From IMG/VR virus record IMGVR_UViG_3300009551_000081, positions 1 to 38,463 of that record: a stretch of DNA of 38,463 nucleotides. One strand, 5' to 3'. This stretch comes from a virus. How positions within the stretch are numbered: the first letter of the stretch is position 1; every line of letters begins with the position of its first letter. Under the pieces are notes generated by a model. It was not told where the DNA came from, made no database searches, and saw only the letters and a list, made by a program, of their open reading frames with translations. Position numbers and translations under genes: made by a program. Shown here in pieces: positions 1-38,463 of this stretch.

Positions 1-3000
1 CGGTGTCGTGATGCGCGCATTCTACGTTGGTATCAATCCGTACTTGAAGACCGTCGACTTCCGCGTGCAGCGCATTCACACCCGCCAGAACGGTATCGCC
101 CAATGGTACGACGAGAAGTCAGGAGTCAAGGCCAACAAGTCCGGCAACGTTTCGTTGAACCCAGACTTCGCCGTAAACGCTGAATTGGCCGCCACGACGC
201 CCAACGATTCCAACTCCGTGACATACACCATGGAGCCGACAGATATTCTCACGGTGCAAATCGTGCCGGGCTTGACGTACGAAGCGTGGAGCCGCTGGCC
301 GTCGGATGACGATCCTGGCGCGCCGCCTGGGGGTGCGTGGTGGAACGCCGTGACGGTGCGCAATAACGATACCAACGAAATCCACACGTTCTTCAACGGC
401 AACTACGCTAGCGCAGCCATTGCCAACGCCACCAACACGGCGCTAGGCGTGCAGCAGCTTACCGGCGCCACCAGCTGGACCATCTGGTGTTACGACGATG
501 TGCTGCACAACCGTGGCGGCATGTCCGTAGTGGTCGGCGTCGTGCAGGGTTGGATTGACATGAACCCGGCGCACATCATTCGCGAATGCCTCACTGACCC
601 CGACTGGGGGCTTGGTTATTCTGACGAAGATATCGATGATGATAGCTTCCGGGCGTGTGCCGACGTGTTGTTTGATGAAGGTATGGGCATCAGCATGCGT
701 TGGGATACCGACGCCATCATCGATGACTTCATCTCCACCATCCTGGCCCATGCAGACGCAAGCTTGTTCGTGAACCGTCGCACCGGCAAATTTACGATGA
801 AGCTTATTCGCGCCGACTACGACGTGGATTCGCTGCTGGAAATCACCGCGCCGCACATCCAGCAAATCCAAGATTACAGCAAGCCAGCGTTCGGCCAGTT
901 GGTCAACAGCATCACGGTCAATTTCTACAATGTATTTATCAGCGATGATGATAGTGTCACAGTCAATGATATCGCACTGGCCAGCCAGCAGGGCGCAATC
1001 ATCGATACGAACACCGACTACAAAGGATTCACCAACCAAGATACCGCCGGACGTGCCGCGCTACGTGATCTCAAGGTTTCCAGCGCGCAGCTGGTCACGT
1101 GCAAGGTGTACTGCGACCGCATCGCTGAGGACCTCAACCTTGGCGATCCGTTCAAACTCACGTTCCCAGACTACCAGATGGACCGCATGGTGATGCGCGT
1201 CAACGGCATCAGTTTCGGCGATGGTAAAGCCAACCGCATTATCATCAGTTGCGTGCAGGATGAATTTGCCACGCCTGCCGTCAGCATCATGTCGCAGCCC
1301 GATACACAGTGGGTTGACCCCAGCCAAGCGCCGGTGCCCATGGTCAATCGCTTGGTAATGGAGCTTCCGTATCTTGAACTTGTGCAACAGGCCAGTCAAG
1401 CGCAGGTGGATAACATCATCGACGTCAACCCTGAAGTCGGCTACGTGGGCGCCACTGGCGGTGTGCCGCAGCAGGGCGCACGCAACGCAGAAATGTACGA
1501 TAACCCCGGCGCAGGCTACGTAGACATCAGCGGTGCGGACTTCTGCCCGACTGCCGTACTGGTTCTGTCCATGGTGCGCGAAGTGGGTGAGCAGACGTAT
1601 GCCATCACCAGTCCTGTGAATCTGACCGACGACGATGTCGGCAAGTGGCTGCAGATCGACGACGAAGTGATGGCGCTTATCAGTTACACGCAATCAACTG
1701 TCACTGTAAAGCGCGGCGCCATGGATACGGTCCCTCAGGTGCACAGTGCCGGCGCTGTGTTGTACTTCTGGGATTTGTTCATCCTTGCCGACGCCACCGA
1801 GTTTATCGTGGGTGATAGCGTCGATGTCAAGCTGTGTACTGTCACCGCGCTTGGCCAGCTGCCGTTGGATAAAGCCCCGGTGGATACCGTGCTGCTGGCT
1901 GGGCGCGCTGCAAGGCCCTACCCAGCGGCCAACGTCACGATCAATGCCGACTACTGGCCAGAAATCATCGACCCAGCCATTGACGTGACGTTGGCGTGGG
2001 TGCATCGTGACCGCAAGCAGCAAACCGGCGCTGACTTGATTGGCTGGGGCGATGGCAGCGTAGGTCCCGAGACCGGCACCACGTACAACCTGACCATCCA
2101 CGGTGAGACTGGCACGGTGCTGCGCACGGAAACTGCGATTAGCAGTCCATACGTCTATACGAATGCGCAAGAGCTGATTGATGGCGGCGGCTCGTCAACC
2201 GAAGAACCGTACTGGGCAGACGTGCAACTACTTTGCAACTTCAACGGTACGAACGGCGCCACGACCACAGTAGATAGCGGCCCGCTGAACAAGACTCTTA
2301 CCATGTCAGGCGCCACGTTGGATACCGCCCACGCCATGTTCGGCACGGCTGCTGCGGCGTTCGGTGGCAGCGGCAGCGTCAACGCAAGCGACGATGTCGG
2401 CGAGTGGCACGTTGCCGATCAAGATTTCACTATCGATGGTTGGTTCTATCAAAACGGCAGCGGTGGCTTCCAGCAGATTGCCGGCGTGTGGGATAGCAGC
2501 CCCAACGATTTCCACATCGGCGTCAACCCCAGCAACCAAAGCGTAAGCATCGAGTATAGTCTGTTCGGAGTGTACGATGCATCGCGCTCATTCGGTATTG
2601 CCAGCGTGTTCACCATCAACACGTGGACGCATTTTGAATTCAGCCGTCACGGTGCTGATATCAACTTGTTCATCAACGGCGTGTTGGTGTTGAACTTCAA
2701 CTGCGGCACCGATAGCATCCACTACAGTTCTGGCGTGCCGCTGCGCATCGGCGGCAACACACTGGGCCAGAATTTCCAAGGCTATCTGGACGACATTCGA
2801 TTCACCAAGGGCGCAGCGCGGCACACCGCCAACTTCTCCCCGCCCACAGAAGAAGCCGGCCAGTTTATCACGGGTGGCAGTGCCCGGCTTAATGGTAAAC
2901 TGCGCCTTGTGCTGGAAACCGTGCGCGACGGCATCAGCAGCACGTACGATTATGACCAGACAGTTCTCAGGCCCGGCTACGGGTTCAATTACGGACTTTA

Positions 3001-3019
3001 CTACGGAGGTACACCATGA
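1..3019 (+). CDS. Tail tip / host-contact protein with LamG-like domain (5' truncated)
   Basis: About 1000 residues are visible. The frame is already open at base 2, before the GTG at 8 and ATG at 11, so the true start lies left of the window. The N-terminal two thirds resemble the large phage tail-tip proteins of the GpJ/Phage-tail_3 type, including the segment around IRECLTDPDWGLGYS near residue 195. Residues of about 735-950 form a concanavalin/LamG-like jelly-roll, with features such as FTIDGWFYQ, WTHFEFSR, LFINGVLV and GYLDDIRFTKGAARH. That fold usually binds carbohydrate, so I infer a role in receptor contact at the tail tip. A short tail rich in Tyr and Gly closes the protein. Its stop overlaps the next start (ATGA at 3016-3019), indicating translational coupling. 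The tail assignment is firm; the exact position in the tip is inferred. Confidence 0.8.
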   Translation, partial: GVVMRAFYVGINPYLKTVDFRVQRIHTRQNGIAQWYDEKSGVKANKSGNVSLNPDFAVNAELAATTPNDSNSVTYTMEPTDILTVQIVPGLTYEAWSRWPSDDDPGAPPGGAWWNAVTVRNNDTNEIHTFFNGNYASAAIANATNTALGVQQLTGATSWTIWCYDDVLHNRGGMSVVVGVVQGWIDMNPAHIIRECLTDPDWGLGYSDEDIDDDSFRACADVLFDEGMGISMRWDTDAIIDDFISTILAHADASLFVNRRTGKFTMKLIRADYDVDSLLEITAPHIQQIQDYSKPAFGQLVNSITVNFYNVFISDDDSVTVNDIALASQQGAIIDTNTDYKGFTNQDTAGRAALRDLKVSSAQLVTCKVYCDRIAEDLNLGDPFKLTFPDYQMDRMVMRVNGISFGDGKANRIIISCVQDEFATPAVSIMSQPDTQWVDPSQAPVPMVNRLVMELPYLELVQQASQAQVDNIIDVNPEVGYVGATGGVPQQGARNAEMYDNPGAGYVDISGADFCPTAVLVLSMVREVGEQTYAITSPVNLTDDDVGKWLQIDDEVMALISYTQSTVTVKRGAMDTVPQVHSAGAVLYFWDLFILADATEFIVGDSVDVKLCTVTALGQLPLDKAPVDTVLLAGRAARPYPAANVTINADYWPEIIDPAIDVTLAWVHRDRKQQTGADLIGWGDGSVGPETGTTYNLTIHGETGTVLRTETAISSPYVYTNAQELIDGGGSSTEEPYWADVQLLCNFNGTNGATTTVDSGPLNKTLTMSGATLDTAHAMFGTAAAAFGGSGSVNASDDVGEWHVADQDFTIDGWFYQNGSGGFQQIAGVWDSSPNDFHIGVNPSNQSVSIEYSLFGVYDASRSFGIASVFTINTWTHFEFSRHGADINLFINGVLVLNFNCGTDSIHYSSGVPLRIGGNTLGQNFQGYLDDIRFTKGAARHTANFSPPTEEAGQFITGGSARLNGKLRLVLETVRDGISSTYDYDQTVLRPGYGFNYGLYYGGTP

Positions 3020-3372
3020 GCGTTCCAGTAGAACCACGCAGCGGCCTCAGCTACGGCGACACCCTTGGCGCGCAAGCGTGGAACATCTGGATGGACGCCA
3101 ACCTGCTACGAATCGGCCGGTTTGCTTTCCATCTAAGCGTCAAAGACCAGACGACCACCACGCCACCCTCCAGTCCGACCGCAGGAGACACGTACGTCGT
3201 CGGCACGGGTGGCAGCGGGGCATGGGCAGGCAAGGATACCAACGTGGCCGTGTGGGACGGTACAGCATGGCAGTTTGGCGTGCCGCGCACTGGCTGGGTG
3301 TTGTTTGACGAGAGCAGCAACAAACTGTGCGCGTTCTACAGTGGCGCATGGTCGGCGGGTGTGAGTCTGTAA
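3016..3372 (+). CDS. DUF2793-like tail-associated protein
   Basis: 118 residues. The centre (PTAGDTYVVG, GAWAGKDTNVAVWDG, WQFGVPRTGWVLF) matches the pattern of DUF2793, a small domain common in phage tail-fibre and tail-tip loci of proteobacterial phages. Its biochemical role is not known. It starts inside the stop of the tail-tip gene (ATGA) and is the last rightward gene of the tail module, followed at once by a hairpin. I infer a minor tail-tip or fibre component. The family match rests on motif recognition, and a plain tail-fibre fragment is the main alternative. Confidence 0.65.
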   Translation: MSVPVEPRSGLSYGDTLGAQAWNIWMDANLLRIGRFAFHLSVKDQTTTTPPSSPTAGDTYVVGTGGSGAWAGKDTNVAVWDGTAWQFGVPRTGWVLFDESSNKLCAFYSGAWSAGVSL

Positions 3373-3378
3373 AGCAAA

Positions 3379-3400
3379 AGCCCGGCGCAGTGGCCGGGCT
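3379..3400 (-). terminator. Rho-independent terminator between convergent modules
   Basis: A perfect 8-bp stem (AGCCCGGC / GCCGGGCT) with a 6-nt loop. Read on the minus strand the stem is followed by TTTTGCTTT, so it is a good intrinsic terminator for the leftward block. On the plus strand no T-run follows, although the hairpin sits just after the last rightward tail gene and could slow transcription both ways. Confidence 0.75.
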
Positions 3401-3424
3401 AGTGGTGAACCTAGTGCGCTGCGA

Positions 3425-3658
3425 CTAATCCCCGTGGCGCATTTTGTTTATGAGACTGGTGGTGCTGGCCAGCAGGCGGTGGGTGCGCACGTCGCTGGTA
3501 TTGGCGCCGGCAAGCCGGTGGACTTCGTCCTTGAGCGCCTCCAGCTGAAGCAGCGCGCTTACAGCCAGGTTGCGCAGTTCGTCTATCTTGGTCCAGTCGT
3601 CAACGGCAGCCTGGTATGCCAGCTTGGCCACGTGCACGGGCCTGTTAGCGGTGACCAT
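3425..3658 (-). CDS. Small hypothetical protein (77 aa)
   Basis: The last gene of the leftward block. I chose the ATG at 3658 because GAGGAG lies about 10 nt upstream. The frame stays open further upstream, but that part is the other-frame shadow of the 67-aa gene. The protein is mostly helical, with heptad-like leucines (LRNLAVSALLQLEALKDEVHRLAG), so a short coiled coil is likely. The gene overlaps the upstream gene by 14 bp and ends 25 bp before the terminator. No family is recognised. Confidence 0.6.
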   Translation of the reverse strand: MVTANRPVHVAKLAYQAAVDDWTKIDELRNLAVSALLQLEALKDEVHRLAGANTSDVRTHRLLASTTSLINKMRHGD

Positions 3659-3848
3659 GGAGATACTCCTCGTTAACGGAACCGTCTTGGTAGCACTGTT
3701 GCTTGTACACGTGGTGGAAGTCTGGCCACTTGGAGTCGTGCACCATGGCGCAATACTCTCTCGCTTCAAACTCCACTACGTCGTCGCCCCAGTAGCTCAG
3801 GCCAATCAACAGCATGGTAGCGGCCATAAAGCTCAGCATCGTTTTCAT
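3645..3848 (-). CDS. Small secreted or membrane-anchored protein (67 aa)
   Basis: The N-terminus (MKTMLSFMAATMLLIGLSYW) looks like a signal peptide or a single membrane anchor, followed by an acidic, aromatic-rich segment of about 45 residues with two cysteines (positions 33 and 52). GAGGAG sits 7-8 nt before the ATG and overlaps the stop codon of the 29-aa ORF upstream. Its place in a cluster of very small leftward genes suggests a host-takeover or membrane role, for example superinfection exclusion. That is an inference; no family is recognised. Confidence 0.6.
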   Translation of the reverse strand: MKTMLSFMAATMLLIGLSYWGDDVVEFEAREYCAMVHDSKWPDFHHVYKQQCYQDGSVNEEYLHGHR

Positions 3849-3858
3849 TGCTCGCTCC

Positions 3859-3948
3859 TCAAAGTACGTAGAACAGCACTCGGAACAGGTTGACCAAGGC
3901 CAACACCATGATCCACGAAACCACTCGGGTCGCGTGGCGCGTGTTCAC
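3859..3948 (-). CDS. Tiny membrane peptide candidate (29 aa)
   Basis: A GTG-started frame whose first codon overlaps the previous stop (GTGA at 3945-3948). It ends with TGA, which itself forms part of the next gene's GAGGAG ribosome site. The product has a basic start (NTRHATR) and then about 20 hydrophobic residues (VVSWIMVLALVNLFRVLFYV), which is one transmembrane helix. It fills exactly the gap between two supported genes and is linked to both as the other coupled genes here are. It is too short for homology-based support. Confidence 0.5.
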   Translation of the reverse strand: MNTRHATRVVSWIMVLALVNLFRVLFYVL

Positions 3949-4118
3949 TTGCGGCCCAGCAGCTTCTTCAGCTTGCCAAGCAGGGTCTTCTCACGCTTCA
4001 GTTTCTCCAGCTTCTCGCGACAATCCGCAAGGTACTGGGGGTCCTGTTCGTATTGGGGACGGCTGGGCTCCAGCAGTTCCTTGACGGCTTGGTACTCACT
4101 GCGTAGATCGCGGCTCAT
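3945..4118 (-). CDS. Small basic/acidic helical protein (57 aa)
   Basis: Starts at an ATG overlapping the stop of the upstream gene (ATGA at 4115-4118), preceded by GAGGATGAG. The C-terminal half is a strongly charged helix (CREKLEKLKREKTLLGKLKKLLGRK region) with regular leucines, consistent with a coiled coil or amphipathic helix. Function unknown. It sits in an operon of five small genes transcribed leftward from a strong promoter at 4321-4349. Confidence 0.6.
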   Translation of the reverse strand: MSRDLRSEYQAVKELLEPSRPQYEQDPQYLADCREKLEKLKREKTLLGKLKKLLGRK

Positions 4119-4300
4119 GTCTCATCCTCGCTCAGTTGTTTGTACAGCTGCCGCAGTTGCGCGGCAGCTCGGGTGTGTCGTTCAGGGCGGTCGTGGCACT
4201 TAGGGCACGTGGCCAGTTCAGCAGCCCGTGCATCCAGCCGCGCGGCGCCCAGTGTAAGGGCCAGCAGCAGTTCAGGTGTACGTTCAACAATAATGGCCAT
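4115..4300 (-). CDS. Small hypothetical protein (61 aa), first gene of a small-ORF operon
   Basis: Begins at an ATG preceded by AAGGAGAG and lies just downstream of a near-consensus promoter. The protein is helical with one CPKCH motif near residue 32, which might bind metal together with nearby histidines, but a full zinc finger is not evident. Its stop overlaps the next start by four bases. Small phage genes behind a strong promoter are often early host-takeover genes; that is inference here. Confidence 0.6.
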   Translation of the reverse strand: MAIIVERTPELLLALTLGAARLDARAAELATCPKCHDRPERHTRAAAQLRQLYKQLSEDET

Positions 4301-4320
4301 GCAACTCTCCTTTAGACGCG

Positions 4321-4349
4321 ATTGTAACTGATACTGTGCAAGTGTGCAA
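4321..4349 (-). promoter_or_regulatory. Sigma70-like leftward promoter for the small-ORF operon
   Basis: On the minus strand TTGCAC (4349-4344) and TACAAT (4326-4321) are separated by exactly 17 bp, close to the bacterial sigma70 consensus. The first gene starts 20 bp downstream. A 16-bp element related to two others in the window (see 16089 and 20565) overlaps the -35 box. Confidence 0.7.
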
Positions 4350-4353
4350 GTAC
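4338..4353. promoter_or_regulatory. Operator-like element, copy 3 (degenerate)
   Basis: GCAAGTGTGCAAGTAC matches the 20565 copy at 12 of 16 positions, with the right half (GCAAGTAC) identical. It overlaps the -35 box of the small-ORF promoter. The left half is weak, so binding by the same factor is tentative. Confidence 0.4.
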
Positions 4354-4483
4354 ACGCAAACGTCGCTGGCGGCCCGCGCGGTACCCTGCCCCGGTACCAC
4401 CGTAGCGCTTAAGCGCCGGGCGGCCCGCCCTGCGACGCACGCGTCGGACCAGCCAAGGGCCGGCAGGCCAAACGCAAGGCAAA
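4350..4483. other. Non-coding GC-rich spacer with palindromes
   Basis: No supported gene. The stretch lies between a terminator (4484-4510) and a promoter (4321-4349). It holds a perfect 12-bp palindrome, GCGCTTAAGCGC, at 4405-4416 and two GGTACC hexamers about 15 bp apart, plus several short GC-rich inverted repeats. Regulator binding or a structured RNA are possible but not shown. Confidence 0.4.
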
Positions 4484-4510
4484 AAGAAGCCCGCACTGGG
4501 CGGGCTTCTT
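4484..4510 (-). terminator. Rho-independent terminator, leftward
   Basis: A perfect 11-bp stem (AAGAAGCCCGC / GCGGGCTTCTT) with a 5-nt loop. In the leftward direction the stem itself ends in CTTCTT and is followed by TTT. It lies 21 bp past the stop of the Lys/Ala-rich protein gene and isolates it from the next promoter. Confidence 0.8.
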
Positions 4511-4531
4511 AAACGCGTCGGCCGGGTGGTC

Positions 4532-4963
4532 TTAGCCGATGGAAATGTACTCGTGCTCGCTATCCCAGTGCAGGTCGGCGCTGGTGCCGCCCGCTTCCAG
4601 GAACGCGCCGACCGTGGTGCCCTTGCCGTACAGGGCAAAGCGGTCGTAGCTGGCGGAACCTTCGCGCTTCGGGTTCTCGGACACCAGGACCTTCACCTTG
4701 GTCTCCAGCGGCCATGCCGGCGCGCGGCCCTTGCGGCCACCCTCGGCGGCTTCCTTCTTGGCCTTCGGCGCTGCCTTGGCAGCAGCCTTCTTGGTCGCGG
4801 CCTTCTTGGTGGCCGTGCCCTTGCTTACCTTGCTGCCGGTGCTCAGGCTGGCTTTGGCGTTCACAGCCTTCTTGTTGGCGGGCAGGCTGCCCTTCTCGGT
4901 GCCGGTCTTCAGGCCAGCCTTCAGCGTGCCTTCTTCGTTCTTCTGCGCGGTGTTCTTTGCCAT
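4532..4963 (-). CDS. Lys/Ala-rich histone-H1-like protein with compact C-terminal domain
   Basis: 143 residues in two parts. Residues of about 1-80 are low complexity, rich in Lys, Ala, Thr and Ser (TKKAATKKAAAKAAPKAKK), like the tails of bacterial and eukaryotic H1-type DNA-binding proteins. Residues of about 88-143 look folded (KVKVLVSENPKREGSASYDRF, then TVGAFLEAGG and LHWDSEHEYISIG) and recall a small domain seen in other proteobacterial and phage Lys-rich proteins. I infer a nucleic-acid-binding protein that coats or regulates DNA. The ATG at 4963 has GAGGAG upstream. The gene is monocistronic, with its own promoter (5020-5047) and terminator (4484-4510), which suggests high or separately timed expression. 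Confidence 0.65.
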   Translation of the reverse strand: MAKNTAQKNEEGTLKAGLKTGTEKGSLPANKKAVNAKASLSTGSKVSKGTATKKAATKKAAAKAAPKAKKEAAEGGRKGRAPAWPLETKVKVLVSENPKREGSASYDRFALYGKGTTVGAFLEAGGTSADLHWDSEHEYISIG

Positions 4964-5019
4964 GGTAGTGCTCCTCAGTCTTAGGTAGGACCGGCGGAGT
5001 TGCCTGCCCTTGGAAAATC

Positions 5020-5047
5020 AATATACGCAGATTCCAAGAGAATGCAA
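5020..5047 (-). promoter_or_regulatory. Leftward promoter for the histone-like gene
   Basis: TTGCAT (5047-5042) and TATATT (5025-5020) on the minus strand with a 16-bp spacer. The region 4964-5075 has no gene and is AT-richer than its surroundings. The gene it would drive begins about 57 bp downstream. Confidence 0.55.
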
Positions 5048-5075
5048 CCCCTCCTGATAACCTATTTAACTGCCG

Positions 5076-5777
5076 TTAAGGTTGGGACTCAGCAAGAAGC
5101 GTCAGCACCTTCTTGGCGATGTTGATGGCTTCTTCGTGCGTGACGCAGCCGTTGATTGCGATGGTGGTCTCGCGGTCTTCGGTGAGCACGCGTGCGGTGC
5201 GTCCCACCTGCACGGCTGTGCCCTCGTACAGCTTGATCGGGCACGCTTTATCGTACATGTGGCGCAGCGGCACGGGCTGGTCAACCCCATTCGCGCCCTG
5301 GCGCACGTAAGCGCTGATCGCTCCGCCATCTTCAGCCGCGCGCTTCTTGGCGTGGTCCAATTCTTCTTCGTAGAGGCGCATCACCACTTCAAGAAGCGAC
5401 ACCGCATCTTCAAGGTCTTCGGCGTTGGACCAGTGTGTAATCTTGCTGATGAACTCATGCACCAGCGTGCGCTGGCCGGTCATGTCGGTGGCGATGATAT
5501 CGTTGGACTGCACGAACGCCGCAACCTGCATGTCGTACCGCATGCCGGTGAACAGCGGCATGATGCAATCCTGCGCGTAAGATTCTTGCAATTTCTGCAG
5601 ATAGTGCATGGCCTTTTCAAGGTCCTGCATGCCGTTCTTCTTGCGGAACCGCGTGACGTACTTGGTGATACATCCCTCCAGATAGCGGTTGCGCAGGATA
5701 TGCAGCGTGAAATCCCAGTGCTGGATTCCGCCCTTGTAGTGAGTGCCGCCCACTTGCTTCTCGTTAACGCTGTGCAT
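5076..5777 (-). CDS. DUF3310-domain protein, possible nucleotide-metabolism protein
   Basis: 233 residues. The first 60 or so carry the DUF3310 signature: QVGGTHYK at 8-15, then HWDF, the conserved ITKYVTRFRKKNG stretch, and DLEKAMHYLQKL. Phage proteins with this domain are often called nucleotide kinase-like, but the activity is not established. The remaining 170 residues are an extension without a recognised family, containing a helical, acidic middle and a beta-rich end. The start overlaps the HD-phosphohydrolase stop by 14 bp, so it belongs to the same leftward operon as the thymidylate synthase-like gene. That fits a role with nucleotides. Confidence 0.75.
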   Translation of the reverse strand: MHSVNEKQVGGTHYKGGIQHWDFTLHILRNRYLEGCITKYVTRFRKKNGMQDLEKAMHYLQKLQESYAQDCIMPLFTGMRYDMQVAAFVQSNDIIATDMTGQRTLVHEFISKITHWSNAEDLEDAVSLLEVVMRLYEEELDHAKKRAAEDGGAISAYVRQGANGVDQPVPLRHMYDKACPIKLYEGTAVQVGRTARVLTEDRETTIAINGCVTHEEAINIAKKVLTLLAESQP

Positions 5778-6360
5778 TTGCTTGCTCCATTCGTGACCAG
5801 ATACAGCCGGTGATGTGACCCATACGCTCGGTCACAGGATAGAAGATTTCATGTGCCACAGTCGCTTGGAAAATCGGCAGCTGTGATTCCATCTTCTCTT
5901 TGATGTACTTGTAGTACGTGTTCCAGATTACTACTAGCGTTGCATTACCGCGCTCGCGCTCCTCCGTGCAAAACATGAGGCCATCGAACAGGTCTGCCAT
6001 CTTCAACACGAAACGTTCCCATTCACTTAACTCGGTGAACAGCCCATGACTGCGCATGAATTGGTCTTCAGCAGTACGTAGGTCGCTGCTGTTGAACAAG
6101 CGCTTGGCCGGGCTGGGAATGTCGCCGAACATGTACTCGGCAACGTCGTGGTACAGCGCAGCGCGCAACATGTGTGCTGGTGCCCTGCCTTCGTACATCA
6201 AGTCCAGCATGACGGCGACGCCATAACTGTGGCTGGCGACCGTGTCTTCACACAACACCCGATGCGTGTGATACCTGCGCACGCTGCCACCAGCGCGCAC
6301 AGCGTTGAAGCGCGCCACGAACGCGCTGAGCATTTCTGCTTCTAGTTCTTCGCGCTTCAT
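5764..6360 (-). CDS. HD-domain deoxynucleotidase, YfbR-like
   Basis: 198 residues from the ATG at 6360, which overlaps the thyA-like stop (ATGA) and has AAGGA upstream. Signature residues of the HD phosphohydrolase fold are present: H44 in ASHSYGVA, H71-D72 in ALYHDVAEYMFGDIPSPAKR, and D123 in LKMADLFDGL. The GDIPSP motif is typical of the YfbR 5'-deoxynucleotidases, which strip phosphate from dNMPs. Coupled to a thymidylate synthase-like gene, it might remove a normal nucleotide such as dTMP or dCMP so that a modified one is used, as known dTMPases and dCTPases do in phages with altered bases. Family assignment is strong; the substrate is inferred. Confidence 0.85.
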   Translation of the reverse strand: MKREELEAEMLSAFVARFNAVRAGGSVRRYHTHRVLCEDTVASHSYGVAVMLDLMYEGRAPAHMLRAALYHDVAEYMFGDIPSPAKRLFNSSDLRTAEDQFMRSHGLFTELSEWERFVLKMADLFDGLMFCTEERERGNATLVVIWNTYYKYIKEKMESQLPIFQATVAHEIFYPVTERMGHITGCIWSRMEQANAQR

Positions 6361-7376
6361 GCTGAATCCTTCGCTGCCCATGCGCGGGTAAGCCACTCGG
6401 CGCAGGCCGTGCCCCAGTCTGGACATACGACCTGATTGATATAGTGGGCGGCCAAGGAACGGCTACCGTTCTTGTACGAACACCACGCCGCGAACATGGG
6501 CGCCACCACGTCCTGGAACCACACAGTGATGAATGCATCCTGTGTCATGTTCTGGAATTCGCCCGCGTCGAAATAGTCAAAGAACGTTTGCAGGTCAGAA
6601 TCGAACATCTCTATGTGTTCTCTGTGACCCCACAACGGACGCGGCTCAAGTTTCCTATGAACCGCATTGTCACGATAGCTCATTTCTACCAGCTTATCAT
6701 TATCGAATACATCCGTGTATGCGTGCAGATCATTACTGATCTGGTAGTACGTGCCCATTTCAATGCTCACGGCCAGCGCCACATACTCGTGGAGAATGCT
6801 CATGTGCACCATGTTGGCGCCATAGGCTCCCCAGATAGCGTCGTTGCTGCGATTGGAAACAGTCATATCCAGCCTGCCATCTGGCCGAACAATGAAGTAG
6901 ACAGATGTATTGCAGGGTACGTCAGCGCCGCCGTGCTGCACTGCCACGACATCCACTGCTGGGTCTGCCATCGTTACGATGGCGCGACGCGTGTTGTTGT
7001 CCCGCTTCAATTCTTCGATAACAAATTTGATCTGGTCTTCGTCAAAATGCCGGCGCCAGCGATAGCCGTATGCTGCGGGCTGGGTCACAGCATCGTCGCT
7101 GTATTGCGCCATGCGCTTGTTGAAGTACGACACGAACTTGATGTCGTTGCGACCACGAAGCATCCACATCGCCTCCATCAGATGGAAGAATGGGTTGGCG
7201 TTGCGCACGGGGTTGTGCAGCACGCGGCAGCGGGGATTGGTGTACTCGGTGACGACCGGATATGGCAAGCGCAGCACTTGACCATTTCGGCTTGTTGAAT
7301 ACACGCCGTTTTCAAGCATCGTCTTAAGTCCGATGCACAACGCTGCGTCAACATTATCTGCCTGTATGTAGAACAT
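6357..7376 (-). CDS. Thymidylate synthase-fold enzyme (dTMP synthase or dUMP hydroxymethylase)
   Basis: 339 residues with all key positions of the ThyA family: R30 in STSRNG, R130-R131 in NTRRAIV, the nucleophile C155 in VPCNTS, R176 and D179 in NRSNDAIWG, N188 in GANMV, and H218/Y220 in DLHAYTD. The retained Asn, rather than the Asp of dCMP hydroxymethylases, argues for dUMP as substrate. The D-to-N spacing is one residue longer than in E. coli ThyA (DAIWGAYGAN), and the C-terminus lacks the usual ThyA ending. The gene lies next to a base-hypermodification protein and a glycosyltransferase, so making 5-hydroxymethyl-dUMP is a serious alternative to making dTMP. GGAGAAAG precedes the ATG at 7376. 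Confidence 0.88.
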   Translation of the reverse strand: MFYIQADNVDAALCIGLKTMLENGVYSTSRNGQVLRLPYPVVTEYTNPRCRVLHNPVRNANPFFHLMEAMWMLRGRNDIKFVSYFNKRMAQYSDDAVTQPAAYGYRWRRHFDEDQIKFVIEELKRDNNTRRAIVTMADPAVDVVAVQHGGADVPCNTSVYFIVRPDGRLDMTVSNRSNDAIWGAYGANMVHMSILHEYVALAVSIEMGTYYQISNDLHAYTDVFDNDKLVEMSYRDNAVHRKLEPRPLWGHREHIEMFDSDLQTFFDYFDAGEFQNMTQDAFITVWFQDVVAPMFAAWCSYKNGSRSLAAHYINQVVCPDWGTACAEWLTRAWAAKDSA

Positions 7377-7400
7377 ATCTTTCTCCGAATGTTTAGAAGC

Positions 7401-8297
7401 TTAGGTCCCAGGATACGAAGAACGCGGCTTGCCTTGGCCAAGGCGCACGCGTTCATACTTGTCGAACTCGCACAGACAATTCTGAATGTCCTGTGCATGG
7501 ATGAGCGGGTACTGCTGCGGTCGACCCTTGCGCTCGTATTTCTGCAGTTTGTTGTTGGTGGCCGTGCGCAGCAGCAGCAACGCTTCGTGCCACTCGCTTT
7601 CCTTCCACGATGCTGCATAGTCCACGTTCAGCGCACGATTAAGACCGCGCCTGCTGCCCGGTCCACTAACAGCGAACGTGTGCCAGTCGCTGGCTTCGGC
7701 GAGAAACTCGTCGCCATATTTGGCGTCGGCAATAACTTGCCCGGCGATAAAGCCCTGTACGCCATTCAATTGCAACAGTCGATCGCAGAAACTGCGCAAT
7801 GTGGCGTGCTGTTCTGGGCATATGTGCTTGCGCAATTCCCATGCCGGAGTAAGAACTTCCGTAGCGATGTATTGCGCCTTGGGTATTTGCCGACCATTGG
7901 TACTAACGATGTACGCACCGCCCCACGCCTTGGCGCCGTGCCACTGCATCGATTCAATCACCTTTATGAATCGTTGCGCATCCCAATTCCAACCACGACT
8001 GCTGAACTGAAGACGCAACAAAGTATCCGGATGATTGACCAGCCGCGCCACCAACATCCAGAACCATAAATCAGGATTACACAACGCCGCCAGCGGTTCT
8101 CGCCAGTTCTGTGCAATCCACTGCGTGACTATGTCCAATTCGCGATACACATTGCAGAAGCGGTAACGCTGCAGAATGGAATCCTTGGTCCACGGCTTGG
8201 GAGCCAGTCGTGCGCGGGCCAGGAATATGTCGTGGCGAGCCTTGACGAATGCAGTGAAGTCGTCTACTCGCAAATCTCGTGCAGTGAACAGTGTCAT
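7401..8297 (-). CDS. Putative DNA base hypermodification protein (5-hmdU kinase helical-domain family)
   Basis: 298 residues recognised as the phage family known as 'putative DNA base hypermodification protein', the helical module associated with 5-hydroxymethyl-dU DNA kinases and thymine pyrophosphorylases. Diagnostic blocks are RYRFCNVYRELD (44-55), VARLVNHP (83-90), a helix-hairpin-helix-like LNGVQGFIAGQVIADAKY (177-194), GPGSRRGLNR (212-221) and HAQDIQNCLCEFDKYERV (267-284). There is no fused P-loop kinase, so it is a stand-alone copy. The HhH-like segment recalls DNA glycosylases, which fits the idea of acting on bases already in DNA. Its start overlaps the glycosyltransferase stop (ATGA), and it ends 24 bp before the thymidylate synthase-like start. 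Family fairly sure; reaction unknown. Confidence 0.8.
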   Translation of the reverse strand: MTLFTARDLRVDDFTAFVKARHDIFLARARLAPKPWTKDSILQRYRFCNVYRELDIVTQWIAQNWREPLAALCNPDLWFWMLVARLVNHPDTLLRLQFSSRGWNWDAQRFIKVIESMQWHGAKAWGGAYIVSTNGRQIPKAQYIATEVLTPAWELRKHICPEQHATLRSFCDRLLQLNGVQGFIAGQVIADAKYGDEFLAEASDWHTFAVSGPGSRRGLNRALNVDYAASWKESEWHEALLLLRTATNNKLQKYERKGRPQQYPLIHAQDIQNCLCEFDKYERVRLGQGKPRSSYPGT

Positions 8298-9091
8298 TTC
8301 TTTCCCCTGCTGTCATAAGCCTTCTTCCAGGCGATACGCACGTCAGTGCGCACACCGCCGCCCCATGCCGTCTTGGTCGCTTTCTCAACGACCTTGACGA
8401 ACGCTGGGTGCAGCTTCTTAAGACCGTGGGCGCCCGCCGCCTGCATGGCGTTGTCGCGGTAGGTGCTGCACCCGCCAGTAAGACCGCTGCCGGTTTGGTT
8501 CTGCCACCAATCAAGGATGCAGAAATTTTCCTTGCCCAGGCGCAGCAGTTGCAGCGTAACGTCGAAGTCTTCCATCACCGGCAGACGGTTGAACCGCACG
8601 CCCAGTGCAAGCACGTCGCGCGCCCTGTAGCCAAGCACACGCAGCAGCCGCGTGTTGTGCAGCATGGCGTCTTCTGCGAAACGGTTAGCGCCTTCACGCG
8701 CCACGATGCTGCCATGCAGACTATCCCTAAGACAGCCAGCCATGCACTTAAGCATGCGACCGATGTCTTGCTTGGTGGCCGGCGTTGATTTGGTCGGGTC
8801 GTCTGTGCGACGTGTGGAGAACGTAAGATCGTCGTCCATCATGACCATGCGCTGGTCGCTCTCTTCTTTCGCGTGTCGCTCCAGCAACCACTGGCGCACC
8901 TTGCCGATGCCTTTGACGCTGACGGGTGGTATGAGCAACGAGATACCTGGATTGGCTGCGCTGTACGCGTCCAGTTCATCACGGTTTATGACCACCCACA
9001 CGTCCCCACGCTTGAGACCGGGCACGCTTTGCAATTCTTTCCACGTAATCTGCTTGGTCGGACGCCCAAGCGAAGGGATGTAAACTTTCAT
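8294..9091 (-). CDS. GT-A glycosyltransferase resembling TET-associated glycosyltransferases
   Basis: 265 residues. The N-terminus MKVYIPSLGRP is the first strand and loop of a GT-A fold. MVMMDDDLTF puts a metal-binding DxD-type motif at 86-88, and MEDFDVTLQLLRLG at 173-186 supplies the usual downstream acidic positions. The pattern matches phage TET/JBP-associated glycosyltransferase-like proteins, thought to add sugar to hydroxymethylpyrimidines in DNA. No TET/JBP dioxygenase is present; the hydroxymethyl group could instead come from the thymidylate synthase-like enzyme three genes downstream in the same operon. GAGGAG precedes the ATG, and a strong hairpin (9108-9131) lies just upstream. 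The fold is well supported; the DNA substrate is inferred from neighbours. Confidence 0.68.
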   Translation of the reverse strand: MKVYIPSLGRPTKQITWKELQSVPGLKRGDVWVVINRDELDAYSAANPGISLLIPPVSVKGIGKVRQWLLERHAKEESDQRMVMMDDDLTFSTRRTDDPTKSTPATKQDIGRMLKCMAGCLRDSLHGSIVAREGANRFAEDAMLHNTRLLRVLGYRARDVLALGVRFNRLPVMEDFDVTLQLLRLGKENFCILDWWQNQTGSGLTGGCSTYRDNAMQAAGAHGLKKLHPAFVKVVEKATKTAWGGGVRTDVRIAWKKAYDSRGKK

Positions 9092-9107
9092 TGTTCGCTC
9101 CTCAAAT

Positions 9108-9131
9108 GCTGCCCCGATGTACTGGGGCAGC
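9108..9131 (-). promoter_or_regulatory. Hairpin just upstream of the glycosyltransferase ribosome site
   Basis: An 8-bp perfect stem (GCTGCCCC / GGGGCAGC) with an 8-nt loop. In the leftward direction it is followed only by ATTTGAGGAG, so it is a weak terminator at best. It may act as an RNA stability or attenuation element. The same 77-bp spacer contains the 11-bp direct repeat TCAGTGTTACG at 9138-9148 and 9163-9173. Confidence 0.45.
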
Positions 9132-9168
9132 GTGGCTTCAGTGTTACGACTACTCGGTAACGTCAGTG

Positions 9169-9486
9169 TTACGGCTTCTCGATGGCGTCCGAAACCTGCT
9201 TCTCCACGTTTTCCTGGATAGCAGCGTCGGTCTTGGACTGGGTGGCGCTGCCGGTGCGCGGCGTACCGGCCAAGTCGGCCGCTGCGTCAGCGTCAGAAAG
9301 CACCACGCCCGGCGCGGCAACGTCGGCCACGGCGCTGTGCACGCCGGACTTGGCCGCTGCGATGGCGTCGGTGATGGTGTCGTGGTTGCTGGAGTGGAAG
9401 AAGCCCTTGAGCTTTTCCTCCAGCGCCTTGAACTCAGCCTCAACCTTTTCCTTGAGGGCCTCCAACTTGGTTTCAAGCTTGCTCAT
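9169..9486 (-). CDS. Small coiled-coil protein (105 aa)
   Basis: Residues 1-28 form a clear charged heptad helix (KLETKLEALKEKVEAEFKAL and on). The rest is Ala/Ser/Asp-rich with helical and disordered character, ending near VEKQVSDAIEKP. No family is recognised. The start overlaps the SNF2-like helicase stop (ATGA) and has GAGGAAA upstream. The gene lies between the replication genes and the modification genes, so a role as an accessory or scaffold protein is conceivable, but nothing in the sequence fixes it. Confidence 0.6.
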   Translation of the reverse strand: MSKLETKLEALKEKVEAEFKALEEKLKGFFHSSNHDTITDAIAAAKSGVHSAVADVAAPGVVLSDADAAADLAGTPRTGSATQSKTDAAIQENVEKQVSDAIEKP

Positions 9487-11000
9487 TTCGTTTTCCTCTT
9501 TATGACAGGAACCGCCTGACTCGGTTTGCGCTTCTTATGTGCCGCCATGAATTGGTCCTCCACGACGGCTTCCAACCGCTGGGTCTTCTCCTTGCGGTAA
9601 GTGCGCAGCGCATTCAACAAATTGGTCTGCACTGCACCTTTCTTCGCCGTGGCTCGCAATACGGCAAAGTCCACGGTAAGATACCCCACAATCCGGTGAA
9701 CGTACAACCTCTTGAGTTTACTGCCTTGCCGGCGCAGGCGGGCGATCAGCTGGTCGTACAGTTCACGGTCCCAGGTGGGCGTGAACCACACGATACAGTC
9801 AGCTTCGTCGCATCCCTGCATGTTCAGCCCGTGGCCGGCACTGGCCGGGTGCAGCCACAGCACGGGTATCTCACCTGCGTTCCAGTCCGCCACGTGCTTG
9901 TCGGCTAGCTTGCCAGACGTACCGCCGCCAATGACAGGGAACACAGTCTTGAAGTATTTGCATGCCCGTTCGTAATCGTGTTTGAACTCGTAAGCAACGA
10001 TAACGGGCCGACCACCACGCTCTTCAAGAATTGATTCCAGTGCTTCGAGCTTTGCCGTGTGCAGTTCAACATACCTGCCACCTTCGGTGTACGCGGCGCC
10101 ATTGACAATCTGCCTGCACTTGCTGGTAGCTGCTGCCGCGTTGGCAGCGTTGATCTTGGTGTTGGCGTCGATTTCTGCGAACGCTTCCAACTCCATCTTT
10201 TCGTACACCACCATTGCCTTCTCTGGCAGGTACACCACTACATCGTTTTCTATGATGTCTGGCAGGTCAAGATAATCCTCGGCCTGCAAGCGCAGCACGT
10301 ACGGCTTCAGCTGTTTGTAAATCAGCTTATCCGCACCTTCGCGCAGCTTCCAAGTATAGCCGCCAAAACCGGTGGAGTCAAAGTAGCTGTTGCGGTAGTG
10401 CGTGATATACCTGCCAAGCGCCAGACCAAGGTCCACGATATACATCTGGCCGAACAAGTCAAGCAGGCCATTGGGTGCCGGCGTACCGGTGAGAATCCAA
10501 CGGCGCTTGAACTTAGGCAAGAAGCCGCTGAGCAACTTGCTTCGTAGTGATTTCATGTTCTTGAACTTGGTGCTTTCATCAACCACCAGCGTATCCGGCT
10601 TGACCAATTTCCAATTGCTGAGAAACCACTCCAAGCCTTCGGGGTTGACCAAGTAGATATTGACGTCTTTACGTATAGCCTGCTCTTTTTCCGGACCGTG
10701 GCAGACCGCATACGTGAGGTGGTGGAAGTCCGCCCACTTATCGATCTCACGCGGCCATACGCTGTAGCACACGCGCAGAGGCGCCACGATCATTACTTTT
10801 TCCAACATACCTTCACGTAGCAATATCTTGATCGCTGCCAGCGTAATGGCGGTCTTGCCAAGGCCAGGATCAAGGAACAGTGCGGCGCCGCCGTGCTCCA
10901 ACAGCCACTTTACCGCGCGAGTCATGTAACGCAGCGGCTTCCAAGCGAGACTGGACACACGCGATACCTTGCTCTTTGCTATCGCAGACTTCGACGTCAT
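9483..11000 (-). CDS. SNF2-like superfamily 2 DNA helicase/ATPase
   Basis: 505 residues with ordered SF2 motifs: Q/Walker A region LFLDPGLGKT (41-50), Ia APLRV (73-77), Walker B VVDEST (139-144), III TGTPAPN (171-177), V SAGHGLNMQ (387-395) and VI QLIARLRRQGS (417-427). The DES(T) Walker B and the overall arrangement are those of phage SNF2-type ATPases, which translocate on double-stranded DNA in replication or recombination. The basic C-terminal tail (KKRKPSQAVPVIKRKTK) may bind DNA. The first 131 nt overlap the 3' end of the VRR-NUC gene in another frame. GGGAG upstream supports the ATG at 11000. Family very likely; role in the phage cycle inferred. Confidence 0.9.
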   Translation of the reverse strand: MTSKSAIAKSKVSRVSSLAWKPLRYMTRAVKWLLEHGGAALFLDPGLGKTAITLAAIKILLREGMLEKVMIVAPLRVCYSVWPREIDKWADFHHLTYAVCHGPEKEQAIRKDVNIYLVNPEGLEWFLSNWKLVKPDTLVVDESTKFKNMKSLRSKLLSGFLPKFKRRWILTGTPAPNGLLDLFGQMYIVDLGLALGRYITHYRNSYFDSTGFGGYTWKLREGADKLIYKQLKPYVLRLQAEDYLDLPDIIENDVVVYLPEKAMVVYEKMELEAFAEIDANTKINAANAAAATSKCRQIVNGAAYTEGGRYVELHTAKLEALESILEERGGRPVIVAYEFKHDYERACKYFKTVFPVIGGGTSGKLADKHVADWNAGEIPVLWLHPASAGHGLNMQGCDEADCIVWFTPTWDRELYDQLIARLRRQGSKLKRLYVHRIVGYLTVDFAVLRATAKKGAVQTNLLNALRTYRKEKTQRLEAVVEDQFMAAHKKRKPSQAVPVIKRKTK

Positions 11001-11238
11001 AACCTAGCTCCCTCAACTCTTTGATGCGTGCGGCTTGCTTGGGTGTGGGCTCTGCGCCCGGCTTCTTGAATTCAATAAGAAGCGGGCGGCCTCCTGGGAT
11101 AAAGAACATGCGGTCTGGCCAATCTCGCGTGTACGTGGCGGCCATCTTGTACGTGAGCTTGCAACCGTTCTTGTGCGCCCAGTCGCGAGTCGGGTTCTCA
11201 ACGTTTTCCTTCTCCCGAATAATCTTGGTACGCGGCAT
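10870..11238 (-). CDS. VRR-NUC domain nuclease
   Basis: 122 residues. The central region has the VRR-NUC pattern: DRMFFIPGGRPLLIEFKKPG (42-61), then TPKQAARIKELRELGYDVEV. The acidic/Lys set D42, E56 and K58 followed by Q68 corresponds to the PD-(D/E)XK active site of this family. Stand-alone phage VRR-NUC proteins may act as structure-specific endonucleases and commonly neighbour SNF2-type helicases, as here. The 3' third overlaps the helicase start by 131 nt. The C-terminal 30 residues (ALHDSRGKVAVGARRRR) fall in that overlap and look less conserved in style. The ATG shares one base with the upstream stop (TGATG). Confidence 0.85.
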   Translation of the reverse strand: MPRTKIIREKENVENPTRDWAHKNGCKLTYKMAATYTRDWPDRMFFIPGGRPLLIEFKKPGAEPTPKQAARIKELRELGYDVEVCDSKEQGIACVQSRLEAAALHDSRGKVAVGARRRRTVP

Positions 11239-11978
11239 CAGAACTTACACGGCCCTTTGCGCACGATCGTGCCGCCCTTGCCGTCAGGGAACGTTGCGTT
11301 CTTGCTGAACGGGCACCAGCGACAATGGTTGCCCGGTTTAGGCGCAAAGCGTTTGTCGTTGAACATCGGCTTGATGCGTTTCTCCCATTCCTTGATCTCG
11401 CCCGCTGCTTGCTTCTGCGTATAGACCTTGGGGCCTTCAAACGGATGCACGCGGCCGATGTCGCTGAACAGCAGCTGCGTGTTGATCAGCTTGGCAGTGG
11501 GGAATACCACCGTGCCGGCAGCGGCGTACAAGTTCAGCTGCAATTCGTAGCCCGCCACGGCGTAGTCGCTATACTTGCCGGTCTTGCTGTCGTACAGATT
11601 CAACGTCTTGGCGCCGTCGGCCGTGGTCAGGATGTCGATCTTCACACGCAAGAAGCAGCGATTCCAGTCCGTGGGGCTGCACGGTGTCCAGTCCTTGGTG
11701 AAGCCCCAGTTGGCTTCCGCCTGCACGGTCTTGTCTTTCTTGAGCGCCTTGTACACGGGCGCCAGCGGCTTGAGCTCCACCGGCATGGTGCGGCGCATGC
11801 CCTTGAACCATTGGTCTGTGGAGTCTGCCACGTCGGCGCCGCGCTGCATGGCGGGGTTCTTGGGGCCTTGGTCAAGCTTCTGCAGGTGCTTGTACTTGGC
11901 AAAGGCCGGGCAGCGGTCGTAATCACTCCAGCGCGTGAACGACCATGAATCAAACTGTGTCTTGACTCCCCACGACAT
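11238..11978 (-). CDS. Cas4/AddB-like PD-(D/E)XK exonuclease with probable Fe-S cluster
   Basis: 246 residues from the ATG at 11978, one base after the upstream stop and preceded by GAGGAG. The N-terminus (FTRWSDYDRCPAFAKYKH) is typical of RecB-like nucleases. The active-site set is D115 in RVKIDIL, D130-x-K132 in LYDSKTGK, and the QLNLYA helix at 147-152. C23, C219-x2-C222 and C244 are placed as in Cas4/AddB nucleases that hold a 4Fe-4S cluster. Such phage proteins process DNA ends in recombination or replication, and this one neighbours a SNF2-like helicase and a VRR-NUC nuclease. An upstream in-frame extension of 59 residues is rejected because it is the shadow of the preceding gene. Confidence 0.85.
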   Translation of the reverse strand: MSWGVKTQFDSWSFTRWSDYDRCPAFAKYKHLQKLDQGPKNPAMQRGADVADSTDQWFKGMRRTMPVELKPLAPVYKALKKDKTVQAEANWGFTKDWTPCSPTDWNRCFLRVKIDILTTADGAKTLNLYDSKTGKYSDYAVAGYELQLNLYAAAGTVVFPTAKLINTQLLFSDIGRVHPFEGPKVYTQKQAAGEIKEWEKRIKPMFNDKRFAPKPGNHCRWCPFSKNATFPDGKGGTIVRKGPCKF

Positions 11979-11979
11979 A

Positions 11980-12315
11980 TCAATTCTCCTCGGTGGTTTG
12001 CTGCGGTCCGAAATCCTGATACATGCGACCTTGATGCATGCGGAAGCCCGGCGTGATATAAAACTCTGTGCACTCAGTGGCGGGAATGTGCACCACCACT
12101 TGGCCAACCAAGCGCTCTCGCACGCTGCCGCCGCTCTCCTTGACTCGTTGCTCAACCAAGCCTTTGGGCGTGCGCACCAGCTGTACCTTGTAGCGGGTGA
12201 TCACGCCAGTCTCGTCGTCGCAGCGGATGACGTGGCCAAGTTGCTCAACTCCATTGAACCATACCCGTGCCACGCGTTCCTTGCGTGTGTTGGGTCCGAA
12301 TACGTCGAGCTTCAT
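11980..12315 (-). CDS. Hypothetical protein (111 aa) coupled to DNA polymerase
   Basis: A beta-rich small protein with no recognised family; visible segments include KLDVFGPNTRKERVARVWFNG and VGQVVVHIPATECTEFYITPG. It lies between the polymerase and the Cas4-like nuclease with one or two bases between genes, so it is co-transcribed with replication genes. Its stop overlaps the ribosome site of the nuclease gene. A replication accessory role is possible from position alone. Confidence 0.6.
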   Translation of the reverse strand: MKLDVFGPNTRKERVARVWFNGVEQLGHVIRCDDETGVITRYKVQLVRTPKGLVEQRVKESGGSVRERLVGQVVVHIPATECTEFYITPGFRMHQGRMYQDFGPQQTTEEN

Positions 12316-12316
12316 G

Positions 12317-14218
12317 TCAATCCTCGTATTTGATTAGCGCGCCCCAGTTGGGGCCGCACTTTGCATCGGTGAGCATGGGGACGTCAATTTCGATGCCCTC
12401 CATAGATTCGCGCAACGCCGCCATCTCACGCTTGACGCTGCTCTTGGGTGAGCTGATGTTAATTTCGTCGTACACTGTCACCAAGAATCGGCTATCGCGA
12501 CGCGCCTTGTGGTATCTGATGATAGCTTCCTTGGTGAAGTCTGCTGCACTACCTTGAATCAAGTAGTTGAGCAGCTTGTAGATGAAATCAATCAACCTGC
12601 CCTTGATGACCTTCGGGTCTTCCGGATAGTACGTGCGTCCGCCGAAAGTGCGAATGGGCTCGCCGCTGCGCGCCACGGCAGTGATGTCATCTTGCAACTG
12701 CTTGAGTCCGGGCAGCGCGCTAAGCTGTGCACGCTTAATCCGTTTGGCCGTCTCTACGTCCGTATCCATATCGATACTGAGCTTACCAAGGCCCATGCCG
12801 TACAGCAGGCCGAAGTTAACCACCTTGGCTTGCCGACGTTCGATCTTCAGCCCGAGAATTTCCCACACCGCATCCGCTACGAATTGGTGCACGTCCATGC
12901 GCGGCGTTTCGTTATACGCCGCTAGCAGGGTGTTATCCTCAAAATGTGCCAGCAACCGAAGTTCCTGCTGATTGTAATCTCGGTGGCAGAACACTTGTCC
13001 GGGGTCAGGCAGAATGTAGTTGCGCACCTTGGGCAATTCAATCAGCGATTTCATATGCTTTGGATGCGTGTAGCCATCGCCCTTGTCGTACCAGTCCTTG
13101 CTCAGATTCAAGAAGTTAGGGTCGCTGGTGCTTGGGCGCCCGGTGCGCGTGCCGTTGTTGCCGCCGCTGGCGCTGCTTGACTGGCGGACCTGATTCCAGT
13201 TGGTGTGAATGGTGCCGGTGCGGTGGCCAATGCTGTGCCAACGCTCCATGAACATGCTCAGGCACGTGGTCAGGCGGTTACGGTAGCCGAACACCTGGAA
13301 TACGCGTTTATCGTTGAACAAATCCACCGTCAGATTTTTCTTACTGACACTATCTTTCCCAGTCGGGGTCTGCACGAAATCAGTGACCACGCCGGCAGCT
13401 TTCAACGCTTTGGCAAAGTCACTGTCGCTATCAACGTTCAAGCCCGGCGCCTTGAGTTGCTTGCGCAGCCAGTTATCGGCCGTGGTCAAGCACGCTTGAT
13501 ACTTGGGGATGTCGCGCTCAAGTCCCTTGATGTCAACGTGCATGCCGGCGCGTTCGTTATCAAGCAGGATTGGCATAAGCTCACGTTCGCGATTGTACGC
13601 GGCCAGCTGGCCCGAATCTTCAATCAGTGGATACAGGTGACGGAACAGCTTGATGGTGCGCAGTACGTCGCCGTTCGCATACTTACCCACGATGTCACCG
13701 GGCACTTCACAAATATACGCGCCCCACTCGCTTGGCTTGAACGGCGCGTTGTCGTGTTCGATCTGTCGCTTGTGTTCAAGCACCCAGTCACGCACGCGAT
13801 CTTGTTCTTCTGGCGCCATGCCAAGGATGCGTTCCGCTGCCGGCTTCAAACTATAAGACATGGCGTGCGGGTCGTACAGGAAGATCAAGAACATGCTGTC
13901 GTGATACAACTCCCACGGCAAGCGCGGCACGCCGCAGTGCACTTCCGCCACGTCGATATCAAACTTGCCGTTCTGGAATAGCAGGCCGATCTTGTTCTTG
14001 CGCGCGGTATCCCATGCCTTCTTGACCATGGCGTGGCCTTCGCGCTCGGTGCAGTTGTTGCCGGTGGGATGGCCCCAGCCGTAGTACACAGACTTGCGCT
14101 CGCCTGGATACATGATGCTCACACCCACAGGCTTGGGCGGATAATCGGGGCGGCGCTTGATGCCTTTGGTTTCGAAGTCGACGGTGATGACGTCGGGTGT
14201 CTTGCGGGTGCGACCCAT
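12317..14218 (-). CDS. Family A DNA polymerase with 3'-5' exonuclease
   Basis: 633 residues. Exonuclease motifs are intact: D14-x-E16 in TVDFETKG, N83/D87 in FQNGKFD, and Y180/D184 in YANGD. Polymerase motifs follow: A at DYNQQELR (D414), B at RRQAKVVNFGLLYG (K465, F469, Y473), and C at YDE (583-585). Motif C has Tyr where most family members have His, while motif B keeps the Phe that disfavours dideoxynucleotides. NYLIQGSAADF (551-561) is also typical. This is a replicative phage enzyme of the T7-like branch, although no thioredoxin-binding insertion is evident. If phage DNA carries a hypermodified base, this enzyme probably incorporates the hydroxymethyl precursor. GAGGAG precedes the ATG. 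Confidence 0.93.
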   Translation of the reverse strand: MGRTRKTPDVITVDFETKGIKRRPDYPPKPVGVSIMYPGERKSVYYGWGHPTGNNCTEREGHAMVKKAWDTARKNKIGLLFQNGKFDIDVAEVHCGVPRLPWELYHDSMFLIFLYDPHAMSYSLKPAAERILGMAPEEQDRVRDWVLEHKRQIEHDNAPFKPSEWGAYICEVPGDIVGKYANGDVLRTIKLFRHLYPLIEDSGQLAAYNRERELMPILLDNERAGMHVDIKGLERDIPKYQACLTTADNWLRKQLKAPGLNVDSDSDFAKALKAAGVVTDFVQTPTGKDSVSKKNLTVDLFNDKRVFQVFGYRNRLTTCLSMFMERWHSIGHRTGTIHTNWNQVRQSSSASGGNNGTRTGRPSTSDPNFLNLSKDWYDKGDGYTHPKHMKSLIELPKVRNYILPDPGQVFCHRDYNQQELRLLAHFEDNTLLAAYNETPRMDVHQFVADAVWEILGLKIERRQAKVVNFGLLYGMGLGKLSIDMDTDVETAKRIKRAQLSALPGLKQLQDDITAVARSGEPIRTFGGRTYYPEDPKVIKGRLIDFIYKLLNYLIQGSAADFTKEAIIRYHKARRDSRFLVTVYDEINISSPKSSVKREMAALRESMEGIEIDVPMLTDAKCGPNWGALIKYED

Positions 14219-14244
14219 GTTACGCTCCTCGTGAATAGACGTCT

Positions 14245-14445
14245 TTACTTCTTTGCGGCTTTTACCAGTTCCAGCCGTTCACGCTGACAGCGCAGCTTGT
14301 TGTAGGTGCCGTAGATGCGCACCAAGAACTGAGACCTGCCAGCGCCGCCCTTTTCAGCTTCCAGCATGGCAAGCGCCTGCTGTTCGGTGACGCTTTGCAA
14401 TTCTTTGTTCAATGCCCGGTAATTGGCAGGTGATTCCGTAGCCAT
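14245..14445 (-). CDS. Small hypothetical helical protein (66 aa)
   Basis: The start at 14445 is preceded by TGGAGAA. The protein is mostly helical and ends basic (RCQRERLELVKAAKK). No family is recognised. It lies between the polymerase gene and a strong intergenic hairpin, separated from the polymerase start by 26 bp. Confidence 0.55.
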   Translation of the reverse strand: MATESPANYRALNKELQSVTEQQALAMLEAEKGGAGRSQFLVRIYGTYNKLRCQRERLELVKAAKK

Positions 14446-14463
14446 GATGTTCTCCAGGTAATT

Positions 14464-14494
14464 GCGCCGGGTTGGCGGCTAACCAACCCGGCGC
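14464..14494 (-). promoter_or_regulatory. 12-bp perfect hairpin between genes
   Basis: GCGCCGGGTTGG pairs with CCAACCCGGCGC around a 7-nt loop. It lies 19 bp past the 281-aa gene stop and 19 bp before the 66-aa gene start. No T-run follows on the minus strand (AATTACC), so it is not a classic terminator. It could block 3' exonucleases, cause pausing, or act as a processing site that separates expression of the 281-aa gene from the polymerase part. Confidence 0.6.
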
Positions 14495-14512
14495 GGTGGT
14501 GCTGGGAGCCAC

Positions 14513-15358
14513 TCAGCGGCGCTTGGCGCCCGCCGCAGCCTTGGCCCCTACCTTGCTGCCGCGTGCAGGCGGCGCTGCCCTGCCACGGGCGCCACGCGGC
14601 GGCGGGGCCTGCTCCTCGCGGGGCTGGTACGGGGCGAACAACGCCTGCTCGACGGTGTCGCGCTTTTCGATCAGCTCGCCGATGCTGTCGCCGTCGTCGA
14701 TGGTGCCGATAAGCTTGAACATCATCTTGAACTGGGTCTTGGCATCCGGGATCAAGCTGATCTCGGTCACCACGCCCAACGGCGGACGCTTCAGCTGGTC
14801 AGCCAGCGACTTGACGTAGCCAGCCCAGCCCTTGACCGAAGTCACGGGAATCTTGAGCATGGCGACTTCGGCGTTGGCGACGTCTTCCAGGCCGTCCTCA
14901 GTGATCAGTGCAAGTCGCCTGCTGTTCTTGCAAGCCTTGCCACGACCCTGGTCGGCGCTGCCCCATTGGTTGATGTCGCTATCCTTGCAGAGCGTGCCGG
15001 CGTACGGTTCGATGGAGTCTTCGTGCCACGTGAGAGTTTCCTCGTCACGACCCAGCGCAAAGGCATCGGGTGGCTGCGGGTTGTCCGGATCGTACCGGTC
15101 CACGTAGTAAGTGTTCTCCAGGATGTGGTCCAGAATGATGACGTTCATGCGGTTGCCGGGAATGGTATTGCCGTTGAACGAGAGCTGACCACCCTTACAG
15201 CTGATGAACGTGCCGCCGAGACTGACGCTATCTTCCACGCCAGAACTGATCTCGGCCAGCTTGGCCAGCTTCTCATCCCACGCCGCCATGGCGGTGCCGG
15301 GCTTTTTCTTGCCGGCGGGGGCTTTCTTGGTTGCTGCGGTTTTCTTTACGGGTGCCAT
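14513..15358 (-). CDS. DNA-binding-like replication accessory protein (281 aa)
   Basis: Residues 1-22 are a Lys/Ala/Pro tail and the last 50 are an Arg/Pro/Ala-rich low-complexity tail (RGARGRAAPPARG), both suited to nucleic-acid contact. The core (30-230) includes GGTFISCKGGQLSFNG, NVIILDHILENTYYVDRYDP, PYAGTLCKDSDINQWGSADQ and NSRRLALI. It resembles proteins found beside phage polymerases, and a single-stranded DNA-binding role is my best guess. However, the acidic C-terminal tail typical of SSB proteins is absent. AAGGAA precedes the ATG at 15358. Treat the function as tentative. Confidence 0.6.
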   Translation of the reverse strand: MAPVKKTAATKKAPAGKKKPGTAMAAWDEKLAKLAEISSGVEDSVSLGGTFISCKGGQLSFNGNTIPGNRMNVIILDHILENTYYVDRYDPDNPQPPDAFALGRDEETLTWHEDSIEPYAGTLCKDSDINQWGSADQGRGKACKNSRRLALITEDGLEDVANAEVAMLKIPVTSVKGWAGYVKSLADQLKRPPLGVVTEISLIPDAKTQFKMMFKLIGTIDDGDSIGELIEKRDTVEQALFAPYQPREEQAPPPRGARGRAAPPARGSKVGAKAAAGAKRR

Positions 15359-15422
15359 CTTGTGTTCCTTGCTTAGTGACTAGGTTGGGTTCGCCATCTT
15401 AATATCCCGCTCGGCGTAGCGG

Positions 15423-15602
15423 CTAAAACGGTGGCCAGTGGTCGTGGATTATGCCGAACAACGGACCGACATCTTCAGCATCATTGTCGTAGTCGCGTTG
15501 ATCGGTCCACCTACGAACCTTCTGAGCGCCTTCTTGCTTAGCCGTCTTTACGGCCAACTCAGCAAGCTTGCGCTTCTGCTCTTCTGTGAGTTTCTTGACC
15601 AT
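15423..15602 (-). CDS. Small hypothetical protein (59 aa)
   Basis: The frame runs from the ATG at 15602 to a TAG at 15423. The upstream gene ends four bases before and supplies AAGG as a ribosome site. The N-terminal half is a charged helix (KKLTEEQKRKLAELAVKTAKQ); the C-terminal half is acidic then aromatic (GPLFGIIHDHWPPF). No family is recognised. It is supported mainly by tight packing and absence of competing frames. Confidence 0.55.
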   Translation of the reverse strand: MVKKLTEEQKRKLAELAVKTAKQEGAQKVRRWTDQRDYDNDAEDVGPLFGIIHDHWPPF

Positions 15603-15606
15603 GGCA

Positions 15607-16038
15607 CTAGACCTTGGTGCTGCTGACCTTCACAGCCTTGAAGATGGTGATGCCCGGCACCTTCTTCTTCGCATCCAGACGTTCCTGGATAGCAGTCTCG
15701 TTGACGCGACGCTGAAGAAGGTCGAATGCTTTCTCCTTGATGATGTACGCGTAGAACTTGGGCCAGTCGCTGACCTGCGGAATATCCTTGGTCTCGATCC
15801 TGGCCGATGCCACCTGCCCGCTGACGCCTTGCGCGGCGGACTTGGGCAAGTTATTGATCAGATGTTCGCGCAGGAGACCTTCCTGCTTTGCGATTTCATC
15901 CACTTGCTTCTGCAGCGCCAAGCGCTCCAACCGCTTGGTGTACAGCATGTCGGCGGCCTGCGCCAACTTCTTGGGGATTTCAAACTTCTTCGCCTTGGCG
16001 GGGGCTTGGGCCACCGCTTTCTTCGCTACAGCTGCCAT
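15607..16038 (-). CDS. Phage coiled-coil protein of unknown function (143 aa)
   Basis: Begins with an Ala/Lys tail, then a helix with heptad leucines (YTKRLERLALQKQVDEIAKQ) and a globular end (VSDWPKFYAYIIKEKAFDLL, then VPGITIFKAVKVSS). The pattern recalls hypothetical proteins common in replication regions of siphoviruses, but I cannot name the family. GAGGAG precedes the ATG, and a promoter-like element with a palindrome lies directly upstream, so this gene probably starts a transcription unit covering the genes down to the polymerase. Confidence 0.65.
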   Translation of the reverse strand: MAAVAKKAVAQAPAKAKKFEIPKKLAQAADMLYTKRLERLALQKQVDEIAKQEGLLREHLINNLPKSAAQGVSGQVASARIETKDIPQVSDWPKFYAYIIKEKAFDLLQRRVNETAIQERLDAKKKVPGITIFKAVKVSSTKV

Positions 16039-16077
16039 GTTGTTCGCTCCTCTATTTATGGGCTTTGGTGCCCGCTA

Positions 16078-16086
16078 AGTATACCA
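16078..16086 (-). promoter_or_regulatory. Extended -10 leftward promoter candidate
   Basis: TGGTATACT on the minus strand (16086-16078) matches an extended -10 box (TGnTATAAT). No clear -35 hexamer is present at the expected spacing, but a 16-bp near-palindrome (16089-16104) sits exactly there, which could be an activator or repressor site. The gap 16039-16106 has no gene. Confidence 0.45.
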
Positions 16087-16088
16087 GT

Positions 16089-16104
16089 GTAATTACGCAT
16101 TTAC
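16089..16104. promoter_or_regulatory. Operator-like near-palindrome, copy 2
   Basis: GTAATTACGCATTTAC, symmetric at 12 of 16 positions. It resembles the element at 20565-20580 and, less well, the one at 4338-4353. All three sit at leftward promoters. The context ACCAGTGTA is shared with the 20565 copy. Confidence 0.5.
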
Positions 16105-16106
16105 AT

Positions 16107-16988
16107 CTACATGTCAAGCTTATCGCGGAATCCTATAAAGGTAGGAAAGCGCGGCTTTTCCTTGCTGCCAGTGGGGAAGAATCTGTACTTGGCCACCATG
16201 CCCACAAGTGTCTTGCGGTTGCGCCAGAATATGTTGCGGTCAGCTTCGCTGAAGCCGCTACCGATGTTGAACTTCACGCCGGTGCGAATGTCCTGCACGC
16301 ACAGCGCACCCAGTACGCCGGTAGGCACCATGCCTTCCTTGTGTGATGTGCGCTTGCTGCGGCCGAGCTCGTCGCGCTGCTGCTCGTTGGCGTTGTGCAT
16401 CTGTTCTTCGTACCCGTGCACCACGGCTTCGCTATCCTCAAACTGCTTGAGCTTGAGCAAGCCGCCTTCGTTCGTAGTGCTGCGGCCGAACTTGTAGTGG
16501 CCGAGTGGGTCACGAATCATCAAGCCTTCGTATCCACGTTCCAAATACCACTCTTCATGCATGTGCAATTCCAACGCATCCTTGACCGTGTCGTGTTCAA
16601 CGGCCAGTAAATTCTCCATGTTGGCGCCATCCACAATTTCCTGGAACCGTGTACGTCGTTGGATGTACGTGCGGGCGATTTCCACGTAGTCAAACACATG
16701 GAAGAACACGTCAGGTTCGCCGGTCCTGGTCATCACGCCGCTGGTGGTGTTGCGGAACGCGTCGCTGTCGGTGGCTGCGCCCACTATCAGTTCACCATCC
16801 AAGTTGTTGAACCGCACACGGCCGAATTGGCGCTGTACACGAGCGTTAGGTATCGGCTTCATGTTGCGTGACATGACAACACCGTTCTGCACGATTACGC
16901 GCACGCCATCCAGCTTTGGACTGACCAATACTGGATAGCGCACCTTGCTTGCTTCCGGCGCTTTGCCGGCTAACATCGGTTTGAACAT
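16107..16988 (-). CDS. ATP-dependent DNA ligase
   Basis: 293 residues, the compact size of phage ligases. The nucleotidyltransferase motifs are in order: I KLDGVR (adenylated Lys25), III FHVFDYV, IV EGLMIR, V LLKLKQF, and a C-terminal OB-like segment ending FIGFRDKLDM. It seals nicks between Okazaki fragments or after repair, using ATP. AGGGGAG precedes the ATG at 16988. It belongs with the polymerase and primase-helicase genes in the same direction. Confidence 0.92.
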   Translation of the reverse strand: MFKPMLAGKAPEASKVRYPVLVSPKLDGVRVIVQNGVVMSRNMKPIPNARVQRQFGRVRFNNLDGELIVGAATDSDAFRNTTSGVMTRTGEPDVFFHVFDYVEIARTYIQRRTRFQEIVDGANMENLLAVEHDTVKDALELHMHEEWYLERGYEGLMIRDPLGHYKFGRSTTNEGGLLKLKQFEDSEAVVHGYEEQMHNANEQQRDELGRSKRTSHKEGMVPTGVLGALCVQDIRTGVKFNIGSGFSEADRNIFWRNRKTLVGMVAKYRFFPTGSKEKPRFPTFIGFRDKLDM

Positions 16989-17001
16989 GTTGCTCCCCTG
17001 T

Positions 17002-17409
17002 TTACCCGATCAAGTTTTCGTAGTGCTCGGGAATGTTGATTTGTTCGAACGCACCAACGGTAGGCGCGTCTTCACGCTGGGCCAGAATGCACACGCAACT
17101 CACGAAGTACAAATCTGGATGATGCAAATTGCTGGCCGCCATGGCGTCGCGAGCCCGTTGCAGCAGTAGATCGTAGTCGTCTACCAACTCAACGCCAAAC
17201 CTGCGGCCCCAGGCTGCGAGTAGTATGACCACGCACAGCGAATCTTCTGGCACTGCTTCCGTGGCCAGCTGCTCGTCGTCCGCCCACACTTGCTTGAGCG
17301 CTTTGACGGTGGCCGGTTCCACACCCCAGAACAGGCGCTCTTGGCTGTAACGCACCGGGCCGATCTCTTCCCTGACCGGCATGACGATCTTGGCACGGGG
17401 CTTAGCCAT
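17002..17409 (-). CDS. Hypothetical protein (135 aa)
   Basis: I chose the ATG at 17409 (MAKPRAK) because GGAG lies about 8 nt upstream and the ATG overlaps the previous stop in the octamer ATGGCTAA. A longer in-frame version is the shadow of the zinc-finger gene. The protein is helical and acidic with segments SLCVVILLAAWGRRFG and LHHPDLYFVSCVCILAQ. No family is recognised. Confidence 0.6.
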   Translation of the reverse strand: MAKPRAKIVMPVREEIGPVRYSQERLFWGVEPATVKALKQVWADDEQLATEAVPEDSLCVVILLAAWGRRFGVELVDDYDLLLQRARDAMAASNLHHPDLYFVSCVCILAQREDAPTVGAFEQINIPEHYENLIG

Positions 17410-17812
17410 CGGTATTACTCCAACCACGTGCTCCGCATACTCTGCACTGATCGCCATCAATCCAACCTTCTCCGTTGCACGCGCCGCACGGAACACGGTC
17501 TGCGTGCATGTTAAGTATCATTCGTGGAGAACGTGAGGGCAAGCGTGTCGAAGGCTTCCAGTTGTTGCCATTGCTCGCCTCCTCTAAATGGCGAATAACT
17601 TCGATTAGTGTTTCGAAGTCTTCCCAGTAAGTGACGCGTTCTCTGAACAACGCTTTAGTAGCAACACGAAGTCGCCTAACTAAATCAGCGTCACTAGGTA
17701 TTTCGCAACCACAAGCTTGAGCTTCTTGGCGGCGAATACCATCTGTCACCATGTACCACCCTTGACCGCCGCACTTCTTACAATCTTTTGAGTACTGACG
17801 TTTCTCAGCCAT
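17402..17812 (-). CDS. Double zinc-ribbon/DnaJ-type zinc-finger protein (136 aa)
   Basis: The N-terminus has CKKCGGQGW then CGC, and the C-terminus has CGACNGEGW then CRVCGARGW. These are the CxxCxGxG repeats of DnaJ-type zinc fingers, split by a helical middle of about 70 residues. There is no J domain. Such proteins bind other proteins or nucleic acid; the partner here is unknown. A separate J-domain gene with its own zinc motif lies at 20585-20938. The ATG overlaps the upstream stop in ATGGCTGA, and GAAGG precedes it. Confidence 0.65.
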   Translation of the reverse strand: MAEKRQYSKDCKKCGGQGWYMVTDGIRRQEAQACGCEIPSDADLVRRLRVATKALFRERVTYWEDFETLIEVIRHLEEASNGNNWKPSTRLPSRSPRMILNMHADRVPCGACNGEGWIDGDQCRVCGARGWSNTDG

Positions 17813-18152
17813 TGGCGCCACCTTCAACGTAGTTAGGGTGCTCACGCTTCCACTGCTCCCAAGCTTCGTTGTCTGTCATGCTGCCGTAGCCTTTCTCCAT
17901 GGCCCACGCTTGCAATTCTTCAAATGTTGGTTTGGGAACTGGCTGCGTCACAATCGTCACTTTGTTCGCTTCAGTGTGTTCACGCAGCGCAGCCTCAACG
18001 CGCTCGGCGTGCAGTTGCAGTGCAAGCGTGAGTTGCTCTGCCATCCACTGCATGTTGCTGCTGGCGCGGTTGATGGTCTCGGCTGCGTCGCGCATGGTGT
18101 TGGCTGCGCTACGCACGTCTTCTGCGCCGCTCAGATGGATGTGATCAGCCAT
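17805..18152 (-). CDS. Helical/coiled-coil hypothetical protein (115 aa)
   Basis: Starts at MADHIH, with AGGAGA upstream and an ATGGCTGA overlap with the previous gene. A long amphipathic helix (AANTMRDAAETINRASSNMQ to HAERVEAALREH) suggests oligomerisation. The C-terminal 40 residues (FEELQAWAMEKGYGSMTDNE) look like a small separate helical unit. No family is recognised. Confidence 0.6.
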   Translation of the reverse strand: MADHIHLSGAEDVRSAANTMRDAAETINRASSNMQWMAEQLTLALQLHAERVEAALREHTEANKVTIVTQPVPKPTFEELQAWAMEKGYGSMTDNEAWEQWKREHPNYVEGGANG

Positions 18153-18414
18153 TGAGCTTCTCCTGCAGCGCGGCCAGCTGTTCAGGTGCGGCGGCCTGCT
18201 TGGGGCCGTGTTCAAGCCGCCAGTGGTCGCGCATGCCACGCTCGCCGCGTATGCTGGCGCCGCACCGGTAGCAGGCGCGCTTGTCGCTCAGCTGCGTGGC
18301 CTTGCACTTGGCGCAGTCGCGCGGATGGCCGCAGCCTTTACCGTCGCGGTCCACGAATTCGAAACAACTTTGGCATACACGCCCGGCTTCGATGTTCTCT
18401 TCACGTGTGTTCAT
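18145..18414 (-). CDS. Cys/His-rich zinc-binding protein (89 aa)
   Basis: Contains CQSC, GCGHPRDCAKC and CYRCG followed by HWRLEH: eight cysteines and several histidines in about 60 residues, enough for two zinc sites. The last CxxC...HxxxxH part looks like a C2H2 finger. It may bind DNA or RNA. ATGA overlap with the dCMP deaminase gene means coupled translation. Confidence 0.65.
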   Translation of the reverse strand: MNTREENIEAGRVCQSCFEFVDRDGKGCGHPRDCAKCKATQLSDKRACYRCGASIRGERGMRDHWRLEHGPKQAAAPEQLAALQEKLNG

Positions 18415-18995
18415 GTGTTGGGCTCCAAGCCGTCGATCGCGGCCAATGCAGAAATTTCATCCAGGATGGTGACGACGACTCCCGCCTCCGCAAAATATCG
18501 GAGACTCAAATTGCCAAGGCGCTCCCACTCAGCAAGTTTCTTGCTGGCGTTCTCGTTCCACTCCACCTCGCCAGTCTTGGGCGAGCGGTACGGCTCCGGT
18601 GGCTTCACCATCACCACGCGCGTTACGCCGGCCTGTATCAGGTGCACGGCGCAGCGGTCGCACACCATCAACGGCGTGATGTACGCTGTGATACCATGCA
18701 CGAACGCAAGCTGTAGCGTGGCACCAGCGTTCAGCACTGCGTTCATTTCCGCATGCACTGTGCGGCTGAGCTTGCTATCCCTGTCCTGCAGATTCGTATC
18801 GCTTAGCTTTCTCGGCAAGCCGTTGTAGCCAGTTGAGATCACTACGTTCCTGCTCACGAGGACGCAGCCGACTCGCGTGCCGGGGTCCTTGGACCAGCCC
18901 GCCACCTGCTGCGCCAGCAACATGAATCGGTTGTCCCACTTGAGAATGCGCTGCTCCCGCGCTTTCTGTTCCCGGCCTGCACTCGCTATGCTCAT
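18411..18995 (-). CDS. dCMP deaminase
   Basis: 194 residues from the ATG at 18995 (GGAGAT upstream). The zinc-dependent deaminase signature is complete: H81-A-E83 in TVHAEMNAV and PLMVCDRC with C112 and C115. KDPGTRVGCVLV and GYNGLPR are typical of deoxycytidylate deaminases. It converts dCMP to dUMP, the substrate of thymidylate synthase or of dUMP hydroxymethylase, so it probably feeds the enzyme at 6357-7376. The first 221 nt are overlapped by another frame (18775-19227). Regulation by dCTP/dTTP, known in this family, cannot be judged here. Confidence 0.9.
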   Translation of the reverse strand: MSIASAGREQKAREQRILKWDNRFMLLAQQVAGWSKDPGTRVGCVLVSRNVVISTGYNGLPRKLSDTNLQDRDSKLSRTVHAEMNAVLNAGATLQLAFVHGITAYITPLMVCDRCAVHLIQAGVTRVVMVKPPEPYRSPKTGEVEWNENASKKLAEWERLGNLSLRYFAEAGVVVTILDEISALAAIDGLEPNT

Positions 18996-19227
18996 ACGGT
19001 ATCTCCAATTGCCTTGCGACTTGTTTGTGGGCGACACCATCAACGATGACAATGTCAAGTTCTTTTAGCAACAGCCGATAAGCCTTGAGATATCGCTTAT
19101 GGGCGTTTAGACTTCTAATCCCAGGATGACGCTGATCGCTAACCATCTTGTCAAACAGGATTTCCCAGCGCGCGCGGTATTCTTTGGTTTGCGCAGCGCT
19201 CAGCTTTTTAAGCTCTGTTCTCTCCAT
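18775..19227 (-). CDS. Hypothetical protein with unusual C-terminal overlap (150 aa)
   Basis: The first 80 residues look like a real helical protein (RYLKAYRLLLKELDIVIVDG, then AHKQVARQLEIPYEH, which could form a helix-turn-helix). GGGGGAG lies before the ATG. From about residue 80 the frame runs through the start of the dCMP deaminase gene for 221 nt, and the translated tail (Gly/Ala/Arg-rich) has the look of an out-of-frame translation. Either the tail is genuine or an ancestral stop near 18990 was lost. Confidence 0.5.
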   Translation of the reverse strand: MERTELKKLSAAQTKEYRARWEILFDKMVSDQRHPGIRSLNAHKRYLKAYRLLLKELDIVIVDGVAHKQVARQLEIPYEHSECRPGTESAGAAHSQVGQPIHVAGAAGGGLVQGPRHASRLRPREQERSDLNWLQRLAEKAKRYESAGQG

Positions 19228-19418
19228 GTCCGCTCCCCCAGTGAAATGTGAACCTGTTGCGGCGTGTAGCCTTGCCGGCGCAGCTGCAACGTGCCGAAGG
19301 CACCGAACTGCTTACGCGCTGCGCGCCACGCGGCGTTGTAGCTTTCCGCCGGGGCATGGTACGCCACCAGCTGGCCGGTCTTGTTGACGAGCATCCACAC
19401 AGTGGCGATCTTATGCAT
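19200..19418 (-). CDS. Hypothetical protein (72 aa)
   Basis: Small basic protein with an alternating hydrophobic start (MHKIATVWMLVNKTGQLVAY) and a helix (YNAAWRAARKQFGAFG). The ATG overlaps the previous stop by 8 bases (ATGCATAA). No family is recognised. It overlaps the next gene by 28 bp. Confidence 0.55.
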   Translation of the reverse strand: MHKIATVWMLVNKTGQLVAYHAPAESYNAAWRAARKQFGAFGTLQLRRQGYTPQQVHISLGERTWREQSLKS

Positions 19419-19686
19419 GGCAGCGGAATACTCCGGTACTATCGATATAGATCGTGAAGTTGCCGATCTCGGTAAGAGTCAGCAACGCTTCTTCCGGTGT
19501 TTGGAATATGAAGCCTTCATTCTTCGCTTTATCCCATTCACCAACTTCCTCTGCTACGCGCTTGAATTCTTCTTCGTCAAGCACAAGACCCACTGAGCGA
19601 ATAACGAACGCTGCGCATAGCACAGGATTCGTCCAGCCAGTGACCGTGCGCGTCTCGGCGTTGTACTCTAAATGGTCGTTGCTCAT
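19411..19686 (-). CDS. Hypothetical protein (91 aa)
   Basis: An acidic protein of alpha/beta character (FVIRSVGLVLDEEEFKRVAE, FQTPEEALLTLTEIGNFTIY). It starts in an ATGA overlap with the upstream gene and lacks a strong ribosome site, so translation probably depends on coupling. No family is recognised. Confidence 0.6.
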   Translation of the reverse strand: MSNDHLEYNAETRTVTGWTNPVLCAAFVIRSVGLVLDEEEFKRVAEEVGEWDKAKNEGFIFQTPEEALLTLTEIGNFTIYIDSTGVFRCHA

Positions 19687-20105
19687 GGCTTATACACCAC
19701 GACGCCATCGGCAGCGTTCCAGAGTTTCTTCAACTCTTGGTACACAGGCGCGCTTACAGTCTTCTTATCCTCTGAGTACACCGCACAGTAGTGATGTCCC
19801 CAGTGGCCGGTCGAATCGGTCAGCGTGCCTTGCGGTCCTTCGCGCATGTAGAAGTCGGCGACTGAGCGAAACAACCTGCCGGCCATGCGCTCAAGCCAAT
19901 CTGCACGATCGATGCGCGCCACCGTGCAATATTTGTTGCTGAGGCAGGCGTATCCGCGGAAAAACAACCACTGTGCTTGCTCTTCAACGGGGCTCAGTTT
20001 CTTCGCGCGCTCTCTGGTTTTCTTTTCCTCGTGCTCTGCAAGCTTCTCAGCCAGAACCATCAGATCATTCGCCAGTGCGAAGAGACGATCGGATTTGACA
20101 GCCAT
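19683..20105 (-). CDS. Hypothetical protein (140 aa)
   Basis: The ATG at 20105 shares its A with the previous stop (TGATG); a GTG one codon earlier is the alternative. The N-terminus is a charged helix (LVLAEK.. then EHEEKKTRERAKKL). The C-terminal half has aromatic residues and histidines (TGHWGHHYCAVYS). No family is recognised. Confidence 0.6.
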   Translation of the reverse strand: MAVKSDRLFALANDLMVLAEKLAEHEEKKTRERAKKLSPVEEQAQWLFFRGYACLSNKYCTVARIDRADWLERMAGRLFRSVADFYMREGPQGTLTDSTGHWGHHYCAVYSEDKKTVSAPVYQELKKLWNAADGVVVYKP

Positions 20106-20338
20106 CACAGTTTCTCCGTGCTGTTGAACGCAGCGCGGAACACCTTGCCGCGCAGTTCGTTGAGTTTGCGCTCAGCCTTCAGCTTGCACTCGATCGCTGC
20201 CTGCGCTTCGTCCATGTGCGTATGAAATGCTTCCAGCGGAATGCAGATGACGGCATCGTTCGCATCTTGCGCGGCGATGACGGCCTGTTCAAATCGTCGC
20301 AGCAGACTGCGCACCTTGGTACCACGGTCCCAGGCCAT
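20105..20338 (-). CDS. Small helical hypothetical protein (77 aa)
   Basis: Starts at MAWDRGTK with GGGAGG upstream and TGATG coupling to the preceding gene. The product is a long helix-rich chain (LLRRFEQAVIAAQDANDAVI, EAQAAIECKLKAERKLNELR). No family is recognised. A 20-residue longer in-frame version lacks a ribosome site. Confidence 0.55.
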   Translation of the reverse strand: MAWDRGTKVRSLLRRFEQAVIAAQDANDAVICIPLEAFHTHMDEAQAAIECKLKAERKLNELRGKVFRAAFNSTEKL

Positions 20339-20517
20339 CACAGCCTCCCGGCGTTTTGCCGTGCGATCTCGTGCGCAAACTGCGCAGACCGGATGCACTC
20401 AATCTGGATGGCGCACTTGGCCGAGGCTGGGAGAATCATCAAATCCAGCACAGTGCGACCAGCGATGATTGCGTCGGCGTTCACTGCCAGCACGTCTAAC
20501 ACGTCTTTGTGATTCAT
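20338..20517 (-). CDS. Small hypothetical protein (59 aa), first gene after a regulated promoter
   Basis: GAGGAG lies before the ATG at 20517, and the promoter at 20554-20582 lies just upstream. The protein is hydrophobic and helical (VLDVLAVNADAIIAGRTVLD) with two cysteines. No family is recognised. It heads a leftward chain of small coupled genes leading to the dCMP deaminase and zinc-finger genes. Confidence 0.6.
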   Translation of the reverse strand: MNHKDVLDVLAVNADAIIAGRTVLDLMILPASAKCAIQIECIRSAQFAHEIARQNAGRL

Positions 20518-20553
20518 TGTATTCGCTCCTCTATTAGGTAGTCTTGCGCCACC

Positions 20554-20582
20554 AGTGTACGCCTGTAATTGCGCAAGTACAA
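20554..20582 (-). promoter_or_regulatory. Leftward promoter with operator-like palindrome
   Basis: TTGTAC (20582-20577) and TACACT (20559-20554) with a 17-bp spacer on the minus strand. A near-perfect palindrome occupies the -35 and spacer (20565-20580). The first gene starts 37 bp downstream. Confidence 0.6.
20565..20580. promoter_or_regulatory. Operator-like palindrome, copy 1
   Basis: GTAATTGCGCAAGTAC, symmetric at 14 of 16 positions (GTAxTTGCGCAAxTAC). Its placement between the -35 and -10 boxes is that of a repressor operator. Related copies lie at 16089-16104 and 4338-4353. Confidence 0.55.
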
Positions 20583-20584
20583 CC

Positions 20585-20938
20585 CTACTTCTTTTTCCTG
20601 TAGCTCTTGACCGTAGCCGCCTGCTCCAGCGCATATCCGGCGCCTTGGCAGCTGGCACACGGCGCCTTGGTGACCTTGGTGAACCCCTTCTGCCGCTGCG
20701 TACAGCCCGCCCCGTTGCAGGCCACGCACATAGGGGCCACCAGGGCGTAGCTACTGCGCAGCTGGGCGCGGGCGGCGGCGTGGCGCACATGGCTATAGGC
20801 CCCGGTGACGTCCGTAAACTTCTCAGGATCGCCGCCACGGTCAGGGTGAAACTGGCGGGTCAACAGCTGATACGCCTTCTTGATCTCGGCGTCGTCGGAC
20901 TCAGCGTGCACACCGAGAATGGTATAGTAGTTCTTCAC
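20585..20938 (-). CDS. J-domain protein with zinc-finger motif (DnaJ-like)
   Basis: 117 residues. Residues 1-60 form a J domain with the HPD tripeptide at 31-33 (RQFHPDRGGDPEKF). The C-terminal half has CVACNGAGC and CASCQGAGY, a single DnaJ-type zinc module, then a basic tail. It would stimulate host Hsp70 (DnaK), as phages do when remodelling replication complexes. The start is GTG at 20938 in a GTGA overlap, with GGAG 8 nt upstream. Assignment strong; target inferred. Confidence 0.88.
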   Translation of the reverse strand: MKNYYTILGVHAESDDAEIKKAYQLLTRQFHPDRGGDPEKFTDVTGAYSHVRHAAARAQLRSSYALVAPMCVACNGAGCTQRQKGFTKVTKAPCASCQGAGYALEQAATVKSYRKKK

Positions 20939-21243
20939 GGCGTGGCTCCATACACAGGTTCCTCGTTCGTCTGCCCGATGCCGCTCAGTCCCCAGTACCG
21001 GAACTTATCAAGCTTGACGACGACTCGTGCATCCATAAGCTTGGCGTCAAGGCCGTTGGCTTCCTGCATATACATACAAGCCGCGATTACGTCCGCGAGC
21101 TCTTCCTGCAGGCGCAGTCGTAGATCACCGGCGCCGTCAGGATGCACACCGCTTGGGAACGGTCCAAGTTTGCCGCACACTTGAATGAGTTCGCCACATT
21201 CCTCCACGACTTTGTAGATGCCCTTCCACTTATGCTCAGCCAT
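20935..21243 (-). CDS. MazG-like nucleotide pyrophosphohydrolase
   Basis: 102 residues. VVEECGELIQ (12-21) and LQEELADVIAA (45-55) give the ExxE...ExxD magnesium-binding pattern of MazG-type NTP pyrophosphohydrolases. These hydrolyse (d)NTPs to NMPs and pyrophosphate; phage copies may shift nucleotide pools or affect ppGpp. With the dCMP deaminase and HD nucleotidase it suggests strong nucleotide pool control. The ATG at 21243 overlaps the upstream stop in ATGGCTGA, and GGAGAG precedes it. Confidence 0.82.
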   Translation of the reverse strand: MAEHKWKGIYKVVEECGELIQVCGKLGPFPSGVHPDGAGDLRLRLQEELADVIAACMYMQEANGLDAKLMDARVVVKLDKFRYWGLSGIGQTNEEPVYGATP

Positions 21244-21505
21244 CGTTACTCTCCTTGGCCGACTCAACATCCAGAGTCACCGGCGGATGCACAGTCCCGC
21301 GCACCCACAAGCGCACGGGAAGCCCGGCGTTGATCCGCGAAATCTCTTCTTCGGTCGGGTGCCAGTAGCTTATCATGAAGTTGCCGTGCGGCCCGACATG
21401 CACGTCGCGCACCGGCAATACCTCACACGGCAGCGCACCGGTTTGATCCCAGTCTTTCGGCGCACCGAGGAAGCGTGTCGCTCCTTCGATAGTTCCTATT
21501 CTCAT
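21236..21505 (-). CDS. Phage hypothetical protein (89 aa)
   Basis: Starts MRIGTIEGATRFLGAP; the end, LPVRLWVRGTVHPPVTL, is typical of a small protein seen in many proteobacterial phages, where its function is unknown. ATGA overlap with the upstream gene. The sequence is beta-rich, likely cytoplasmic. Confidence 0.65.
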   Translation of the reverse strand: MRIGTIEGATRFLGAPKDWDQTGALPCEVLPVRDVHVGPHGNFMISYWHPTEEEISRINAGLPVRLWVRGTVHPPVTLDVESAKESNDG

Positions 21506-21834
21506 GACATTCTCTCCTCGTCGTAAAGTTTCGCCGCGTCTACTTGCGCGCCGTACTGTTTCTCTGTCAATTCACGCACCACCCACAACCGCACCTGACC
21601 GTGTGTCTTGGTCGGGCAGGGCATGCCACCGCCGGCCTTGATGAACAACTGCCGGGCGAGCTCACGCCCCAGCATCATCATGCTGATGTTCTCAACGTTT
21701 TCAGGGTCGAACTGCGCACGTAAATCCTCCGCACGGAACAACGCATGCGGCACGCTCAACACACCATCCGGGTTCTCGCGCAGCTTGCGCACCCAGTCGC
21801 ACAGCTTCTGTCGCTTCTGTTCGTAGCTGCTCAT
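21502..21834 (-). CDS. Stand-alone paralogue of the primase-helicase C-terminal domain
   Basis: 110 residues from the ATG at 21834 (ATGA overlap with the primase-helicase stop, AAGGTG upstream). It aligns along its whole length with residues of about 598-700 of the upstream helicase: DWVRKLRENPDGVL versus DWVARLRDSPDSVL, ALFRAEDLRAQFDPE versus ALWRVEDLVRLFDPE, and PTKTHGQVRLW versus PTKTDGQVRLW. This points to a duplication of the helicase tail domain into a separate coupled gene. The domain may contact DNA or the helicase ring. Function inferred. Confidence 0.75.
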   Translation of the reverse strand: MSSYEQKRQKLCDWVRKLRENPDGVLSVPHALFRAEDLRAQFDPENVENISMMMLGRELARQLFIKAGGGMPCPTKTHGQVRLWVVRELTEKQYGAQVDAAKLYDEERMS

Positions 21835-23966
21835 CGCACCTTGCTCCGCTTGGCGGGAATGTTCCGCTCGTTGTCGTAGTAGATGGCAGCTTCCGCTTGC
21901 GAGTTCCTCACGTGGTTGGGAATACTTCGTATTTCCCACAGCCGCACTTGGCCGTCTGTCTTCGTTGGCACGCTGGCGCCTTCCGCTACCTTACAGAACC
22001 CGGCGCGTCGCAGTTCGCGGGCGAAGCCATTGGCAGTCACCTTACTGCGCTGCTCGGGGTCGAACAATCGCACAAGATCCTCCACACGCCACAACGCGTA
22101 CGGCAGCACCGCCATGCCCAGTCGCAGCACGCTATCGGGTGAGTCACGCAGTCGTGCCACCCAGTCGCCCATTTCGCTGCGGCCTGTACTGAGCATATCC
22201 GCCTTGGCTGCTGTCATGGGGGCACGCGCACGTGGGTTGAAATCACCCAGATCAAGCTTCAGCAAATGGGCGAACAGCGCACTCGGTCCCTTGGCGCCAT
22301 CCCACTTATCGGCGCGCATCCACTTCTCGTAACGAGTATAGAACTCGTCGGGCATGCCGCCGTTGACAACCTCGTGAATAAACATGCGGCGGTCGTCATC
22401 CTCGATAAAAAAGCTATCGGGGTGGTTGGACGTGAAATAGTAATTGATCCTGTCCGGCACCACGTACGTGGGAATGAACTTGGCGTTGATCCGCACATCC
22501 TCCTGCGTGATAAGCCCCTTCATGCGGTCGGACATACCGCGCTTATCGCCAATCATTATCTCGTCACCCATGCAGAACTGCTTGTTCTCAGCCCACTCGT
22601 TGTGATCGTTCTCCAGGTGACGGTCCTTCAACTCCACCCAGTTAGACCCATAAATCTGCTTCATGCTGTAGCCGATCATGGATTTGCCCGTGCCGTGCTT
22701 AAGCCCCCACATCAGCACGGACGTGAACATCTTGTCTCCTGGATGTTGCAGCGGCCACGCCAGCCAGCGTTCAAACCACTGCCGCTCCGCTGCCTTGCCG
22801 GCAAACAAGTGATCCAGCAGCTGGTTCCACAACGTGACGTCGCCCTCTTCCGGTTCGCAATTCCACCCTGGCCACACGTTGAGCTCGCCCTTATCAGTGA
22901 TACGTTCATCACCCGGCGCGTAAGTCATGCGGTTTACTTCCGCACGCAATGGCCAGCTGATCCATTCCTTGGCGGCCACCTTTTTTACCAGTGTGACTTT
23001 CCCATTGGCGGCCACATTCTCTTCCCAGAATATGCGCGTTGCGTAGTGGTGGCCGATGAATGCATGCGGCGCCATTTTCTGCAGTGTATTAACCTTGACC
23101 ACAAAGCCAGGATCTTGGACATAGATAACTTCCTCGTTCAGCTTGTGCAATTCCAACGCGGCGCGCCATGGTTCTGCGTTCTCTAGCAACTCCTCCAGAT
23201 CGGCCACGCTGTTGTAAAGTAGGAAGTCATCCAGCCCGCACTTCTTACCGTCATCCAGCGCCGGCAATCGTGCCACGTACGGCTCCGCCCCGCGTGCGGT
23301 CAACGCCTGCGCCAATGCGTTCTCTGCTTGTATGACCATGGGATTGGTCTTGGCGTCGGAATCGTACACGATGTACACCGGCCTGCCTTCCCACTCGAAT
23401 TGGTCGAACTGCGCCAGCATGGGTTGTCGTGCTTTGTTCGACTTCCAACACCACACACCTCCCAAGCCAATCGTAGGGTAGGGCGTGTGTGCTGTGCCGC
23501 AGGCTGCCTTCAACTCACCTTCCGTAATTATCAACGGCAGAGTTTTATCCTTGGCCACTGCGCGCCAATCCACTAGTGGCGGGAGATATAATTCGTTCAC
23601 GCTATTGCGCGGTTGGCCGTAACGTAGGTCTTTCTTCTTCGCAAGTCCGGCGAAGCCGCTTTTTCGCGGTGACTCCAAATAACGGTAGCGATAGAACGTA
23701 GTCTTCTTACCGTTCAAATCGAAATATGGAATAGTAAAGCCGCCAGCCTGCTCGGGTAACTCCTTTGAGCAGCGCGCGGTTTCCATAAGCAAGAACCCAA
23801 GCTTCTTAGCTTGCGCTTCACTTATCTTACTCTCCTTAATCTTCTCCCCAAACTTCTGCTGCAGCGTTTTCTCCTTTGGTGCTGCCCTGCTCCTTGTCGA
23901 TTGTTCTGCTTTTACCAGCTTCACAGTGCGTGCGGCTTTGGTGCTAGCCGTCTTACGTGCTGCCAT
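21831..23966 (-). CDS. Primase-helicase (TOPRIM-like DUF3854 plus SF3-type DUF5906 helicase)
   Basis: 711 residues from the ATG at 23966 (AGGGGA upstream). A start 26 codons earlier is rejected because the leftward promoter overlaps it. A Lys/Ala-rich tail is followed by a TOPRIM-like region with E149 in IITEGELKA and DSD at 202-204. The helicase part has Walker A GLKHGTGKS (421-429), Walker B FCMGDEI (acidic 468-469), sensor YYFTSNHPDSF and arginine finger DDDRR (523-527). Residues of about 598-700 form a C-terminal domain that recurs as the next gene. It should unwind DNA and probably prime synthesis for the polymerase. It is the first gene of the leftward block, next to the origin-like region. 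Confidence 0.88.
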   Translation of the reverse strand: MAARKTASTKAARTVKLVKAEQSTRSRAAPKEKTLQQKFGEKIKESKISEAQAKKLGFLLMETARCSKELPEQAGGFTIPYFDLNGKKTTFYRYRYLESPRKSGFAGLAKKKDLRYGQPRNSVNELYLPPLVDWRAVAKDKTLPLIITEGELKAACGTAHTPYPTIGLGGVWCWKSNKARQPMLAQFDQFEWEGRPVYIVYDSDAKTNPMVIQAENALAQALTARGAEPYVARLPALDDGKKCGLDDFLLYNSVADLEELLENAEPWRAALELHKLNEEVIYVQDPGFVVKVNTLQKMAPHAFIGHHYATRIFWEENVAANGKVTLVKKVAAKEWISWPLRAEVNRMTYAPGDERITDKGELNVWPGWNCEPEEGDVTLWNQLLDHLFAGKAAERQWFERWLAWPLQHPGDKMFTSVLMWGLKHGTGKSMIGYSMKQIYGSNWVELKDRHLENDHNEWAENKQFCMGDEIMIGDKRGMSDRMKGLITQEDVRINAKFIPTYVVPDRINYYFTSNHPDSFFIEDDDRRMFIHEVVNGGMPDEFYTRYEKWMRADKWDGAKGPSALFAHLLKLDLGDFNPRARAPMTAAKADMLSTGRSEMGDWVARLRDSPDSVLRLGMAVLPYALWRVEDLVRLFDPEQRSKVTANGFARELRRAGFCKVAEGASVPTKTDGQVRLWEIRSIPNHVRNSQAEAAIYYDNERNIPAKRSKVR

Positions 23967-24015
23967 CGCGGTCCCCTGCTTTAACGTGTGGCGTTGATTA
24001 GGCGCACAGTATAAG

Positions 24016-24044
24016 CGTATAAAGTTTGCTTGACTATCGGGCAA
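24016..24044 (-). promoter_or_regulatory. Main leftward promoter
   Basis: TTGCCC (24044-24039) and TATACG (24021-24016) with a 17-bp spacer on the minus strand; a second possible -10 (TATACT) lies at 24014-24009. A perfect 8-bp inverted repeat, CAAATAAC / GTTATTTG with a 3-bp centre (24042-24060), abuts the -35 box and could bind a regulator. The primase-helicase gene starts 50 bp downstream. Confidence 0.6.
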
Positions 24045-24254
24045 ATAACTGGGTTATTTGGCTGTTTGGTAGTGTTGAACGTCGGGGCTTTGTGGCGGAA
24101 ATATTTACTAATTCCGAAGTGGTGATGGGATTGGGCAATGCATCTACAAATTCGTTTCGCGCTATTTTTATCCTTTAATGAATTTATTCCTTGATAAGAG
24201 CTTTCCGATAGTAAGATCTTTTTTGTCGGTTTTAATGCACTATAGGTGCATAAA

Positions 24255-24318
24255 GTGCATTGCCGCGAAAGAGTCTAAAAGTGCTTGTTTTAGGACACAT
24301 TGAAAGGCGGCAATGCAC
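24255..24318. repeat. 12-bp perfect inverted repeat
   Basis: GTGCATTGCCGC (24255-24266) and GCGGCAATGCAC (24307-24318) with a 40-bp spacer. The spacer holds a smaller imperfect hairpin, GTCTAAAA / TTTTAGGAC. Each arm contains one iteron. Confidence 0.75.
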
Positions 24319-24342
24319 AATGCACATTTTTGCGTCCAAACC

Positions 24343-24377
24343 ACTATATATTTTGGTAAATTTTTAAAATTTATGTT
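24343..24377. other. AT-rich block, possible DNA unwinding element
   Basis: About 35 bp with very few G or C, directly right of the inverted repeat and left of three more iterons. Such a block beside iterons is the usual layout of a melting site at replication origins. Confidence 0.5.
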
Positions 24378-24710
24378 TGGGTATAAGAGTGCATTGATGC
24401 ATTACTGCATTACGACCTGCCAAAAGTCCGCGTTTTAAGCACTTTGGACACTTATCTCGGATATGCGCATGCTTGTAACCCATTGTTTTACCGCCAAACT
24501 CGAGTGCACTTCCCTATCAGTTTAATTACGACGTCATAATGCCCAGCTCTGAGGGATTGTCAGTGTCAAAAATGGCTGGCCTAATACGCCACAGGCCCGG
24601 CGCGCGGTCCTCCCCTCGTAAGCTGATGAGTTCGCTCCTCCTCCTCTTACGCCGCGCGTCGGGCTTCCTACTATCTGAGGAGCTTGCAACAAATCGGCAG
24701 GGGATTAACG

Positions 24711-25175
24711 ATGTCAACAGTGCGCATACCAGATAACGTACTCGCTCAATACGCAGGGCGACCATTGACGTCGATCCCTCGCGGCATTCGCAACAACAAT
24801 CCGGGCAACATCCGGCTCGGTGATAACTGGCAAGGCTTGGCTGCTGTACAAACGGATGGAAGCTTCTGTCAGTTCATCGATGTTGAGCACGGCATACGTG
24901 CGATGGCCGTGATCATTCGCAACACGTACTACCGCTCACGCAAGCGCAACACGGTCGCGTTGATTATCAGCTCATGGGCGCCGACTAACGAGAACGACAC
25001 CGCTGCGTATATAAGCAACGTGTGCAAGGCGCTGGGTGTTGGCCCCGACGACATCATCAACCTGGAGCGCGACGTTACGCTGGCCACGTTGATCGCAGCG
25101 GTGATCAAGCACGAGAATGGAATCATGCCCTACACGACCGCGCAGATAGTTGGCGGCATTCGGCTTGCTGCGTAG
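24711..25175 (+). CDS. Lysozyme/transglycosylase-like endolysin candidate
   Basis: 154 residues from the ATG at 24711 (AGGGGA upstream). The core GIRNNNPGNIRLGDNWQGL, FIDVEHGIRAM, IISSWAPTNENDTAAYISNV and LGVGPDD is the pattern of a phage family annotated as structural protein P5-like or lytic transglycosylase-like, thought to cut peptidoglycan. No signal peptide or anchor is seen, so export would need the holin encoded next door. Position directly before holin and spanin genes supports a role as endolysin. A virion-associated lysin is the alternative. Confidence 0.72.
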   Translation: MSTVRIPDNVLAQYAGRPLTSIPRGIRNNNPGNIRLGDNWQGLAAVQTDGSFCQFIDVEHGIRAMAVIIRNTYYRSRKRNTVALIISSWAPTNENDTAAYISNVCKALGVGPDDIINLERDVTLATLIAAVIKHENGIMPYTTAQIVGGIRLAA

Positions 25176-25183
25176 GAGTTGCC

Positions 25184-25516
25184 GTGAACGGTAAAGGTCC
25201 CGAAGATTTCAGCCTCACAGTCGCAGTGCTGTGGGTGCTGCTTGGTGGTTATGGTGGCCTGATGGCCTACCTTATGCGCGCGGCTGATCGCAACGAGAAG
25301 CCAAGCTTCTGGCGCGCCTTTCTTGAGTTCAACGCTGCGGTTTCGGTTGGTGTCATTGTGATGCTGATCTGCACTGCTATGCAGTGGTCCACGCTATGGA
25401 CAGGCGTGATTGTCTCGGCTAGTGGTTGGATTGGTGCTAAGGGCATCATGTCAATTATCGAAGCGCTTCTGTTGAAGCGGCTCGGCCTACAGAAAGACGA
25501 TGTAAAGGAGAGTTGA
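25184..25516 (+). CDS. Holin, LydA / superfamily III-like
   Basis: 110 residues starting at GTG 25184, with TAGGAG 6 nt upstream. Three hydrophobic helices are visible: LTVAVLWVLLGGYGGLMAYL, AAVSVGVIVMLICTAM and WTGVIVSASGWIGAKGIMSI, separated by a charged loop (RAADRNEKPSFWRAF) and followed by a basic/acidic tail. The pattern matches LydA-type holins. It would form membrane holes that time lysis and release the endolysin. Neighbours on both sides are lysis genes. Confidence 0.8.
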   Translation: MNGKGPEDFSLTVAVLWVLLGGYGGLMAYLMRAADRNEKPSFWRAFLEFNAAVSVGVIVMLICTAMQWSTLWTGVIVSASGWIGAKGIMSIIEALLLKRLGLQKDDVKES

Positions 25517-25517
25517 G

Positions 25518-26021
25518 ATGTCAATACTCACTGCTGCAAAGGGTCTGCTCACTGGTGGCTTGGCAACCTTGTGGAGCAAGCTCGGTCTGTATCTGGGCTA
25601 CTTGGCCATCGGCATCGCCATCACGCTCGGCTGTGCCGCTGTATGGTTCTACAAGCAGAACGGCGAACTACATGAAGCCGTGGCAACCCAGCGAGACGCG
25701 ACGCAGGACCTGAAGGGGCAGGTGGCCACGTTGGAAGCGAACAACGCATCACAGGACGCAGCGATTGACGCACTCACTGAACTGCGAAAGAAAGATAACA
25801 AAGTGGTGAATAGCCTGATCAACGATGTCAAAGGAATCAGCCAAACAACCACGGCCACGAAGACCAAGCTTCGCGATCTGGAGAATCACAGTGACCAAGT
25901 CAAGTCGTACATTGATACTCCTCTCCCTGCTAACGTGCGCAGGGTGCTCAATGGTCAGGACGCCATCAGCGAACCAGCTCCCGCCACCAGTGCAAACGGT
26001 AACAAAGGTGGTGCAAGTTAA
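25518..26021 (+). CDS. Rz-like inner-membrane spanin
   Basis: 167 residues. One N-terminal transmembrane helix (LGYLAIGIAITLGCAAVWFY, about residues 26-45) is followed by a long periplasmic helix with heptads (DLKGQVATLEANNASQDAAI and LRDLENHSDQVKSYI) and a flexible end. This is the architecture of i-spanins, which with an outer-membrane lipoprotein fuse the two membranes at the last step of lysis. The o-spanin frame starts inside this gene. It shows the phage infects a Gram-negative bacterium. Confidence 0.82.
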   Translation: MSILTAAKGLLTGGLATLWSKLGLYLGYLAIGIAITLGCAAVWFYKQNGELHEAVATQRDATQDLKGQVATLEANNASQDAAIDALTELRKKDNKVVNSLINDVKGISQTTTATKTKLRDLENHSDQVKSYIDTPLPANVRRVLNGQDAISEPAPATSANGNKGGAS

Positions 26022-26232
26022 TCCGCCTGCCGCGCTGCTGATGTCGTGCACGTTGCCGACGATCGGCGCTGGTGTGGACTTCGCAATAAACGCAACGACC
26101 GGCGATCTAGTAGACGCCTATCTCAACTGGAAGGATGCGGCCAAGCAGTGCGCGGCCAAGATCAAACGGTTGAACCAGTGGTACAAAACGGGAAGTTCCC
26201 AAGATGGCCAAGCGGCAAACAAAGCAAAGTGA
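25891..26232 (+). CDS. Rz1-like outer-membrane spanin (lipoprotein), overlapping i-spanin
   Basis: 113 residues from the GTG at 25891 (GGAGA upstream). The start TKSSRTLILLSLLTCAGC is a lipoprotein signal with a lipobox-like end (CAG|C at residue 19), followed by a Pro-containing segment (LPPPVQTVTKVVQVNPP) as in Rz1 proteins. It overlaps the i-spanin gene by 131 nt in another frame and runs past it, a partly overlapping arrangement. The C-terminal half is longer than in lambda Rz1 and contains conserved-looking cysteines. A longer upstream in-frame start is unlikely because it would bury the signal. Confidence 0.75.
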   Translation: MTKSSRTLILLSLLTCAGCSMVRTPSANQLPPPVQTVTKVVQVNPPAALLMSCTLPTIGAGVDFAINATTGDLVDAYLNWKDAAKQCAAKIKRLNQWYKTGSSQDGQAANKAK

Positions 26233-26686
26233 ACAAGAACTTCTGGAACAGCGTTTCGTAGAAGAATATCTTGTTGACTTCGACCAATACCTCGCTGCAA
26301 TTCGGGCGGGTATTCCTCGTTTGCAGGCCAAGAAAAAAGCAACGCTGCTGATGTCCACTACTACGGTGCAATTGGAGATTGTCAAGCGCGTGGATGCCAT
26401 GCAGGTCGACCAGATCGCCACGCCGCAACGTATCTTGATGGGGTTGATGCGCGAAGCTGGGCGCAGCACGTTCGGCAGTGATCGCATCGGCGCGCTGCGT
26501 ACGGTGCACGAAATAATCAAGGACATGCGCAAGTCGGCCAAGGAAGATGCAAGCGAGGCTGAGCAGAAGAAACGTGATGGTAAAAAGGGAGGCGTCATGC
26601 TCGTACCTGGAGCAGCGTCATTGAGCGATTGGGAATCAGCAGCCAAGGTTGCCCAGGCTGCACTTAAAGCGGCGGTGAAAGAATGA
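26204..26686 (+). CDS. terS: Terminase small subunit
   Basis: 160 residues. The N-terminal half has the TerS-like helix-turn-helix region: QRFVEEYLVDFDQYLAAIRAG, then LQAKKKATLLMSTTTVQLEI. The C-terminal half is charged and helical (EIIKDMRKSAKEDASEAEQK), fit for ring formation and contact with TerL. It would recognise the packaging site. It starts 29 bp inside the o-spanin gene with GGAAG upstream and ends in an ATGA overlap with the next gene. The call rests on position two genes before TerL plus motif style. Confidence 0.78.
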   Translation: MAKRQTKQSEQELLEQRFVEEYLVDFDQYLAAIRAGIPRLQAKKKATLLMSTTTVQLEIVKRVDAMQVDQIATPQRILMGLMREAGRSTFGSDRIGALRTVHEIIKDMRKSAKEDASEAEQKKRDGKKGGVMLVPGAASLSDWESAAKVAQAALKAAVKE

Positions 26687-27159
26687 GCGGACCCGCGTTT
26701 AAATCAGGACCATGCTTCAAGCATGGAAGCCACTTCAAGACCACGGTCGCGAAGGATATTTCTGCGATGGTCATCGGTGACCACATTGCATGCGGCAGCA
26801 CGCGTTGCGTGTACGCCCACGCCATGAGCCCCGAAGACACGGTCGTGAAGATCGAAGCTGGCGATGCATTGTTCTGCAACGTCTACGAGCATCAAGTGTG
26901 GGAGCACGTTGAGCAGACTGAGTTTGCCAAGTGGTTCGCGCCTGTGCGCAAGATCAGTCCGTGCGGAACTGTGTTGTTCATGGCGCGTTGCGAGCCGGTG
27001 CACAAGACCGACTTGCCGACCCATGTGCCGGCGTTCTTCACTGACCTGAAGGCGAACAACTTCGGTTGGTACGAAGGCCGAGTGGTATGCATTGACTACG
27101 GCTACCATCGCTTCATTGAACGCGGCATGACCAAGAAGCTGCGGAAGGCGGTTTGGTGA
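26683..27159 (+). CDS. Minimal protein-kinase-fold-like protein between terminase genes
   Basis: 158 residues with a shrunken kinase pattern in the right order: glycine-loop-like GSTRCVY (38-44), VVKIE with Lys56, a Glu at 69 or 74 in YEHQVWEHV, DLKANN (121-126) like the catalytic loop, and IDYG (137-140) in place of DFG. It is about half the size of a normal kinase and lacks most of the C-lobe, so it may be a degenerate or pseudo-kinase. Its placement between TerS and TerL with overlaps on both sides is unusual. Function unknown. Confidence 0.65.
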   Translation: MSGPAFKSGPCFKHGSHFKTTVAKDISAMVIGDHIACGSTRCVYAHAMSPEDTVVKIEAGDALFCNVYEHQVWEHVEQTEFAKWFAPVRKISPCGTVLFMARCEPVHKTDLPTHVPAFFTDLKANNFGWYEGRVVCIDYGYHRFIERGMTKKLRKAVW

Positions 27160-28736
27160 GCAACGAACTAGACAACGACGTGCAGAGCGTCGTATGGTCT
27201 CCGCTCGCTGGCTCGCAGTCGCTGGCCATGGCGTGCCCTGCCAATCACATCTTCTACGAAGGCACGCGCGGCCCCGGAAAGACTGACTGGCAGCTGATGC
27301 GCTTCCGCATGCGCGTCGGTCTTGGATATGGGCGATTCTGGCGCGGCATTATCTTTGACCGCGAATACAAGAACCTCGACGATATTGTCAGCAAATCGCT
27401 GCGTTGGTTTCCGCAGTTTGATGATGGCGCCAAGTTCGTGGGTAGCGGCGGTTCGTTCGGTTGGTCGTGGCCCACGGGCGAACAACTGCTGCTGCGGCAC
27501 ATTAAGCGCCGCGAGCATTACTGGCTGTACCACGGTCACGAATATCCGTATATCGGTTGGAACGAGTTGTGCAAGTATCCGACGCGTGAGTTGTTTGACT
27601 TGATGCTCAGCTGCAACCGTAGCTCGTTCCGTCCGCAAGACCACCCAGTCGTCATGGATCACACGATTGCTGCCATGTGGGGCCTGCGCATGCGTGAGCG
27701 CGTGGATAACGTGCGCGGTCTGTACTATCTCATTGACATACCGCTTGAAGTCACGGGAACCATGAATCCATATGGTCCTGGTCACAACTGGGTGCGAGAG
27801 GACATCATCGATGTGGCGCCGCCCGGCGTGTTGGTGCGCAACACCACCAATGTATTCAATCCACGCACACAGGAACGCGAGGACATCACCAAAACGCAAG
27901 TACGAATCTTCGGCAGTTACAAAGAGAACAAATATCTCTCGCCTGAATACATTGCGGAATTGGAGTCCATCAAAGATGATAATCGTCGTCGTGCTTGGCT
28001 ACATGGTGACTGGGATGTCGTGGCTGGCGGTGCACTGGATGATGTATGGTCTGACAAGTGTGTCGTGCCGCGCTTCAAGATTCCGAAGGGTTGGTCGTGC
28101 GATCGTTGCATGGACTGGGGCAGCACGCATCCGTATTACATCGCTTGGGTGGCCGAGGCCAATGGCGAAGAGGTCACACTAGAGGACGGTTCCACGTGGT
28201 GCCCCGAGCGTGGTAGCTTGATTGTTTTCCACGAGCTCTACGGGACGACCAAGATCGGCTCGAACGATGGTGTACGCCACAGCGCCAACAAGGTAGCGGA
28301 GTTGGTGTTGGAAATGGAGGAACAGCTGCGAAAGGACAAGTGGTGCCGCGTGGTGTACCCAGGCCCGGCCGATAACCAAATCTACGACGTGCGCGAAAGC
28401 AAGGATAACGGCGACCCAGACAGCATCGCTAGCAAGATGGAAGATGCCGGAGTTGAGTGGGAGCGCAGCAACAAGTCGCCCGGCACACGTAAGAACGGCT
28501 TGCAGCTGATGCGCGACCGCCTGGAGGCAAGTAAGAACAGCGAAGGTCCTGGGCTGTACTTCATGCGCCACTGCAAGGCGGCTATCAAAACTCTGCCAGT
28601 GCTGCCGCGTGACGAAGATGAAATGGATGACGTTGACACCACGGCCGAAGACCATCCGTACGACGCCATTCGCTACCGTTGTTTGAAGGGTTCGGGCAAG
28701 CGGCCCGAGAAAATCAAAGTAAAGATGCCAACCTGA
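27156..28736 (+). CDS. terL: Terminase large subunit
   Basis: 526 residues from GTG 27156 (GTGA overlap; a TTG one codon earlier is possible). The ATPase has Walker A GTRGPGKT (36-43), Walker B IGWNE (133-137) and coupling motif GTMNP (201-205). The RNase H-like nuclease has D320 in MDWGSTHPY and late acidic residues in DHPYDAIRYRC. It cuts and pumps concatemeric DNA into the prohead through the portal. The Walker B and nuclease style are of the Terminase_6 type; the packaging mode (pac or cos) cannot be read from this window. Confidence 0.93.
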   Translation: MSNELDNDVQSVVWSPLAGSQSLAMACPANHIFYEGTRGPGKTDWQLMRFRMRVGLGYGRFWRGIIFDREYKNLDDIVSKSLRWFPQFDDGAKFVGSGGSFGWSWPTGEQLLLRHIKRREHYWLYHGHEYPYIGWNELCKYPTRELFDLMLSCNRSSFRPQDHPVVMDHTIAAMWGLRMRERVDNVRGLYYLIDIPLEVTGTMNPYGPGHNWVREDIIDVAPPGVLVRNTTNVFNPRTQEREDITKTQVRIFGSYKENKYLSPEYIAELESIKDDNRRRAWLHGDWDVVAGGALDDVWSDKCVVPRFKIPKGWSCDRCMDWGSTHPYYIAWVAEANGEEVTLEDGSTWCPERGSLIVFHELYGTTKIGSNDGVRHSANKVAELVLEMEEQLRKDKWCRVVYPGPADNQIYDVRESKDNGDPDSIASKMEDAGVEWERSNKSPGTRKNGLQLMRDRLEASKNSEGPGLYFMRHCKAAIKTLPVLPRDEDEMDDVDTTAEDHPYDAIRYRCLKGSGKRPEKIKVKMPT

Positions 28737-28746
28737 GGATAAAGAC

Positions 28747-30249
28747 ATGGCCGCACCGAATATTTCATGGGTACGCAACGAAGTCACGCGCATGCTGCAC
28801 AAGTGGCGGCTGGTGCGCGACTGCCTTGAAGGCGAGAAGAAGATCAAGGAAAGGAAAGAGGAGTATCTCCCCAAGCCGAACCCTACGGATAAATCGCCGG
28901 AGAACAAGACGCGGTACGATCAGTACGTCGCGCGCGCCAGCTTCTACCCAGTGACGGAAAGCACGCTGGAAGGTTTGCTTGGTCAGGTGTTCGACGTTGA
29001 TCCGGTGATTGAAATCCCGGACAGTATGGATTTCCTGAAAGACGACGTCACCGGCAGCAACGTCAGTCTTCCGCAGTTTGCGATGAAGACACTGGGCGAA
29101 GTGCTTGCGTTCGGCCGCAGCGGCATCCTTGCTGATTACCCCAGCATGGACACCGTCAGCCGTCTAGACGTCCAACTCGGTGTTGCGCGCCCGGTCATGG
29201 TGCAGTTCAGTCCCGATGACATCATCAACTGGCGCACCATCAACAAGGGTGCCAAGACCGTGCTTACGCTGGTCGTGGTCAACGAATGCTACGTCACCAA
29301 GGACGACGGATTCGAAATCGAATACGGTCCACAATGGCGCGAACTTCGTTGTGATGAAACCACTGGTAACGTCTACACCGTCAACCTGTGGATTCAGGAC
29401 GGCAATCAGTTCCTCATTCGTCAGACTTACACGCCGCGCGACGCCAACGGCAACACGCTCGATTTCATCCCATTCACGTTCGTGGGTTCGTTGAACAACG
29501 ACACCGCGCCAGACCGTCCGCCGCTGTACGGCATCGCCGAGCTCAACGTCAAGCATTATCGCAACTCGGCTGACTACGAAGATAGCGTCTACATGATCGG
29601 CCAGCCCACGCCTATCTTCACCGGGCTCAAGAAAGCGTGGATTGATGACGTTCTCAAGGGCACCATCGAGCTCGGCAGTCGTGCCGCCGTGCCGCTGCCC
29701 GAAGGCGCAACTGCTGAGCTGTTGCAGGCCGAGCCCAACAGCATGGTCAAAGAAGCCATGGACCAGAAGGAAGCGCAGATGGTAGCGCTGGGCGCGCAGC
29801 TTATCCAACCGCAGAACGTCAGCCGCACGCTGGGCGAAGCGAAAATGGATAAGAACAGCCAGACGTCTATCCTGGCGAAATGCGCCAAGAACGTCAGCGC
29901 TGCCATGTCCCAGGCGCTGGGCTGGTGCGAACTGTTCGTGGACGGCACGATCCCTGATCAAGACGAAGTGTACATCTGCCTGAGCACGACGTTCGCTATC
30001 AGCAAGATGTCACCGCAGGAACAACAGCAGTTGATCCTTACGTGGCAAGGCGGCGCCATCACATTCAACGAAATGCGTGAGCAGCTGCGCATGGCCGGCA
30101 TCGCTACCGAGGACGACGACGCGGCCCATGAGCAGATCGCTCAAGAAGCGCAGGCCCGCGCCGCGTTGGCGCTTGATGCAATCACCGAGGAACCGACTGG
30201 CAACCCGAGCGATCCGACGCTGCCCGATGAACCGCAGAATCAGGCATAA
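28747..30249 (+). CDS. Portal protein (DUF4055-like)
   Basis: 500 residues with the style of the DUF4055 portal family: YPVTESTLEGLLGQVFDVDP near residue 60, LAFGRSGILADYP near 118, INWRTINKG near 160, NVKHYRNSADYEDSVYMIGQ near 270 and a Gln/Ala-rich acidic tail. It forms the dodecameric ring at one vertex through which DNA passes and which docks TerL. It follows the TerL stop by 10 bp with GAGG upstream. Gene order TerL-portal-MuF confirms the role. Confidence 0.88.
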   Translation: MAAPNISWVRNEVTRMLHKWRLVRDCLEGEKKIKERKEEYLPKPNPTDKSPENKTRYDQYVARASFYPVTESTLEGLLGQVFDVDPVIEIPDSMDFLKDDVTGSNVSLPQFAMKTLGEVLAFGRSGILADYPSMDTVSRLDVQLGVARPVMVQFSPDDIINWRTINKGAKTVLTLVVVNECYVTKDDGFEIEYGPQWRELRCDETTGNVYTVNLWIQDGNQFLIRQTYTPRDANGNTLDFIPFTFVGSLNNDTAPDRPPLYGIAELNVKHYRNSADYEDSVYMIGQPTPIFTGLKKAWIDDVLKGTIELGSRAAVPLPEGATAELLQAEPNSMVKEAMDQKEAQMVALGAQLIQPQNVSRTLGEAKMDKNSQTSILAKCAKNVSAAMSQALGWCELFVDGTIPDQDEVYICLSTTFAISKMSPQEQQQLILTWQGGAITFNEMREQLRMAGIATEDDDAAHEQIAQEAQARAALALDAITEEPTGNPSDPTLPDEPQNQA

Positions 30250-30252
30250 ATC

Positions 30253-31356
30253 ATGGCCGCCAAAGTCGCCCCCAACAAGTATCTGCACGACATCGCTGTT
30301 CAGTACCAAGTTTACTTGGAGCGTGTCAAGCAGGGCGAAGTCAACAAGTTCTCCAAAGCATTGGTGGAGCTTGACAGGAAGCTGCGCGCGGTAATCAGTG
30401 CGCAGGGTTCGGGCAAGCTGAGCGGCATCAGCCAAAAGGATTTTGAAAAGCTGGTCAGCGCAGCCAAAAAGGCGACTGGCGATACCACCGGCACGTTCGC
30501 CGGCACGTTGATGCAAGACTTGCAGCACATCGCAACGTACGCAGCGAAGTTCGAAGCTGATTCACTCTCTGCTGGTCTGGTGGCGCAGACGGCGGTGCGC
30601 GTAGCCAAGGCCAGTGCCGCCAACGCATGGAAGCTGGCGCAGAAAACGCCGATCCAAGCGACTGGTGAACTGTTGCAGCCGTTCGTGCAGAATTGGAAAG
30701 CAGGTGTTGTAAATCGCGTAGAGAACGTACTGCGCAACGGACAAGCGCAGGGCAAGACGACTGGACAAATCATTCAACAGTTGCGTGGAACAAAGGCTGC
30801 TAACTATGAGGACGGCATTCTATCCGGCAAGACTCGGCGTGAGACTGCGGCCATGGTGCGTACTGCTATTCAGCACACTAGCAGTCAAGGACGCATGGCC
30901 ACATGGCAGGAGAACGACGATATCGTTGATGGCTATATCTGGGTCTCGACGCTGGATAGCCACACCACGCAGATTTGCCGTTCGCTGGACGGACAGGAAT
31001 TTGATCTCAATGGCGGCCCAATGCCGCCGATCCACATCGGTTGCCGCTCGGTCACGGTGGCACGAATCAAGGATATCAACGTCCTGGCGTTTACGACACG
31101 CGCCAGCAAGGGCGCCAAACCGGGGCAAGTGCCGGCGAGCATGACGTATTACGAATGGTTGAAGACGCAGCCGGCAGCGTTCCAAGACGATGCCATCGGC
31201 CCAGTGCGCGCCAAGCTGTTGCGCGACGGTGGTATGAGCGCGGAGAAGTTCGCTGCACTGAACCTCAACAAGAATTTCCAGCCTCTGACATTGAAACAGA
31301 TGCAGGAGAAAGCACCCGGCGCGTTCAAGCGTGCTGGGATTGACCAAGCAGCATAA
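30253..31356 (+). CDS. Minor head protein, Mu gpF-like (SPP1 gp7-like)
   Basis: 367 residues. The N-terminal 180 are helical. The MuF region covers about 190-270: RETAAMVRTAIQHTSSQGRM, then WVSTLDSHTTQICRSLDGQEF and PPIHIGCRS, the DxxT..C..LdG...H..CRc signature of the family. These proteins bind the portal and enter the head; some are ejected with the DNA. It starts three bases after the portal stop. Confidence 0.9.
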   Translation: MAAKVAPNKYLHDIAVQYQVYLERVKQGEVNKFSKALVELDRKLRAVISAQGSGKLSGISQKDFEKLVSAAKKATGDTTGTFAGTLMQDLQHIATYAAKFEADSLSAGLVAQTAVRVAKASAANAWKLAQKTPIQATGELLQPFVQNWKAGVVNRVENVLRNGQAQGKTTGQIIQQLRGTKAANYEDGILSGKTRRETAAMVRTAIQHTSSQGRMATWQENDDIVDGYIWVSTLDSHTTQICRSLDGQEFDLNGGPMPPIHIGCRSVTVARIKDINVLAFTTRASKGAKPGQVPASMTYYEWLKTQPAAFQDDAIGPVRAKLLRDGGMSAEKFAALNLNKNFQPLTLKQMQEKAPGAFKRAGIDQAA

Positions 31357-31386
31357 GCGGCAGTGCCGCAATTACGGAGAAAGATC

Positions 31387-32112
31387 ATGGCGATGAAGGC
31401 AGTGCTGGATTCCCTGGATGGCGTCAACTCGGCGTTCCACGGTGAATACAAAAAGGGTGACGACGGCAAGTTCTACCTGGACGTCGAAGGTGGTGAAGAT
31501 ACAGGTGCCCTGAAGCGCGCAAAAGATCACGAGAAGCGTGAGCGGCAGAAGGCAGAGCGCCTGTTGCAGGAAACGAACGAACGTGCTGAGCAGTTGCAGC
31601 GCGACCTTGACGAACTGCACGCGGGCGCCGTGCCCAAGGGCGACGTCGCCAAGTTGGAGAAGTCGTACAAGGATCGTTACGAAAAGGTCGAACGCGAACT
31701 CAGGCAGGAGCTTGAAGGTGCGAACGGCGTGATCAGCACGTTGCTCGTTGACAACGTGGCCAATGGCCTCGCCAGCAAGCTCGTTGCGAAGCCCGAGTAT
31801 GTGGATGTTTTGCTGCCGCATATCCAGGGCCGCTTGATCGTCGACAAGGAGGACGGCAAGCCTGTTACACGCGTAAAAGACAAGGACGGTACGGTCGGCG
31901 CAACGACCCTGCAAGACCTCGAAAAGGAGCTATTGTCCAACAAAGCCTTTGCCCCTATACTGCGTGGCAGTCATGCCTCCGGCGGCGGTGCCAAGGGAGA
32001 CGGTGACCGCGGAAGTTCCGCCACTCGTCAAGTCAGCAGCAAAGACTTCAACATGGCGACGGCTACTCCTGCGGAAATCGTCGCTCACCGCAAAGCACAA
32101 TCCGGAGAATAA
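31387..32112 (+). CDS. Scaffolding-like protein
   Basis: 241 residues. The start at 31387 has GGAGA upstream. After a short N-terminal segment comes a long charged coiled coil (RAKDHEKRERQKAERLLQET and on to about residue 115), then a small folded part and a Gly/Ser-rich linker ending with a helix (ATPAEIVAHRKAQS). Coiled-coil acidic/basic proteins directly before the capsid gene are usually scaffolds that shape the prohead and leave before packaging. No protease is seen. The call relies on architecture and position. Confidence 0.75.
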   Translation: MAMKAVLDSLDGVNSAFHGEYKKGDDGKFYLDVEGGEDTGALKRAKDHEKRERQKAERLLQETNERAEQLQRDLDELHAGAVPKGDVAKLEKSYKDRYEKVERELRQELEGANGVISTLLVDNVANGLASKLVAKPEYVDVLLPHIQGRLIVDKEDGKPVTRVKDKDGTVGATTLQDLEKELLSNKAFAPILRGSHASGGGAKGDGDRGSSATRQVSSKDFNMATATPAEIVAHRKAQSGE

Positions 32113-32113
32113 C

Positions 32114-33085
32114 ATGGCACTTTCTGATCTTGCCGTCTTCAATGAGTGGACCTACTCCACCATGACGGAAATCCTCGCGCAGCAGGTGGAGCTCTTCAAC
32201 GCCGCCACCCGTAACGCGTTCACCCTTCGCACTGCCGACCACACTGGCGATTACAGTGAAACGGCCATGTGGGCGAAGATCACCAACCTCGTGCGCCGCC
32301 GCAACGCCTACGGCACCGGCAACCTCACCGCGCAGGCGATGCGTCATCTGGTGGATACCGCCGTCAAGGTGGCCGCTGGCACCAACCCGATTGATCTTTC
32401 GCCGGGTCAGTTCAAATGGATCCAGCTGAACCCGGAAGAAGCCGGCGCCGCCATGGGCCAGCAGCTTGCCGTGGATACCATGGGCGACATGCTGAACACT
32501 GGCGTGCTGGCCGTGGTTGCCGCGCTCTCGGGCAATACCGCCATGGTGACCGACGTCAGCGGTGCCACCGCCCCGGCCGACTTGGCCACCATCGCCAACA
32601 TGAATACCGCTGTCAGCAAGTTCGGTGACCGCGCCAACGCCATCGTCGCATGGGTCATGCACAGCAAGACCCTGTTCGATGTGTACGGACAGGCCATCGC
32701 CAACACCAATCGCATCTTCAACTTCGGCAACATCGCCGTGTCGCAGGATGGCTTCGGTCGTCCGCTCGTCATGACCGATTCGTCGTCGCTGATCACGACT
32801 GGTACGCCCAACAAGTACAACACGCTTGGCCTGGTCCCCGGCGCGCTGCTTGTCGAGCAGAACGGCGACTTCACCCAGAACATCGACACCCGCAACGGTA
32901 CGGAGAACATCAGTTCCACGTATCAGGCCGAGTGGAGCTATCAGCTCTCGGTCAAGGGTTTCAGCTGGGACAAGACCAACGGCGGTCACAGCCCGAACGA
33001 CTCCGCCATCGGCGTCGCCAGCAACTGGGACCAGTACGCCACCAGCGACAAGGATACGGCAGGCGTCATGCTGATCTCCCACTAA
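32114..33085 (+). CDS. Major capsid protein
   Basis: 323 residues, close to the usual size for HK97-fold capsid proteins of this group. Features include NEWTYSTMTEILAQQVELFN at the N-terminus, a polar middle, VAWVMHSKTLFDVYGQA in the P/A-domain region, and FGRPLVMTDSSSL, a recurrent block of this family. GGAGA precedes the ATG and a hairpin follows the stop, consistent with high expression. It lies right after the scaffold gene. Confidence 0.88.
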   Translation: MALSDLAVFNEWTYSTMTEILAQQVELFNAATRNAFTLRTADHTGDYSETAMWAKITNLVRRRNAYGTGNLTAQAMRHLVDTAVKVAAGTNPIDLSPGQFKWIQLNPEEAGAAMGQQLAVDTMGDMLNTGVLAVVAALSGNTAMVTDVSGATAPADLATIANMNTAVSKFGDRANAIVAWVMHSKTLFDVYGQAIANTNRIFNFGNIAVSQDGFGRPLVMTDSSSLITTGTPNKYNTLGLVPGALLVEQNGDFTQNIDTRNGTENISSTYQAEWSYQLSVKGFSWDKTNGGHSPNDSAIGVASNWDQYATSDKDTAGVMLISH

Positions 33086-33119
33086 AGACGGCTAGTAGTT
33101 TATACGTCTGAAGCCTTAG

Positions 33120-33149
33120 CCGGGAAGTGTTCGCAAGTTCACTTCCCGG
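33120..33149 (+). terminator. Hairpin terminator after the capsid gene
   Basis: A perfect 10-bp stem (CCGGGAAGTG / CACTTCCCGG) with a 10-nt loop, followed by TTTC. The short T-run suggests partial termination that would make capsid mRNA more abundant than downstream connector genes. Confidence 0.65.
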
Positions 33150-33173
33150 TTTCATACCAAACAAGGAGTCAAC

Positions 33174-33548
33174 ATGAAGATCCACGTACCCATCGTTCTG
33201 TACTTCACGGCCGGCATGGTGCCGACTAAAGAAGAGTTGGAAGCCGGCATGCAGGCGCATGCCAAGTTCCGCAACTCGCAGCTGCACGACGGCAAGACCG
33301 AGAAAGCCGACTACGTCATGGGTGAAATCCCCGAATCGTACAAGGAATATCCGGTCTGGGGCGAAGACGCCGGCACGCCCGAGTTCTCCCCCACTGCCGG
33401 CGAAGCAGTCGGCGCGTTCTACCTGCATCAGGTTGAGCGCGGCAAGTGGAATGTCATGGACGAGGACGGCAACCTTCTGAACACCGAAGGCACGCTGACC
33501 AAGGCTGACGCTCGTGCGCTCGCGCTCGAGAACACCGAGGAAGAGTGA
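33174..33548 (+). CDS. Head-associated hypothetical protein, paralogue A (124 aa)
   Basis: Starts with GGAG upstream. The first 65 residues share a pattern with the next gene: LYFTAGMVPTKEELEA, then KADYVMGEIPESY. The C-terminal half (FSPTAGEAVGAFYLHQVE, then KWNVMDEDGNLLN) differs. No known family. It lies directly after the capsid gene, a place often used for head decoration or head-completion proteins, so a decoration role is a reasonable inference. Confidence 0.65.
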   Translation: MKIHVPIVLYFTAGMVPTKEELEAGMQAHAKFRNSQLHDGKTEKADYVMGEIPESYKEYPVWGEDAGTPEFSPTAGEAVGAFYLHQVERGKWNVMDEDGNLLNTEGTLTKADARALALENTEEE

Positions 33549-33916
33549 TGGCCACGAAGAAGGTTATCTACTTCACCGCCGGTAAAGTGCCGACCGGGCC
33601 GGAGCTGACCGCCATCGCCAATCTCAACGCGTTGGCCATCCCCGGCTACGAGATTGACGTGCGGAACACGCTCGTCAGCACGGATACCGGCGCCGGCAAG
33701 GAAGCCGCCGACTACGTGGCGGGAACCATCCCTGCTGCGTACAGCGCGGTCACGGTGATCGACCCGACCAAGCCGCCCACGCCGGGCAACTTGCCCAGCA
33801 CGTCGGCGGTGATCAATAGCGGCGTGGACCTGACGGTACCCGTCACCGGAACCTACGCTACCAAGATCAAGGCGACGATCGTCAACGGTGTTATCACGGG
33901 CTTCGTGCTCAGCTAA
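33548..33916 (+). CDS. Head-associated hypothetical protein, paralogue B (122 aa)
   Basis: The ATG shares one base with the preceding stop (TGATG). The N-terminal domain (IYFTAGKVPTGPELTA, then AADYVAGTIPAAY) matches that of the upstream gene. The C-terminal 40 residues (INSGVDLTVPVTGTYATKIK) form a beta-rich tail. A capsid decoration or stabilising protein is possible from position and size. The pair arose by tandem duplication of one domain. Confidence 0.65.
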   Translation: MATKKVIYFTAGKVPTGPELTAIANLNALAIPGYEIDVRNTLVSTDTGAGKEAADYVAGTIPAAYSAVTVIDPTKPPTPGNLPSTSAVINSGVDLTVPVTGTYATKIKATIVNGVITGFVLS

Positions 33917-33927
33917 GGGGAACTGCA

Positions 33928-34506
33928 ATGGCGCTTGTGAAAGAAGATGGGACTGGAGTGGACGGCGCGAACACGTACGTTCTCGCCGCCGACGCCCGCA
34001 CCTACGCGCAAGCGCGAGGAGTAACTCTGCCGTCGGATGATTCGGCGGTGGAGTTGCTGCTCATTCAGGCAATGGATTATCTGGAAGCTTTTCGTAGTCG
34101 TTATCAGGGAAGCAAGACCTACACGGGCATTCCCAATTACTACGCGTACGACCACACCGTTCTTCCGCTGCCGGAGGACATCAACACGCACGCCGCGCAG
34201 GACTTGCAGTGGCCGCGCGTCAACGTGTACATCGACAACGTGCCGCTTTCGCCGAACAAGATTCCCAAGGAGTTGATTTCGGCGCAGTGTCAGTGTTCGT
34301 TGGAGGTGTTTGCCGGCAACGATCTCAGCCCAACCACGACCGGCCAAGTCGTGAAGTCCGAGAAGGTGGACGTGATAGAAACCGTCTACATGACCGGGCA
34401 GGAGATGGGATTCGCTGAAAACTTCGGTCCCACGTTCCCCAAGGTGGATGCATTGCTTGAACCGCTGTTCGGTTCTGGTGGCGCGCTGCGCACGGTGCGC
34501 GTATGA
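33928..34506 (+). CDS. Head-tail connector, DnaT-like/Ad1 type
   Basis: 192 residues. NTYVLAADARTYAQARGVTL, then AVELLLIQAMDYLEAFRSRY and LQWPRVNV, match the 'DnaT-like' domain used for head-tail adaptor proteins in siphoviruses (HK97 gp6-type position). IPKELISAQCQCSLEVF is a further typical helix. It binds under the portal ring. GGGGAA precedes the ATG, and the stop overlaps the next start (ATGA). Confidence 0.8.
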   Translation: MALVKEDGTGVDGANTYVLAADARTYAQARGVTLPSDDSAVELLLIQAMDYLEAFRSRYQGSKTYTGIPNYYAYDHTVLPLPEDINTHAAQDLQWPRVNVYIDNVPLSPNKIPKELISAQCQCSLEVFAGNDLSPTTTGQVVKSEKVDVIETVYMTGQEMGFAENFGPTFPKVDALLEPLFGSGGALRTVRV

Positions 34507-34895
34507 CCTACGCCAGTCAAATCGCGCTGGCTGAGCGCCTTATCAAGAAGTACGGCGGCCCTGCGCAGCTGAACGTGCCGACCACGGTAGACACCGCCGA
34601 TAAGCCGTGGGCTACGCCGAACATGACCGTGGATACCACGGATGTGGTCGCGGTGTTTCTGCGCTTCGGCATTCGTTATCCGGAACAGTATTACAAGAAT
34701 GATGAAGTGGTTCATGCCGGCGACCAGAAAGTGTTGATCGCCGCCAAGGGCCTTGTTCTTACACCGAACATCCAGGGGTGGATCAGCCGTCTAAACGCCC
34801 AAAGCGCAACCGAGAATTGGAAGATCATCAATTGCAGCCCGTTGAACCCCAACGGCGTGGAGATGATCATGTACACGTTGCAGGTTCGCCAATGA
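34503..34895 (+). CDS. Head closure / stopper-like protein
   Basis: 130 residues of small beta-barrel style (VVAVFLRFGIRYPEQ, VLIAAKGLVLTPNIQG, VEMIMYTLQVRQ). It lies between the adaptor and the tail terminator, where head-closure proteins are normally found. ATGA overlaps at both ends show coupled synthesis with its neighbours. Family membership is inferred from size and order. Confidence 0.65.
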   Translation: MTYASQIALAERLIKKYGGPAQLNVPTTVDTADKPWATPNMTVDTTDVVAVFLRFGIRYPEQYYKNDEVVHAGDQKVLIAAKGLVLTPNIQGWISRLNAQSATENWKIINCSPLNPNGVEMIMYTLQVRQ

Positions 34896-35317
34896 CAACC
34901 ACGACTGAAATCGCGCGCGACGAAATGATGGCTGCCGTGGTGGCCGCGCTGGAGCCGTTCAGCGTAGATATGCGGTGGCAAGGCAAGGACAAGCCCAACC
35001 CACCGAATGGCGAGCTGCCGTACACGTTCACCGCAATAACAACTGCTCTGGAAGGGCAGGCAAGTCTCACAGGGGCATTCAGCAAGACACGTTGGAATAG
35101 TCAAGGAACAATCATGGTTCAGTGCTACGCGCCACTGAATTTAGGCAGCATCGACGCAGCCATGGCGATGGCGCTAGCAGTGAAAAGGTATTTCCGAAAA
35201 CTTTCCACTCCTGGTGGAGTGTGGTTCAGGAATGCAAGTGCAAAAGAGATAGGCGTTTCAACATCGTGGTATCAGGTCAACTTCACAGCCACGTTCACGT
35301 TCGACGAAATACAGTAA
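34892..35317 (+). CDS. Tail terminator-like protein
   Basis: 141 residues from the ATG at 34892 in an ATGA overlap. The pattern of an N-terminal helix, central beta strands (TFTAITTALEGQ, GTIMVQCYAPLNLG), a helix (AAMAMALAVKRYFRK) and a last strand (VNFTATFTFDEI) is that of gpU/HK97 gp10-like tail terminators that cap the tail tube. It is placed right before the tube gene. Confidence 0.68.
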   Translation: MTTTTEIARDEMMAAVVAALEPFSVDMRWQGKDKPNPPNGELPYTFTAITTALEGQASLTGAFSKTRWNSQGTIMVQCYAPLNLGSIDAAMAMALAVKRYFRKLSTPGGVWFRNASAKEIGVSTSWYQVNFTATFTFDEIQ

Positions 35318-35339
35318 TCACATTCACCAGGAGATAGCC

Positions 35340-36884
35340 ATGGTTTGCGCAGTCAACAAAATCGATTCCAATGTAACCGGCCTGCGTTACGCCGAGGAAA
35401 TCTGCCTAAAGCAGCTTCCCAACGTGGCGGATGACGGTGTGGACCCCGTGTTCTATCCGCTGGAGCCGAACAGCTACAGCGACTTCGGCGGTCAGATCAC
35501 CACCAAAGCCCGCAACCCCATCAACACCAGCCGTCAGCAGAAGAAGGGTGTGGTTACTGACCTCACGGCTTCCGGCGGCTTCACGCAGGACGTCACGCAG
35601 TCTAACCTCCTGCGCCTGATGCAGGGTTTCATGTTCGCAGACGCACGCGAAAAGGCCGATTCGCAGCCGCTGAACGGTACTGCGGTGGTTATCAGTTCGG
35701 TGGACGGCACCGCCAAGACCATCACACTGGCCAGCAACATCGCAGCCATCGGCGCCAATACGCTGTTGCTGGCCAGCGGCTTCGCGCTGGGCGGCAACAA
35801 CGGCCTGCGCTTGGTCACCAGCAACACGACCGGCGTGCTGGTGGTGGATACCGCTGTGACCGAAGCCTCGCCGCCCGCCACGGCCCGCGTGCAGGCCGTG
35901 GGCGTGCAGGGTGCCGCAGCTGACCTTGCCATCGCGTACACGGCAGGATCGTTCCCACGTCTGACCAGTACGGCCCTGGACTTCACCACGCTGGGCCTCA
36001 TTCCCGGCGAGTGGATTTACTTGGGTGGCGATGCTACGGGCAACAGCTTCGCCAACAACAGCGGGTTCGCGCGCATCAACGCCATCGGTGCACACTTCCT
36101 GGAGTTCGACAAGACGTACTGGACCCCGGTGACGGAAGCCGGCACCGGCAAGTCCGTGCGAATCTTCACTGGTGTCGTCATCCGCAACGAGAACGATCCT
36201 GCACTGATCGTGCGTCGCAGCTACGACTTGGAGCGCACGCTGGGCAACGACGCTGACGGCGTGATGTCCGAGCATCTTATCGGCAGCATCGCCAACGAAT
36301 TCACCCTGAACTACAAGCAGGGCGACATCGTTACCGCCGATCTCACGTTCATGGCCTGCGATAACACGCAGCGCACGGGCGCGCAGGGCCTTGTCACTGG
36401 CGATCGTCCTTCGCTGGTGGAGACCGACGCGTTCAACAGCGTCAGTGACTTCGCGCGCATCAAGCTCAGCAGCGTTGACCCGATCAACTCCGCGCCTGTG
36501 CCGCTGTTCGCGTTTGCCACCGACATGACCATCACGATCAAGAACAACGCCAGCATGGACAAGGCGCTTGGCGTGCTTGGTGCGTTCGACATCTCGGTCG
36601 GTACGTTCGAAGTCGGCGGCAGCATCACGGCGTACTTCGCCGACGTGCTTGGCCCCCAGGCCGTGCGCAACAACGCCGACATCACGGTGGACGTCGCCAT
36701 GGTGAAGAACAACTCCGGAGTACTGATCGACATCCCGCTGCTCACGCTTGGCAACGGTCGCCTCACGGTGGAGCAGGACAAGGCTATCATGCTGCCGCTG
36801 GACGTCAACGGTGCGCAGAGTAAATTCGGCAATACCATGCTGTTCCAGTCGTTCGCCTACCTGCCCAGCAAAGCGAACTCCTAA
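35340..36884 (+). CDS. Tail tube protein
   Basis: 514 residues, long for a tube subunit but in the range of the Phage_tube_2 type. GVVTDLTASGGFTQDVTQSN near residue 70 and the final part (FDISVGTFEVGGSITAYFAD, then VDVAMVKNNSG) are characteristic. The middle (about 115-260) looks like an inserted Ig-like or beta domain (AVVISSVDGTAKTITL, VLVVDTAVTEA), perhaps displayed on the tail surface. GGAG precedes the ATG, and the chaperone genes follow. Confidence 0.82.
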   Translation: MVCAVNKIDSNVTGLRYAEEICLKQLPNVADDGVDPVFYPLEPNSYSDFGGQITTKARNPINTSRQQKKGVVTDLTASGGFTQDVTQSNLLRLMQGFMFADAREKADSQPLNGTAVVISSVDGTAKTITLASNIAAIGANTLLLASGFALGGNNGLRLVTSNTTGVLVVDTAVTEASPPATARVQAVGVQGAAADLAIAYTAGSFPRLTSTALDFTTLGLIPGEWIYLGGDATGNSFANNSGFARINAIGAHFLEFDKTYWTPVTEAGTGKSVRIFTGVVIRNENDPALIVRRSYDLERTLGNDADGVMSEHLIGSIANEFTLNYKQGDIVTADLTFMACDNTQRTGAQGLVTGDRPSLVETDAFNSVSDFARIKLSSVDPINSAPVPLFAFATDMTITIKNNASMDKALGVLGAFDISVGTFEVGGSITAYFADVLGPQAVRNNADITVDVAMVKNNSGVLIDIPLLTLGNGRLTVEQDKAIMLPLDVNGAQSKFGNTMLFQSFAYLPSKANS

Positions 36885-36917
36885 GATTCACAATCTTCCA
36901 CAACGAGCGAGAACGAA

Positions 36918-37340
36918 ATGAACGATAATAAGAAAGTCAATCTGTACACCGCCTTTGCAACGAACAAGGATGTAGAACAGGATGGTGTCATCGTCAAATA
37001 TGGCGATGGCATCAGTTTCCGCATTGCACGCGCCGGCGGTAGCAACAGTGCATTCAGCAAGCGTTACGAAGTGCTGATGCGCCCCTACCGTCGGCTTGTG
37101 CAGGCCGGCCAGATGGATACCGAAGTGCAGGCCGACATCATGCGCCAGTTGTACGCTGAGACCGTGGTGCGCAGCTGGGAAGGTGTCACCGACCGCGATG
37201 GCAACGCTCTGCAGTTCAGTGTTGACAACTGCAAGAAGGTGTTCGCTGATTTGCCCGACTTGTTCGACGACATCGTCAGCCACTCCATGAACGCTTCGCT
37301 TTACCGCGAAGAGCTCCGCGAGGCAGACGCAAAAAACTAA
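36918..37340 (+). CDS. Tail assembly chaperone, G-type
   Basis: 140 residues, between tube and tape measure as in lambda G. The middle (FSKRYEVLMRPYRRLVQAG, then VVRSWEGVTDRDG) is typical of chaperones that bind the tape measure during assembly. The reading frame ends with A AAA AAC followed at once by TAA (37331-37340), a strong -1 slip site that fuses this protein to the next frame. The unshifted product is this entry. Confidence 0.85.
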   Translation: MNDNKKVNLYTAFATNKDVEQDGVIVKYGDGISFRIARAGGSNSAFSKRYEVLMRPYRRLVQAGQMDTEVQADIMRQLYAETVVRSWEGVTDRDGNALQFSVDNCKKVFADLPDLFDDIVSHSMNASLYREELREADAKN

Positions 37341-37672
37341 CTGAAGTCTTGCTCTACGGATTGGAGCAAGGCCCGGTTGAAATGGCGATTATTGAGCAGT
37401 GCGTTCGCAACAGGGTTCCACTACCCAGCAAGATTCAAAACGCGCCGGAGATACTCGCAGGGTTGGACTTCTACTACACGGCGTTCATGGACATGACGTC
37501 GTGCAGGGAACTAGGGTACGGACAGGTCGGCCCGGTAAGTTGGTTAACCATTCAACGATACTGCGAAGTCTACGGTATCGAAGGGGAATCAAGGGAAGAC
37601 ATGTTCTACCACGTTCACAAGTTGGATCGCACCTACTTGGACTGGATAGAAACAAAAAGAGGAAAGGACTAA
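36918..37672 (+). CDS. Tail assembly chaperone GT fusion via -1 frameshift
   Basis: Ribosomes slipping back one base at 37331-37337 read on as CTA ACT GAA..., giving about 251 residues: the 140 of the G part plus 111 from the second frame (LTEVLLYGLEQGPVEMAIIE to DWIETKRGKD). The second frame has no good ribosome site of its own; its first possible start is a TTG at 37349. In lambda-like phages the G:GT ratio is critical for tail assembly. The second frame includes GYGQVGPVSWLTIQRYCEVY, typical of T-like domains. Confidence 0.85.
37331..37337 (+). other. -1 ribosomal frameshift heptamer
   Basis: A AAA AAC in the correct phase (gcA AAA AAC, then TAA), an X XXY YYZ heptamer. The zero-frame stop follows immediately, and the -1 frame stays open for 335 nt. 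Confidence 0.85.
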
Positions 37673-37676
37673 GTTC

Positions 37677-38132
37677 ATGGCCACGTTCAACCAAGTTGCA
37701 AAAAGCCTTCGGGCCGTGGCCAAGAACGTTCCCCAGAACGCGAACATCATTGTTCGCAAAGTAGCACTAGCCATTGATCAAGCTGTTGTCTTGGGCACGC
37801 CTGTTGATACCGGGCGTGCTCGTTCTAATTGGCAAGTCAGCATTGATGCGCCGGCAACCGGCACAGTGGAGCCTTTTGCCAAGGAACTACCGGACAAGGT
37901 GGGGGCAGCTGCCGACTCCGGCACGTTCGCTATTAACTCGGCAATAGCCGCCACAAAAGGATTCGCTGGCGGCTCTATTTTTATTGTGAATAACCTGCCG
38001 TACATCATTCCTCTGAATGAAGGTCACAGCCAGCAGGCGCAGCCCGGATATATTCAAAACGCGATACTGAACGGTATCCGCGCCGTACGCAGCGTCAAGC
38101 TGCTTGAACCGCCGCAGAAAGACGGGGATTAA
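37677..38132 (+). CDS. HK97 gp10-like tail completion protein
   Basis: 151 residues. TPVDTGRARSNWQVS near residue 40 is the hallmark of the gp10-like family, and the end (YIIPLNEGHSQQAQPGY, then QNAILNGI) fits it as well. Such proteins usually sit before the tube gene; here it lies after the chaperones and before the tape measure. It starts four bases after the GT stop. GGAAAGGA lies upstream of the ATG. Confidence 0.78.
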   Translation: MATFNQVAKSLRAVAKNVPQNANIIVRKVALAIDQAVVLGTPVDTGRARSNWQVSIDAPATGTVEPFAKELPDKVGAAADSGTFAINSAIAATKGFAGGSIFIVNNLPYIIPLNEGHSQQAQPGYIQNAILNGIRAVRSVKLLEPPQKDGD

Positions 38133-38133
38133 A

Positions 38134-38463
38134 GTGGACGAGACCGTACTAATCAAAGTTCAAGAGGATGGCTCCCGTGTAGTGGAGTCAAACATCAACA
38201 AGGTTGCCGACGCAACCGACAAAGCTGGTGTGTCCGCTGAACTGTTCCAGAAGATCATGGGCCAGATGACCAGCGTGATGGATAAAGTCTCCAGCAGCAT
38301 GGACCGCCTCAACGCCACGCTGGATAAGCAAACTTCCAGCGCGCAGCGTGTGGCCGCCGCGCAAGACCAGACCACGAAGTCCACCGATGCGCTGAGCAAG
38401 GCCGCGACCACCAGTGCCGCCGCCATCCAGCAGAAAGTCGCCTCGACGACCGAGGCTGTGGCA
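38134..38463 (+). CDS. Tape measure protein, N-terminus (3' truncated by window)
   Basis: A GTG at 38134 with GGGGA upstream opens a frame that is still open at the window end (110 codons). VLIKVQEDGSRVVESNINKV is the typical beginning of siphovirus tape measures, followed by a helical, Ala/Ser/Gln-rich repeat-like chain (MDKVSSSMDRLNATLDKQ). The tape measure sets tail length and helps DNA entry. Position after the chaperones agrees. Confidence 0.82.
   Translation, partial: MDETVLIKVQEDGSRVVESNINKVADATDKAGVSAELFQKIMGQMTSVMDKVSSSMDRLNATLDKQTSSAQRVAAAQDQTTKSTDALSKAATTSAAAIQQKVASTTEAVA

Follow-up and report, generated by a model that had tools for sequence, protein, structure and literature searches.

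The DNA of Pseudomonas phage M6 contains a 5-hmdU-derived base (PMC6449724). The M6 cluster (gp51-gp65) encodes, in order, aGPT-Pplase2 (gp51), a PLP enzyme (gp52), a radical SAM enzyme (gp53), a P-loop 5-hmdU kinase (gp54), a helical protein of family PF18723, hereafter HEL (gp55), a ThyA-like enzyme (gp58), an HD protein (gp59), a DUF3310 protein (gp61), a family A DNA polymerase (PolA, gp62) and a dCMP deaminase (gp65), and its product is 5-aminoethyl-dU. The current name of PF18723 is '5-hmdU DNA kinase, helical domain', and several records call it aGPT-Pplase1 (PMC9476957). Another described family, TAGT (PF20691), consists of GT-A glycosyltransferases with a DDD motif and includes the beta-glucosyl-HMC-alpha-glucosyltransferase of T2/T6. 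Known TAGTs act on (glucosylated) 5hmC supplied by a dCMP hydroxymethylase or TET; the TAGT whose activity is described in the literature surveyed puts a second sugar on glucosylated 5hmC, not a first one on 5-hmdU (PMC13216743).

The DNA analyzed here, referred to as the window, is a linear viral record of 38,463 bases that may be incomplete. Five packed genes run on its minus strand from 9091 to 5076, encoding a TAGT, a HEL, a ThyA homologue, an HD protein and a DUF3310 protein. These genes, with the dCMP deaminase gene upstream of them and a polymerase gene, are as follows.

8294-9091, minus strand: TAGT, a GT-A glycosyltransferase whose predicted substrate is 5-hmdU in DNA (PF20691, E 2.3e-21; PHROG 842, E 5e-43; DDD motif)
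7401-8297, minus strand: HEL, stand-alone PF18723 helical protein, homologue of M6 gp55 (PF18723, E 2.1e-40)
6357-7376, minus strand: ThyA-fold enzyme, predicted dUMP hydroxymethylase (Thymidylat_synt PF00303, E 4e-18; PHROG 5131, E 1e-103)
5764-6360, minus strand, open reading frame to 6426: YfbR-like HD phosphohydrolase, predicted to remove competing normal nucleotides (PF12917, E 2.4e-12)
5076-5777, minus strand: DUF3310 protein, fifth cassette member, with a possible role in nucleotide metabolism (PF11753, E 6.5e-9)
18411-19058, minus strand: dCMP deaminase, predicted to supply dUMP (PF00383, E 2.9e-19; PHROG 174, E 1.4e-35)
12317-14218, minus strand: family A DNA polymerase (PolA), the expected user of the modified triphosphate, given as context (PF00476, E 7e-49)

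An earlier note on this DNA had described four coupled leftward genes at 5764-9091. The open reading frames were found at these positions on the minus strand, with profile matches and with ATGA overlaps in the TAGT/HEL and ThyA/HD pairs. All four family assignments were recovered by profile (PF20691, PF18723, PF00303/PHROG 5131 and PF12917), so that 7401-8297 and 8294-9091 both fall in modification families, PF18723 and PF20691 respectively. The four named genes thus stand as members, but the count was one short, the DUF3310 gene at 5076-5777 having been overlooked. The dCMP deaminase gene at 18411-19058 was also absent from that note. A gap of 24 bases separates HEL from the ThyA homologue, and the HD and DUF3310 genes overlap by 14 bases. 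The more likely start of the HD gene is 6360 rather than 6426.

The window shares with M6 homologous HEL, ThyA-like, HD, DUF3310, PolA and dCMP deaminase genes in nearly the same order. However, a TAGT stands in the place of the kinase, and none of gp54, aGPT-Pplase2, the PLP enzyme and the radical-SAM enzymes has a counterpart. Judged by its gene content, the window has that half of the M6 pathway which leads to 5-hmdU, and lacks the kinase and aGPT-Pplase2. Two deposited phages have TAGT cassettes. Caudoviricetes sp. ctUhy936 (MW202897) carries TAGT, pyrimidine hydroxymethylase, HD and DUF3310-type genes in this order, but without a HEL between the first two. In Brevibacterium phage LuckyBarnes, a ThyA homologue, TAGT and HEL (PF18723, E 5e-68) are adjacent as in the window, whereas there are two TAGT genes, the ThyA homologue is longer and HD was not found. 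Among deposited phages, no close nucleotide relative of window positions 4500-16000 was detected. The five-gene set recurs in the same order in the viral locus L002 (42-59% identity), and the same order was found in dozens of viral contigs. This recurrence excludes a chance arrangement, and the cassette is widespread among viruses, not unique to the window. A defence-system reading was also considered and dropped, as PADLOC gave no match for the five cassette genes.

The ThyA homologue is 44% identical to M6 gp58. Its catalytic Cys is retained in 74 of 74 relatives, and the Asn that reads uracil is retained in all 148 of a larger set. The likely product is therefore 5-hydroxymethyl-dUMP, and by homology (identity to gp58, both residues kept) the enzyme is likely a dUMP hydroxymethylase. 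The nearest relative in the PDB is the CMP hydroxymethylase MilA. This proximity, and the occurrence of TAGTs in 5hmC phages (PMC13216743; PMC13390438), would fit a dCMP hydroxymethylase whose 5-hmC is glycosylated by TAGT as in T-even phages. Asn188 of the window protein, however, aligns with the Asn of thymidylate synthases and with an Asp in MilA, which makes uracil much more likely than cytosine as the base. T4 gp42 uses Asp179, and in the automatic alignment this Asp falls one column off the base-reading position; the window enzyme has no Asp of this dCMP hydroxymethylase type there, nor has any of the 148 relatives. Moreover, the ThyA, HD and DUF3310 proteins are orthologous to those of M6, a thymine-modified phage, and the window encodes a dCMP deaminase. 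Modification of cytosine is thus very improbable.

The HD protein contains H66 and the H93-D94 pair (numbering from 6426). The DUF3310 protein is the ortholog of M6 gp61 (41% identity over 129 aa), and its gene lies beside HEL/ThyA in most relatives of a first survey. Its identification as a T7 gp1.7-type kinase found no support past a shared small domain, the similarity being marginal (E 0.06). The TAGT gene product scored 77.1 bits against PF20691 (cut-off 27.5), and its metal-binding DxD-type motif is DDD in 31 of 31 relatives. It resembles the known TAGTs in family and motif, but is accompanied here by HEL and by a ThyA homologue of the dUMP type; it is predicted from sequence to glycosylate a hydroxymethyl base in DNA.

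Pfam PF18748 alone missed locus L018; it was too insensitive for environmental kinases, and a 23-row kinase profile (A6) was therefore built. Over the whole record, which may be incomplete, this profile gave no match to a P-loop 5-hmdU DNA kinase (control L010, 5e-66), in agreement with the earlier statement that no P-loop kinase is present in the window. The only convincing Walker A motif within the window belongs to the terminase. A profile of M6 gp51 found no aGPT-Pplase2 (amino-acid:DNA transferase) in the window, while it matched in 15 kinase loci. No TET/JBP dioxygenase matched in the window either, in a search whose positive control also gave no signal.

The choice of partner was then compared across loci. 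A HEL profile scan yielded 80 viral loci, and partners were counted in 79 dereplicated HEL loci, a few deposited phages included. A kinase was found in 28 loci, a TAGT in 26, both in none and neither in 25 (Fisher 4.8e-7 for exclusivity, kinship being ignored). The 26 include two loci, at first classed as having neither, that carry divergent TAGTs. Whole-record searches of tested records revealed no kinase in TAGT and 'neither' records (control 5e-66) and no TAGT in kinase records. The partner gene usually adjoins HEL. A reciprocal scan seeded with TAGT raised the TAGT set to 107 loci, forming 53 clusters at 90%; a HEL accompanies TAGT in 48 of these clusters, a ThyA homologue in 51 and a kinase in none. 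Cellular contigs behaved in the same way, with a kinase in eight loci, a TAGT in three and both in none. aGPT-Pplase2, a phosphate-displacing family whose substrate is the phosphorylated base, is confined to kinase loci (15/15).

Nine of the HEL loci with neither kinase nor TAGT contain a third partner, a family of 307-382 residues with no Pfam match in the scanned members. One member, modelled with a pLDDT of 79, folds as a GT-B protein and has T4 beta-glucosyltransferase as its closest structural match (Foldseek E 3e-8; Z 18.0 over 293 residues). Some loci of the 'neither' class have radical SAM/SPASM proteins along with other putative transferases. In the HEL tree, the window and L002, both with TAGT, and L010, with a kinase, form one clade (support 99/98), and well-supported branches force at least six partner changes for the kinase and at least seven for TAGT. 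L010, a close HEL relative, displays the order kinase-HEL-ThyA-HD-DUF3310, which is that of the window with the kinase in the TAGT slot. The occupation of the kinase slot by unrelated transferases is the surprising part of this cassette family. Families, gene order, key residues, the exclusivity and repeated swap of partners, and a HEL-kinase fusion described below are direct observations.

These counts bear on whether the DNA is modified at all. The ThyA homologue might be a plain thymidylate synthase and the TAGT acceptor a cell surface or a protein; the residues by which hydroxymethylases differ from thymidylate synthases were examined in part, which leaves this reading some room. It is nevertheless hard to credit, since TAGT clusters so regularly with HEL and with the ThyA homologue, since a different fold resembling a DNA glucosyltransferase occupies the same slot, and since the nearby HD protein and deaminase fit base replacement.

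The HEL gene product scored 139.3 bits against PF18723 (HMUDK_hel / aGPT-Pplase1; cut-off 25) and is about 36% identical to M6 gp55. Its earlier assignment to the 5-hmdU-kinase helical family was correct, with the reservation that HEL corresponds to the old 'aGPT-Pplase1' (M6 gp55) and is not a catalytic kinase. Searches of the PDB by sequence gave no match for HEL and nothing useful for M6 gp52. The HEL structure model (pLDDT 93.6, from 65 sequences) matched several HhH DNA glycosylases at about Z 10, with Foldseek E above 0.05, and also matched a queuine salvage enzyme. Such Z values are moderate in this context, since helical proteins can reach them through a shared arrangement of helices. 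In the alignment around GPG-SRRG, no conserved equivalent of the catalytic Lys/Asp that follows the hairpin in the glycosylases was seen.

The best PDB match of the model, and the closest solved fold, was PaMx11 gp46, a 5-PmdU glycinyltransferase (PDB 8z2n; Z 10.9 over 220 residues). This raises the question of whether HEL is itself an enzyme that carries out its own reaction on DNA-borne 5-hmdU, such as group transfer, with TAGT decorating the HEL product or other 5-hmdU. A similar LC-E/K segment occurs in both proteins, in a weak profile match, and the same HEL residues are retained regardless of partner class. Core polar residues are still invariant in 51 cellular HEL orphans that have no ThyA, kinase or TAGT nearby, which suggests from sequence that HEL has an activity of its own. 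PaMx11 gp46 works on phosphorylated 5-hmdU after a kinase, identity to HEL is about 10%, and its family was seen here only in kinase loci. Amino-acid transfer in the known pathway, however, requires a base that has been phosphorylated, and no kinase was found in the window. Common descent of the two proteins is not claimed, the profile comparison being weak (probability 2.5%, E 0.018). Moreover, kinase and HEL form a single polypeptide in Bacillus phage Goe26, indicating a physical partnership of the two, and this fusion, like the usual adjacency of the partner gene, is expected of a subunit. An enzymatic HEL is thus unlikely, and we favor HEL as a subunit presenting the DNA base. TAGT does not strictly depend on HEL, since TAGT-ThyA cassettes without HEL exist (MW202897, L106, L110 and L116). 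More tentatively, and somewhat short of even odds, PF18723 may be less a part of a kinase than a general subunit presenting 5-hmdU in DNA to O-transferases that replace one another although their folds are unrelated (P-loop kinase, GT-A for TAGT, GT-B for the BGT-like proteins), so that a one-gene swap would change the chemistry of the hypermodified thymine.

The joint modification pathway with a sugar-bearing product, proposed in the earlier note, is favored by a comparison that took in M6 and some 150 relatives. From the protein families we infer each reaction as follows. The dCMP deaminase would convert dCMP to dUMP and the ThyA homologue dUMP to 5-hydroxymethyl-dUMP, while the HD protein would clear the competing normal nucleotide. 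The triphosphate would come from a nucleotide kinase, that of the host or perhaps DUF3310 itself, and 5-hmdU would enter DNA via the phage PolA. HEL, with its putative HhH DNA-glycosylase-like fold, would bind DNA and flip or recognize 5-hmdU for TAGT, which would move a sugar from a nucleotide-sugar donor onto the 5-hydroxymethyl group within DNA. In M6-type phages, HEL would play the same role for the P-loop 5-hmdU kinase.

Altogether, we estimate a probability of about 70% that glycosylated 5-hydroxymethyluracil takes the place of some or all of the thymine, through post-replicative glycosylation with HEL as the base-handling partner and an interchangeable transferase. Support is good for the enzyme set and for the identity of the base; the sugar, the chemistry of its attachment and the exact role of HEL are inferred. 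The parts come from known families, and thymine hypermodification is already known. For the HEL-glycosyltransferase branch and the exchange of partners among three folds, no description was found in the literature surveyed, a set that excluded the main papers of the field.

These results suggest that thymine hypermodification has a widespread branch ending in glycosylation, alongside the amino-acid branch already known. A domain named for a kinase is paired about as often with glycosyltransferases, which makes the function of HEL directly testable. Phage DNA bearing such sugars would presumably be protected against restriction, and the cassette enzymes could serve for 5-hmU labelling.

An unnamed phage protein family adjoins HEL, the stand-alone PF18723 helical protein, at L021 (9051-10004) and at eight further survey loci (alignment A5). 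The members scanned matched no Pfam or PHROG family. In a structure model the fold was GT-B, closest to T4 beta-glucosyltransferase, and the family likely represents a new type of DNA glycosyltransferase.

At five loci (L016, L017, L019, L020 and L052), HEL was adjoined by radical SAM/SPASM proteins, sometimes accompanied by an additional putative transferase. These loci possibly represent a further branch of chemistry. HEL was also present in large viral contigs of 103-463 kb (L014, L026, L033, L036 and L048), where no kinase, TAGT glycosyltransferase or ThyA homologue was detected near it.

Two genes bear on annotation and host:
L006 (phage M6), 7414-7977: 5-hmdU kinase, gp54
Window, 27153-28736: large terminase

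The M6 and PaMx11 records, like PHROG 800, label the kinase and its homologues 'terminase small subunit', contrary to their Pfam assignment, PF18748. The window large terminase is approximately 60% identical to those of 42-kb Pseudomonas, Variovorax and Stenotrophomonas phages, a similarity that hints at a proteobacterial host. In the phage collection searched, window positions 4500-16000 had no relative at the nucleotide level.

HEL-like proteins were also encoded in cellular genome bins (L194-L248) of Patescibacteria, Alphaproteobacteria and a few archaea. Their core polar residues are invariant, and nearly all lack ThyA, kinase or TAGT in their vicinity. Domains of 5-hmdU kinase and of thymidylate synthase have both been reported in validated bacterial defence systems (PMC13092281), to which the cellular HEL proteins may be linked.
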